A model generated the notes under the pieces. That model did no database searches. It saw only the letters and a program-made list of their open reading frames with translations, and was not told where the DNA came from. 64,000 nt of DNA, taken from assembly GCA_000349905.1 (NCBI GenBank), contig KB722737.1, forward strand, positions 1,249,474 to 1,313,473. The letters are read 5' to 3'. Shown one piece after another: positions 1-64,000 of this stretch; the stretch's first letter is position 1; every line of letters starts with the position of its first letter. The stretch comes from Volvariella volvacea V23. Its lineage: Eukaryota > Basidiomycota > Agaricomycetes > Agaricales > Pluteaceae. The position numbers and the translations under genes were made by a program.

Positions 1-282
1 CGAGTTCCCCAAGTTCGCAGAGGGCTCCAAGGCACTATTGGATGCCACAATCGAGGCTGCACAGAGCGGCGCTACTGTCATCGTCGGTGGTGGTGATACT
101 GCAACTGTCGTCGCCCAATATGGTGCAGAGGACAAGCTGAGCCATGTGAGTACTGGTGGAGGTGCAAGTCTCGAACTCTTGGAAGGAAAGGTACGGCCTC
201 TTGTTCACGTTGGTATGCCACATTCATTTAATTCGCGATATTCAAGGTCCTTCCTGGTGTTGCTGCTTTGAGCGAGAAATAG
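1..282 (+). CDS. PGK1: phosphoglycerate kinase, C-terminal part (cut by window edge)
   Basis: This is the 3' end of 3-phosphoglycerate kinase, the glycolytic enzyme that makes ATP and 3-phosphoglycerate from 1,3-bisphosphoglycerate in the cytosol. The reading frame contains the family's nucleotide-binding signatures GGGDTA and [14 protein letters not shown]. The last intron (191-246, GTACGG...CAAG) follows the LEGK codons in phase 0. After splicing the protein ends with [11 protein letters not shown] and a TAG at 280-282, the usual end of fungal PGK. The N-terminal domain and the start codon lie left of the window. Family assignment is secure; the partial status is only due to the window edge. 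Confidence 0.95.
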
Positions 283-739
283 ATAATTATAATTAGCGTA
301 TCATTATTCGTGTAAAAAAACCAACGTCGGATTAAATGTTGTATTAGTTATTTCTGCTTTCTATGTAGACGCGCAAGCACGATGCGCAATTACAAAGCAA
401 AAGCTCGAAATCCATCTGTGCACATTTGGCAGCCAACTGACTGCAAGAAGTGCCGGCTTGGAGGCGGCCTGATGCCAGCGTCTATTGTTCCTGTGCCACA
501 AATACCACCAAACAACACCCTTGAATTTTGGACATCGGCTCGGCGTCACCGCGAGCTGGTGGCCNNNNNNNNNNNNNNNNNNNNNNNNNNNNNNNNNNNN
601 NNNNNNNNNNNNNNNNNNNNNNNNNNNNNNNNNNNNNNNNNNNNNNNNNNNNNNNNNNNNNNNNTCCAATCCCAACGCCAAACACCTCTCCCCTGTCCTT
701 CTCACAACACAACTTGCCACTTTCATCCTCGGAATCACT
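283..739. other. spacer with assembly gap (565-664)
   Basis: PGK 3' flank and CTR9 promoter/5' leader. A run of 100 N at 565-664 is a gap of unknown real length, so distances here cannot be trusted. Reading frames that cross the N run are artefacts. I see no gene. The stretch 665-739 just before the CTR9 start is C/T/A-rich, like other fungal 5' leaders. Confidence 0.6.
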
Positions 740-3700
740 ATGGAAGGCGAAAGCACCGGAAGAACATTGGATATCGAACTCGGAGGTCAAGAAGTGATCA
801 CGATCGACCTCGAACAGCTAGATCCAAACCCACAGGATGTTATTGACGTCTTGAAGGACGGGAGGTGCAGTTCTTGGATATGGACGAAACTCGGTGGGGA
901 GTACTGGCGTAGAGGGAATTTGGACGCTGCGGAAAAGATTGGACTTGCGGCTGTTGATAGTATGTTTGTTTTTACTGCCTTCGTTTCATTTCGTTTCATC
1001 TCGTTGGCTTTGTTTGTTGTGTGGAACGTCGTTGGCGTTGTTGGTCTCGTTGTCGTGGGGGAGGTGTGATTGACTGATCATGTCTTTTTGTTTTCTTTTT
1101 GTAGCGTTGAGTGCGAATGGAATGCATAGCTCGATTGCGTCCATATATTTGTTCCTGGCGAACATTCAGCAAGCGTATTCGCGGCAGGCACCAAAGATGG
1201 TGCTGAAGGAAGCACGTGTGTATTAATTCCTTGTTGCTCTTCCCGGTTTCTTGGGAATTGATCTTATGGTTTCTTTGGACTGCAGGCCGGGATGTGTTGG
1301 TGGGGGAGAAGTTGAAGGAGGTGTATTATAGAGAAGCGGCGCAGTATTTGAACACAAGTCAACGCGCTAGTGCAGAAGCTGGGGAAGGTGCGGGTGGGAC
1401 ATTGGCTTTCCTGACTCGTGGTAAGTCCTTATATCGTTAACACGTCTAGAAAGTGGGTATATGCGTGACTATTTGTTGTAGGAATCCAACAGCTAGAAAC
1501 GCGGGCTATGGACGATGCAATACGGTCTTTCGATGCCGTCTTGGCGGAGAAGCCGACAAACCTAGTGGCACTACTGGGTAAAGTATGGGCATATACTGAG
1601 GGATGTTGTGTTACTTTGTGCTGAACGAGGATCCATCAGGCTCGAGTCCTTTACGCGCGCAAGAATTACCGGGAAGCGCTGAGACTCTTCCAGGAGGTGC
1701 TCAAGTACAATCCTAATTGTCAGCCCGACCCGCGGATAGGAATCGGTTTGTGTTTCTGGGCGTTGGACAACAAAGTGAAGGCTAAGGCTGCGTGGCAGAG
1801 GAGTCTGGAGCTGGTAAGGATGCCACTACGGTGTGACTATACCCTCAGCTGAAGCGTCGAACAGAATCCCAGGGAATGGTCGGCCCAATTACTGCTAGGT
1901 CTTGAAGCCATCAACGCCAGCAAGAACGAAGCCTGGTCAGAAAAAGAACGAGCTAGTTCTTACCTCACGGGGACGAAACTTGTCGAGAAGGCATTCAAAA
2001 CAAATCACAAGAGTGCGGCAGCAGCGAATGCGCTATGTGAACTATTCTTGAGGAAGGGCAAGTACGAGCAAGTGTGTGTCTATGCTTCCTAGTAGAAATC
2101 TGCGTTCTCATTGTTCTTTAGGCGCTTAAATTGGCGGAACGCACTGTACAATTCGCAGATACCTTGACAATTTTGACGGAAGGATATATCCGGGCGGGAC
2201 GCGTTTTACATGCAGAAGGCTCAACATTACAAGCGTCAAAGTTCTTCACTGCTGCTCTAGAGGGTCAACCTAAGAATACACTGGCTGCTATTGGTCTATC
2301 TCAAATACACCTCCGAAATGGTACGTGTACCCAATTGGTATCACTAGCGTACAAAATTCCAACTCGTTTACTTCGCAGAGGAGATGGCTGCCGCTATACA
2401 CACTCTGGATAGTCTTCTACAAGCCCCGAATCCAGTCAAATCATTGGACGCAACTGTTATGTTGGCATCACTACGGGCTTACCCCCGACCAGGCGTGTCC
2501 AGTAGTGACATCGCCCAAGACAAAACACGCGCGAGGGAATTGTACGATCGAGCACTAAAGATGATGGAAATCGACGAGCTGCGCCCTCAAAACCAGGGAC
2601 ACTCCAGAATTTCTCGGAATATCTTGGACGACCTCGAGATGCACGCTGAGATATCAAAGTTGTGGCATGGAGAGAGTCTGGATAGGGTTGCAAAGGCATT
2701 GCGGGAGGCGCTGAGGATAAGCCAGGCGAGTGGGAACGCGGACCCTCGGTTACTCAATAACTTGGGAGCGCTGCAACAGTTAGATGGGCATTTCAAGGAA
2801 GCACAAGCCCTGTATGAGGACGCGTTGACAACGGCGTCTGCGCAAGGTGCACAGATTGGGGAGGGAATGTCAACGTCGATTCTTTACAACCTTTCTCGAG
2901 TATACGAAGAACAGGGACAGGAGGCATTGGCGAAAGATGCGTACGAGAAACTCGTGTCGAAACACCCTGAATATGTTGACGGTGCGTTGTCTCGAGCTGT
3001 CCAACTTTCTGCGAGCTTAGGCCTCCCTCGAATATATAGCGAAGATACGCCAGGCCCATATGTTGTCCAGTGCTGGCAAGCACAACGAAGCTCACGATCT
3101 ACTGAAGCAATGTCTATCTTCACAACCCAGCAATCTCAATCTTCGCGCATATTATATCTACTTCCTTATCCAGAACAACCTATCAAAGCCCGCCAAAGAC
3201 TTTGTATTCGCCACTCTCAAGGAGTACGAGAAGTACGACGTTTATTCGTTGTGCGCAGCTGGGTGGATAATGTACTACCAATCCCGAGAAAGCCGGGATT
3301 CATCACCCAAGGCTATCGAGGAACGGAAACGTGGATTCCAACGCGCTGCAGAGTTCTACGAGAGGGCACTGCAGTTTGACCCACAATGCGCGTTTGCAGC
3401 CCAGGGCTTGGCTATTGTGACGGCGGAGGATGCACTAGGAACGCTTGGAGGTGCTTTGGGCCCACCGGCGCCAGATGAGATGTTGAAGAGGCTGAAGGGT
3501 GCAAGAGAAGCGCTGGACGTGTTCTCGAAAGTGAGAGAGTCGCTGAACGACGGGAGCGTGTACGTGAATATGGGGCACTGCTACTATTTCTGCGATGAGT
3601 ATGACCGAGCCATTGAGAGCGTGAGTGGTTGTCTTGTTGTGCGTTGTGGTGACTTTTGATTGACTGGAGACTGTTGCTCAGTATGAAACGGCTTCGACGC

Positions 3701-4905
3701 GTTTCTACAGTGGCCACAATGTGACGGTGTTGATGTATCTGTGCCGTTCGTGGTACACCAAGGCGACTAAGGATCAGTCGTATACCGCTATGAATACTGC
3801 GCTGCGATATGCACAACAAGTTGGTCCTGTCGTATCCACCGGTCTAGGCTATGGCTAATCTTGAACTGCTGCAGGCCCTCCATCTACACCCCAACGACAA
3901 GGCAGTGGTTTACAACATTGCTATGATCGAGCAGAAAACCATGGAGTTGATGTTTGGCATCAAACCCATTAAGCGAACGCTCAAGGATCTCCAGAGGGCG
4001 ATCGAACAAGGGAACCACGCACAAGTGTGAGTACCTAGATCTGTCTTGTCACCAGGAGGCCCATCTTACATGACCCCCGTTAGACTCTTTGCATCGCTTG
4101 CGGCAGATCCCTCGTCAATGGTTCCTTATAGCAAGGATATTGCGGATCAGAGAAGAAAGTACGGAGAGAGCTTGCTTAGGAAAAGTGAAGAGCAGTTGTC
4201 TAGTCAGCTGGCGCACGAGGCCGAGACGCAGGCGAGGATGGATGCTGCTAGGAAGAAGAGACAGGAAGAGAAAGAGCGTCTAGAAGCTCAGGAGGTATGT
4301 TTCTCCTACGTCCCTATATTACTCTAAAAATTGACGAATCACCTCTTCGCGTGGTATAGCGTGCTCGAATGGAGGAGCTCAAACGAGCTGCAGAAAAACT
4401 CGCTGAGGAGCGTCGGATAGCGAGAGAACAAGCCCTGGAATGGACGAGGGAAGTGAAGATGGAGAGTGACGAAGAAAAGGAACGGAAGGCTAAGAAGGCC
4501 AGCAGGAGAACTAAAGCCGAAAACGGTAGTGGTGATGAAGCTAATGGGGAAGCTGGCGGCGGGCAGAAGAAGAAGCGCCGTGGAAAGCTGAGGAAGATGG
4601 CTGGTGGGGAGCCGGATGAGGATGAGCCCATGTTCAGCGATGCTGAGGAAGAAGAGAAACCCAAGAAGGTTTGTCGATCACCGTTTGGTTTGATGCAGTT
4701 CATTGACGGCGATGTGGTATCAACTTGTAGCGCACTAAGAAACGCGTGGTGCGTGATGATGACGAGGATGAGCCAAGCAATCCTCGTAAAAAGCAATAGT
4801 ATGTCTTTCCTTTTGCAGCGCCTTCCTCCAGCTTTTCTAATATTTTCGGCGTTCAACAGTAAGAGCAAAGAGGTTCTATCAGACACCGACGACGAAATGT
4901 CATAA
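740..4905 (+). CDS. CTR9: CTR9, TPR subunit of the Paf1 transcription elongation complex
   Basis: The product is a nuclear scaffold of the Paf1 complex, which travels with RNA polymerase II and supports histone modification. I can join 15 exons (740-959, 1105-1215, 1286-1420, 1482-1582, 1640-1813, 1865-2071, 2122-2320, 2379-2981, 3040-3620, 3682-3819, 3875-4026, 4084-4294, 4360-4668, 4731-4798, 4860-4905), all phase-consistent, giving about 1084 residues, the usual Ctr9 length. The N-terminus carries the Ctr9 hallmark DPNPQDVIDVLKDG. The middle is a long series of TPR helices (for example AAEFYERALQFDP). The C-terminal ~200 residues are a charged coiled coil rich in Glu/Lys/Arg followed by an acidic, basic-cluster tail. 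The intron at 3820-3874 starts GTTGGT, an unusual donor. The start is the first ATG after the gap and opens the conserved region. Confidence 0.93.
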
Positions 4906-5361
4906 GGGTATCTCTAGCTATTACATACTTACTCTCGCTCTCACGTACGATCTCTAACTCAGTTAATATTGTACATAATAAATCATTTGTTGATGCTGTC
5001 GGGCTATAGCTAGTTTCTTATGCACGTCTCATTTCCTCTCTTCCTGTGTCTATAATCAAATCCTCGTGTATCTTACCAAGTAGCTAGGGGTGTTGACGGC
5101 AGTTTTAATTCGTGAATATACGATATTAGCGTTGTGTAGCTTTGTGCGTAATAATAGTATACCCCGCTCCTGAAACTACTGTATTATGTACCTACATTCG
5201 TGTGCAACGTAAATTAAGATTCCCTTCTCCATAGTTCTGTTGCGTATGGCGGGCCTGATTCGCCTAGGTGCGACTCTAGCAATCCTCCTCTCCATACCCA
5301 ATCCAACCTTGAGCCCCTCAGGTTTTCAATATAAGTGCACTTCATAAATGCCAAACACCAA
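4906..5361. other. CTR9 3' flank and tRNA upstream region
   Basis: A/T-rich 3' flank of CTR9 with AATAAATCA around 4977-4985, a possible polyadenylation signal. No reading frame with coding character. It runs into the tRNA gene. Confidence 0.5.
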
Positions 5362-5454
5362 CCGACCTTAGCTCAGTTGGCAGAGCGCAAGACTGTAATG
5401 GATATCCCGCAACTTGCTATCTTGATGTCGCCTGTTCGATCCAGGCAGGTCGGA
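5362..5454 (+). tRNA. tRNA-Tyr (GTA) with 20-base intron
   Basis: Folds as a complete cloverleaf. The acceptor stem CCGACCT (5362-5368) pairs with AGGTCGG (5447-5453), followed by discriminator A5454. The D stem is GCTC/GAGC. The anticodon stem is CAAGA (5388-5392) with TCTTG (5420-5424). The T stem GCCTG/CAGGC encloses the loop TTCGATC. The anticodon GTA is at 5395-5397. The intron, 5399-5418, sits between positions 37 and 38, the standard place for nuclear tRNA introns and obligatory in eukaryotic tRNA-Tyr. The B box TTCGATCC is inside the gene. A T-rich stretch (CTTCTTTTTGG) about 25 bases downstream could end Pol III transcription. Confidence 0.95.
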
Positions 5455-5991
5455 TGCCAGGGTCCTCCACCTTCTGGAGGCTTCTTTTTGGAGTTATAAA
5501 CTTGAAGGTATTTTATGAACTATGTCGAGAATGGAAGAGGCCACGGTGTTCAATGTTGCTACCAGTACATATATACCTGCCATGGACGATTCCGACTTCA
5601 TTTTCGGTCACAGGACAGCGCCAACTTGGAGCTCACCCACTACTGATCACTACCATGCCACTATAATATAAGTCCAAGATATAACAAACAACAAATCTGC
5701 CTATGTAACTGTACTAATAGTACTATGTACTATATGTACGTACGTACGTGCTTATATGCGCTACGGTACCACTTTCAAGTTCATAAAAAGACACAAGGAC
5801 GCAAAAAGAAAGGAGACAAAAAAGCCAAAAGACGGTAGATCCTCTCCAATTATGATCCAATCCGGAGGTACAGCCATGGTTCCAACAATCAACCGAAGCC
5901 AAGAAACAGAGAAGAAACGGAGAAAGAGACGGAGAAAGCCTTCCAAACGCTATACATGATGACGAGAGGATAGGAAGAGAGGTAGGGGTAT
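5455..5991. other. gene-free spacer between tRNA-Tyr and septin 3' end
   Basis: No coding features recognised. Includes a short GTAC repeat at about 5738-5749. The 67-residue A-rich frame near 5756-5959 has no family resemblance and lies in the septin 3' flank. Confidence 0.5.
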
Positions 5992-7718
5992 CTAATAAAG
6001 CGGGGATCCGGTGGACGCGAGTCTGCTCTCGAGGTTCCTATTGGAGAGGGAATTATGAGGGAACAGGTTTAGAGAGATGAGGGTGACAATTACGTACCTG
6101 AGGGATTCTTCCTTCGCGAGCAGCTCCTGTCTCTTCTCGTTGATTTCTCGTTGTACCCTGAGTTCGATTTCTCTCAACTAGTACGAGAGGGGATTAGAAT
6201 CAACAAATAGTAAAAGGAAAAGAATGCGAACTTTTTCCTCTTCGCGGCGGAGCTGTTCTTCCTTGAGACGGACGCTCTGGGTAGCAAGATCCTCGGGTTG
6301 AAGCTGCGATGATTCCCTAGAATAGCGAGAACCCGTTAGACTCAAAGGGTTTAGTAAATTGCTTGTCAAGTAACCTACCGGGTAGAGTTAAGGGTCCGAG
6401 ATAATTTCTCTGTTCTGTAAGTCTCGTACAAGACATCTTCAGTGAGCGACTTCAAATCGGTCAAATGAGATCTGAGTAGACAACATTAAGCACGCTATGG
6501 TAGAAGAGTCAAGATTTGACGAACCCAAGAATCGCCCCTCTTAACCTGGTAAAGTCACAATGCAGCGGGTTATCGACTTCCGCAATACCCCAGGGGTAGC
6601 TTCGTCCTCGGATACGCTCGCCATCGACGATAACGTCTTCTTCAGAGCCAATAATGCCAAAGGGAAGAAGGGACTAGTTGGAGGAGGTAAGCCGGGTATA
6701 ATTAAACGGTTCGATGAGGCAGGACGTAATGCTTACTCTAAGCTCCATATTGTCCTGGATGGTTTCCTCGTCATCTTCCTCGGGATCGTAAGGAAAATTG
6801 TAGATAGGGATATCGTAGTACTCGATATCCTCCATGATCTACACTATTATCAGAATAACATGTTGACAAGGGTAGATGAAGTAATGCATACACGTTTCTT
6901 GAATGCGCGCAGCTCGCTGGGCGTCAATGAGTCCGACCTTCCAATGACGGGTATAACATTCACACGGGGTGAAAGGCGCCGCATAAGTTCGATATCAAGC
7001 TCCCTAAGACTGCAAGACCCCGACGAGTGAGATACGTAACAACACCAAGTAACAGAGGACATACGCATGGCCGGAAGGAGGGATGAAGTACAACAATGCA
7101 TGTACGCGATTATCCTTGAATTTGGGGTTACGCTTGATACGGGATTGTTCGGCCAAGATGTCATCATATTGGCGTTCAAGGTAGGAAACAATTTCTTGGA
7201 AACTGGGGTGGAAGTGCGATTGTTCGGTTAACCCCTTCTGGCCTGAGGGGTGAATTTGAATTTTAGACTCACGCGTGCTCATTGTCTATGTTATCCCCGA
7301 ATCCAGGGGTGTCCACAACTGTCAATGAGATACGTACACCTTCCTCTTCAAGGTCTATTCGGGAGCGGGATGAGGGAATCCCAACTATTATAGGAGTAAT
7401 CACCTTCAACTTACCTACGCTGACCGGTCTGATACGAAGTCCAACCTCTGCTGAGGCTTGTTCAGGCGGATCGTTGATCTTGTGAGGCAGTACGGTCGAA
7501 TCGCATAGGGTGTTCACAAATGTCGTGCGGCCAGCTCCCGAGGCACCTGTATCACCGCCGCAATTCGGCAAGCGATTTCGATTATGAATAGCGATTCATT
7601 CGGGAAGCCGGTTAATTGAGTGCTCAGGCGCGCGAATTTGGTGCACATTACCAACGACCATAAGGGTGAACTGCACACCCTTGATTTTGTTCCTACGCCT
7701 CGTTGTCGGCAATGGCAT
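5992..7718 (-). CDS. CDC11: septin, Cdc11 type
   Basis: A GTP-binding cytoskeletal protein that polymerises into filaments and rings at septa and growth sites. Eleven exons join in phase (7652-7718, 7415-7546, 7273-7354, 7065-7202, 6892-7009, 6737-6838, 6525-6673, 6379-6471, 6232-6316, 6098-6177, 5992-6037), giving about 363 residues. Visible motifs are the G1 loop GASGAGRTT, G3 DTPGFGD, the septin region YDDILAEQSRIKRNPKFKDNR, and the G4-like GRSDSLT. The septin unique element WGIAEVDN follows. The last ~70 residues form a Glu/Arg/Leu-rich coiled coil. The G1 loop has Arg where active GTPases have Lys, as in yeast Cdc11-group septins thought to lack GTPase activity. An in-frame stop lies upstream of ATG 7718. 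It faces the SDR gene across a shared 567-base promoter region. Confidence 0.92.
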
Positions 7719-8285
7719 CGTGAACTGGCTTTAGTAGAGAGTGTAAGCTGCTGGAGATGGTGATGGTGCAGATGAAGGATGGTGAAGAGGCTCAAAGTTG
7801 CATGCAAAGGAGGGCGAGGCAAGTTGGGATGGTGATGCGAAGCCAGTCACAGGTGCGCTCGGGCCACGTTGTATCAATATTCTTCAATAATCCTATCAAA
7901 AATCCATGATACAGCACCTTCTGATCCTAACATGTGCAAACAATCCACTCGACGCCAAGATGCGCGAGCCTGCCAGGTCTGACGCTGACCACTTTCATCG
8001 CTGTCTGCATAAGCAATGACAACATTTGGACCTCCAACTCAAATATACATGCCTTTCTCCTCATAGGATGCGGTTGTTCTGGTCGTATCTTGACTCACAG
8101 CTCCACTCGCTGACAATTCCAAGAGAGCGCGCAGATCCAAAAATCACCCAATCATAATCAGTCCCGCCCGTTACCGCAGTCGCAGGGTCATCCTTAACTC
8201 AATTTTGCTTGGGCATATATAATTCTTTACTTCTTGTGTTCCTGTTCCCCGGTTCCCCTTTCGTTTTTTCTTTCAGTGTCTCTTC
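7719..8285. other. divergent promoter region, septin / SDR
   Basis: The two flanking genes start at 7718 (minus) and 8286 (plus), so this stretch must hold both promoters. There is a T/C-rich tract at about 8225-8280 just before the SDR start. No gene seen. Confidence 0.5.
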
Positions 8286-9721
8286 ATGTCCGTTATTCCA
8301 GACGATAAACTTTTCGAACACGCTTCGCGCGCCAAGAGCAAGGTTGTGCTTATCACGGGCGCCGCTAAAGGAATTGGGAAAGAGGCAGCCTTGAGATTCG
8401 CGTCTGCTGGGTCAGTATTTGTTGAGGATCCTGAGCAAGTGATATTGTGTGCCTAACTTTTGCGGATTCGTTTTTTTGTGCAGTGCTAGGCTCGTGCTTG
8501 GAGATCTTGATGTTGCAGGAGGGGAGCAGACAGTAAAGGAACTCAAACAAGCAGGGGCGTGAGTACACAAAACTGCATATCAACAGTTGTCCTTGTTGAC
8601 CATATTGTTCAGACAAGCAGTCTTCCAGAAGTGTAATGTTGTACAGTGGGAAGATCAAGTTGCTCTGTTCGACTTGGCAATTTCAACATTTGGCGTTGTC
8701 GACATCGTGGTAAGTAACAGACCGTGAGTTCCTCCGTGGTTGAAGGTTATTCACCACCACATGAAGATACCCAATGCGGGTGTCAGCGAGATGGGCAACT
8801 TCCATAGATTTAATAGAACCGAGGATGGCAAACCCGCTCCCCCAAAACTTACGACTATCCAAGTGAACCTTATTGGTGTCATATACAGTGCGTCGACGCG
8901 TTACCTTGTAGACCAGCGTGTTCATCTGTCCGGCAATTGTTAGCTGTCAACTTGGCTTCTCATTACCTCACAATCAAGCACGATCCCAGTAGAGGCTCAT
9001 GGAAGGCTGTCATACTCATCGGGTCCATGGGTTCGTGCATTTCCATATTTACCACCCTCATGCTTATGTTCTACCTTGCACATAGCATCATGGGCCGGTA
9101 TTCCCTCAGCCGCGATGTACACGGCTTCAAAGCACGCTGTACTTGGTATCATGCGATCAGTATGGAAAGATTATGAGCGACAAGGTATCAGAATAGCCAC
9201 AATTCACCCTTGGTTCGCCGGTACGCCCTATCCTCTAGCCCAACCGCCATATGACGTTCTGATTCGATCAACAAAGACACGACTATCATCCCCCTTCCGA
9301 TCAAGGTCCTCCTGGCGGGTGTACCACTAGCGCCTGTCCCTCGAATTGCGGGGGCTATCTTCCATGCCGCTACAAATCCTGATCCAAACACCAACGGATG
9401 TGCATGGCTGATCCCAGATGGAGGAAATGTCTACTTCATTGCAAGGGAAGAGTTCAAACTAGGTGTGTACAAGATGATGGATGCCCGAATCAACGCCTTG
9501 CACGAGTGAGTACGCGTTGGGTCCCGTTTCAATTCAGGTCTGACGCATTTTTGCACAGGTTGGCGAATGACAGCAAATACTACTACCGCTTAGCTCGTGA
9601 TCTTACGCGTCTGCTCGGCAAACCGATACTTAAGACAGGGATCACCATTTATGCTGCAAAATTGGCTTGGAATTATAGAGATGAGATTTCTACTTACGTT
9701 CGTGGTCTGATTGGGTCTTAG
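8286..9721 (+). CDS. short-chain dehydrogenase/reductase (SDR), substrate unknown
   Basis: NAD(P)-dependent oxidoreductase of the classical SDR fold. Eight exons join in phase (8286-8410, 8484-8558, 8613-8709, 8767-8887, 8944-9030, 9086-9220, 9277-9505, 9559-9721), giving about 343 residues. The cofactor motif TGAAKGIG is at residues 24-31, the NAG motif at 102-104, and the catalytic set Ser167, Tyr180 and Lys184 (YTASK) is complete. The sequence around the start of the strand after the glycine motif has VLGDLD, an acidic end that usually means NAD rather than NADP. The C-terminal ~80 residues extend past the core with a hydrophobic helix. Overall it resembles 15-hydroxyprostaglandin-dehydrogenase-like SDRs of fungi; this is a resemblance only. 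Its 3' end converges with the LodB-like gene 250 bases away, so it may belong to the same metabolic cluster. Confidence 0.88.
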
Positions 9722-9968
9722 GTTGTCGGGTTGTTCTTTTTTATATGTTAGGTTGGGCGAATGTTATACCATACTACTGATAGATGCCCTCAAACCTTTT
9801 TGTGGGCAACACTGACCTATCTGGCTCGCTTACGGTTCAACACCAACCTCAGGCCCAGCCCACCAAAATCTCGTGTTATCACCATGAGAAGCAAAGCAGC
9901 ATTCGGTATTCATTGTCTATTACACACCACTCAGGAAGATCAACGTATAGAGATGAGCTAAACCAAGC

Positions 9969-11398
9969 TCACCGTCGTCGTTGCCAAAACTCGGTATCAA
10001 ATCTCGAGTTTGCATAATAATACCTCTTTTTCTTCTCGTAATCACCTCTTATTTGCATATACACACCCTCAATCGACGTATCATTCGCCACAGCATCCCC
10101 AAGGAGCCGCTTTCCCAAAATTGTTCCAACAGAACAACCACATTCTAGGGCGGTGATCATCCCTTGGGAGGATAGCGGATCAAATGCCATTGCGGCATCA
10201 CCAATAGCGTACCATCCACCTCGACGGCCAGAACCCTCCAAAGTGTGCTCTTCTCCCAAGGGCTGTAGAATAGAACTACAAGCCGAAGTGACTTTTGGGT
10301 ACGAACCCGTTTTGCTCGCCAGAAGGGGGCGGTAGTCCATATTCTCGATAATATCTTTGATGTAATGCGTTTCATCTGCTAGGAGATCGGCGAACCCATC
10401 TCGTTTACGGGCCACTTTGGACGTTGGCTCTGTATCGTCTGTATGGTAGACGACTACGCGCAAGTTGGATGTCAACTGGGAGGTGTACCACCAGCCTGTG
10501 GGAGATGCTTCTAACAAGGTGCGTCTATCGCGATCGGAGTCGGGTAGAGGGGAGGTGAATAAGGTGTAGAATGCCAAGAGTGAATCTTGCTTCTGGGTTT
10601 TGGCACCGAGCTACTCCGAGGACGAGGTGACTGGTTGTATCCGTGAAAGATGCATTAAGACGTACCTTGTGCGCCACGCTAGCTTTTCTTCCTGTACAAT
10701 CCAATAGCCAGCTAGACGTGCAATAGATCGAGTTCCCAAGGCTCCCATCCGCCTCAAGCCGTTGCAATTCTACCCTCCAAATCCCATTTTTATCCTTCTC
10801 AACCCCAACAAACCTCGCCTTCACAAATCCATGTTTCCCACTAACACCTTGTGCGCCACCCCCGGGCCCAACGGCAGAATCACTGGCTTGAGGCCGTTGA
10901 GATAACTTTGCCACTGCATCTCTTAGCGTGTCTTCGAATCGGACACGATCCAAGTGCCATCCCGCTCCAAAAGGATTCATGATGGAAAACGTCTCTTCCA
11001 ACTTCTCTGTTCCCCATGCCGATGCGTTCCCTGTACAGCTTATGTGCCTCCCATCGGATGTATCTCGGGCTAGTTGTGCGGATACTTCGGGCGAGAGGTA
11101 TCGTAGAATCTGTGATGCTTCGGGCGGTAGAGATTCCCCGATCTACACATTACAGATATTGTCGTGGTGAGCTTTTAGTGGTAATGGTATTGAGCTTGGT
11201 ATAACCCACTTTGAACTGGGAAGAGTCTGAATCGTCTACAAGCAAAAACTTTGCGCCTGGATTCGCGCGGAATAGTCCAAGCGCTGCTGAACATCCGGCA
11301 GGTCCACCGCCAATGATGATCACTTCGAACCTGGGTGTTGAGAGATCTGCTCATCCTCATACCCCGCTCGACATACCATCATAAACTGAACTTTCCAT
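9969..11398 (-). CDS. LodB-like FAD-dependent oxidoreductase (CTQ maturation factor)
   Basis: Flavoprotein of the LodB/tryptophan-halogenase-like group. In bacteria LodB and GoxB are required to build the cysteine tryptophylquinone (CTQ) cofactor of their partner oxidases; here the substrate would be the LodA-like proteins encoded upstream on the same strand. Exons 10666-11142 and 9969-10610 are clear; the second exon ends at 11210. Motifs are the FAD-binding GGGPAG near residue 20, GESLPP at about 51-56, NASAWG, GRKASVAHKLGAK, and the GD motif AIGDAAMAFDPLSSQGM at about 343. The C-terminus ends in an aromatic/Arg-rich FWQRRR, as LodB proteins do. Total about 421-425 residues. The first intron is uncertain: the frame needs either a 42-base intron with a poor donor (11331-11372) or a 30-base intron with a good donor (11347-11376). 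Confidence 0.82.
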
Positions 11399-11836
11399 TG
11401 TAGCTGGCTCGATGAAAATGAACTTGAAGAGAAGAGGGAGAGGGAGAGGGAAACCAAATTGTGGGGTTCGGTGAGTCTGAATTTTATAGCATTCTAGTTA
11501 TGCCAGATCTAGATGACGTGCTGAATGGAGTTCTGCCTGCTCAATACATTTCGTGATGACTTCCCAAGATGGTCAGTATCCGTATCAGGTGGGAGGATGC
11601 AAGAGGTAATATCCAAGCGGAGAAGATTTGCTTCCATTCATAATGTCAAACAGATTTATGTGATACGGTAGCGACAAATATCGCAATAATAGTACATCGA
11701 ATTTAGCTGTCTCTGCCCTACCACTTTTCAGTACGAAGTAATAGCTCACATGCAGTCACTATACATTAAACACTGTCGGAAAAGGCTTAAACCTCGAGAG
11801 CTTGGTCAACTTTAATGCAGGCATGTCGACATTCCT
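11399..11836. other. promoter of the LodB-like gene and 3' flank of the LodA pseudogene
   Basis: No gene seen. A purine-rich tract (11425-11452, pyrimidine-rich on the coding strand) lies 30-55 bases upstream of the LodB-like ATG, as expected near a fungal transcription start. Confidence 0.45.
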
Positions 11837-14507
11837 CTAGGGTTCCAGACTACTGAGCAAAGGAATCTCAGGAATCTCAGCTAAGTTCTCAATAGCAGTT
11901 TGGATAGGGAGGAGGCCAAACCGAGGAGTAGCATCTCCTCTGCCACGACGCCTTATCATAAAGGAGTGAGCTACAGGCCGATGTAGTAAGGTAAGGGTCA
12001 CACCTCGTATTGCAGCTACTAACGGGTCGTGATACCTCGGATCGCTAGTGAACTTTGCAGGGGTTTTGACACTACACATGACGTATGAGTATATTGGGAT
12101 TGTGGATAGTTCTACTAGCACCGCTGTTTCCAGATGCTTGTGCAATTCCTCGATGGTAGTTGAGTGGAACGTGTAGAAGTTCCTGCGGCAGATCTGGCCT
12201 CTCCGAGTCAGGAGCGATGTTAATTAGTGGGCTGTGCTTCGTCTCAATGAAAATGGGCTGCTCCGTTTCTGTGACGTAGCTCTTTCCATCCCGCTGGGTT
12301 ATTATGCCAAGCAGATGCCAGTTCTTGTCCATATCAGTATTTGCGAAGAATGGTTGGTTGGGGAAGTCATCTATTATGCCTTTCAATACAGAGACAATAC
12401 AAGGGAATAGATCAACTCTACCTGTATAGTTCGGGCGTAACCCTCTCTCCTATGGTCGGCGGGTATTCTTGACGAAGAACTTAGCGAGTTTGTCTGCGCT
12501 TAAATTCGGGTGTTCGCAGTGAACTTTCTGGTATTCCTCTTCAGGAAGAACTGAATCTGGTCGGACTGCAGGCCACCTAACGTATATTATATCAACTGTG
12601 AGAGCGTGGTTACAGAAGCTTTTCGTACCAGTAGTTTCTGCACCTATAGAAGTCACCTAACCTGGGTTCAGATCGTATGAAGAAGTGACATAAAGAAGCA
12701 TATACTCTGCCACGGAAGTGAAAGATATCTTGTTAGGTCACCCGGGTTTATTTTCTCGTTGATTGAAAATGGCCTTTGATGGTCGTATGTGTCCTTCTGC
12801 TCCATATTCCATGACGCCTCCAGACCTGGGTAAAGTGGTGCTCCTATCGTTGGCTCTAAAGCTGCTCTCGTAAGCGCTGCTGGTCGGTCCTCAAGTTCAA
12901 TTTCGTCGACGTCTTGAGGAGGTGGAGGTGGCGATTCGCCAACCGTAAAGTCTCCCTCCGTCCATTTCACTAAGCGGTCATATTGCAACTCAGTGATCGA
13001 TGCAAATGTGGTGGGATCGCCGGCGACGGTACGGCCTAACAGCGAATAAGTACTAATGGTTTCTCTCGAGTTCTCTCATCTCACCTCCATCACCGGATAA
13101 CCATGGCATGAAGTAGGGATACACCTGGCCAAATCGGGCGTTGTCATATTTAGGGTTGGTCCACGGCAGTCGCATCCTTTCAAGAACTTCTTTTCTAGTA
13201 TGGGCATGCTCAGGATCCTTCGGGTTGTTCTTCAACGCTTTGAGCCAGTATTCATCAAAGAAGTTTCCTGGGCCGCTGGGTCCTATAGGAAAGATATCAA
13301 TCACAGCAACTATCCTTATTGTGTTTAAATAACCTTACCATGACCACCCGTGGCCTGAATATTGACCCAACTTAACAGCGCAGGCCGTTGGAGAATTGGC
13401 CATATGTGTTTGTACCATTCAACATCGCCGACGTCGTATTTTTTCCCTTCTTTCTTAGTCTGGGCGCGCTTCTCCTGTGTAAACCTCTTCAATTAGATCG
13501 TACAATGTTGTAGGTTGATAAATGCCCCGAGCAAAATCGGGCGGACCGACAAGGACTCGTGCTTCGGTGGCTTCCTTTCCTCTAGAAACGAAATTCAGCT
13601 TCGAATCATTTAGACCAGATGAAAACACTCACGAGTCGGTCGCGTCTCCACGGACGCGAACTCGCGCCGTGATACGACCATCAGAAGTGTCGTCAATCCA
13701 TCCCGGCGTATTGAAATCGTCAGCGATCAAAGGTTTCACTGGGTCCAGAATATTGCACAAATCTCCACGACCACCAAGAATGATAAGGTGACCTTTCTTG
13801 TCCGTTCTGGCCTCTCCGGGATACACAGTCTCAGCTTTGTAGGTCTTAGGTGGTTTGAGTATCAAGCTAGCTGTGCCCTTAAATGCGCCTTTTAACTCAA
13901 CAGGACCTTGATCGGGTCCCCCGATAGGAGCAACGTTTGTCCTGATGACGAGGCGGTCACGGTTGTCCGGTAGATTCTGGGTAGTGTTGTTAGCATGTTG
14001 GCTTGCGGGGATGGAGGAACTCACTTCTGCTTGTACATCGGAATTCCTGAGAGTTGTATAACCGGGCTTGAATTGGCCCTCATAGCGACCTAATGGAGAT
14101 TAGTTAATGGGAATTCAAGGTTCTTAGACACCTACCTAAGAAGTTGTACCAAGACGGCTTCTTATTTGCAAGCTGAACACTCCATTCTATGTCATACTCA
14201 CCCGCGGTAACTTCTTTTATCGGAACACCATTTTCGAGGGCATAGATTCTAAACCTGGCAGCCTATTGGATAGCGTAAATATCCAACTACACAATATACA
14301 CTACTCATTTACCTGGCGTTTGATTCTTCCGTGCTGATCTTTATACCCTCCCAGCGGCTCGTCGAAGCGTCCAGGAACTTCTGGAGCATAGAACCAGCCA
14401 TCATTGAGGCTAGGCTCTCGAGAGTTTTCAACTCTAGCAAGGCCAATGGGAGGGTAGATTGCGTAGGTTATAGCTTGAGGGATGGGAGGGGGAGGGAGAG
14501 AAGTCAT
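11837..14507 (-). pseudogene. pseudogene of LodA / ferritin-like fusion oxidase (copy 1)
   Basis: Clearly homologous, exon by exon, to the two intact fusion genes upstream (starts AIYPPIGLARVENS, later PEVPGRF, GWIDDTSDGR, RCRNYW, WPAVRPDSVLP). It carries several independent lesions. (1) Near 13478 a two-base loss after LIEEVY shifts the frame. (2) At 12450-12452 the TGG of the conserved RRPWERG motif is TAG. (3) Near 12160-12168 about 35 bases are missing between the LodA part and the ferritin-like part, changing frame. (4) Near 11925-11931 roughly 1 kb of the ferritin-like region is deleted, joining VAEEML directly to the last ~25 codons. Some exons are still well conserved, so the decay looks fairly recent. 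Sequencing error could explain one lesion but not all four. Confidence 0.85.
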
Positions 14508-15879
14508 TGCTCCTTGAGCTCCTGGTTACCCTTTCTTTGTGCAGTTTATATGTTCTCAAGGGATTCTTCTGCTCCACGAAATGGCTGTGGTGACCCAGCA
14601 CATGACACGATAGTTTGCATAAATAGATGTCTGCGTTCTATATTGAAACTAACGCCGACTTAATTTAAGGCTTGACCAAAACCTGTGTTCTGGAATCGAA
14701 TAAAAATCGCAAAACGGTGTGATCTAGGGCGATTTATTTGGAACCTTTCGCTGAGAAGATTGGAGGATAACTGGGACCAATCACATCACCTCTTGGAAGC
14801 AAAATGAGATCGTGTCTTGTCACAGTCATTGGCACAAAAGATTAGAACTCGCAGCTGAACAAAGATGTGGTGGTTCGGCTGTCAATTCTCATTCTTCGGG
14901 CTGAAGAGCTCGATCATTGTCGGTCAGTTGGTGAGTCTTAGTCTATCATTACGGTTCTCCTTTTGTAGGGTTTACATTTTGGAGTTTAGCACTTATGTAT
15001 GTGCACGAGAATTACGACTTGCCGTGATTGCACGATCAGGGAGATACATAACATGATCACAAGTAGAAGCACAGTGGAGTATCAACACTTTGAGCATACG
15101 AAATCGAAGTCTCGGGAAAGCCGTCATCGTTGAGCATACCCTTTGTGTCTTGGATTGTTCTCAGGCAGGGAATCGAATTGCAAATGGGTATTGGTGTTCT
15201 ACACAGAAGATTGTTCTATGTTGGTAACCGTACATTAGGTTCATCTGCAGGTGAGGTGTCGCCTTATGAAATACAACGTGAGTAATTATCATGGCTTGGG
15301 CTCTCAACTCGCCTACGATTAGTGCCTATTGCCGATTCTGGTCTTCAAGAGAAGCGCGAGCCGATAACTCAAGAGAACAATCACAACCCCCTGTCCCTCT
15401 ACAGATCATAGATTCCTAACTGTTGTTGTCCATGCTGCCGTCTTCTCCATGCCATAGAGTCCTCTTCTGTTCAGTGCTTGGGATAACTCACCTACCTCGG
15501 TGGCGATTGTAATCAAACCAACAGACGGCATTCACCATAGTGTATGCGGACGTGGATAACGTTCTATGTCACGCTGCAAGGTACCCACGAGGTTGACCGG
15601 ACAGTCCAATTCAGGGAGTGATGGTCAAGTTCAACATCGTACATTCTGAGCTAAGGCAGCAGCCCGGGCCGGGCGACATCTAAGTTTTGAGTTGCCGGAG
15701 GTGCGATTGTGTATTTGTGTTGGTCTTGAGTTGATGACACTCACCTGAATGTCGCGTTTTCCTTTCATATTGTCAAGCAAATTCATATCACATCACACCG
15801 CAAGGACGAATATCGTAGTAATAGTACAACGGATTTAGCAGTCAAATAGCCAATTCAAAGCCACAAGCATCTCAGGTAC
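14508..15879. other. 1.4-kb spacer between LodA-type copies 1 and 2
   Basis: Contains the former promoter of copy 1 and the 3' flank of copy 2. Small open frames (for example 14865-15056) show no motif, splice structure or homology to the neighbours that I can see. Confidence 0.45.
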
Positions 15880-18800
15880 CTAGATTAGCTCGGCCAAATT
15901 TTGGATAGCAGTTTGAATAGGAATAAGCTCGTTGACCTTTTCCCCAAACTTGTGCCTAGACACCTGATCGGGTGTCTCGTCGCGGTCATCGTCGAGATAG
16001 ATATTAATCGACCTCTCCATTTCTGCCTGGAGTTGTTTGAGAGGGGATGGCGCGTTAGGGCCATCGTCGAAGGGATAATACTCGAATGTCGGGCCAGCAT
16101 GTCGACCACCGCCAACTTCCTGCTGAACCATATATCTTGCCAAAGGCGCCAATACACCCATCATCAAACCGTAAAGGTTTTGGAGGATGAATTTGTGGCG
16201 ATCATCAGAGGTGGGAACTCTCCACAGCGTCTGAATGGTAAGCAGCAAGAACGAGTATGCAGCGTTGAAGGTGGTGGCAACCTGATTTAATGCAAGTTAG
16301 GAAATAGTCTCATTAAAAATGCTAACAAGGTGCCGCACCTGCTTGAGCTTAGGGTCGCGATAGCTGCCTTTGCGTGGGTTGTCGAGGACATTCCAGAGAT
16401 TATCCGGATTGAGCAGGTCATTATCTTCGCTCCAGTAAATCTCGCTGAAGATCTCGTAGTGCGACTTCTCAAGCCGGTCTTTGTCATCATAAGGATCTTT
16501 ATATTCGAATCCTTCTCCTTGTTCCACAATAATCTTGATCGCCTTTTCGGCGTCGCCGAGGTTCCTGATTACAACGGAGCCACCAGCATCAAGCCAATGT
16601 GGTTGGTATCCTCGTCCAGGGTGGAATTGGTATTCGTCCTTGCCCTGAGGGAACAAATTTTGTTCGCCTATCGTGTCGTTCAATAACACCAAACCTGTGA
16701 TAGCGAAGTTAGCATTTTGGTAGCGTCAGAGGTTTGTGGATGCATTACCATCCTGTATGGCTTTATAGAATTGCGCAAGCGTGTGGTATTTGTCTGGTTC
16801 TGCCTGTGCATTAGGCTGTGCTGGCTTTTCAATCTATAAAAAAGTTAGTATGCACTCAATCAACGAGACAATAATATACCTGTAGGAAACTCTTGAGATT
16901 CTCTTTATCGAGCTTTCTGAGGTTGAGAGATACTGGAGGATCGGCGTGCCCGAGCATGTCAGATGGATAGGTAGGGATCCTGTAAGGATCATATAGAATT
17001 GGATTTCCTCCCGTAGCAACTAAAATGTTCCCAGCTAAACTGAGGTGCAACATTTCCTCCGCCACGACACCTTTGGGTGGGTAAAGTAAATCACAGGCTT
17101 GCATGGTTGGTGAGAGGCTTACCTCGCACTGCAGCTGTTAACGGATTATAGTACCTCGGATCGCTGGTGAACCTTGCAGGGGTTTTGACACTGTACATGG
17201 CATATAAGTAGATGGGAATTGTGGATAGTTCCACTTGGATCGCAGTCTGCAAATGCTCGTGTAATTCCTCGAGGGTACGTATCTCTCCGTTCTCTGGGAA
17301 TTCAGGGAATCTAAGAGGAACGTGTAGTCGCCGCTGTGGAGGGTCCGGCAGAGATAGAACAGGAGCAGGATTGATTGACGCGCTACGTGCGGTCTCAATG
17401 AAGATGGGCTGCTCCGTTTCAGTGACGTAGTTTTTTCCATCCCGCTGGGCGATTATGCCAAGCAGATGCCACTTCTTGACCATATCTGAGTTCGCATAGT
17501 ATGGCTGGACCGGGAATTCATCTAATATGGACATTCAAGACGAGTAGGATACGAGGGGAGTATCTACTGTACCTGTATAGTTCGGGCGTATACCTCGTTC
17601 CCATGGTCGTCGGGTTTCCTTGACAAACAACTTGGCAAGATTGGCGGGGCTTAAACGCAAGTTTTGGTTTTGGAAAAGAATTTGCTTATAGGTATCTTCG
17701 GGAAGAACTGCATCTGGTCGCACTGCAGGCCACCTAAAACATATCATCTTAGAATGGGAGTGCGTTTCGTTACCATTCCTCGTACCAATAGTTTCTGCAC
17801 AAGTAGAAGTCACCTAACCTAAATTCAGCACGCCGAGGAAAGCAGAACCAAGGTGCTACGCACTTTGCCATGGAAGCGACAGGAACCTCGTTAGATCCCC
17901 CGCCTCAATGTACGGATCAATGGCGAATGGGGTCTCAAAGTTGTATGTAGTCTTTTCTTCCATATTCCACGACGCCTCCAGGCCTGGGTAGAGCGGTGCT
18001 CCTATTGTCGGGTCTAAAGCCGCCTTCGTCAGTGCTGCAGGTTGGTCCTTCTTAGGAATATCATCAAAGTTCAATATCGGTGGAGTATCAATAGTGAAAT
18101 CGCGTTTAGCCCATTTCACCAGACGATCGTATTGCAGTTCGGTGATCGATGCAAACGAGGTTGGATCGCCGGAGGTTGTACGGCCTGGTCGTCTATCAGT
18201 AATAATTCCTCCCTAGCTCTTCCATCTTACCTCCATCACCGGACAGCCAAGGCATGAAGTAGGGGTACGCCTGGCCAAATCGTGCGCCATCGTATTCGGG
18301 ATTTGTCCACGGAAGCCGCATCCTCCCCAGAACTCCTTGCTTGATAGCGTCGTCATTAGGATCCTTGCTTTTCAGTGCTTTAAGCCAATTCTCGTCAAAG
18401 AAATTTCCTGGTCCTCCAGGGCCTATCAGAAACAAGAAAAGGGAGATGAGTCGCAAAAACTGAAACCAAATCGTACTAATCTTACCGTGTCCGCCGGTGG
18501 CTTGAATATTAACCCAACTCAATAGTGGAGGTCGTTGAAGAAGTGGCCATATATGCTCATACCATTTAACCTCACCAACATCGTATTCTGTGCCTTGATC
18601 CTTAGCCTCAGCGCGTTTCTTTTGCTCATATACTTCCTCGATCAAGTCGTATAGGGTCGTAGGCTGATAGACTCCTCTTGCATAATCGGGCGGACCAACA
18701 AGAACGCGGGCTTTGGTAGGAACATCCTCCCAGCTATGAAACAAGCTCAGGGATGCATACAGTCACATCGAGCAGGGAAGAGCGCTCACTTTCCACCATC

Positions 18801-19648
18801 ATAACGAACTTGCGCGGTGATCCATCCATCGGAAGTGTCGTCAATCCACCCAGGTGTATTAAAGTCATCACTGATCAGAGGATTCTCTGGGTCTAGGATA
18901 TTGCGTGACAATCCACGACCCCCAAGAATGACAAGGCGGCCCTGATCGTCTGACCGGGCTTCCCCGAGGTAGACCTTGGTTTTCTTGTAGACCGTAGGTG
19001 GATTAATTAACCCATCTGTCCCCTCGAACGTTCCTTCGAGCACCTTGTGTTCGTTATCGGGATCAATTTGCACCACGTCTGTCCTGATGATTAGACGGTT
19101 ACGCTCATTTGGATCGTTCTAGAGAACATCATTTGTATACCACCTTCCTGAGATGCTCCAACTCACCTCGGCTTGTACGTCGGGATTCCTCAAACTCCTG
19201 TAACCTGGCTTGAATTGTCCCTCATAGCGACCTGATGTATGTTAGTAGATGTACCTAGATCCATAAATTACATACCCAAGAACTTGTACCAGGATGCTTT
19301 CTTGTTAGCGAGTTGAACGGTCCACCTGATATCGAAGCCATTTTTGTTTGTGACCTCATGTTTAGCAACACCGTTGCTGAGGGCATAGACTCTGAATCTA
19401 GCAGCCTGGAGGGGGGGTATCAATAGCGGAGTATTTGGCACAAAGAGGACATTTACCTGGCGCTTGACTTTTCCGTATTGGTCTTTGTACCCTCCAGGCG
19501 GTTCGTCGAAGCGTCCTGGAACCTCAGGGGCGTAAAACCATCCATCGTTGATGTTAGGCTCCTCGGAGTTTCCAACTCTGGCTAGGCCAATGGGAGGGTA
19601 AATCGCATAGCCGTCAATGCACTCAAAGTCGATGGTTTCGTCAGGCAT
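15880..19648 (-). CDS. LodA-like CTQ oxidase fused to VioB/RebD-type ferritin-like domain (copy 2)
   Basis: Fourteen exons join in phase (19457-19648, 19276-19405, 19167-19231, 18790-19118, 18486-18733, 18231-18422, 17864-18184, 17786-17813, 17573-17733, 17123-17521, 16880-17070, 16749-16833, 16339-16694, 15880-16281), giving about 1032 residues. Residues 1-610 match LodA/GoxA quinoprotein oxidases: AIYPPIGLARVGNS at the N-terminus, FYAPEVPGRF, GWIDDTSDGW, ATGGHG, PWQSDFYLC, WWPAVRPD, and the KKWHLLG...FIET end. Cys498 (DFYLC) is the likely CTQ cysteine; Trp546 (RRPWERG) or Trp573 could be its partner. Residues 640-1030 match the C-terminal region of VioB/RebD: VELSTIPIYLYAMYS, then AEEMLHLSLAGN with the E-x-x-H metal ligands (Glu653, Glu693/694, His697), then VEQGEG and EKSHYEIF. 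No signal peptide is evident. CTQ oxidases oxidise primary amines or amino acids and release H2O2; the second domain may use or protect that product (inference). Confidence 0.85.
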
Positions 19649-21880
19649 TGGTACTGATGAACAGTCTCCGTATCGATGAGATATAGTCTGTCAAATAAGG
19701 TGTCGAAGAGGACGGAGGGTTGAGTAGAAGCTCAATGCTTTTGGGACATACAGCCACTTCTTTTATTCAACGTATGAGTCCAAATGAAGATATGGTCTTA
19801 TGAGATTGTCTGGTGACCTAGGCAGATGACCCAATCCATAAAGATAGTGGAAAGAAAAGGGCATCTTGACACAATGGCAGGGCTGCTCCAAGTTGACCAA
19901 GAACTTGCTTTCTTGCGGTGGAGTGTAGTTATCTATTGCTCAGTGGGTAATATTAAGCATTTGTGCCACTAACCTGGGGAACCAACCAATGAGAGATGTA
20001 AGATTATCACTGACATCGGGAGCCAGGAATAAGGTTTAGGTAGTTGACATCCGAATTTGCTAAGCTAGGGAGTGATCGCTAACATAGTTGCAGGTTTCAG
20101 GCAATTCTTGTCGCAAAGTTGTGAATGGAAGCGCGGCGAGGTGTCTGTCTGAGCACGTTTTTATGCCCAGATTATGTCACCGATCCAATTGGCCAAGTTC
20201 TACATGGAATGCTCGTTCGTTATGGCCTTATGCAGGTTATGTACCGTGCGGTGCGATAAGCCCTGAGGATTTTGACATCACTATGGTCAACACTTTAGTA
20301 AACCATGTTCAATGCTATACTAACCTCCCTTCAAATTTTCCGATACAGAAGTTCGTGAAGGTAAAGAAAAATATTATTTTGTACATAGTCGCACAGTAAT
20401 CTATGGGGTTGACTTCGGTTTTTGTATTCGAACCACCATACGTGTTACCTACTGTAGACTACTTTCTAGTGCTGTGGCACACGCTGGGCTCCTCAAGCTC
20501 TGAGTCAAGCGCATAGTAAGACTCGGAGGAATTAGAATGGACCTGTCGAATTCGCAGTCCGCACCATTCACAAGATAACGATAACGAGCACGACTGTTGC
20601 ATACTGCCAGTACTTGAAAGGATTTATGTCTTTAGAGATCGCCTAGAACAAGTTGATAGCGGACGGAGGGGCTCTGGATCAACCGTCTCATTACGATAAG
20701 CAGCCAAGTATGTTCCAATCAACTTCAAGTTCTCGATTTTGTGCTGGATGTGTGTCCGAGATTGAGTCCAATTGCTCACATATAAGCTCTGAGAGAAGTG
20801 GAATCGGGCACCGTTCAAGCTACTCATTCAAACGCACCGCCGGCAGTGTATGAGAGTGGAACTTGCTAATCTCGAAGACCAACGGAGTAATTGTGGTGGT
20901 GGTTATTGGATCAAACAGAGACAACCAATCAGAGGCAGTTGATTACAGGTACTGATTGATGGCCAAGCATTGGCCCTGTCAATCGCGATAACTCGACTAG
21001 AAATCAGCTGAATTCTATTGGCCATACATAGAATACCACTCCGGTGAATCTAGAGCCCCGAGTCGATAAATGCGCATAACTTGGATCAATCAAGGACTAA
21101 ACTATTTTGACAGTGCTGCTAAAATAGGCACAAACCATACACGGCCTCGCTGAGATGGCCTCATGATCTGATCAGATAGAAGCTGTATGGCGAATGCCAT
21201 GAAATAAAATGACAAAAGGGCTGGGAGCCAGTGGTACGTGCGGTGGGTGGAACTTTCCATGAACGTGAAATTTGGAATCAAGAAATTCCTTCTGGACTTC
21301 GCAAGCGTTGTCATTCATGATCAGACGCATTGCTCCACAGGAACTAACTGGGTTAATGGGCCCAATTGACCTGAAAAAATGGTACTCTATTCTTGCTGTT
21401 CGGCACCGATGCAAGACCTTTGTCTAGAAGCACCTCTTTACCATGTCTGCTGCAGAAGAGAGTCCCGTTTTCCAAAGAACTTCGAGTCTTAAAATGTACA
21501 GCACCTAGCACCTCTATTGTATCAATCTGGTCAATTCCCTTAAGAATTCTGATCATTGTATTGTACATCGTGACCTTCTGGTATTAGTTCACGACCTTAT
21601 GGGTGTGGTAATGAGAGGTGGTGTGCAAAGGGTGGCTTAGGTGTTGCTAGTATCCCGGAAAATATTCCCTTCAATCAGCCACATGTGTATTCATCTTCTG
21701 TATTGGAGGCTCCTTACCTCTGGCCGTGATATGGGGGCCTACGAAGTACATATACGGAGTACAACATATAAAGCTCGGCTCAGTTGAGACACGCCTAAGC
21801 AACTCGGCACCGGTGTCACAAAGGTCGTTATTGGTACATTTTGGTAGCTCTTGATGGAACCGTACACAATACAAGATAAA
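19649..21880. other. 2.2-kb spacer between LodA-type copies 2 and 3
   Basis: Holds the promoter of copy 2 (with an AATAAAAG on the minus strand near 19763) and the 3' flank of copy 3. I found no motif-bearing frame, repeat or tRNA in between. Its length is unusual next to the tight spacing elsewhere, so a lost gene or degraded element is possible but not visible by eye. Confidence 0.4.
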
Positions 21881-24800
21881 CTACTCCGGCACAGGGAGCT
21901 CAACCAACTTATTGATTGAATCTTGAATGGGAAGGAGCAAGTTGATCTGCTCGCCGTAGTTGTATATAGGCACCTGGTCAGGCGTTTCATCGCGATCGGC
22001 ATCCAAATATTCAGCAATGGATCTCTTCATCTCCGCCTTGAGTTGTTGGAGGAACGTCTGCTGGCCCACCTTGAACTCGTAATACTGGAAGGTTGGGCCT
22101 GCAACCCGGCCATTGCCCACGTCCTGCTTAACCATGAATTTTGCCAACGGCGCAAGAACTCCCATCATAACCCCGTAGAGGTTTCCGAGCACAAGCTGGT
22201 GGCGCTCGTCGCGCTTGGGTATTTTCCAGAGTGTTTCGATCGTTATGAGTAGGAAGCAATAAGCTGCGTTGAAGGTGATGGCAACCTGAAGTAATGATCA
22301 GCAACAACTCAGGTACGCAGTAAGTAATGGATATATACCTGACGAATCTTGCTATCTCTGTAGTCTTCTGCCCTCGGGTTATCCAGGACGTTATAGACCC
22401 TATCAAGGCCGATTATTCCGTTGTCCTCGTCCCTCGAAATCTTCGAAAACAATGCGTAGTGCGACTTCTCCAGTTGGTCTGGGTCATCAAAGTCGTCATT
22501 CTCCGAGTGTCCTTCTCCTTGTTCCACGATAATATCAATGGCTTTCTTTGCGTCGTCCAAGTTCTTCACGACAACTGAGCCACCAGCGTCGCGCCAACGA
22601 GCCTGGTATCCGACTCCCGGTGCGAATTGGTAGTCTTCTGTTCCAGGAGGGAATAGCGGGGGATCTGTATCCCTCCTATGCGTCTCGTAGTATTCCATAC
22701 CTGACGTGGAGCTGGTCACTAAGACTGATACTGAGGCAGGGATTGAATGTATACTCGCCTTGCTTTATCGCGTCATAGAACTGAGCGAGTGTACGGTATT
22801 TATCCGGCTGTGCCGGTGCATCTGGCTGAGCCGGGAACTCGATCTTTAAAATATGAAGCCTTTAGCAGGACAGAACCAGAGGTTGGTGATGGCATACCTG
22901 CAAGAAGGTGTTCAAGTTTTGTTTGTCAAGTTTTCTCAAATTAAGAACAAGTTTCGGGACGTGGCCGAGCATATTTGACGGGTAAGTGGGAATCTTCTTA
23001 GCACTGTAGAGTACTGGATTTCCTCCAGTAGCTCTGAGCATGTTACCAGCCAAACTAAGATGCAACATCTCCTCCGCCACGATACCTTAACACATATTAG
23101 CGAATCGTTATGAAATCCACCGAGGAGTATATTATCAACTTACCTCGAATTGCGCCAACGAGCGGATCATAATACCTAGGGTCGCTCTTAAACTGAGCTG
23201 GAGTTTTGACGCTATACATCGCATAGAGATAAATCGGGATGGTTGAAAGTTCCACAAGCATCGCGGTTTGCAAGTGTTCTTGGATTTGTTCGAGGGTCAT
23301 CACGATAATATCATTTATTCCATGGAGGTCGGGCTTCGCAGGGAATTTGAGTTGGACATGCAAGCGTGGACGACTTGGTTCGTCCTGACGAGGACGAGGT
23401 GATATAACGGGGCTGCGCTGCGTCTCGACAAAGATGGGTTGTTCAGTGTCCGTGACATAACCCTTCGGCGGTCGCTGCGTGACCACACCTAGCAAGTGCC
23501 AGTGCTGGGCCATATCGGTATTGGCAAAGTATGGTTGGCCATCGTACACATCTACAAGTCATTTGAGCCATGCGTTCGAGACTGTTTGGAGGAGAAAACA
23601 TAGTACCCGTATAATTCTGGCGTAAGCCTCGCTCCCACGGTCTGCGAGTGTCGGGACCAAACTGTCTTGCCAGCTCAGCGGGATCTATATCGACATTAGG
23701 GTTGTTACGCTGTAGGTCATAAAGAATGCGGAGATATGCATCCTCTGGTAGTACAGCATCAGGTCTGACGGATGGCCACCTAGTGTGTACTTGTCAATAC
23801 ATGAATCTCGTTCCCGCAGGGGTTCTCTGCTTACCAGTAGTTTCTGCACATGTAAAAATCACCTGCAGATAATAAGATATTCTGATAGATAAGAGCTTGC
23901 GAGACACGTACTTTGCCATGGATTAGAGAGGTATCTCGTCAAATCACCCGCATCCAGACTGTCGGCAATGGTGAATGGCAGGTCAAGGTTGTACGTCGTC
24001 GGCAACTCCATGTTCCAGGATGACTCAATGCCTGGGTAAAGCGGCGATCCTATCGTGGCCTCTAGGGCTGCTTTAGTGAGTGCTGCTGGCTGGTCTTTTA
24101 TGTCAAGCCTTTCAATGGTTTCTGGGGGTGCATCGGGTGTGGGCCCAACGGTAAAATTACCCTGAGCCCATTTTGTAAGGCGGTCATACTGTAATTGAGT
24201 GATTGACGAGAATGTTGTCTCATCACCAGCAGTAGTTCGACCTGAAGGCGCATGAGTAACTGACTACTTATGAACCGATGCACTCACCATTGTCACCTGA
24301 CAACCACGGCATGAAGTATGGGTAGGCTTGACCAGACCGGGCCTTATCATATTTCGGATTTGTAAATGGGAGTCGCATCCTCCCAAGGACTCCTTGCCTG
24401 ATATCTGCTACATCGTCCGAGGTTTTCTTCAACACTTCAACCCATTTGGCGTCGAAGAAATTTCCTGGGCCACCAGGACCTGGACGAATGTTAGTTGATT
24501 GTGTACACATGGAGGGGCTCCTTACCGTGACCGCCAGTGGCTTGGATGTTTACCCAACTCAAGAGTGCAGGCCGTTGAAGAAGTGGCCAGATATGCGCAT
24601 ACCATTCTACATCGCCAACATCATAATTTTCTCCTTCTGCATTGCGCTTCCTTTGTTCGTATACGTCCTCAACCACGTCGTAAAGACTTGTGGGTGCATA
24701 AACTCCAGGAGCGAAATCTGGAGGGGCGACCATAACGCGCGCCTTACTCGCTCCATCAACCCAGCTATGAAATTAGCAAAATTAGTGTGGCCCTGGAGAA

Positions 24801-25644
24801 TGATGAGAATCGGGCGTGTCCTTACTCGCTGCCGTCATTGAGTTTAACGCGCACAGAAACCCAACCATCAGAGGTATCGTCAATCCAATCTGGAGAATCG
24901 AAATCGTCTGTGATGAAGGGATATTCCTCGTTGGGATCGGCAACGCTTCGAGATCTGCCATGACCACCAACGATTACGAGGCGACCCTTTTCGTCCGTCC
25001 AAGCATCTCCAAGATACACATCTACTGGCTCGTTGGTCGATCCCGTGAAGGTGCCGTGTAGTGGTTCATCGAGCTTTGCATCGCATCCTTCGAGAACCCC
25101 CGTACTGGACCGAATGATGAGGCGATCACGGGAATCTGGGGGTAACTATGGGTGGTATGAGCATACGGGTCTGTGGTAATACGTGGCCCTTACATCAGGT
25201 TGTACAGCAGGATTTCTCAACCTAGTGTAACCTGGTTGAAAGGGTCCCTCCTCCATCCGGCCTGAAGGATGTAAGAAACTGTAGGTCTTAATATTTTTAG
25301 CGCCTACCCATGAATCTGTAGTATGATGGCTTCTTATTAGCGAGTTGGAACGTCCATTCAACAGTATAGTCCCTATTGGAAGTAACTTCTTCGAATGGAA
25401 CCCGGTCGCGCAGCGCATAGACTCTGAACCTGGCAGCCTAAACATTGTGGTCAGCACTTTACCGTAGAATGGAGGGGCGTGCAATCCTGACCTGGCGTTT
25501 TATGGCTCCATTTGCGTCCTTGTATCCACCCTCTGGTTCAGTGAACCGTCCGGGGACCTCTGGACCAATAAAAGATTCGGTTTCGGAGTTTCCAACCCTG
25601 GCTACGCCGACAGGTGGATAGATTGCGTAGGATACGTGAGACAT
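21881..25644 (-). CDS. LodA-like CTQ oxidase fused to VioB/RebD-type ferritin-like domain (copy 3)
   Basis: Paralogue of copy 2 with the same 14-exon plan and the same intron phases (25492-25644, 25308-25437, 25194-25261, 24826-25145, 24526-24764, 24288-24479, 23912-24241, 23835-23862, 23607-23779, 23144-23551, 22898-23085, 22759-22843, 22339-22700, 21881-22285), giving about 1026 residues. LodA part: AIYPPVGVARVGNS, FIGPEVPGRF, GWIDDTSDGW... core, DFYMC with Cys483, WWPSVRPD, RRPWERG with Trp535, QHWHLLG and FVET. Ferritin-like part: VELSTIPIYLYAMYS, AEEMLHLSLAGN, VEQGEG, EKSHYALF. Intron 12 (22701-22758) begins GC rather than GT, fixed by reading frame. The N-terminus is shorter than in copy 2, so the first conserved strand starts almost at the initiator. 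Together with copy 2 and the LodB-like gene it probably forms a CTQ-oxidase module; the substrate cannot be told from sequence. Confidence 0.86.
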
Positions 25645-26406
25645 GTCTCCTGGGGAGCTAGGAATACGAAGTTAGCCTCCTTTTTATCGACACAACCCAC
25701 CTCGGGGGTCCTTGCCCATTTCTAGAGAGCGAATGGAAGAAGTCGCATTAGGAATCGGTACTAAACCCCTGAGCCCAAAAGGAGTTCAGATCTAGAATCG
25801 CGAAGTCGCCACATGAACCTGTGATAAGGGTTCGAGTTCTGGCCTCCCACACGACCAGAACATGGAATCGCAATATTGTCTCCCCTTCAGCCACAGTTCT
25901 TTCTCCAAGTGGGCTTGCAAGAATATTTTCGCCACTTTTTCGATTGTAGAAATCATTTGAACAACTCAACAGGGCTTTTTGGCACTACAAATGCGAAGTG
26001 CGCTCCTCGATAGCCAAGCATTCTTCCTGTTGTGGAAGACAGCATCGAAGACGAGTCCCTAGGTCAGCTGGATGGAGGTAACAAAATAAGTGATGTGGTT
26101 CTGATGCCAATAGCGGATGGGGGCGGTCGAGACTGTCCCATGACCTGGGCAACAATCGAGTGAATCGAAAAAAATAGGATTGGCCTACAAACACCGGGTT
26201 GAATGGCCTTATCTGGTGACCCAACGTGGTGATGAACGTTGCAACTTGAACAATTGTTTGGATTTATTGACAGCACTATTTCCGGTGCTATTATATCGCC
26301 GGACTCGAGTTCTTAGTTCTACTTCACAAGGTCCACAAATGTTCTAGTTGTGAGCAAATAAAAATAGATTACACCGCAATCCACCAAAAACCAAATTTTT
26401 GCCCCC
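25645..26406. other. promoter region of LodA-type copy 3 and ADE6 3' flank
   Basis: No gene recognised. The 73-residue minus-strand frame at 25748-25969 has no motif. A minus-strand GATAAAAAGG at 25679-25688 is TATA-like but only about 35-45 bases from the start codon. Confidence 0.4.
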
Positions 26407-29400
26407 TCAAACTCCCTCACACCATCCTCTCGCGCTCTGGAAAATCTTGAACCAAGGCCCTGTACCACCCCACACGTTCTTCACCTCCTCCGAGTACCAA
26501 CTATTACTCTCCAAAGCTGTAACTCGTTCCGGATGAGGCATCAACGCCAACACTCTTCCATCTGGTGTTTGAACTCCCGTCAATCCTCCAGGACTTCCAT
26601 TGGGGTTCAAAGGATAAACCTCCGTCGGCTTCCCACTCGAATCAACATATCTCACCGCCGTCAATCCACCTTCTTCAAACCTCTTCCTCGTCTCGTCGTT
26701 GACGAACGCAGCTCTACCCTCTCCGTGAGCAACAGCCACAGGTAACTTGGACCCAACCATCCCTCTCAAGAAGACGTTCTTCCTCGTAGCCTCATTGTCC
26801 ACAACTTCGACCATACAAGTTCTGCCCTCAAACCTCTCGCTTCTATTAGGCTTGAAATCCGGCCATCCCTGCGCACCGGGTATAATTTCCCTTAAATAGC
26901 TCAAAAATTGGCAGCCGTTGCAAACCGCCAACGCAAACGTATCCTTCCTCTCAAAGAACCCAACAAACTCTTCTCTGGCAGTATCATTTAGCAGGACCGA
27001 ATTTGCCCAGCCTTTACCGGCACCGAGAACGTCGCCATAGGAGAACCCACCACAGGCGGCTATGCCGCGGAAGGAGGTGAGTTTGACGGTACCAGAGAGG
27101 ATGTCGGACATGTGTACGTCAATGGCGTTGAATCCAGCGTGTGTAAATGCCCAGGCCATTTCTATTTGACCGTTGACGCCTTGTTCGCGGAGGATAGCTA
27201 CTTGTGGGCGATTGGAGATATCACCAAGTCCGAGTGGGTGTTCGGGAGGAGGGGTGTAGGTAAGGTCGTAGAAGATACCTGTGTGACTGGGATCGTTGAT
27301 GAGACTCCACTCTTCGTTTGCGGATGAGGGGTCGTCTCGGAGGAGTTGCATCCTGTACGAGGTTTCTGCCCAGATTTGTTGTGCTTCGCCACGAGTAGAC
27401 TGGTAGACGATTTGAGATTTATGAGAGATGGTGATCGTTTGATCTCCGCTGGCGTTGACGCGGCCAAGGTTGAGAATGAATTCAGCGGGGAATCCGGCGT
27501 TAGTGAAGTATGCCCTGAGTTGGGCTACTTGGGTATCCCGCACTTGAACAACAGCTCCCAACTCCTCGTTGAACAACGTAGCCATGACATCCTTCTCCCC
27601 AAATGCATCCAAAGAGACATCCAGACCAACTCTTCCAGCAAAGGCCATCTCCAGTAGTGTAGTGAACAATCCACCGTCCGAACGATCATGGTAAGCCAAG
27701 ACCAGATCAGGGTGATCCAATCGAACCTTCTGCACTGTATTGAAGAAGGTTTTAAGCACCTCGGGGCTCTCAACATCAGGTACCTCATCGCCAACCTGCT
27801 TGAACACCTGAGCAAGCGCCGAAGCACCCACCCTCTGCTTGCACAATCCCAAATCAAAGAACACCAAACTAGTCCCCTTTCGCACGTCCGTCGTACGCAA
27901 CACAGGTGTCCAAGTCCTCCCAACATCCTTCACAGGCGCAAACGCAGTAACGATCAACGATACAGGTGCGCTAATCTCCCTCAACTCCCCTTTCTCCTTC
28001 TCTTTCCACTTCATCGACATTGACATGGAGTCCTTCCCAACCGGAATCCCGATCCCAAGCTGGGGGCACAACTCCATCCCCACAGCCTCGACAGCCTTGT
28101 ACAAGCTCACCCCCTCCCCTTCCTTGGACGCCGCGCACATCCAATTGGCGCTCAGCTTGATCTTCCCTATTTCCTCAATAGATGCAGCGGCGAGATTCGT
28201 TAGGGATTCCGCAATGGCCATTTTGGCGGAAGCAGACGAGTTGAGGATGGCTATGGGTGTACGCTCGCCCATGGCCATTGCCTCGCCGGTGAGCGTAGTG
28301 AAGCCAAAGGAGGACCGGGTGACCGCTACGTCTGCTACTGGGACTTGCCATGGACCGACCATTTGCTCCCGTGTCACAAGACCAGTGATTGAGCGGTCGC
28401 CGATGGTGATTAAAAACGACTTTGACGCGACGGATGGTAGTCTGAGGACGCGGCTCGCAGCTTCAGCTACGATGTCCTTCAAAGACCCGCTTGATGAGGG
28501 AAGATATCTTGAGAGCGAGAGATCGAACTCTTTCCTCACAACTCTCTTCGTAACGTCCCTCCTCGACATCTTGGGTGGTTTCCCGAATAGCGTCGACATC
28601 TTCAACCTGATCACATCTTCTCCAAACAGTCTATCTGTGACGACCAGCTCCTCTTCCTCCGTCGCAACCCCCACAACCGAGAACGGACACCTCTCCCTCT
28701 TCGCAATCTCCTCAAACACCCCGATCTTATCTTTCGCCACGGCAAGGACATACCGTTCCTGACTCTCATTGCACCAAATCTCCATCGGCGACATCGACGA
28801 ATCCGCAACCAACACATCCCTAATCTCAAATCTCCCTCCCAACCCCGAATCATGAACCAGTTCGGGTAGAGCATTCGACAATCCACCAGCCCCAACATCA
28901 TGTATACTCTCAATCGGATTCCCGTCATCAAGGCTAACACAAGAATCAATAACCTGCTGGCACCTCCTCTGGATTTCGGCATTATCTCTTTGCACGGAGG
29001 CGAAATCGAGGTCCGCTGAACTAGCCCCTGACACCTGACTCGAAGCCGCTCCTCCTCCCAGCCCAATCAACAACCCCGGACCACCCATGACCACAATCTT
29101 CGACCCAGCATTGATAGGCGTCTTTTTCGCAAACCTCGGACGAACGTTCCCATATCCGCCAGCAATCATAATTGGCTTGTGATACCCTCTGATCTCCTCC
29201 TTCTCCTCCTCTCCAACTATCACACTCTCCGAAAACGTCCTCAAATACCCCGCCAGCGCTGGTCTTCCGTACTCGTTATTAAACGCACTAGCTCCCAACG
29301 GCCCTTCAATCATAATATCCAATGCACTCGCAATATGCTCCGGTTTCCCGAAATCCGTTTCCCAAGGCTGCTCAAACCCAGGTATCAGGAGATTTGAGAC

Positions 29401-30543
29401 TGTGAAGCCTGCGAGACCCGCTTTGGGCTTCGAACCGCGACCGACGGCGCCCTCGTCGCGGATTTCGCCACCGGAGCCAGTTGCAGCGCCGGGGAAGGGG
29501 GAGACGGCTGTTGGGTGGTTGTGTGTTTCGACCTTGGCGAGGATGGGGATGTCTTCGAGGTGGGATTGGTAGAGGTGGTCCGGGACAGAGAGTGAAGTAG
29601 GAGATAATTGATGTTTCCGAGAAACAGAGAACCTGGGAGCTTGATGACCCTCTAATACGGCCGCGTTGTCGGAATATGCGGATATCGTTCCTTTGCCGTT
29701 CAACTTTTCTGTGTTTCGAATCATTTGGAATAAGGACATCGCTTTTGATTCTCCGTCGACTGTCCAGGATGCATTGAAGATTTTATGTCGACAGTGCTCG
29801 GAGTTGACTTGAGCGAACATGAATAACTCCGCATCTGTGGGGTTTCTATTCATAGCTGAAGAGCCGGTAACGTATGCCTCGATTAGATAGTCTATTTCGT
29901 CTTGTGTGAGCGCCAAGCCGAGTTCCTTATTCGCCACGACGAGCTTTTCTTTGGCAGCAGATTTATCGAATGTAAGGTCAACAGATTGAAGTGGTCTAGG
30001 AGGTTTATGCGAGAACAGGACATCTTCATCCGGAAGATCAAACTGGATGGACTGGGTCATACGATCATGGAGAAGATGCGAAAACGAGTGGAGGTCGGTG
30101 AGAGTGAGTGATTGTTCCCCTGGAGAGGTTTCAATGACGAAAAGGATACCGCGCTCGAGACGTTCGATGTAAGGACCGAGATTGCAGAGAACTGAGATGT
30201 CCGTGGCTTTGCTTGACCACGGAGAGATAGAGCCAGGCCTTGGAAACACGTAGATGGACTTGGTATTGTCGCCCCCTTCAGCCGAAGTCAAACCCAACAC
30301 ATGCTTCGTACTAGCCAACGAGACGTCATCTCCATAAGTCAACAACCGATCAAGTGCCTTGCGCGCCGGGCTAGCCCCATCCTCAAGCGTAACCTGACTC
30401 TCCGCCGAGGTGCACTTGACGAAATGCAACCAAACCGCATCTATGGACGTGATGCGAACATTGGGGGATATTTTTTGGATGTTGGCGAGAAGTGCGGAGC
30501 GCTTGGCTGCCGAGATAGAAGATGTGCCGGGTAGGACAAGCAT
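26407..30543 (-). CDS. ADE6: phosphoribosylformylglycinamidine (FGAM) synthase
   Basis: Fourth step of de novo purine synthesis: FGAR + glutamine + ATP gives FGAM, in the cytosol. One uninterrupted frame of 1378 residues, the usual size of the large eukaryotic PurL. The N-terminal region contains [13 protein letters not shown] (near residue 245). The synthetase core has [29 protein letters not shown], split over the first PurM-like domain, [19 protein letters not shown] sequence, and [15 protein letters not shown]. The C-terminal ~290 residues are a class I glutamine amidotransferase with the nucleophile cysteine in [10 protein letters not shown] (about residue 1205) and the His/Glu pair in MPHPERV. 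Absence of introns is notable here, where most genes have many. The symbol follows budding yeast nomenclature. Confidence 0.96.
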
Positions 30544-30913
30544 GGCTGGGTCGTGCGAGGGCCGTCATCATTGGATATCAGGGAACTGGTATACATTCTC
30601 ACCTCTAAAGCTGGCGCAAAGAGTCCAAATGGACTGCACTTGAAAGCTACTAAAGAACTGGGAGGTGGGGACTCGAGGCTCGCAAAAATTAGCAGTCGAT
30701 CAATAGATAAGATAAATTAGTCTGTATACCTTTATTTGCGCCGAACCTAGTTGGATGGCACGCACGATTTGGCACGAATATCCTCTTATAATCAATCACC
30801 AGCAATCGGAATTCAGTAACCGCTAACAAATAACGAGTACGTAGGATACATGCGGGATGGTGTATTTGACCATAAATTAGTCGAGTTGGACTTCGGAATT
30901 TGTCATCCTGCTA
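30544..30913. other. ADE6 promoter region
   Basis: Upstream flank of ADE6 and 3' flank of the G-alpha pseudogene. Mostly A/T-rich. No gene or clear element identified. Confidence 0.4.
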
Positions 30914-31997
30914 CTACCGTATGCCTTCAGTGGTCATAAGTTGGCAAAAGACACAGTCCATCACTAGAATCAATTAAGCATTTGTTAGACGGCTCATGAT
31001 AGAAGGTCATTACGTGTTGATACAACATGTTGTGCTTCATGTTGATCCTATAGCACAAGAAAAATGCACCATATAATTGGTATCACGCATCTGCAGTCGT
31101 GCACATGACCACCTTACCGATGAAAGAAGCGGGGTGTGCTGGAATATTTTATGGCGATTAGAAATCACACCAAGGGAACAAATACAGAAAACACAATACT
31201 CACAACATAAAGGCTTCTGCGCAGACTTTGCCGAGAGCTTTCCTTCCCATGAATCTTGGAAAAATGGTATCGAAAGTACTTCATCACATCCCCGAGTATA
31301 TTTGGTCTATCGGAGAAGCTCAAGATACTAACAGCGATACCGACCCGCCGTGTGCAAGCCATGAAGTAAAAGGGGTAATGCAAGAAATCAAGAGCAAAAA
31401 AAGGATGCATATTAGCAGATGGACAACTTAATGCAAAATATGAATACAATCAGATGAAAAGGTAAGGATTGGAGAAGGGGAAAAAAATGAAAGCAGGGCA
31501 TGACATACTATTTCTTGACCACAATCCCTGCATTGAGTTTCTCGTTGAGCACATCACACTGGGGGGTATAAACCCGTTCAAGGTGTCATAAAATACCCAT
31601 TGTGCAAAAGAGGGAGAATCAGAAGGGCAAGAGTAATCAGAAGAGAAAAGTCAGGGAAGAAGACACAGCCGCTCGCCTTGGTCAGTAGCAAAATTATACT
31701 CTTCCCCCGGAGCAACTTATTCGCGCATACTTCGGCGAATAGTTGCAAAGAGTCTTGAAAACAATTTACTTTTGGGTTTTCTTCCAGGAACTAGTAGGCC
31801 ACAGCAAAGGCAAATTACATGAGTAGAGTGGGATTGGCGGGTGGAGACGTCATGGCATATACCTGATCAAAAGTGCTGACGGGGGCTATGTTGAACAGAA
31901 CGAAAACAATTGCGTGCATCAATTCGAGATTTTTTGTGACTTGGTATTTACACACCTAGAAATACAACTGCCGTCGCTGATTGTCCCAGAATCAGAA

Positions 31998-32040
<43 letters not shown>

Positions 32041-33386
32041 AAACACAATTACGGATCAGTTGATGCTTGACGGAGTATAGAAAACAAGAATGGAGCAAAA
32101 ACAATGAGTGTCGAGTATAAAGATTTACCATCCTCAAAATAGGGTTCCCAGTCTTGTCTCTATTATTTCCATCGTCGAAGTTATTGAATGTTGAGAATGA
32201 TTAATTTGGGCACACTACGCAATAGAGACCAACCTGGCCACGCTGGGTGAAAAATATTTTTTAAAAATGTAGGGAGAGTGAGTATCATAATTCCAGCCTA
32301 GGCCTCAGCAATCCGTGAGGGGATTTTCAGAATAAGGCTTACCGCTCCGCCGACGTCGTAGAATTTTAAATCCAAGGTTCCTCCCATCAGTTTGTGGAAG
32401 GAATACTCTGTCACGCCGACAGTTGGCATTCGAACATTAAGAATATCATCTGTGAAACCATAGGCCCCGAATACCAGTGAAGAAGGTCACAGGTTATGAG
32501 CACTGTAAGAAGGAAGCAACAGTGAAGCCACAGGGAGGCGAACCGTTTGTAGGTAGATATTCAGCTTCGCACATTCGCCGTAGATTATTCAAAACGCTTA
32601 ATTTTAGATGTCAGCAAGAGGATGAAGAAAACAACAGATATAGCAAGACATACTAATGAGCAGATTCATCCAGCTTCAGCTTTCGACGTTTCACCAGCCC
32701 CCTCACAGTTCCGTGCCTCCATAACGCGTTGATGTCCTCAACCAAAGAAGCCAAAGCTTGTGCTGCTACACCCGCAATTTCGTCGAGTTCAACTCTAGGA
32801 CTGGCTCCACCTCTCAGCTCGGTCGCAAGCCTATCTCCAATAGTGAACAGTGGCAAAAGCCTCATCCTCATGACCGAGATATCATCCTGGACCTCATGTA
32901 AAGTCAGATAAGGATGTATGCGCGGCCCTCTCTCGGGGTTTTTCGTCAATAGAAACCATAACCGGTCAAGAATCCCTCGAACTGCCTTGATGATGGTGAA
33001 GTAGACTACGGCGCGCCATGAAGGGCGGTCTCGTTCGATGGCTTCTGGGGTGTAGCGGAGTTGCAGTTGCTTTATTAGTGTAGATTTACCTGGAAGACGG
33101 GATGATCTGCGTGGTTGGAATTAATCACCATGCAGACGCACGACGGACCAGAACCTGCTTGGCCAAGTAGCAAGACTACAGAGGGACCCGTGTAAGAATC
33201 GGTGCCCACTCGAACCAATGGAATTTACTCACCTTTGATATCCCTATTCTTCGCCTTTGCTCTCTGAGTAGACACTGCCTATTAGCGGGAAAGCACCCAT
33301 GGTTGGAATTGTGAGAAGGTCAGATAGAACAGGAGACACGCCTTTCGCGTAAAGGAAGCCTTGAGTGCGCCGAGTCTGCCAATCAT
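30914..33386 (-). pseudogene. divergent G-alpha subunit, copy A, with one frameshift
   Basis: Heterotrimeric G-protein alpha-like gene. Exons can be matched one for one with the intact relative at 46341-50701. They include 33342-33386, 33233-33278, 33149-33175 (P-loop GQAGSGKST, split after SG), 32654-33089 (helical domain), 32544-32596, 32343-32449 (switch region, ends DVGGA), microexon 32234-32242 (RGQ), 32129-32159, 31956-31976, 31863-31885, and 31677-31791 (ends LLLTK). The last coding exons run to TAG at 30914. In exon 31677-31791 an extra base at about 31740 (SLQL then a shifted frame) leads to a stop eight codons on, before the guanine-specificity motif TKCD. Everything else looks sound, so it is either a young pseudogene or an assembly error. 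Introns 1 and 11 start with GC. The switch II Gln is Ala. Confidence 0.75.
32001..32038. repeat. 38-base poly(A) tract inside a G-alpha intron
   Basis: Uninterrupted run of 38 A on the plus strand, which is poly(T) on the coding strand of G-alpha copy A, within the intron between exons 32129-32159 and 31956-31976. No target-site duplication or retroelement body is visible, so it looks like a homopolymer expansion of the pyrimidine tract. Confidence 0.9.
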
Positions 33387-33703
33387 GCTGTTGAGTTGCC
33401 AAATCCCACGATACAATACAAACCTAGTTGTAGCGCTGAGCGTAATTATTACGTCTTATCACGACAGGGGTCAGCGCTCAACAAGGAACACTCAAGTGTA
33501 CACTGAATCTTGTTGCGTTGACAAACTAGGACAAGTAGGCAAACAGACCATATTATTGTACATGCATCAGACACTTCTATTGTACATGAAAATAGCCTCG
33601 TTCAACACAGAAGACGTAGAAAACGGGATACGATCGATAATGCGCCAAATATTGAAGGGGCATTAATATAGATACAGTGCTTTTCTCTTCATTTTCACAA
33701 TTA
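33387..33703. other. promoter of G-alpha copy A / 3' flank of copy B
   Basis: The part from about 33430 to 33610 is recognisably similar to the stretch upstream of copy B (about 36460-36650): both share GATTATTACGTCTTA-like sequence, then an ACACTTCTAT motif and CTCGTTC. The duplication therefore included the promoter. Confidence 0.55.
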
Positions 33704-36409
33704 TTATAATAGTGTCATACTGGTTTCGAGATGTCGACGGAGGATCGACTCCTCTACTAGAATCGATTAGCGATAGTTAGCGACTTGGAAACTGATGACG
33801 AGCATGAAGAGAGACTAGCTACCGATTGATATAATGGTCAGCGCCATCCGCCAATCCTGAAAGGATGCACCAATAACCATTCACCTCCATGGTCTGACAT
33901 GTAACCATCATCGGATATACTTACTGATAGCAAAGACGAGTAATGCTTCATTTCAATCAAACATTTTACACGCATAAGAAGCCACATCAAACAGGTACAC
34001 AAAACACGATACCCACAACATAGAATGATCGGTGAGGCTGATTCTCCTTGTAAATGCGAGCAAAGTGAGCTTTGAAGTATTGCGTCACAGCTGTACGTTC
34101 ATTCGGTCTTTCAGCGAATCGTGGGATATTGCCAGATAGGCGGACGGTGGCCGCGCGATTTTTCGTGCATAAAGACACCAAATTCGGGATTGCAGAATGA
34201 AAGGGAATGAGTGGTTCGTCGAACCCAAGATAAGCAAAAAAGGCCAACAAGTTAGTACATCGTTGAGAGTCAAACCATAAGAGAGACCGGGAAAAACAGG
34301 AATAAATAAAAAAGATAAGAAAGCATTATCTTGGTGTCGTTCATAGAATGGACGGACGTTCGATGCAAGTACCAACACAGCCCGGAAATGATGAACTGAG
34401 GCCAATTCTTCTGACAACTCTAACAACTCGATGGTCATCAACTATTGGCCTAGGTCATTTATACCCGTCGATTGGTTCTCATACACTCACGAGAACCTTA
34501 TTGTTGGGTGCCCCCAAGCGGTGACGAAAGCAGTGGTAATGGACCACTTAACACAGATACAGTAGATCGAAGAAAGAAAGATTAAAACCAGAGCGTCACA
34601 TACTAGTTCTTGACTTTGATCCCAGCTTCAAGTTTCTTCCTGAGTATATCAGTCTTGCAGTTGCAACATAGTTCGCGTATCATCAAGCACCCGATCAGGA
34701 GGGCAATCCAAGTGCAGAAGTAAGCAGCAGAAAAGGGAGGAACAGGGTTCGACCGCTCACCTTGGTCAGCACCAAAACCAACGGCACGTCCCAAAGCAAC
34801 GTCGCGCATATGTCAGTGAACAGTTGCATAGAATCCTGGAGACGATTTGTCTGTGGATTTTCTTCTAGATACTAGGCGATTAGTTAGGAAGGCAAGATAT
34901 GAGCGGTCGGGGTTTGGTTGATAGGGGTGCAACGACATACCTCATCAAAAGTGCTAATGGGGACTAGAGCATTGAACAAAACCAACAGAATTGCTTGTAT
35001 CAATTCCAATCCTTCGGGGACTGGGTATTCAAATACCTAGAAATATAATTGCAGTTGCTGATTATTTCAGAACCAAGGGGAGGCAATGCACTTGCGAATC
35101 AGTCAATCCTCAGTGGAAGCTAGCATACAAAAAACTTGCCATCTTGCAAATAGTCTTCCCAAGCTTGTCTCTACCATTTCCGCCAGAGTCGTTGGAGTCA
35201 GATGGAAGAAGACCAAACAACAAGGGACTAACCTGACTGCGCTAATTTTAGCCAAAGCAGGGGCGGTCAAGGCAGCGTTAAGGCTTTCAGTCAAGCTTCG
35301 GAGGACAAACACAGCAAACGAAGCTTACCACCCCGCCCGCGTCGTAAAATCTCCAATTGGTGGATGTTATGTGCCTTGCGACCGGAAAGAGATATTCCCT
35401 GACTCCAAAGGTTGGTATTTGGATATTAAGAATATCGTCTGTCAAACCACAGGCCCAGGGAGAGTCAGTTGTGAGTGGAATGTAACTGAAGCCACAACAC
35501 AGCGAACCGTTCGTAGGTTGATACCCAAATCTCGCAAACCCGCCGTACATCATCCAAAACGCTTCATTTCCAAGCGTCAGCAAAAGGTTCGAAACATATC
35601 GAAACGGGGCATACTAAGCCGCAGATTCATCCAACCTCAACTTCCGGCGTTCCACCAACCCCTTGACCATCGGGTACCCCCACAGCGCCTCGACGTCTCC
35701 AGCCAAAGAAGCCAGAGTCAGCGCCGCCAGATTGGTAACTTCCTCAAGTCTCGCGGTGGCAGGAGACTCGACCGGTACCCCCTCCGCTCAACTCGGCCGC
35801 AAGTCTATCCTCAACAACGCCCAGCGACAAAAGCTTCATCCTCATAGCGGATATCCCATCTCGAACCTCCTTTCCTTCAAGCGGTGAAGTCAGCCTGAGT
35901 GAAGGATCAGTACCAAACTGTCGCTCCGGCGTGTCGAGGATCATCCGGACTGCTTTGACGATGGTCAGATACACCACAGGGCGCCATAACGCACGTTCTT
36001 CTCTGAACGTTTGCGGTGCGCAGTAGAGCTGCAGTTTCCTCAGCAGCGTGGATTTACCTGCACAAAAAAAATACGATACGGATGATCCCCCCTGAGGTTT
36101 GTGGTTGAAACCAGTTACTAGGGGCGCGCGACGGACCAGATCCTGCTTGGCCAAGTAACACAACTACGGCGTGCGGAACGGCCGTATGCGAGTCTACACT
36201 TGAATCAACCAACAACGCTTCGCTCACCTTTGATCTCCTCCGAGTCCTTCTTCGCCTCCACCTTCCGGGTAGGCTCTTCAATTTTCTATTAGCGTCAGCA
36301 AGTGCATGGTCAAGAATTGTGGGGAAAAAAAGAAAAGGTCAAGCAAAAAGGGAAGCATCACCTTTCGCGTAGAAGCCTTCAGCGCCGGCGCCCCAAGTCT
36401 GTCAATCAT
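33704..36409 (-). pseudogene. divergent G-alpha subunit, copy B, multiply damaged
   Basis: Tandem paralogue of copy A in the same orientation. Readable parts are the N-terminal MIDRLG exon (start 36409; an in-frame ATG at 36508 could extend it), VVLLGQAGSGKSTLLRK P-loop split by an intron, and a helical domain with KAVRMILD. Later come DDILNIQIP, a DAGGV switch II, LVLVLTKTDIL (guanine motif) and a C-terminal HYSSLLSD...LRRHLETS exon ending at TAA 33704. Lesions: an extra base in the five-C run 35778-35782 gives an early stop in the helical domain; another extra base lies near 35530; and the 3' splice site before the FAERPNE exon, expected at 34129-34130, reads AA instead of AG. The switch I arginine is replaced by Gln and the microexon encodes RSQ rather than RGQ. 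Most likely a pseudogene. Confidence 0.8.
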
Positions 36410-36857
36410 GCTCGTCGTTCTCGCTGCAAATCTCGCGGGGCAAGGCACACAACCTAGCCGTAGCACACGAGCGTGATTATTACGTCTTACAGCAACATGA
36501 GCCAGCACTTAATCGTGGACGCTCAAACGTACAGCGGATCTTGATGCATTGGCGGATTAGAGCGAGTAGGGTGAACGGGCTATATTACTCAACACGCATG
36601 GGAGCACTTCTATCATACACAAAAAGAGGCTGCCTCGTTCGAGCGCAGACAAACTTTCAGAACTTGGCATATAGTTAATTAGGCAGACAGACGCGGGGAG
36701 GGAAACATCAGAAGCCAGAGGTTGAGCGCCAACAGACAAACGCCTATCCGCAGTCAACATGACTGATAAGGAAAAACAAGTTTAAAGGAAAGACTGTCCA
36801 TCCATAGGATGCTAAGACTATAAACCGCCATCAAAGGCACGGCCAAAAGCTCTCACC
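36410..36857. other. upstream region of G-alpha copy B
   Basis: Promoter-side part of the duplicated unit, then the 3' flank of the membrane-protein gene. An alternative in-frame start for copy B lies at 36508. No other gene seen. Confidence 0.4.
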
Positions 36858-37783
36858 CTAGTTGCGCGTCTCAGTTTCAATGGGAGCCTTCTCATCAGTA
36901 TACTCGGGTGGAGCGATAAAGATGACCTCGGCGGAGTGGCGATCGTTCTCATCGATGATAATATGGGTGTAATCCTGATCGTCCTCTGCTCTCTCGCCTT
37001 TGACAGCGCGATAGCCGAGGATACCAAAGACCCATATCATCCTCAACAGAACGCCAAGACCACAACCTGATATGGAGCGGTGAGTTACGGAAACGGAGTG
37101 GAGACGGGTGGGCGTGGCAATGAGGACTCACCCAAGACGAACGCGACGACTTTGCTCTCAAAGGGACCCAACGACATCAAGGCCAGAGTCAATCTCTCAA
37201 GGAATCCTTCCTCCTTCATCATCTTCATAGGACGATCGGCGGGGCCGGGGACAGGCATGATATGGACTGTATCTCCACCCTTCGTGGTAACATCACCAGT
37301 CTCACCGACCTTGATGAAAGTCGGCGGGGTACCGATGAACGGGAGGATCCTGTATTCTCCTGGGGTCGAGGGTAACGGGGGGCTGGGGTCGACTTGGATC
37401 TCCGGCAAACCCAGAGCATGTCGGAACGAGTTTGAGAATTGAATGATCTTGACGGCTAGCCTGGACCGCCCGCGGCCACAACCATGACCAGTTCTACCAT
37501 TGCTGTTCATGCTGGGAATGGCGGAGGGTTGCGCTTGTGCTCCCCAATTTCCAGCGGCGATGGCGGAGGGGGCAGGAACGGCATGGCCAAAGCGCATGCC
37601 GGGGCTGACCACTCCGATGTCTGGGTTTGCGGGTTTGGCTTCGATGTAGAGGACCCGCAAGGGTGCCGCGGAAACGCCGACTTTAGGAGAGCAGGTTAGG
37701 ACGATATGAGGTCTGTGTGAGATAAAACAGGGGGACTCACCGATTCCCGCAGCAGCAACAATCGCGGCGAGGGGAAATTTCAT
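36858..37783 (-). CDS. secretory/single-pass membrane protein of unknown function
   Basis: Three exons (37741-37783, 37132-37680, 36858-37066) join to about 266 residues. The N-terminus MKFPLAAIVAAAGIVGVSAAP looks like a cleavable signal peptide. Then comes LRVLYIEAKPANPDIG and a Pro/Ser/Gly-rich, basic segment, a region with LGLPEIQVDPSPPLPSTPG and GDVTTKGGDTVHIMPVPGP, and one strong hydrophobic helix (about residues 190-220, FVLGCGLGVLLRMIWVFGILGY). A charged ~45-residue tail follows, ending with IETETRN. This predicts a type I membrane protein with a small luminal or extracellular domain. I recognise the pattern as a conserved but uncharacterised basidiomycete protein; no function can be given. 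The phase-1 intron inside the signal-peptide region is common in secreted proteins. Confidence 0.75.
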
Positions 37784-38195
37784 TGCGTGGGTGTGAGTAC
37801 TCCTAGTGGGGTGAGGCGAGGAAGGGAAGAAAGGCGAAGATGTAGTGTGGTTAAGTACAGAAAGTGGTTAGTTGTTCTCGATGTGCTTGTGCTGTGTGTG
37901 GATGCAAATGGATGACTTGTGGCTCACAGCAACGGAGTGTTAATTGATTCAAAGTCAGCCACACTCACACGCGGCAACGTCATGGCTGCCAGCCCTCGAA
38001 CCTTCCTGAAGGCCTGCTTGCAAATCCATTCATCATTATCACATACAATGGTATCCGGGCCCAACTCCTCTGGCCACAACTCCAGCGACGGCTGCTACCG
38101 TCGCTGCTACTTAGTCATATGGATACACAACCTGTGCCACTCTCGTCACCACAGCCACTGGGCGCTCACTCCAGGGCGCTCTAGCCCTCTGGCAC
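37784..38195. other. promoter of the membrane-protein gene and 3' flank of the F-box-like gene
   Basis: No gene recognised. A 164-residue plus-strand frame from 37919 runs antisense into the next gene and shows no motif. Confidence 0.4.
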
Positions 38196-39043
38196 TTAGA
38201 CCAAGGACAAAGAATAGATCTCTCTCGCCAACGCAAAATCCTCTGCCACCTGCCAAAAGTTCTGATACCCCCAAGCCCCGTTCATCCAATCCTTCAGAGT
38301 CTCATGCGTGTACGGTAGATGCACCAATCGAGGATCGTGGAATGGTATGTTCGCCCGGTCGCCCATTGTCAGCGGGAACAATACGAGAAGATGGAGGGTT
38401 TTGGACTCTCTGAGGAAGAAACAGACATCGGACGTTTGGCGGTCGAAATGGGTTGCTAGGTGGGTGAGATGGGGGATCTTGAGGAGTGTTCTCCACGTCG
38501 ACCATTCCAAAACTGTGCGAAGGTGGAGATGGGTGAGGTTTGCATACCACGGCGGCGGTTGAAACGACGGTACGGTAAGGGTGGACGTGATATCAAGCAG
38601 GCTTTCGTCGCTAAAGTCAATGGAAAGTCGCTTGAGCGATAGTCCACTTAGGAGGCTAGTGAGATTGGGGTTATTGTCGTCCGTCGTCTTGAGCCACAGG
38701 TTTGTTGTGGCCGTGAAGTGGGACAAGTCCCCTGCTCCAACTCTACTAAGAGACCCACAGAGCACGAGATTGCGGACATGGCACGCATGGCGCATCAGAT
38801 TCTCATGTGGATGCTGGTGGTCTAACAGTGCTGTCTCGTACAGAACTGGAGTTATCCTGCAGGGTAGCAGAGAGACCACGATAAGTGCTTGAATGCGTCG
38901 AAACTTGATGGGGCGTACCACACAGCAACTCTCTTGGCTACCAGAACCAAGGTGGTGCACATGCGCCTATCTATCCTGGCCGTCACCTCGAAGATCTCCC
39001 GCTCGACATCTGAAGGTAGACGTGGCCCGTGCTCTTCCCCCAT
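38196..39043 (-). CDS. F-box-like family protein (member 1)
   Basis: Two exons (38919-39043, 38196-38856), about 261 residues. The first exon encodes PRLPSDVEREIFEVTAR...TTLVLVAKRVAVW, which looks like a degenerate F-box helix bundle (LP.d.ErEIFe). The rest alternates leucine-rich strands (LTHLHLRTV, HLTHLATHF), consistent with an LRR-like repeat. It ends with the family-typical acidic/aromatic segment (NFWQVAEDFALAREIY). Four relatives lie elsewhere in this window, all with the single intron cutting the same TG|G tryptophan codon. F-box proteins recruit substrates to SCF ubiquitin ligases; whether this divergent group binds Skp1 is unknown. Confidence 0.78.
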
Positions 39044-39797
39044 GGTAGTCGTTGGTAAGAAATGCGTAAATGGTTGAATTTACGACATTCCCGTTGAGGA
39101 CAATGACTGCTGGCATCACTCAGTAAATTCTCGGCGATTGCGTTTAGTATATGCGGGGCATGCATATCGGACATGTCCCCGTATAGTTTTACCGCCGACA
39201 TTCACGTGACCCTGTTGTGCGCACGGGCCAGGTGCGATGGTATAAAAGGAGGGCGCCAACGTTTTTGATTCCTCAGAACATACTCATCAGGATCTATTTT
39301 ATAGAAACTGACCGAGTCCTGCATGTTTACTCATGCCGCATCATTCAAGTCCAATCGATGACACTACGCGCCCACTCGTTCAACAGAGAACACGGTCCGC
39401 TCGCGGGCCTCGATGAAGTTTGGTTCCTTTCGGGTCGTGTCCTCGCTGAGGCGCGATTTGAAGAAGCCAGCGAGTCGGGCGTATGTCTGATGGATTCCTC
39501 CTTTGTTTCTCTGTATGTTTTAGATAGCCTGTTTTGTATGTTTTGTGGGCGGAATGCTATTCGTTTTTGACATATTTTGCCGTGTGAGATGGCTCGCCAG
39601 GGTCTGTTCTCGGGTGTTTCGAGGCAGCACCGCATTGCCACTCGCAAAAGGAAATAAAACCGGCTCGACTCAGCCGCTCAATCTCGCAACCAATTGTCCG
39701 TTCAGTTGCAGTTCTTGTAATCAACTCGACTGCATGAGCCTCGTCTGGCCTCTTCTCATCACAACGACAACGGACTGCCACGACTCCTTTCCTCACC
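39044..39797. other. divergent promoter region, F-box-like member 1 / NIPA transporter
   Basis: The 754 bases between two start codons pointing apart. The only clear element is the TATA box listed separately. Small frames here show no coding character. Confidence 0.45.
39241..39248 (+). promoter_or_regulatory. possible TATA box (TATAAAAG)
   Basis: Perfect TATAAAAG on the plus strand, 550 bases upstream of the NIPA start codon. If used, the transporter mRNA would have a long leader or an unseen 5' non-coding exon. Confidence 0.35.
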
Positions 39798-42700
39798 ATG
39801 TCGTCGTCCTCGTCGGATTCACTCATACCGTCAGCAACGTCCTCTGCTGAGCCCACCCAAGAATCTGCAACGCTGACGCTGCAGGCACCCGCGAATCTCA
39901 AGGTTAGCCCACTTTGTCCGGGAGTCCCGCCGCTTGTTCATTTTCGTCGTCCCTGGGTCGTTTTGCACATCACGCATCGTGATATAGGTCGTCGGGATTA
40001 TTCTGGCGGTCGTCAGTGGGTTGCTGATTGGAGCAAGTTTTGTGTTCAAGAAGAAGGGGCTGCTACGCTCGCAGGCCGGGCAGGTAGCCGGAGAAGGAAT
40101 CGCATACCTCAAGTCGGTACGTAAACCCCTCCCCCCTACTTCACTCGTCACCGTCGGCTGGGTGATGCTAATTAACCCACTCTGGTGTGCTTGTGTCCCG
40201 CGTTATGGTGGTCGGCGGCGCGGATAGGCATTATGGTGGATCGGAATGATAAGTGAGTCTCGTTTCGCAACTTTTTGAATGTCCCATCGTGGCTAGTTAT
40301 GGTTAACCACGTCTCCTTTTCCCTAAATGTCCTCCAGTGATGATTTTGGGCGAAATTTGCAATTTCGCAGGTTCGTTTTGTGTTGCGNNNNNNNNNNNNN
40401 NNNNNNNNNNNNNNNNNNNNNNNNNNNNNNNNNNNNNNNNNNNNNNNNNNNNNNNNNNNNNNNNNNNNNNNNNNNNNNNNNNNNNNNCCCCGGTCTAGCA
40501 GGGCAAGTGGCTGGATTAGGACTGACTCTCTTTCCTTCTGCTCTACCATTGGAATTGTGCAGCTTATGCATTTGTGGAAGCTATCGTGGTTGTGCGTCTC
40601 TCCCTTCGTTCTTTCCTTTCCTCCACCGTCTCACTGTTTCGGTGTTACCGGCCATCCGACCCCGTATGCGCAATGTCGACACGACTTTGAATCTAGACCC
40701 CTCTCGGTGCTCTTTCAGTCGTTATTTGCGCTATCCTATCCTCTTGGTTCCTCAATGAAAGGCTCAGTTTCTTTGGTTGGCTAGGATGTGGGCTGTGTAT
40801 AGTACGTTCCGCTTACACCGACTCTCTTGCGTCATTCATCCCAGAGGCTTATGGCGCCACTTTCCCTCTAGCTCGGATCTGTCATCATTGCTCTAAATGG
40901 TACTTTGGCTATTCCACTCGTCCGACGATACAATGCTCACAGGTCCTTCTTCTCCCATTCAAGGCCCCAAGGAAGCTTCCGTCGGTCAAATAAGAGAGTT
41001 TCAAAAGCTATTCCTCGCTCCTGGGTTCCTCGCGTGGACAGGCGTGCTCATCGCCGCCTCGTTGGTCATCATCTTTTATTTTGCTCGCAGGTGCGGCGTT
41101 TACTGCCCTTTTCTTCTCGTACAGCCCCCAGTGCACGCACCCCTCTGTTTACCTGACACCCACTTCTTACATGACATCGGATTTACTTGTTCACACACCA
41201 CACCATCACCCTTGTGTGGGTCCCCCTATTTCCTACATTCCCTATCCCCGCTCGTGTCCGAGGAAAGTGCCGTGTTTCGTATTTTGCTTTCAAATCTTAG
41301 GGTCGACGGGTGGCTGACAATTGACGCGCTTCTGCCGTGGCACTGCACTGTGCTGCGCTCGCGTTACCCTTTTTTTGCAGATATGGAAAGAAAAGCATGC
41401 TGTGGTATATCTCTGTGTGTAGTATGATTGGGGGGTTGAGCGTGAGCGTGACGACGGGTCTTGGGGCTGCTATCGTTCAGACTGCTTTGGGTGATAACCA
41501 GGTGAGGGTTTTTTTCACTGCCACACCACCAATCCAATCCAATCCGTCCAGGGCTTTGTGGTCCTGTGATGGTGGTGGTGATGATCAGGAAAGCTTATCA
41601 TGGGTTCTTTTTATAGTTCAGATACCCATTCATGTACTTTTTGATAGCGTTTGTGGCCGTGACGTTGTGTGCGTATCTTGCTGTGCTCTGATAGTTTGTG
41701 CGGATTGCTGATGCACGTGTGTTTGGGTAGTAACGGAAGTTTATTATCTCAATGTAGCGCTAGCTTTGTTCAATACTGGTGAGTGGTCGGTTGCTTGCGT
41801 GTTGTGTTGTGCTGATGGGTTCCTCACAGCAATGGGTATGTTTGCTGTTAGTTTCAACGCACTAGTCTCTGACGAGCCTCATCAGTTACGCCCACATATT
41901 ATGTTATTTGTAAGTCATACCCATGGTGTTTGAACACCCACATTCTAATCATCGGACACCAGTCACCTTTTTCTCGATGGTCACAACAATTGTAAGTCCA
42001 GAACACCCTTCACACCTCCCACCTTCCAACCACCCATCCAGGTCCTATTCAGAGGCCTCTCCGCCAGCCCCGCCCAGATCATCACGATCGTCATGGCCTT
42101 CCTCGTCATCTGCGTCGGGATCACCATCCTGCAAATGTCCAAAGTCGACCCGGCGCACTTCAACAAGCTCGACCGGCGGTCGACGCTCCTCCTCAAGGCG
42201 GCCCAGTCCAAGATCGAGACGGAGGAGGAGAAGGGCGTGCAGGGGATCGAGGACCCCGGGATGGACGCGTTGAGAGGGTCGTTTGGCGCGGTGGGGAGCA
42301 TTATTAGAGCGAGGAGCGCGAAGAGGCTGAGTCAGAGTAGTGGTAGGAGTAAGTCGAGAGGAGGGGTGCATCCGTCGGGGCTGCCGTATCAGGCGCATAC
42401 GATCAACTCGTATGTGGGGTATAGTCCACCGCAGCAGCAGCTTGACCCGCACCATGATTTGCCCCGGCATCAGCTGTATGACGCGCCAGTTCCGAAGAGT
42501 CCGGGGATGCTCGGGGCGGGAGAGGATGCGCTGGGCGGTGGAACGTTGAGCCCCTCGCCGTCGGTCATGAACAAGAAGCCGACGATCAAGTTTGGATCGA
42601 CGGATGTGGTGCATCAGTATAATATGCCTGGGACGGGAGGCGGGGATCTGGCGACGCATGAGCACCGGCAGACGCACTATTCGAGCACGAGTCCTGGGTT

Positions 42701-43613
42701 GAGGCCTGTCTCGACGTCTGGGACGACGGAAGGGGGGTATCCGCCGACGAATGTGACGAGCTCGTCGCAGGCTGTGCAGCCGCCTACGTCGCGGAGGGAG
42801 ACGTCGAGCGGGTCAGAGATGGGGGGGCCGTTGCCGCCGCGGATCGACCCGCCCCTGCCGGATATCAAGATTGACTTGCTGCAGTTGGACGACCCGTCGT
42901 CGTCGTCTCCACCTTCGTCTGCTTCGAGCCATGGCGGGAATGGGAATGGGAATGGGAACAGATATGGAGGAGGGGTAGGGGGCCCGCGGGCACCCAAGTT
43001 CCCGCCGCCGTATTTGTTCTCGAGTCGCGGGGAGGAGCAGATGGTGCACAGTGCGCCGGCGACGGTGCAGAGGGGTTTCGTGCAGCCGCGGGTTGTCAAG
43101 CCTGCGACGGGGAATAGGTTTGATTTGAAGAGTCTCTTTCCGTCGAGTGGGAGTGGTGCGGGTGGCGGTGCGGGAGGGGAGGGGGAGAGCACGGAGTCTG
43201 GGAGTGGGAGTGGAAGTGGCAAGTCGGGGGCTGGGGAGGGAACGGAGTCGTTGCTTTCTTTCCCTTCTGTGGCTGATTCTGGGCTGAGCGTGGAGGGGAA
43301 GAAGGGGCCTCGGACAACGCTGTGGTCTGACCACTCGCGGAGCGCAGAGGACCGGGCGAGCACTGGGTCTGGGGCGTCGGGGTTGTCGTTGAAGGCGGCG
43401 AAGAGGGGGTTTTCGGGGAGGCGGTATCCAAGGGGGAACGGGGACGATGATAGAGACGAGAGTGTGCGGCTGTGGCCGAGGGATAGTGTGGATGTGGATG
43501 TGGAGTTGGGAGGAGGGGTGGAGGCGGAGGAGGTGGCTGCTATGCCGTCTGGGGGGATTAGGCTTGTGCAGCAGCAGCAGCCGCCTGGTGCGAGGAGTGC
43601 GGAGGGGAGGTGA
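39798..43613 (+). CDS. NIPA-type magnesium transporter with long C-terminal tail
   Basis: Multi-pass membrane protein of the NIPA (DUF803) family, which moves Mg2+ across endosomal/plasma membranes. Fifteen exons join in phase (39798-39902, 39988-40116, 40228-40252, 40338-40370, 40563-40591, 40697-40801, 40872-40899, 40943-41090, 41381-41501, 41617-41668, 41731-41778, 41830-41835, 41886-41909, 41963-41991, 42042-43613), giving about 817 residues. Family motifs: [75 protein letters not shown] and [10 protein letters not shown]. Exon 12 is only six bases. The 100-N gap lies wholly inside the intron 40371-40562, so no coding sequence need be missing. The last ~490 residues are Gly/Ser/Pro-rich, low-complexity and presumably cytosolic; the core alone would be a normal NIPA protein. 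Confidence 0.88.
40388..40487. other. assembly gap (100 N) within a NIPA intron
   Basis: Exactly 100 N, so a gap of unknown size. The exons on either side (ending ICNFA and starting AYAFVEA) are adjacent in the NIPA family, which places the gap in intron sequence. Confidence 0.9.
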
Positions 43614-44394
43614 GCGTGGGTGGGTGGATTGGGGTAGGTTGTAGGATTGGAAAAGTGGGAGGTTGATGGATTTTTGTGTTTCTGTTTCTTTCTACAGACT
43701 GTTCTTGTTTTGTAAGGGTTCGACGTTCATCCGTGGGCTTTTTCTTTATCTGTTCTTTCACCCTCTTCTGTCATTTTCTCTCGTGTTATCGTGTTGTTGT
43801 ATCCTTTCCCCTGTCCCTTCTATCTTCATGCCGTAACGTCCTCCTCCCCACCCCCCACCTCCACGTCCTTCCTCACTCACTCACGACCTCCATCTCCGAA
43901 TAACGTGTAAAACTACCCTGCACGCCCAACGTACGATACATGTTAACGAATACATACGAATACGAATACGAGTCAAATATACCTAGCTGCGCTATGTATA
44001 CGTACGAAAACGATCTACGCTACGATCCTCTTTCACTTCACTCCCGTCCACTTCTTCGCTTTCACAATCCTCCCTCATCTCCGTACTCCTGGCCCTCCAT
44101 TTCATTTCCCTTCCCTTCCCTTCCCAGGTATCCTTTCTCACTTTGTTCTCTGTAGCTATTGGACATCATAGTTCCGGCTGGGCACGTTACAGTATATATC
44201 GTGGCACCGGTGTTTCTTTTCTTTATCTCTGTTGTTTCTGTTTCGACCTTTCAGGGTTTTTGGCTTTGTAGAGTTTGTGGACTCAATGAACTTTTTATTT
44301 GCTCTCCTACCAGCCAGACCACAGAACGAGCACTCGTAAAGGTAATCATTAACAATAATACACTACACAAGAGTCGTCCACTCCAGAATATTAA
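43614..44394. other. convergent 3' flanks of NIPA and F-box-like member 2
   Basis: T/C-rich 3' region without a recognised gene. It includes simple-sequence stretches (TACGAATACGAATACGA near 43953; TTCCCTTCCCTTCCC near 44106). Confidence 0.5.
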
Positions 44395-45294
44395 CTAATC
44401 ATGATCACTACCACCGACCCGCGACCGAACAACACCCTCAGCAAAACTCCAAATATCGCCGTCCCCCACGGGGATCGCCTCCCAGTTACGTACCATCGCC
44501 CCCCTCGGCCCTTTCGCGCCCACCAACACGAACCGCGCGTCCTCCACCGCGGCCAACGCCTCGGGAAATGGATAGGACGTGCACAGCAGGACGAATACGC
44601 ACAGTCTCGGACTGGCGTCGAGCATCCTTTGGACGGCGGCCACGACCCTCCCGTCGTCCGCGATCGCAGTGTCGTCGTACAGAAAGGAGACGTGCGTCAG
44701 GTTCGGCGCGCGAGCGAGGCGGGCGCGGCCAGAGGGGTCCCATGGCCACTGCACCCAGACGGCCCAGCGGTCCAAGAACTGGACATGCGTCGCCCTTTCG
44801 TAAAACGCGTGTCCAAAGTCGGGGCTGGGCGAGCCCTCGCAGTCCCAGGCGAGGGCGGAGGGCATGAAGGCGAGGCGCTGGATGCGGGTGAGGGCGAGGA
44901 GGTGGGGGCGGAGGCGCGGGTCGCAGACGAAGCAGGCGAGGGCGGTGAGGTGCGCGCATTTGGACAGGAGGAGGCGGGTGGTGAGCGGGCTGAGGGTCGG
45001 GGAGAGCGTGAGGGATTGGACGTGGGCGGAGAGGGAGGGCGTGAGGGTGAGGGCGTGGAGGAATTGGGCGGCGGAGAGGCGGGTGGGGAGGGTGACGGAT
45101 CTGTAGAGTATTGGGTCGAGCCTGTTTGTTTTGCGGGGTAGTGTAGGATGTGTTTTTGTTTGGGATAGGTGGTGGACGTACCATTGTTTTACGCGTCGGG
45201 CGACGAGGACGAGCGTGGTGGCCTTTGCGATCTCGTCTTGGACGACGAGTTGGAAGATTTCTCGCTCGAGCTCGCAAGGCAGTTCGGGCGCCAT
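44395..45294 (-). CDS. F-box-like family protein (member 2)
   Basis: Two exons (45182-45294, 44395-45121), about 279 residues. The N-terminus PELPCELEREIFQLVVQDEIAKATTLVLVARRVKQW is the family's F-box-like segment. The intron (45122-45181, 60 bases, GTACGT...ACAG) splits the same TG|G codon as in the other members. Because 60 is divisible by three and has no stop, the unspliced frame stays open and could mislead a predictor into a one-exon model of 299 residues. The body has leucine-rich strands (HLTALACFV, NLTHVSFLYDD). The coding region is strongly GC-rich, unlike member 1, and carries long antisense open frames that are shadows. Confidence 0.78.
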   Translation of the reverse strand: MAPELPCELEREIFQLVVQDEIAKATTLVLVARRVKQWYVHHLSQTKTHPTLPRKTNRLDPILYRSVTLPTRLSAAQFLHALTLTPSLSAHVQSLTLSPTLSPLTTRLLLSKCAHLTALACFVCDPRLRPHLLALTRIQRLAFMPSALAWDCEGSPSPDFGHAFYERATHVQFLDRWAVWVQWPWDPSGRARLARAPNLTHVSFLYDDTAIADDGRVVAAVQRMLDASPRLCVFVLLCTSYPFPEALAAVEDARFVLVGAKGPRGAMVRNWEAIPVGDGDIWSFAEGVVRSRVGGSDHD

Positions 45295-46340
45295 GCTAAC
45301 TGTTGGCAGCTGGGAGCGTCATTTTATAGATGACAACGAGTCGTGTCCGGCTGGGGTAAGCATTAGCTCAACGCTGGTGTGGATTGAGTAATTCTGGGGC
45401 CATGTTGAGGACGTGCTTCTTGCCAGCTGAGCAGGAGATACGGCAAGCCGTAAACGTCAATCGCAATTAGTCACGAGGTCGAGAACCTCAGCAGCTGGCA
45501 CGGGTTCGGTTCAGTTGAATCCGGACTTCGAACCAACTCGAAATCTCCCGGTGTATTGCCTGATTGCGATAGCGATGGCGTCGTCGTCACCCTCCCAGCG
45601 TCGGAATCGGCACACGCAGTGCTAATTCAACGGGAGGGGGTGTTTATTGACGCGATCGCAGGTTTTTTGCTGACAGTCCGCGAAACGTCTAATTTGCCCG
45701 TGTTGTTGACAATGTAATTGTTGGCGCTTGCAGATCGGCACGCCAGTAGTGTTGACTACGGCGCTACGCAGCACACTAGCTGAAAGCTAGCAAGAACGGA
45801 AGGAGACTTGCTCCCAGTGGTTGTCATGGAGTCGGGAGGCCGGCAGCACCAGCGAATAGGCAGGGGGCGGCCAGACCGCGGCAGTCCTCGGGACACGGAG
45901 CGCTCGGGGAGACATGGGCTGGGATGATAGCCCGTGCAGGCCTGGGTACCGGCAGTGGCACTGGGGCGGGCATCAAAATGCCTTTTTGGAGTCTGTGCTG
46001 ATGGCTGATGGACGGTGGACAAGAGGCCGGACAACAGCCGACGATGTTGCGAGGACGACGGATAGCGTCGAGTGCATCTGGGAGGAGGGTGGTGGCGTCG
46101 TGGAGAGGGGAATATTTCGGGAGGGAGTCAGGGCTGGAGTTGAAAAGAGCCTATGATGCGTGCCATCTGCTGATCCCGTCCTCCGACCCTTCAGCATCAC
46201 TGCTTCCCCTCCCCATGTATAATTGTTCCTGATTTCCTGCCTATCCCTTATCTATACACATTTCGACACTCTTCCTTCTTTTCTTCTCCACCTTTCCTTC
46301 CCATTTCCATCCTGCCATCCCGCGACTCTTTGCTGCTCCC
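45295..46340. other. divergent promoter region, F-box-like member 2 / G-alpha gene
   Basis: About 1 kb between two divergent start codons. The final 110 bases before the G-alpha ATG are a strong C/T-rich tract, typical of the region around fungal transcription starts. No gene seen. Confidence 0.5.
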
Positions 46341-49300
46341 ATGGCGTCTAGCACGATCATGTCCTCGAGAAGACACGGCCACTCCGCTTCTATCCCCATC
46401 CCTCTGGCAAACATGGACTACACCACAATGGGCCCCAATCTGTTCTCGACTGAGGAAGCCGAGAGGATTAGCAGCATGATTGACGAAGAGCTCAAGGCAT
46501 GTCTCCTCTTCTCACCATCTCAGCCTTACTTATCACCATGCCGCTTCTCTGCTCATAGAAAGAGTATGCTCGGAAGAAGGAGGCAAGGAAGAAGGAAGTC
46601 AACGGTGAGCAACTACTCGTCTAAACTGCAATAATTCTCAGACTGCCCCTCCCAGTCATGCTCCTCGGCCAAGCCGAGTCCGGTACGTCCACCACCCCAC
46701 TCTACCACCCACCCCATACCCATCCTCCCCCACAGGCAAATCCACACTCCAAAAACAATTCCAGCTCTACTACGCCTCCCAAAGCCTCGAGCACGAACGC
46801 CCCTCCTGGCGGCCCGTCGTCTACTTCAACATCATCAAAGCCGTGCGCATGATCCTCGACGAGCTCGACTACCAGTTCCTCCTCGCCTCCCAGGGCGAGC
46901 CGCGCATCGACCCCGCCCTCGTCGCCCAGGACGTCCAGGACGAGATCGCGGCCCTGAGGGGGAGGCTCCTCCCGCTCGTGGCGATGGAGGACAGTCTGGC
47001 GACCGAGCTGAGCGGAGGGGTGTCCATTGCGGGTGGGCGGGCCGGCGCGTTTGTTAGGTCCGGGTGGCAGGCGCTCGTTTCGTCGACGTCTGCATCTGCA
47101 TCCTCGTCGTCGCTCTTGCCTCCGACGAATTCTGCGAACGCAAGAGCGTGGTCCCCGTCTGCGCCTGCGACGGTGAAATTAAACGAGGTCGCCAGTCTGG
47201 CAGCGAAGACTCTCGCTTCGTTGACAAAGGACGTCGACGCGCTGTGGAAGCACCGGGCTGTCAAGAGCCTGCTGGAGCTTCGGAAGCTGAGGCTGGACGA
47301 GTCTGCCCCTTTGTACGTCATAACCCATCCCGATCGTTATTGTTGCCTGATTTTTGGCTGACTGACGTCTCGTATGAAGCTTTTTGGACAGTCTGTGGCG
47401 GATCTGCGAGGCTGGGTATCTACCTACAACCGGTTCGTTTCGTCTAGCTCTTACCTCTTCGGCCCCTTAACGTCACTCAACGGGTTTCGGTTTCGGTTTC
47501 GGGTTCCACCACTCAATTTCTCTTTCGCCTCTGGTACGGTATGGTATGGTCTGACAGACGATATACTCAACGTCCGAATCCAAACCCTCGGCGTGATGGA
47601 ACACTCCTTCCCTATAACAATGGGCGGGACGACTTACAATTGGAAGCTCTACGACGTCGGCGGAGCTGTAAGCCCCTTTTTGATCTAATTTCCCCTCATC
47701 AAATTTCCCCTCCAAGAAAACTCTCAGTCCTTGCCTCCCCTTTCTATCTCTTGCTTCTCTCTTTCCTCGTGTGCCTACAACTGATCACGATACCCCCCCA
47801 ATTTTTCACAACTGCCAGCGTGGTCAGGTTAGTCTCCTCGCATATCTCCCTTCTTTCTATCCGTTGGCAAAAACAGCTCAACTGCGCTTCGATTTTGGCG
47901 AAACAAAAACACCGACAATAAATGATAGAGACAAGCTTGGGTGCCTTACTTTGAAGATGGTAAGTTCCCCATTCCCCTTCTACCCTACGTTCGTCGTGGT
48001 TGTTCTGCACCACTTCGAAAAAGAGCTCCACACCCTCAGATCAGGGGTACAATTGCTGTTTTGGCATTCTTAATGAGAAGAAGCCAGAGGCCGAAGGCCT
48101 ATTATCTCCCCTGTTCCCTGTTCCCTGTTTTCTGTTACCGGGACCGATCCCCTTCTCCGACCTCCGTTTATCATGTTTCCTGTTTTCTTGTTTCCTGTTT
48201 CTGTCTCCTGTTTCCTCGTTGAGCACGTTACTAATCGGCAATTCCCTTCCCCTTCCCTTGTGCTTCTTCTCCTTGGATCTTGAATGATCAGCAACGGCAA
48301 TTATATTCCTAGGTAACGGAATCCTCGAAAAAAGAGTTCCTGAAAGTCTGGAGTCTGGCTGACCTTGTTCTTTTTTTTTTTCTCTCTCTCCTTTAATTAT
48401 GCCTGTCGGCTCCGGTTTGGTGTTTTGATGTTTGGTGTGGGTGTGGGTGTTGTGTCCAGCCCCAATCAGTGCCTTTGATCAGGTGTGTATACGAGTACCG
48501 TTGTGGTTTCTTTCCTGCTCTTCTGCGGGGGTTTTCTTTGTGCCGTCGTTAGGACTACCTTGTGCTTCTGGCTTCGAACTGCACTTTCGCGGCTAGCCTC
48601 GCTCGCTGGGGGGGACCCTTGGCTGTTGGTCTTCCCGGTGTAGTCGCCCGAGAATCTGATATGGGGTCTAGACGCAACAGCATAATGACGTGCTGTAGAG
48701 CAGCACACGGCAGATCCAATCTATTTAATCCGATTTAATTCTCGACTGACTGACGTCTCGCATGTTCTCTCCCTCGTTTATTCATACTTTTGTAGTACCT
48801 GGAAGAAGATCCACGGACGAACCGGATAGACGATTCGCTGCAATTGTTCACGGCTATATGCGCAAACAGGCTGCTCAAGAGCGCACATCTGGTCTTGTTG
48901 CTCAACAAGGTGAGTTGGTTGGTGCTATTTTATTTTGAGGGGGTTGGAGTGTTCTCTGTCGTTTGTTCTATTCTATCTTCTACTTTCCTTCTTTTGTTAC
49001 TGCCTGTGTCCCCTTTTCTGGTTCTAGTCTGGGGCTGGAACTGACGTGCTGTTTTGTTTTTTAATGTCCCTCACTCCTACCCTCGCTCGCTCCTGACATG
49101 ACCGCTGATGCTTATCTTGCGCCACCCCGACTCGGACTCGCTTACCACATCAACCTTTGAACAAAAAAAAACAGGCTGATATACTCAAGAAAAAACTGGA
49201 CGCCGGGATTAAAGTCAAGAAATAGTACGTAACAACGCTGCTCTCTTTTTGTGTTTCATTTTTTGCATTTTATCTTGCTTTTCATATGAATTTCACTTGG

Positions 49301-50701
49301 CGGTTTCTCTGCCTGTCTTGTCCTGCCCTGTCCTGCCCTGTCCCGCCCTACGCTAGTGCCCTTTCCCTTTCCATCTATTCCGTTAGCTGTCCCCACAGCC
49401 CTTGAGGGAGGAGGCACTCTGGAGAAATGGACGAGGGATGTGCTGCGTACCCACGTACTCTAAAACCTACCGGGGTTACAGCCTAAATGACCCAGGCTAA
49501 TGGCCTCGAGGTGGTCTGGGTAGTAGCTCCGTATCTCTTGGCCGGTCATTAACGTGCTTGTATGCGTCTAATTCCTCTCACTTTCTGCGTCTTGGACGCG
49601 GAGCATTGATGCATACGTACTGCATCCGTCACGTCACACGACATCTTCCCCTTCCCCCCTTCCCGTGGTATCGCCCCGCCCCTTCTCCCCTTCTCCCTTT
49701 CTGCCCGTTTCGCGCTTCGGCTCCGAATGACATGCTAACCTTTTTGCCTTTTCCCTCGCTTCCTGCTTCCTGTCTTCATAACATCCAAATTAATCCCTCA
49801 ACACTCGACCTGACCCAACCCGACCCGGCACGTCCGCGAACCTGGGGGGCCGTCAATATGTCAATTGTCATCGCCGATGGTTGTGGAAATGCCTCGTCGG
49901 AACCGTCCGTCCGTGTGCGTGTGCGTGTGCGTGTGCGTGTGATCACGATCACTCGCGGATGCGCCGCCGCCACTGCCATTGCCAACAACGGCCCGTGTCG
50001 TGTTCTCTGTTGTCCCTTGACCTTGCATGGGCCGATACATCCCATATCACAACCTCGCATCATCTGTTACGGGGACGATAACGGGAAAACAAAAAACTCG
50101 CACCTTATCTTGGCCCTTTGCCTTTTGGTGATTGGGGACGCTCGTATTGCACCCGACGTTGCCTTTGCTTTTGCTGCGCGCCTGTGGTGGACCTGCATGT
50201 TGTTATCGCCACCTTCTTCTCTCGCTCCTCCTCGTCTCTGCGGGCTCTGTATATGATGGCATGTACAACATGGTGATGGCGCGACATGATGAATAGCATC
50301 ACGAGCTTTGCGGAGAGACCGAATGAATACGAAGCTGTAGCGGAGTATTTCAGGTCTCATTTTGTGCAGGTGCATAGGAGGAAGGATGCTTCGCATCGGC
50401 AGCTCTATGTCGTGAGTACTGCTTGCCGTTGTATGTCTTGCGTGTACTGATGGTGCTTCTTTGCGTGTAGCATTTTACGTCGATGTTGGTAAGTGTGCTG
50501 AATGGTAACGAGGCGTAGATGTGAGGATGGATGATGGGTTTCTCGTTTCAGGATACAAAAGCGATGCAGAGCATTATATCAAATGGTAAGCCACACTCTC
50601 TCCACACCTCTCCTTACATTCAGATGCTCATTTACTTCCTATCACTTACAGTCGGCGAGGCCATTCTCCACCAACACATCGCCTCTGTCGGCCTAGCCTG
50701 A
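46341..50701 (+). CDS. divergent heterotrimeric G-protein alpha subunit (intact copy)
   Basis: Sixteen exons join in phase (46341-46496, 46559-46604, 46656-46682, 46736-47312, 47380-47432, 47558-47667, 47819-47827, 47929-47959, 48292-48312, 48460-48482, 48796-48909, 49175-49224, 50297-50411, 50471-50488, 50552-50585, 50652-50701), giving about 477 residues against ~350 for ordinary G-alphas. P-loop GQAESGKST is at 72-80 and is followed by a long helical domain with a Ser/Ala-rich insert. Switch I is NVRIQT with Arg293. Switch II is DVGGA-RGQ-RQAW, in which Ala323 replaces the GTP-hydrolysing Gln and the nine-base exon 47819-47827 supplies RGQ. Guanine motif: NKAD (388-391); TCAT-like: HFTSML. 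The C-terminus is GEAILHQHIASVGLA, where receptors would bind. No N-terminal MGxxxS myristoylation site. Intron 1 is GC-AG; intron 12 is 1072 bases. Likely a slow-hydrolysing or non-classical G-alpha. Confidence 0.87.
49913..49941. repeat. (GTGTGC)n microsatellite in the long G-alpha intron
   Basis: Four perfect GTGTGC units plus a partial fifth, within intron 49225-50296. Confidence 0.85.
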
Positions 50702-51397
50702 CACTCCCTTAAAAAAGTGCTAAAGAAACCGAAATACGGAAGAACAGAAACACGTTGTCATATCTATATCCCATCCCAGTAGCATGTACGTATACTTACT
50801 TACAATTTTACAACTTGTGCCAGTGCCAGTGTCGGTGGACCATCGCAGGATGATGGTTCCCCCGATTCCGGTTCCAATACATATGACAAAATTCGAATAA
50901 TTCGTGGGTCGTTGGTTGAGTACTTTTGACGATGACCCCACCCCCTTCTCCCCACTCCTGAGGCTCCGGATCCTACTCTGGACTGTAACATAATATGTAC
51001 GGCTTGGATAGTGTATCGTTCATATTATGGCCAGTTTTGTGATTGGCGATTATTAGTTACTGGTTACCAGTTACCAGATATGATATCAGTTACCAGCTCA
51101 ATTATTGCCTCCGCTGTTCCCTTTGGTTTCATGTTCGACCAGGGCAGAGATGCAAGTGTCGCCGGTGATATATGTGAATCCGAATGTATCCTATAGGGTG
51201 GGGCACCGTGAAGGCAGTCGTAGCTCGATACCTATAATCTACAGAATCCGTGGTACTGCAATGGACATCCCTACCGCGCGATAACAATGCCGCTGGCTAC
51301 AACTCGTCCCATATGCCCGCCTATTCGCATCACAGGCATGTCCAATCCCAACCTTCATACACAATTCCGTCGCAACGACTCCCAACTAGCCGCCCAA
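50702..51397. other. convergent 3' flanks of G-alpha and phosphatase genes
   Basis: No gene recognised. Contains a small imperfect repeat of TTACTGGTTACCAGTTACCAG type near 51057-51078. Confidence 0.45.
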
Positions 51398-52060
51398 CTA
51401 GCCGCCCCAGCATTTCCTTTTCTTCCTCTCCTCCCGGTCCCGGGTCGTATCACTACCACCAAACAACGCCACCCTCTTCTCTACCTTTGACGGGAGAACC
51501 TCCACCCCCTGAAGCGTACGCTCCCCATAAACGCTCTCCTCCAGCTCCTTCAGCTGTCGCATGAGCTTGGGGCCCGGACATGCCGCGGGTCTGGCTCGGA
51601 CGACTGCGCCCAGTGCTTCGCTTAATCTCATGCCGCACCTCGTCATGAGGTAGGCGGTGACGATTGTGGGCGAACGGGCTACGCCTCTGACGCAGTGGAC
51701 GAGAACCATCCCCGGTTTGCTGCTGCTCCCCTCTGCTAGTGTTTCAGGATCCTCGCTAGAGCCCACAGGCGTGGGTCTGGGCTTTACGCTGTCTATAAAG
51801 TCGCTTGCCTGTCCAATGACCCTGTCTAAAGATGAGGAGGGGTTATCCGTTAGAGGCAGACGGAGGTATGTGACGTTGGACAGGGATGATAATGGCGCGG
51901 TGCCGACACTGAGAACGTGAGTGATTGCATGCGCTTCGATGAAGGATTGGGAGGATGACGTTCGTGGACCTAGGAAGAGATAAGGCGGTTGAATTAGTAC
52001 TGCAGAGTCTGGTTTCTTCTGGCTCTTTGAACTCGACGTCCTGGTTTTGGGCTTGAACAT
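51398..52060 (-). CDS. dual-specificity protein phosphatase
   Basis: Single-exon gene of 220 residues if translation starts at ATG 52060 (MFKPKTRTSS); an in-frame ATG at 52114 would add 18 residues. The active-site loop HCVRGVARS is complete: Cys123 is the nucleophile and Arg129 binds phosphate. The probable general acid is Asp72 in LPLTDNPS. The N-terminal strand motif PPYLFLGPRTSSS and HVLSVG match small atypical DSPs that remove phosphate from Ser/Thr and Tyr. A Ser/Glu-rich insert (about 96-115) separates the acid loop from the catalytic loop. The target is unknown. It shares a promoter region with F-box-like member 3. Confidence 0.88.
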   Translation of the reverse strand: MFKPKTRTSSSKSQKKPDSAVLIQPPYLFLGPRTSSSQSFIEAHAITHVLSVGTAPLSSLSNVTYLRLPLTDNPSSSLDRVIGQASDFIDSVKPRPTPVGSSEDPETLAEGSSSKPGMVLVHCVRGVARSPTIVTAYLMTRCGMRLSEALGAVVRARPAACPGPKLMRQLKELEESVYGERTLQGVEVLPSKVEKRVALFGGSDTTRDREERKKRKCWGG

Positions 52061-52588
52061 TTTTTTGTGAGGTGGATTACAGTGGATGTCATTGTCGCGG
52101 TGTTTGGACCTCATCGGCGGCGTGTCGGCAGATTAGGGGGTGGCTGGCTTCTGAATTCTGCGGTTGGAACCGCGTCTTCCATCCCAACATTGTCTTGGAT
52201 TCATCTACTTTGCCATCTACTTTGCAGAACCTTCGACGCAGACTTTCGCATATCAAATTTCTCTACGCATCTCACACTATTATTACTGCTGGCACCGCAC
52301 CTGGCACCGCAACGCACTCACTTACAAATCTATAATTGGATCCCCGGAGCTCACATGGGCGCCAAGGCATATCGTATTGGGTAGAATCAGTTCGCGGGTA
52401 CGAAGGAGTGTAGTAACAGTACCAACAGCACTGCCACGGTTCACGCGTTCACGATCCATGGTCGTCTGCCTGCTTGGGTGCTACGTAGGTACCAGCCTGC
52501 ATTACGTCTTCTCTATTTCCTAATCTGTATTCCCACGAGGCCCATCACAACAAATATGTCTATCACCAGCTGTCGTTGATCGTCAACG
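52061..52588. other. divergent promoter region, phosphatase / F-box-like member 3
   Basis: No gene seen. GGCACCGCA and its near-copy ACTGGCACCGCACC occur close together at about 52290-52312. Confidence 0.4.
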
Positions 52589-53729
52589 ATGAGCGATTCA
52601 ATCCAAGATACAATCACCCCCAAAGAACCACGCTTACCACCAGACTTGGAGCGTGTCATCTTCGAACTCACCGCCCTCAATGACAGGGGTTCTATTCCGT
52701 TGCTGATGCAGGTTGCCCACCGGGTACGACTTTGGTGGGTCAACGAGCCATGGGTTTGCGTTATGGATTGTGAGGCTTACCAGTACCATTAACGACCATT
52801 CTCAACTTGAAGGCTGGGGGCCATCCGTTATAAAACCATAGTCCTCCGAGTAGATCGAAAATCGTTCGACGACGACAACGAGCTGGTAGCCCATTTTTAT
52901 CATAGCTGTCAACCCCCTAGTTCATATCTGCATCATGTCAGACATCTATCGATCATAGGGAGAGGCGTTCAAGAGGATTACTCGAGCGCGGTCGTTTCTC
53001 GATGCGCTAACCTTCAAGACCTCCACGTAAAGGGCGGTGCCACGCCTGCCATTCTGTCGGCATTGACCGAGGTCATTCACTCACCCCATCGCACCGTCTC
53101 GCCCCGTGGTCTACTCCGCTTCAGCGGTAACCTGCCCCAGTTGTGGTCTGATAGACAGGTCGATTTCACCCACGAGGTTTTGAAGGACCTGACCCATTTG
53201 GATCTAGATGGGTTTGGTGCCTCTGTGCCTCATTGGAAGGATGGGAACAACTTTGCATGCTTGAAGAACTTGCGGTATCTGGCGTTTGCGGATTTGAGTT
53301 GCCCCGATTTGCATGATATTGTCTGGATGTGTTTGAAGAGCTNNNNNNNNNNNNNNNNNNNNNNNNNNNNNNNNNNNNNNNNNNNNNNNNNNNNNNNNNN
53401 NNNNNNNNNNNNNNNNNNNNNNNNNNNNNNNNNNNNNNNNNNGTGAGGCTTTGGAGGCAGTAATCGTGTACCAAATAAAAGGAGGTAGCGAAGAAGAGAA
53501 GGCTTTTGAGGATAAGTTACCAAAGGTTAGGGAGAGGCTGAGATTGGACGGGACAGTGGAAAAGGTGCTGGAGGATAGGGTCGTGATTTTTACATATGAT
53601 GATTTGTTTGCTCATACGTGGAGTTGGACTGATGATTGGGTTAGGGGTGCAACGGGAGGTCGCGACAACTGGACGTCGGCAGAGGGAATCATCAAGCGAC
53701 GACGGGAGGATAAAGAGCAGCTACTGTAA
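52589..53729 (+). CDS. F-box-like family protein (member 3), interrupted by assembly gap
   Basis: Exon 1 (52589-52734) encodes PRLPPDLERVIFELTALNDRGS...VAHRVRLW, the clearest F-box-like segment of the five. The intron (52735-52812) splits the TG|G codon. Exon 2 starts at 52813 and runs in frame to the N gap at 53343, with LRR-like strands (LTHLDLDGFGA, NLRYLAFADLS). The frame resumes at 53445 with EALEAVIVYQIKGG and ends at TGA/TAA-type stop 53727-53729 after a basic, acidic-aromatic tail (FTYDDLFAHTWSWTDDWVRG). Family members have comparable tails. The missing middle cannot be described; its true length is unknown. Confidence 0.72.
53343..53442. other. assembly gap (100 N) in the F-box-like gene
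   Basis: Run of 100 N inside coding sequence. Whether the frame is preserved across it cannot be judged. Confidence 0.9.
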
Positions 53730-53962
53730 GTCTGTAATGCAGTGTCAAAGCGAGCCAAACCACATCAACAATAAAATCGAATTACTTGCGAGAGTTGGTG
53801 TAGTTCAAGCTCTGCGTGTACATTTTTCGTTGGTGCTAGTACAAGGCGATGTCAACGACCGCGAGAATCTGGCGGGTTGGGTCGTTATAGGGGCTATATG
53901 CGTGGGAGGTAATTGGTCAGCTAGGTACCGAAACCAGAAGCTTGGCGGATTTGGGGAATTTG

Positions 53963-55277
53963 ATGTTCGACTTCTCCAATCCATTTCGTCAAAATTTGGC
54001 ACAGCTAATCTCACCGCTACGTAGAATCCGACCCAACCAACCGTTTTTTAGACTCGCCGCACACCGTAGACCTACACTATGGTCACTTTACAGAGGCTTA
54101 TTGAGGGAGGCCCCATCAGACGAGGTATGCTGCGAATGTGCAATATAGTTTGATTAAACGTACCTAACGAGTCAGATACATAGGCATATTCAAGAGCTTT
54201 TCCGAAAGAACAAGGGGGTAACGAGCGGAAAAGTTGCAAAACGACAACTTGAAATGGGCTACAAAGTGCGTCGTTTTCGATTTGATATCCCTTCTTCGGC
54301 GTCTAAGAGCATGTCGCAGTGGCTCGAGATGTTCAAGAAAGCTAATGCAGGAGACTTGAAGCTACAAAACACTCTTTTCCGATACACACGCTTCCTAGCT
54401 TTCAAGTTCGAGCAGCGATATTGGAAGCAACTCATATGGAACGAAATGGTGAGTCCCGTGGATTATTTGGAGAAGTGATCTCACTTTCCTGTTCAGGCAT
54501 GGCAAGAGCGCCTAAAGAATAGACCTATCATGACTGGCGGCTATTTGAGGGCATCTATCTACAATAAGCCTCTTCCAAGGCTAAAGCCTCAGCCACTACA
54601 CATAACGCGCATGATATACAAGCGCAGAAGGGTTCGAGAGCGTCGCATTCTAAGAATACATGAATTGCAAGAGATGCAGCAGATCCTGCGTCACGAGCGT
54701 GACTTTGAATCACAGCTTGCAAAGTTACACCCATTTGAGACGACGTACGCTGGGGAGGCTTGGCCTGATTGGGGTATGTTTGTGCTTCCTGTTCGCCCAC
54801 GACACTGCTGATAAGATGCCTATAGAGGAAAGTCTCGTACAGGAACGTCAACAACTACAACGGGGTCTCGATCTTGACGTGCAACGTGCCCAAACACCTT
54901 TTGATCCGAAGCTGGTCGAGCAGATAAAGCAGGCCCGGAGAGAGAAGATAGCTAACAAGACCCGAGAGTTGGAGCGAGAACGTCGAGGCGAGGTTCTCAA
55001 ACGGACCATTCGTCGCAGGAATCAAGGACCACCAGCACATGTGCTGCGGCGGATGAGTCCAGAGCGCCGAGAGATGGACAAGGTAGTTAGAAGTGTCAGT
55101 GAGGTGGGGTACGTGGCCCAGGTAAAGATGCAGCTGGGCTTCAAGTTGCGAAACCCTACGAAGTGGAAAGAGGAATTCGGGCCTGCTGATCGCCAGGAAG
55201 AGTTGTGTGAATTAGAGGACGAGATAAGGCGAGAAAACGCGAAGAGGCGGCTGGATCCTCCGAGCACGAGTGTATAG
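53963..55277 (+). CDS. LYR-motif protein, probably mitochondrial
   Basis: Four exons (53963-54124, 54176-54448, 54497-54773, 54826-55277) join to about 387 residues. After a short basic, Phe/Arg-rich N-terminus that could target mitochondria comes RRPTLWSLYRGLLREAP, with the LYR tripeptide at residues 42-44. Small LYR proteins help assemble Fe-S proteins or respiratory complexes. A second conserved block is YNKPLPRLKPQPLHITRMIYKRRR. The C-terminal half is highly charged, helical and Arg/Glu-rich. It is much longer than classic LYR assembly factors (about 90-120 residues), so its role may differ, for instance in mitochondrial translation. I chose ATG 53963 because it is the only in-frame ATG before the LYR motif. 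Confidence 0.72.
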
Positions 55278-55451
55278 TACCCTTGATTACTCTGGCTAGA
55301 ATATATCCCGCCTTTGACCTGGACTGCCTTCGTGCATGGATTCGCAGGCGCCACTGGAAACGTGCACGGACTTTCCCGTTTTCTCGCACCATTAGAGTCG
55401 GGGACCCTTTAGCTCGCCCGATGGAAAAAATTAGTAGCCCCAAGCTTGACC

Positions 55452-56459
55452 ATGGACTTCTCACTCGAAGATATTGAGCCTGTTCTACCCCTCGAGCTCG
55501 AGCGCGAGATTTTTTTGCTCGCAGCGAGCACCGATTTCGACACTGCTCAGACGCTTTTCAACGTCGCCCAGCGTGTCCGAGTATGGTAAGGAATTACATA
55601 TTTCGGCAACTTGCATGCTCACCCCCACATGGCTTCTCCCCCGCATTAACGTAGGATTGAACCGTATGTCTATATGGTCATAATGCAAGGAGAGGGCACC
55701 GCAATACGTCCTAAGGGACATAAGGCGCCTCAGACGCCCCCGTTAGAGTCGTATGCCAAGCACATTCGCCATCTTCTCCTGGGCTACACACTTGACCCGG
55801 ACATCGTCGATGTCTATCTCAACGCCTGCACGGGGGTTTCTGACCTCGCATTGTGGTCCCACACTCTCAACATACAGATGGCCAACACGATCGGACGTCT
55901 CCCCAGTCTCCGGCGTCTGTCGACGAACCTTGAGAAACTGTTCCGGCCCGTTGGCGCCAACCCTTCCGCTTTCCACGTCACCTTCCCAACCCCCGACTTT
56001 TCGCATCCTCTGTTTGCGAATCTCACACACCTTGAGATTACGAATCCGTGCAAGGAGTGGACGGGCGCTTGGGATGGTCTTGCTTCCATTCCGAATCTTA
56101 CGCATCTGGCTTTCGACTTTGAGTACTACCCCGCGGTGGTGGAGGGCGCATTGACGGAATGCATGTCGTTGCAGGTTTTGGTCTTGGTAAACGGCTTGTT
56201 GGATCCCAATGGCGACTTTTTGAGAGAAGTGTCGCCGGTGATTGCAGCGGATCCTCGGATGGTGGCGTTGTATGTGAAAGCGTGGGATCATGATTGGGAA
56301 TCTGGTGCATGGGGGAATGGCGATTTCTGGTTGCTGGCGGAGGAGATTGTTGCTGAACAGCGGAAACCTCGTGAGGAGAGGTCGATAGTGCCACCCTTTG
56401 GCAAGTATTGTGCACCCAGGGTAAGCAGTTCCCTGCATGACGCATATCGCAGCAGCTGA
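55452..56459 (+). CDS. F-box-like family protein (member 4)
   Basis: Two exons (55452-55585, 55655-56459), about 312 residues. Exon 1 encodes PVLPLELEREIFLLAASTDFDTAQTLFNVAQRVRVW; the intron splits the TG|G codon exactly as in the other members. Exon 2 has leucine-rich strands (SLRRLSTNL, NLTHLEITNP, NLTHLAFDFEYY) and the family's tail (NGDFWLLAEEIVAEQRK). Compared with member 1 it has an extra C-terminal stretch after the tail. Function is inferred only from the F-box-like N-terminus. Confidence 0.8.
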
Positions 56460-56600
56460 TGTTCAAGTGCAGACATGGTTATAATGTGCAATGTAATTGT
56501 GACGACATGGGAAATTGTGCAGAAATGGGGTCTAGTGGCGATAGGCATTACAAGGAACATACCATACGTATATCATCTAATCATACAACTTTGGAAATCT

Positions 56601-59600
56601 TCAACCCTCTCGAATCGTAGGACTCTTCACATAAAAATCTCTAACCACCTGTCCGTATACCGCGGGTAACGCAGCTGTCTGCGCAGCTATTTGCCGCAAT
56701 ACATCCTCCAGACTGGCGAACTTGTCCTCCACACTCTTCTCCAGCACACTCATTCGCTCATCAATCCTTGCCTCTATCGCCGCTATAGAGTTTTCGTACT
56801 TGGCTTCAAGCGATGACAGGCCTTCTGTTATCCTGTGCTCAAGCGCAACAACCCGGTGTTCGAGGAGTAGCATTCTTTCTTCAATTGATGTCGATTCGCC
56901 TGACAGCAAGGAATCTCGTATTCGGACAAGGGCATGCGCTAGTGTGTGCGTCGAGGTTGCGGGAGGTTCTATTCGCTTTGAGTCGCACTCTTGACAGACG
57001 AACGTGTCACGCGCTGTAGAAGATTAGTATGACATACAAGCCTGAAAGCAGTCAGAAACTCACAGCAGACACAACACACCCAACATGGTGGCGTAACCTT
57101 CCTCTGACAGCAAACACACAGAGGAACGGAAGGCATACCATCCTGCCCTTCCACATTCGAATTGTCTGCCACCTCGCCCTGCACCAATAGAGAATCCATG
57201 GAACGAAAGATGCCTTTGACTCTTTCAGCTATTACTCGAGCAGAGTCAACAATTTTTGAAAACTCGTAGTCGTGTAATGTTTGTTCGACTTTCACAACCG
57301 TATGCGAATTTTCGTGGCTGAACCCTCGTTTTGACGGCGTTCTGTCGATGCAAACCGCACAGAGGTCGATGTTGTCGGAAAGATCGTCAGTCATGCACTG
57401 AACGCAGAGTATCCGACATTTCGTGATGCGCCTCTCGCACCAATCACAGCCCCAGGACCTAATGGCATCGCGTCAGAAAAAACCGTGACGGCGGTCAAAA
57501 AGTTGGAATGAGCCGGCTGACACAGCACGCGCAAGGAACGTAATAATAAAAAAGGGACCCTTACGGATGCCACGGTAATTTCTGAATTTCAAATTCTGCC
57601 AAGGCTTGATAGAATCTTGCCTCCGACGGATTTAATTCTTGACGCAAATACTCCAATTCTCTCGTCTCGGCCATATTCAACGGGTTTTGTGGTGTAAGCG
57701 CCATGTCAACAATTAGCGCCCGGGTCGTCAATTCGACGAATCTCTTCCGCTCGGTGAACCGGGCTTCAAAAAAGCGTCGAGACCACAATCGTTCCTGCGC
57801 CTGGTGGAGGGTCGCTGCGCACGCAAAGGACCACCTCGAGCGGACTGGATCCTCCGCAAATTGATCAGAGGTGTAGCGGTAGCGAACTAGGGAGGGCGGT
57901 GTCCGGCGAAGTTCAAACGCCTGATCAGGTATTGAATCACCCGATTCCGTTTTCTTCGTCGTCCGCCAGTGAGCGTATATGACGTCTGTCGCCGTGTGGA
58001 GAGTTCCGTAACATGTCCTTGGAGGCCCATTTTCATCGCTGATGATCTCGAACGAAAAGTCCCAGCCTGTGAGCACAGGACGGACTTGGCCTTCAAATTC
58101 GAATGTCTCTGCGTAATCCTCGCCCTTGCCCAGCATTGTACACAGGTCAGGGAGAATGCGAATGGAAATTCGTATGACGTGGTTATATGAATCTTCTGAT
58201 CCCTGTTTCTGGCAGTGGCCCGTCCAAGTTCCTTGAATGGGGTTGTTGAATTTCTTGAGATGGTGCTCTTCGAACTCGAAATAATCAGTGGATTGAAAGC
58301 CATCCTTGATGCCGTACTTCAATATATCGAGAGATATTTTAGCCACATCCCTTTTGATTTCTTCTAACGTAAGTTCACCAGCAGATGTTTTAGTAGCGTC
58401 TTCATCGTTCACCCATGTCCCAAAGGTGTTATTAATAGGTATTCGCCGGATATCACCGTACGATAGTTGAAACTGAAAGAAACTTAGACTCAACAGACTA
58501 GAAGAAATATCAATCTCACTATTCCAAATGCAAAGTTACCCAATCGGGCTTGTACATCCAGGTGCGTCTGCTTGAATATTGCTAGTGCAGCTGAGTAAAC
58601 CCAAACACATATTACTAGTAGTAGCTTGACACCCACCTTCCAAGCTCTGAATACGATAATCTATTGCAACCAGGATAGAAACCAGGGAATCATTGAGCGT
58701 CACAAACTCCTCCGTATCCACAACATGTTTGCAAGCGATTGACATCACTTTCAGATGGCGCCGGAGTAGGAGATAAATCAGTGGGAACACGTACTAGATG
58801 CACTTAGAAATAATGAAAATGCTTCAAAAAGGGACTACATACGCGTTCAATCCTCCCTACTCCAGTGACCAGCGAAACAGTGGCTGGCGTATCTAATTCA
58901 TAACCAACGCTCTGTAGATTCAGATCAAGCCGCTCCTCTTCGCTTCTGGTGTAAGCCTCCGTTATTCTGATGAGATCTGGGTCCGAATAGATTTGGGGAT
59001 TGACGGAGCGTGTGGAGCGGAGGAGCAACTCTATGCGCCAGAAGGATGCGTGGAAGAGATACTCGTCGACCGCTCGCCTATTGGATGGTAGGGCGTGCTT
59101 CAACACCTGGAACATCCTTTGCACGAGCTCGTAAATTTTGTTCTTGTACCGAGACATGCTTGCCTGCCAACCTATAAGCCACTAGTATCAGCAGCATTCC
59201 CTCAGGGGAGCTACGCTTTCATACCGACTGCCCAGTATGCAATCCAATGCGGTAAACTACAAGAGTAAGCTTGATAAGTGATGTCACGATAAGCACATAC
59301 CTCCATCCCTCAGGTCGCTCTGAGACGAACGTGTTGACTTCTTTCACACTTACAAATCCCGTACCGTCATCGTCAACGGCTTCGAGTATAGGCTGAACGT
59401 ATGCAGCGTTGATGTACGCCAAGGCCCATTTATCATCTTGCTTTTTTCTAGGTACTGGCACAGATCTTCTCTGGGTGTTGCCTGGAGATGGTAATGGCGT
59501 TCTAGGAGTCGAAGGAGAGTCCGCCTCGTTCAAGCGGTCTGTGTAATAATCGTGAAGCGCCAGTACAAAGTGTCTGGCCTTGACGCTTCCCTTCCAACCC

Positions 59601-61128
59601 TGGGCAAGATAATTGTTCAATATGAACAGGTGATGTTAGAAGAATTGTGTACCATGTCCTTCCAGATCTTCTGTAAGTCCTAAGGGGTGTCGTGAATATC
59701 GTCTTCCATATTAGCGCTTATAGCATCGATCAACGTACTGGGTCAATAATTCTGTCGTGGGCGCCCGCCAACAATGTATTAATGATATGTTCGGACTCTT
59801 CTTGCATCGCTTCCGTGAGTTGCTTGCTTTGGATATCCAACTTTCGTTCAAAGAGAACCATGTTTCTGCTAAAGGCCTCGTCGATATCTTCCTGGAGCTC
59901 TTTTCTTAACCTTTTCCTGACTTCCGGCAGGTCATTGGCTTTTCTCCCGCCATCTTTCCCCCCAATCCGTGATGAACCCTCCCCGCTACGGGCGATCAAT
60001 TCTTCCAATAACTCGTCATTGTCAATACAGGCTTTTGCTCCTCCATGTTCATTGATAAAACGCTTGACCTCCTTCTCACGGGGAGTTTCAAGCTTTTGGA
60101 ACAGCAAAAGCATATCGAGCTTTTCCTCTATAACCTGCAAGCGCTGGTCTTGTCCCTCTAATTGCTGGTTAGCTTTGTCGATTGCAATTGCTGTATGAAC
60201 AGACAGCGCCATTTTCAGACGCTTTCTATGCTCTATGAATTTGTCACCATAATCTGCTAAACGAGTCTCGTATTTCCCGGATTTAACGGTCTTGGCTGAG
60301 TATCATAGTTAGCTCGTGGGGTGTAACATGCAGGTCCACGATGCCCACAACTTACCAAGGAAACCTTTTTTCAGATAAGTATCGCAAGCCGACCCGCAAG
60401 CTTTTATGTCATCGCTAATTTCCTTCATGAGACTGGATAGCCTCTGCGAGATGGTTACTCCATCTGGTCCGACATGATTCGGTGTTTCTACACGGCGCAA
60501 CCTGAAAAAGGGATCTGAACTGGCAAGGAGAATCGATTCATGAGCCACTTACTCAAAGAGCGCCGACATCAAGTCTTGCATTTGTGCTTTAACTGACATC
60601 ACCTTTCTGTCGTTATCCCGTCGCGTCAGATCCATAGTTATTACCAGTGCGAAGGCCCCAACAGCCACTGTAATACTATCAGTCACGAATTTTAGTCTCC
60701 TTGATTGCTTTTTGACTGACTAGCAACAAATGGATGCAGCTGACCCAACGCCGTCAAGCCTTTTAATAGCGTCCTAGTTGCTTCATTAGAGACTGTCAGT
60801 GTTTCCTCCACGGTTTTTGGGTCTGTTTCCGGGTCTGCAATGCATCGCATGCGCGGAGCAGTGGCCTCCGGATTGGCGTCACAGAACTCATTGACTTGCT
60901 TATAGGCTTGTTGTTCTTGAGTTTTATCTGGTCTACCTAAAAAAGCTTCAAGTTCCGCGCCAACCGAGGCATGAGATGATCGAGCAATTACCCACCATCC
61001 GCATGAGAATGAACCGTTTTTGGTGCGTCTGCAGGCTTCAACGAGATAGTATAGCTCGCTTCCGCCCGTCCTTGCTGGTATGGGAGTCTTTTTTCGTGAT
61101 TTACCGCCGTTTTAGTGATGGGGTTCAT
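56601..61128 (-). CDS. large EF-hand / ZZ-type zinc-finger protein with coiled coils
   Basis: Many short exons form one long protein of well over 1000 residues. In order it has an N-terminal helical domain (HPFVAMAVGAFALV, RRDNDRKV, QMQDLMSALFE), then KKGFL and a coiled coil with SVHTAIAIDKANQQLEGQDQR (59730-60212). Next come GWKGSVKARHFVLAL and one EF-hand with the calcium loop DDDGTGFVSVKE (near 59380-59330), then WIAYWAVGWQ and a long helical region. The conserved exon 57561-58493 follows with NPIQGTWTG. After that a ZZ-type zinc finger (CDWCERRITKCRILCVQC...DLCAVC...SHENSH, near 57430-57300), a second Cys cluster (CVCCQRK...CWVCC...FVCQEC) and a C-terminal coiled coil (56601-56990). Such proteins are common and uncharacterised in Agaricomycetes; calcium sensing with zinc-finger protein binding is an inference. 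The start is uncertain: ATG 61128 needs a 30-base intron. Confidence 0.62.
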
Positions 61129-61632
61129 TCGCCAGCGAATCTACGGGGAAGGAGGGAGTGGGCAACAAACAACAAAATCACAAGGTGGAAATTGGAGCAT
61201 TGCGGCAGGACCACAACGTAAATATGGCATCTGACAGGGTTTCCGTCACCCTTCTGCCGCATTCAAGTTGACGCCACTCGGGCTCTACTGGTTCATGTCA
61301 ACGCACAGGGGTGAGATGATGAGAATGAATGAAGAAAGGTGTCATACCCTTGGCCCATGAATGACATCGTCCTCGGTACCTTTCCTAGAGGGCATGCGAT
61401 GCGAGTCTGTTAATCTGACTCCAGGTCAAGTCCCGCACGCACTGTGATCACCTTTGGTCCTCGAGGTTGCACGAATCTTTCCCCTGCCGATCATCGTGAT
61501 CCGAGAACAGCGGAGTATTTCATTAATTGGCCCAACTGGGGTAATGGATTCGGAATTTTCATTTTTGATGTCTTTGGTGTGCACACACTATGTACATTAA
61601 TGAACGACCGGTACGAAAAAACGGCCCATCCA
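61129..61632. other. promoter of the EF-hand/ZZ gene and 3' flank of F-box-like member 5
   Basis: No gene recognised; the 69-residue frame at 61444-61653 lacks motifs. Confidence 0.4.
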
Positions 61633-62704
61633 TCATCCGAGTCTGTCGACTGAGTCAGACAACGCCAAACCCTCTTCATCACTCCTGTTGATTTCCTCTC
61701 CCTTAGCCTTTCCCTCATTTCGTTTACCCTTGGCTTTCATCCAGCCTAATACGAACTCGATTTTCTCCCACAAACCATCACCAGGGATCAGGAAGAAGTG
61801 CTTGATATGGAATTCGTACATCCTCGAGTCGATATCTTCACGTTGGTGCAGGAACTTCCCAAAATCCAAGCTGTAATCGTACTCATCTGGCTCCTCCAAA
61901 CCAGCCTCCTGAAGCGAGACGGGGTCCTTGTCATCTCCCCAGCCTTCATCGTCCCCGGACCCTGTGAATCCAGTTAGCCGTTTTCCAACTTTATTGACAC
62001 AAACGTCGCGATTAAACGAAAGCAGAATTTTAATTTGTGTCATATTGCGAGACGCCTGTCTATAGACTTCGCGTTGTGCGTTGTTTTCCGGGGCCATGAG
62101 CGCGAGGTATCTTAGCTTTGGTAAGAGCGTCAACCCCTCAAGGGCGTCCCAATCGTCGTACTTTGTAGTAATTTCAAGCATGGTGAGTTCGCTGAACATG
62201 TTATGTTCAAGTATCACCCTAGATCCCAGTTCATTGAATGGAAATAGCTCCGTCATGTGGCAACTCAGCTGTTGCAAGGGCATCTTGTCCAGGAATTTTT
62301 GGTGCTCGGGTCCCATACCCTTGCACCAGAAGAACAGCCTTTCCACCTTTGGAGTATAGTGCAGTAAGTGTGCGATATCTTCTGAGGGCGCACAACCACC
62401 GATAACGAGGTACCGGACGTAATGACCACGGTGCGCAATGGATTGCCTCAAACTTGTTGGAATAGGCGCGTCGAATCGCAGTCGAGGGAGGACAATCATT
62501 TGGAACAAGCAGGGCATCATCCTGAGCAAGAGCCAGGATTCGTTACATCCACCGTTACTAGACTATAATATTTGCTTACCAGGCATGTAGACGTCGAGCA
62601 ACAAGCATGTAGACCACGAGTTCGGCCTGACTGCTTTCATCTGCTGCGATATCGAAAATCATCTTTTCTACCTCATGTGGAAGGGCTTGCTGGTGTGTCG
62701 CCAT
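61633..62704 (-). CDS. F-box-like family protein (member 5)
   Basis: Two exons (62580-62704, 61633-62521), about 337 residues. The first exon encodes QALPHEVEKMIFDIAADESSQAELVVYMLVARRLHAW. The intron 62522-62579 splits the TG|G codon, as in the four other members. The body includes leucine-rich segments (LTMLEITTKYDDW, LLPKLRYLALM). It ends with a charged tail rich in Lys, Glu and Gly (KAKGKRNEGKAKGEE) that the others lack. Confidence 0.78.
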
Positions 62705-64000
62705 TGCGTGAGTAGAACCAGATGCAAAGCATCATAAAGCTGCTAGGACATATATATTTGTCAACTCGTCTTCGTCTTGTTGTGATTGCTGAGAAATACA
62801 GGGAAGAAAATCCACAAAGCATCCATGGTAAACGACCGAACAAAGCATGCATTGAAAATCAAATAGGTCGCAGCGGTGCATCGACATCGTTCATGGCGCC
62901 TCCGACGTCGATTAGGCTCAATTTCCTGATGACCCATACATGGTCGCGTTTCACCGCTCTGCCATATCTAGAAATCGTGTTGGTCTCGCCTTCCGAGTTG
63001 TAGCTCTTTGAACGCCGTTTGAAGAGCTCTCCTGTTCCTGTCACTTTTGTGGGAGTGTGCAGAGCTCAACGAGATAAAAATCTTCAGTCACCCATTCCAG
63101 AAAAGTGGGCGTGTCAGTATCAATGATTGTGACAAAATGCGTTCAGGATGCTAATGCGGACATAGGGACCCAGCACCGATTGTCGCACATCCATGCTTGC
63201 AACTTGGAAGACCGAAATCCGGAAATGGGAAGGCTTAGATACGGTGGTTGAAGTACGCCGCACATACGGCGGCGGCATTCCCAGCGGGGAATAATTAGTG
63301 GGACTTGTACGGTACCCCCTCCGCAGCGAGGGTTGATACCAACACCCTAGAACAAAGATCATCCGTCCTGATAAAGGCCGTAATTAACGGGCATGCTCAC
63401 CCTCTCGGGCTTGGCTCCATGTACGGAATCGTATTATCTTCTCAGAATCACTAGAAGACCAATTCTATGGAGCCATAGGGTCCTTCCATAAATCGATCAT
63501 CTTCTTGCACGCTCCTCGCTCAGACGCTCACGTTTCAATCGTCCATCGCAACATTCGGTGTGACAAAATCCCACCAATTCAATGGGTGGGTTCCTGTATT
63601 CAATTAATGCGGTAGTACTTGACAGCGAACTCGAATGTAGAGAATAGAAAGGGGATAATGAACGGGTGGGTGGAGAAGCAAAGGTCGACAACCCCGTTAT
63701 AAGGGGGACTCTTGGGTGGGGTTGTTGACCGTCTATCGTACAGAATGTTCATGATCGTGAAGGAGGGGAAGAAGCCAAGGGGATTGCGTAAAATGCAGAT
63801 TGCAGCAGTGATGACAAGGGTAAATGTACAAAAACATATTGCAAAAACAAATGAAAGGTGGTTGTGCATGCAAAAGAATAAATTAATTGACGAGGTCGGA
63901 GCAGAGGGAGATTAAAACGAAAACCGTAAACCCTAGAAAGCAGGTGGCAGAGACAGTATGTATTATACGATGGTGTGAACGAGCGACGAAGACTAAAGCA
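62705..64000. other. 1.3-kb stretch without a recognisable gene
   Basis: Promoter side of F-box-like member 5, then sequence in which I find no spliced frame, tRNA or repeat. Small frames (for example 63600-63869 and 63712-63915) have no motif. A gene could begin near the right edge, but nothing supports one. Confidence 0.4.

Follow-up and report, generated by a model that had tools for sequence, protein, structure and literature searches.

The window, by which we mean the whole stretch of DNA that was analysed (64,000 nucleotides of the Volvariella volvacea V23 contig KB722737.1), carries two intact genes and one broken copy of a gene that joins a LodA-like part to a ferritin-like part, together with a gene for a LodB/GoxB-like FAD maturase. 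The features of this cluster, in window positions, are as follows.

Gene 3, 25644-21881, minus strand: intact LodA-ferritin-like fusion, 14 exons, 1026 amino acids
Gene 3, exons 1-7, minus strand: 25644-25492, 25437-25308, 25261-25194, 25145-24826, 24764-24526, 24479-24288, 24241-23912
Gene 3, exons 8-14, minus strand: 23862-23835, 23779-23607, 23551-23144, 23085-22898, 22843-22759, 22700-22339, 22285-21881
Gene 3 mini-exon, 23835..23862, minus strand: encodes Asp479 and the putative CTQ residue Cys483
Gene 3 exon 10, 23144..23551, minus strand: LodA-ferritin junction
Gene 3, 22461..23252, minus strand: candidate diiron ligands Glu645, Glu686, His689, Glu834, Glu849 and His852
Gene 2, 19648-15880, minus strand: intact LodA-ferritin-like fusion, 14 exons, 1032 amino acids
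Gene 2 exon 10, 17123..17521, minus strand: LodA-ferritin junction
Gene 1, 14507-11837, minus strand: broken third copy
LodB/GoxB-like FAD maturase gene, 11398-9969, minus strand: 4 exons, 417 amino acids

Genes 2 and 3 have a common 14-exon intron plan, with GT-AG introns throughout gene 2 and 12 GT-AG introns plus one GC-AG intron in gene 3. The gene 3 protein is identical, except for two substitutions, to a protein deposited from V. volvacea WC 439 (AX16_010842; P0001). The gene 2 and gene 3 proteins are about 61% identical to each other, and their LodA and ferritin parts are conserved to a similar degree (63.4% and 66.6% identity, respectively, with 41.2% in the linker). Gene 1 has a frameshift and an in-frame stop and lacks most of the ferritin-like part; its counterpart in strain WC 439 is a deposited protein of 660 amino acids (P0010). 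A preliminary description of this DNA had proposed two intact genes and one pseudogene, and the gene models agree with it, boundaries included. All eight LodA_N matches in the 35.4-Mb V. volvacea genome fall within this cluster. Adjoining gene 3 is a 1385-codon open frame (26410-30564, minus strand) with domains of an FGAR amidotransferase (PurL type, purine synthesis) over most of its length, and an open frame with TPR repeats lies at 2348-3376 (plus strand).

The N-terminal part of both intact proteins is clearly related to the LodA/GoxA oxidases. Pfam searches returned LodA_N (E values of 2e-52 and 3.4e-52) and LodA_C (8.3e-22 and 1.3e-22), the gathering scores being passed for both PF17990 (178-179 bits, gathering score 26.3) and PF18417 (78-81 bits, gathering score 25). 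The NCBIfam equivalog cut-offs were missed (LodA, 124 bits with 600 needed; GoxA, 269 bits with 750 needed). In a fold search, which gives evidence on folds and none on function, residues 4-592 of the structure model matched the GoxA/LodA fold (PDB 6byw and 3weu).

The residues from which a cysteine tryptophylquinone (CTQ) would be made are also in place. Cys483, in the motif PWQSDFYMC, aligns with Cys516 of LodA, where the CTQ is formed by C516 and W581 (PMC4417212). The codon of Trp488, the putative CTQ Trp, starts at 23778, in the exon after the gene 3 mini-exon. The WWP following Cys483 was aligned by a profile of 17 sequences to a Trp pair of GoxA, in which Trp697 is the CTQ Trp. The same region also aligns weakly (E = 0.012 in a profile comparison) with the QHNDH gamma subunit, the CTQ of which consists of Cys37 and Trp43, adjoining Trp42, and Asp479 corresponds to the Asp described as strictly conserved among tryptophylquinone enzymes (PMC7876137). 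Trp488 is equated with the CTQ Trp by way of these GoxA and QHNDH pairs. Asp479, Cys483 and both Trp are invariant in the aligned rows (17/17 and 20/20), and the pattern PWxxDxxxC...WW is present in 119 of 120 homologues among the matches listed. From these residues we infer CTQ formation between Cys483 and Trp488. The Pfam matches, the CTQ residues with their Asp and the fold match together bear out the LodA-type CTQ oxidase proposed earlier. The position of GoxA His583, which is a Cys in LodA (Cys448) and affects substrate choice, is occupied by Tyr or Phe in all 16 rows examined, from which a substrate other than lysine or glycine is expected; it is probably some other primary amine or amino acid.

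A LodB-like flavoprotein had been described beside the oxidase genes, and its protein matches the models for GoxB (E = 1.8e-58), LodB (E = 5.2e-51) and QhpG (E = 2.3e-24). These are matches at the family level only, as the GoxB and LodB scores (198 and 174 bits) miss the equivalog cut-off of 400 and the QhpG match is likewise under its strict cut-off. The GoxB model has two matches in the 35.4-Mb genome, both inside this gene, and no other GoxB/LodB-type maturase gene was found in this genome.

The C-terminal part of the two intact proteins belongs to the Pfam family Ferritin-like PF12902 (E = 3.5e-51 and 4.7e-46, far above the gathering score), so that the match to a ferritin-like family expected for residues 640-1030 is significant, and the EExxH, VEQGEG and SHY motifs reported there are all present. 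Residues 625-959 of the structure model match the Caulobacter ferritin-like protein CC_0557 (PDB 3hl1) in the fold search. Next to fungal proteins, its strongest full-length matches are to stand-alone proteins about 350-400 amino acids long, with 33-40% identity over nearly the whole domain. When 67 PF12902 domains from several architectures are aligned, Glu645, Glu686, His689, Glu834 and His852 are identical in all 67; Glu849 is kept in 60 of the 67, though in no more than two of the five VioB-type rows. The fungal fusion domain thus has a complete E, ExxH, E, ExxH signature, which is the usual ligand order of carboxylate diiron proteins, and a carboxylate diiron site with bound iron is predicted for this domain.

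PF12902 is found in other settings as well. Another V. volvacea contig has a ferritin-only PF12902 gene (L113:3507-4726) in which the ligand motifs are kept. Among the matches listed, 53 of 120 proteins (P0126 and relatives) have PF12902 fused to a CDGSH Fe-S domain and in part to PF06902, those with names being actinobacterial; such fusions hint, by analogy, at an electron supply to the PF12902 diiron domain. Four long PF12902 proteins (P0185, P0186, P0196 and P0217, three of them from hemichordates) have an N-terminal half that is not LodA and group with the CDGSH-fused proteins in the tree, apart from VioB and the fungal fusions. A EukProt transcript (P0123) joins LodA_C to the ferritin-like domain, within which a ubiquitin-like stretch was matched.

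Are the two halves really one protein? The preliminary description's one-chain fusion is supported by the occurrence of LodA_N, LodA_C and PF12902 in the same protein and by an exon that spans the junction. In both intact genes, exon 10 leads from the final LodA helix across the linker into ferritin helix 1, beyond the first ligand (Glu645 in gene 3), with no stop. The gene 2 protein is free of Met from residue 569, inside the LodA fold, to residue 664, past the first ligand Glu653. The linker itself (29 residues, 597-625) is poorly modelled in the structure model. An assembled EukProt transcript from another eukaryote (P0013; 1027 amino acids, ORF type complete) carries both halves; together with the exon structure, it argues against separate transcripts for the two. 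PF12902 is present in 17 of 120 homologues among the matches listed, two of those 17 being without LodA_N, and fused models have been deposited from Psilocybe, Sphaerobolus, Russula and Mycena (cut short), from Jimgerdemannia (Mucoromycota) and Funneliformis (Glomeromycota), and from Entrophospora, Dentiscutata and Cetraspora. That the fusion is a gene-model artefact, the halves being two genes like those depicted for Gymnopus luxurians in 2015, might be argued from the separate PF12902 genes reported beside fungal lodA (PMC4417212) and from the split models that exist among deposited proteins. Against this stand the junction inside a single exon, the Met-free stretch of gene 2, transcript P0013 and the fused models from Psilocybe, Sphaerobolus, Russula, Jimgerdemannia and several arbuscular mycorrhizal fungi, and we regard an artefact as extremely improbable. 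The split models of Cyathus (P0009 and P0238) themselves resemble halves of one gene: P0009 stops at the place of an intron in the window genes, and P0238 begins with a Met inside the LodA fold. As these look like one gene split at an intron, the separate PF12902 genes of Gymnopus may be likewise, and some LodA and ferritin-like genes that are entered apart in fungal databases may belong to a single gene.

Phylogenetic trees of the two halves agree for the most part. In the ferritin-half tree (for which the domain envelope of P0005 was trimmed and P0123, with its ubiquitin-like insert, was left out), the fungal fusions cluster with P0015 and P0167 (fusions of unknown origin), P0013 and three fungal ferritin-only proteins (support 82/79; the inner fork that excludes P0015 and P0167 has 98/93). 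The stand-alone, CDGSH-fused and VioB-type proteins lie outside this cluster. In the LodA-half tree, a group with 99/93 support unites the fusions with LodA-only proteins, 13 of them fungal and two of unknown origin. The Glomeromycota fork is the exception: the LodA half places them with P0015 and P0167, opposite Mucoromycota, P0013 and Agaricomycetes, whereas the ferritin half groups them with these last three. Such agreement suggests one old fusion now found in Agaricomycetes, Mucoromycota and Glomeromycota and later lost in some lineages, and the LodA-only proteins nested within the fused group (under a midpoint root) are read as having lost the ferritin half. Ferritin-only proteins of Amanita and Leucocoprinus nest inside the ferritin tree; since both LodA-only and ferritin-only proteins exist, the halves can work apart. 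A Minicystis protein with the reversed order, ferritin then LodA (P0168), sits apart from these fusions in both trees, suggesting an independent fusion event. Its branches are long, of LodA it has the N-terminal part alone, its end is doubtful, and the record may be incomplete or damaged.

Among bacteria, we scanned the LodA loci nearest to the query, the best 79 of at least 556 confirmed, with flanks of up to 8 kb, some ending at contig ends. A LodB-like frame is present in 76 of these 79 loci. PF12902 is fused to LodA in none of the 79 and neighbours it in one, so the fungal pairing does not reflect a common bacterial operon; PF12902 occurs somewhere in the genome in 9 of 25 LodA genomes searched. 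Another family, PF14518, is part of the LodA chain in 28 of the same 79 loci and comes after LodA in all five LodA-PF14518 proteins scanned. It is annotated as an iron-containing redox enzyme, has a heme-oxygenase-like fold and was not matched in the two intact fungal proteins by Pfam up to E = 0.1. LodA fusions to catalase-like and PF14518 domains, described as N-terminally placed, were part of the 2015 survey (PMC4417212). This joining of LodA to several iron-type domains is the main reason for linking the ferritin-like domain to peroxide or O2 chemistry.

The ferritin-like half had been assigned earlier to the coupling domain of the VioB/RebD imine dimer synthases. Distant homology to VioB holds: residues 675-958 align collinearly with VioB 666-938 (model length 1003), and five metal ligand positions are shared with the VioB-type rows. 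Membership of the family does not, as the domain scores 25 bits against the VioB model TIGR04492 (28 bits for the stand-alone P0244), for which the equivalog cut-off is 1250, falls outside the VioB-type clade and has no VioB N-terminal half. That clade, built from one VioB and four VioB-like sequences with no RebD proper among them, has 100/100 support and a branch length of 2.41 in the ferritin-half tree. The true VioB (L100) scores 1746.7 bits and was found in one of 399 genomes searched; VioB-like proteins of the Streptomyces order, which would be of RebD/StaD type, were matched in 26 of 391. From the VioB-like loci L101-L110, those whose longest open frame matched VioB (L101, L105, L108 and L110) were used, and L102, L103, L104, L106, L107 and L109 were dropped before the tree. 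VioB and its Streptomyces-order relatives have in common an N-terminal half of about 450 residues (33-40% identity), the place of which is taken by LodA (residues 4-592) in the fungal fusion. VioB/RebD family membership was therefore rejected on the TIGR04492 score and on the tree with the true VioB and VioB-like proteins, and a chance match of motifs was rejected on the E-values.

Several roles for the ferritin-like half have to be weighed. The explanation that we put forward, and to which as a whole we give an even chance, is a bifunctional CTQ oxidase with a diiron domain that either consumes the H2O2 of the oxidase half or puts it to use. Residues 4-592 would be a LodA/GoxA-type quinoprotein, its Cys483-Trp488 CTQ matured with the aid of the LodB/GoxB-like flavoprotein encoded alongside, and would oxidise a primary amine or amino acid with release of ammonia, H2O2 and an aldehyde or keto product. 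The helical domain of residues 625-959 would hold a diiron site bridged by carboxylate, which would act on this H2O2 either as a peroxidase-type sink or by employing it as oxidant in a second oxidation. The folds, the cofactor and ligand residues, the fusion, the maturase gene and the largely shared descent of the halves are read from sequence and structure model, and from them we infer CTQ formation, iron content, substrate and the link to peroxide. By eye, the fusion protein has no signal-peptide-like start and is thus probably intracellular. A peroxide- or oxygen-using diiron partner seems most likely, but some observations speak against the peroxide explanation: the 13 fungal LodA-only proteins in the tree are without a ferritin half, Amanita, Leucocoprinus and V. 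volvacea have ferritin-only relatives, and LodA and PF12902 hardly ever occur together in the bacteria scanned (none fused and one neighbouring in the best 79 of at least 556 loci), which argues against the two being functionally tied in general. The CDGSH fusions (53 of the 120 listed) point equally to electron-driven O2 chemistry and to peroxide use. More specifically, H2O2 made at the CTQ could be passed within the chain to the diiron site and serve as oxidant on the oxidase's own product, an arrangement that we consider less likely than not.

The diiron domain could instead act on the product by means of O2 and a reductant, oxidising or oxygenating the aldehyde or imine in a two-step, single-chain pathway. 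The complete diiron signature, the fusion of PF12902 to likely electron carriers in the CDGSH/PF06902 proteins just mentioned and the PF14518 domains of bacterial LodA relatives are all compatible with this; the fungal chain, however, has no electron-transfer domain, and none was recognised in a coarse scan of 10 neighbouring frames (of 126 frames of at least 100 amino acids), so that this pathway is possible but clearly less probable than peroxide handling. It is rather unlikely that the domain aids maturation, whether by handling iron or copper, by providing metal or oxidant for CTQ making or by mere stabilisation. A copper-dependent step is said to occur in LodA CTQ biogenesis (PMC7876137), but no PF12902 is fused in the 13 fungal LodA-only proteins or in any of the 79 bacterial loci (the best 79 of at least 556), a LodB-like gene accompanies the fusion all the same, and conservation of the ligands equals that in stand-alone proteins. 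Least favoured among these roles is a coupling reaction of the VioB/RebD kind, in which the ferritin-like domain would dimerise two imines made by the CTQ half. Membership of the same Pfam family, the collinear match and the five common ligands speak for it, as does the pairing of RebD-type synthases with a tryptophan oxidase in indolocarbazole pathways (PMC10851217). The low VioB score, the separate VioB-type clade and the missing N-terminal half nevertheless make imine coupling a weak option, as does the heme described in RebD/StaD/RedD-type enzymes by the same source, and no further pathway gene was recognised among the 10 neighbouring frames scanned; we consider it very unlikely. Of the two options offered by the preliminary description, local handling of H2O2 thus fits better, and imine coupling is weakened.

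Should oxidase and diiron site indeed work in tandem, this protein would, to judge by the literature searches, be the first CTQ enzyme demonstrated in a eukaryote. LodA would then have taken up an iron redox partner several times independently, with PF12902 following it in fungi and preceding it in the myxobacterial record, PF14518 following it in bacteria and a catalase-like domain preceding it. With a maturase gene adjoining, the fungal protein is an expressible candidate for a eukaryotic enzyme with a protein-derived quinone (CTQ). The conserved diiron-type fusion and its bacterial parallels make it testable whether CTQ oxidases often act together with an iron site by which their H2O2 is used or removed, and PF12902, whose named function in the libraries searched is VioB, gains a second setting with an amino-acid oxidase. 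No paper on a LodA-ferritin fusion was recognised in the open-access literature, to which the search was confined, in agreement with the earlier statement that no characterised enzyme is known to have this layout.

Among known systems, GoxA and LodA resemble the fungal protein in the fold of residues 4-592, the CTQ Cys and Trp, the Asp and the LodB/GoxB-type partner gene; the fungal protein differs in its added C-terminal ferritin-like domain, in the Tyr or Phe at the position of LodA Cys/GoxA His583 and in scoring under both equivalog cut-offs. The bacterial LodA-PF14518 fusions likewise have an iron-type redox domain in the same place, C-terminal of LodA, but PF14518 is another Pfam family than the fungal PF12902. 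Stand-alone PF12902 proteins such as CC_0557 (3hl1) are alike in whole-domain sequence, fold and metal ligands in the aligned rows, but are not joined to an oxidase, and no described function was found for them. VioB, RebD and StaD are distant PF12902 relatives, with five ligand positions shared by the VioB-type rows, but have another N-terminal half, a deep clade of their own, a replacement of Glu849 in three of five rows and, in the RebD type, heme (PMC10851217). A further known system is that of the fungal group V LodA-like proteins of Agaricomycetes, with lodB and PF12902 nearby (PMC4417212, 2015). The trio of LodA, LodB and PF12902 is the same there, but with PF12902 as a separate gene and lodB in the opposite orientation, whereas here PF12902 is fused and lodB lies on the same strand, and the fusion has also been deposited from Mucoromycota and Glomeromycota.
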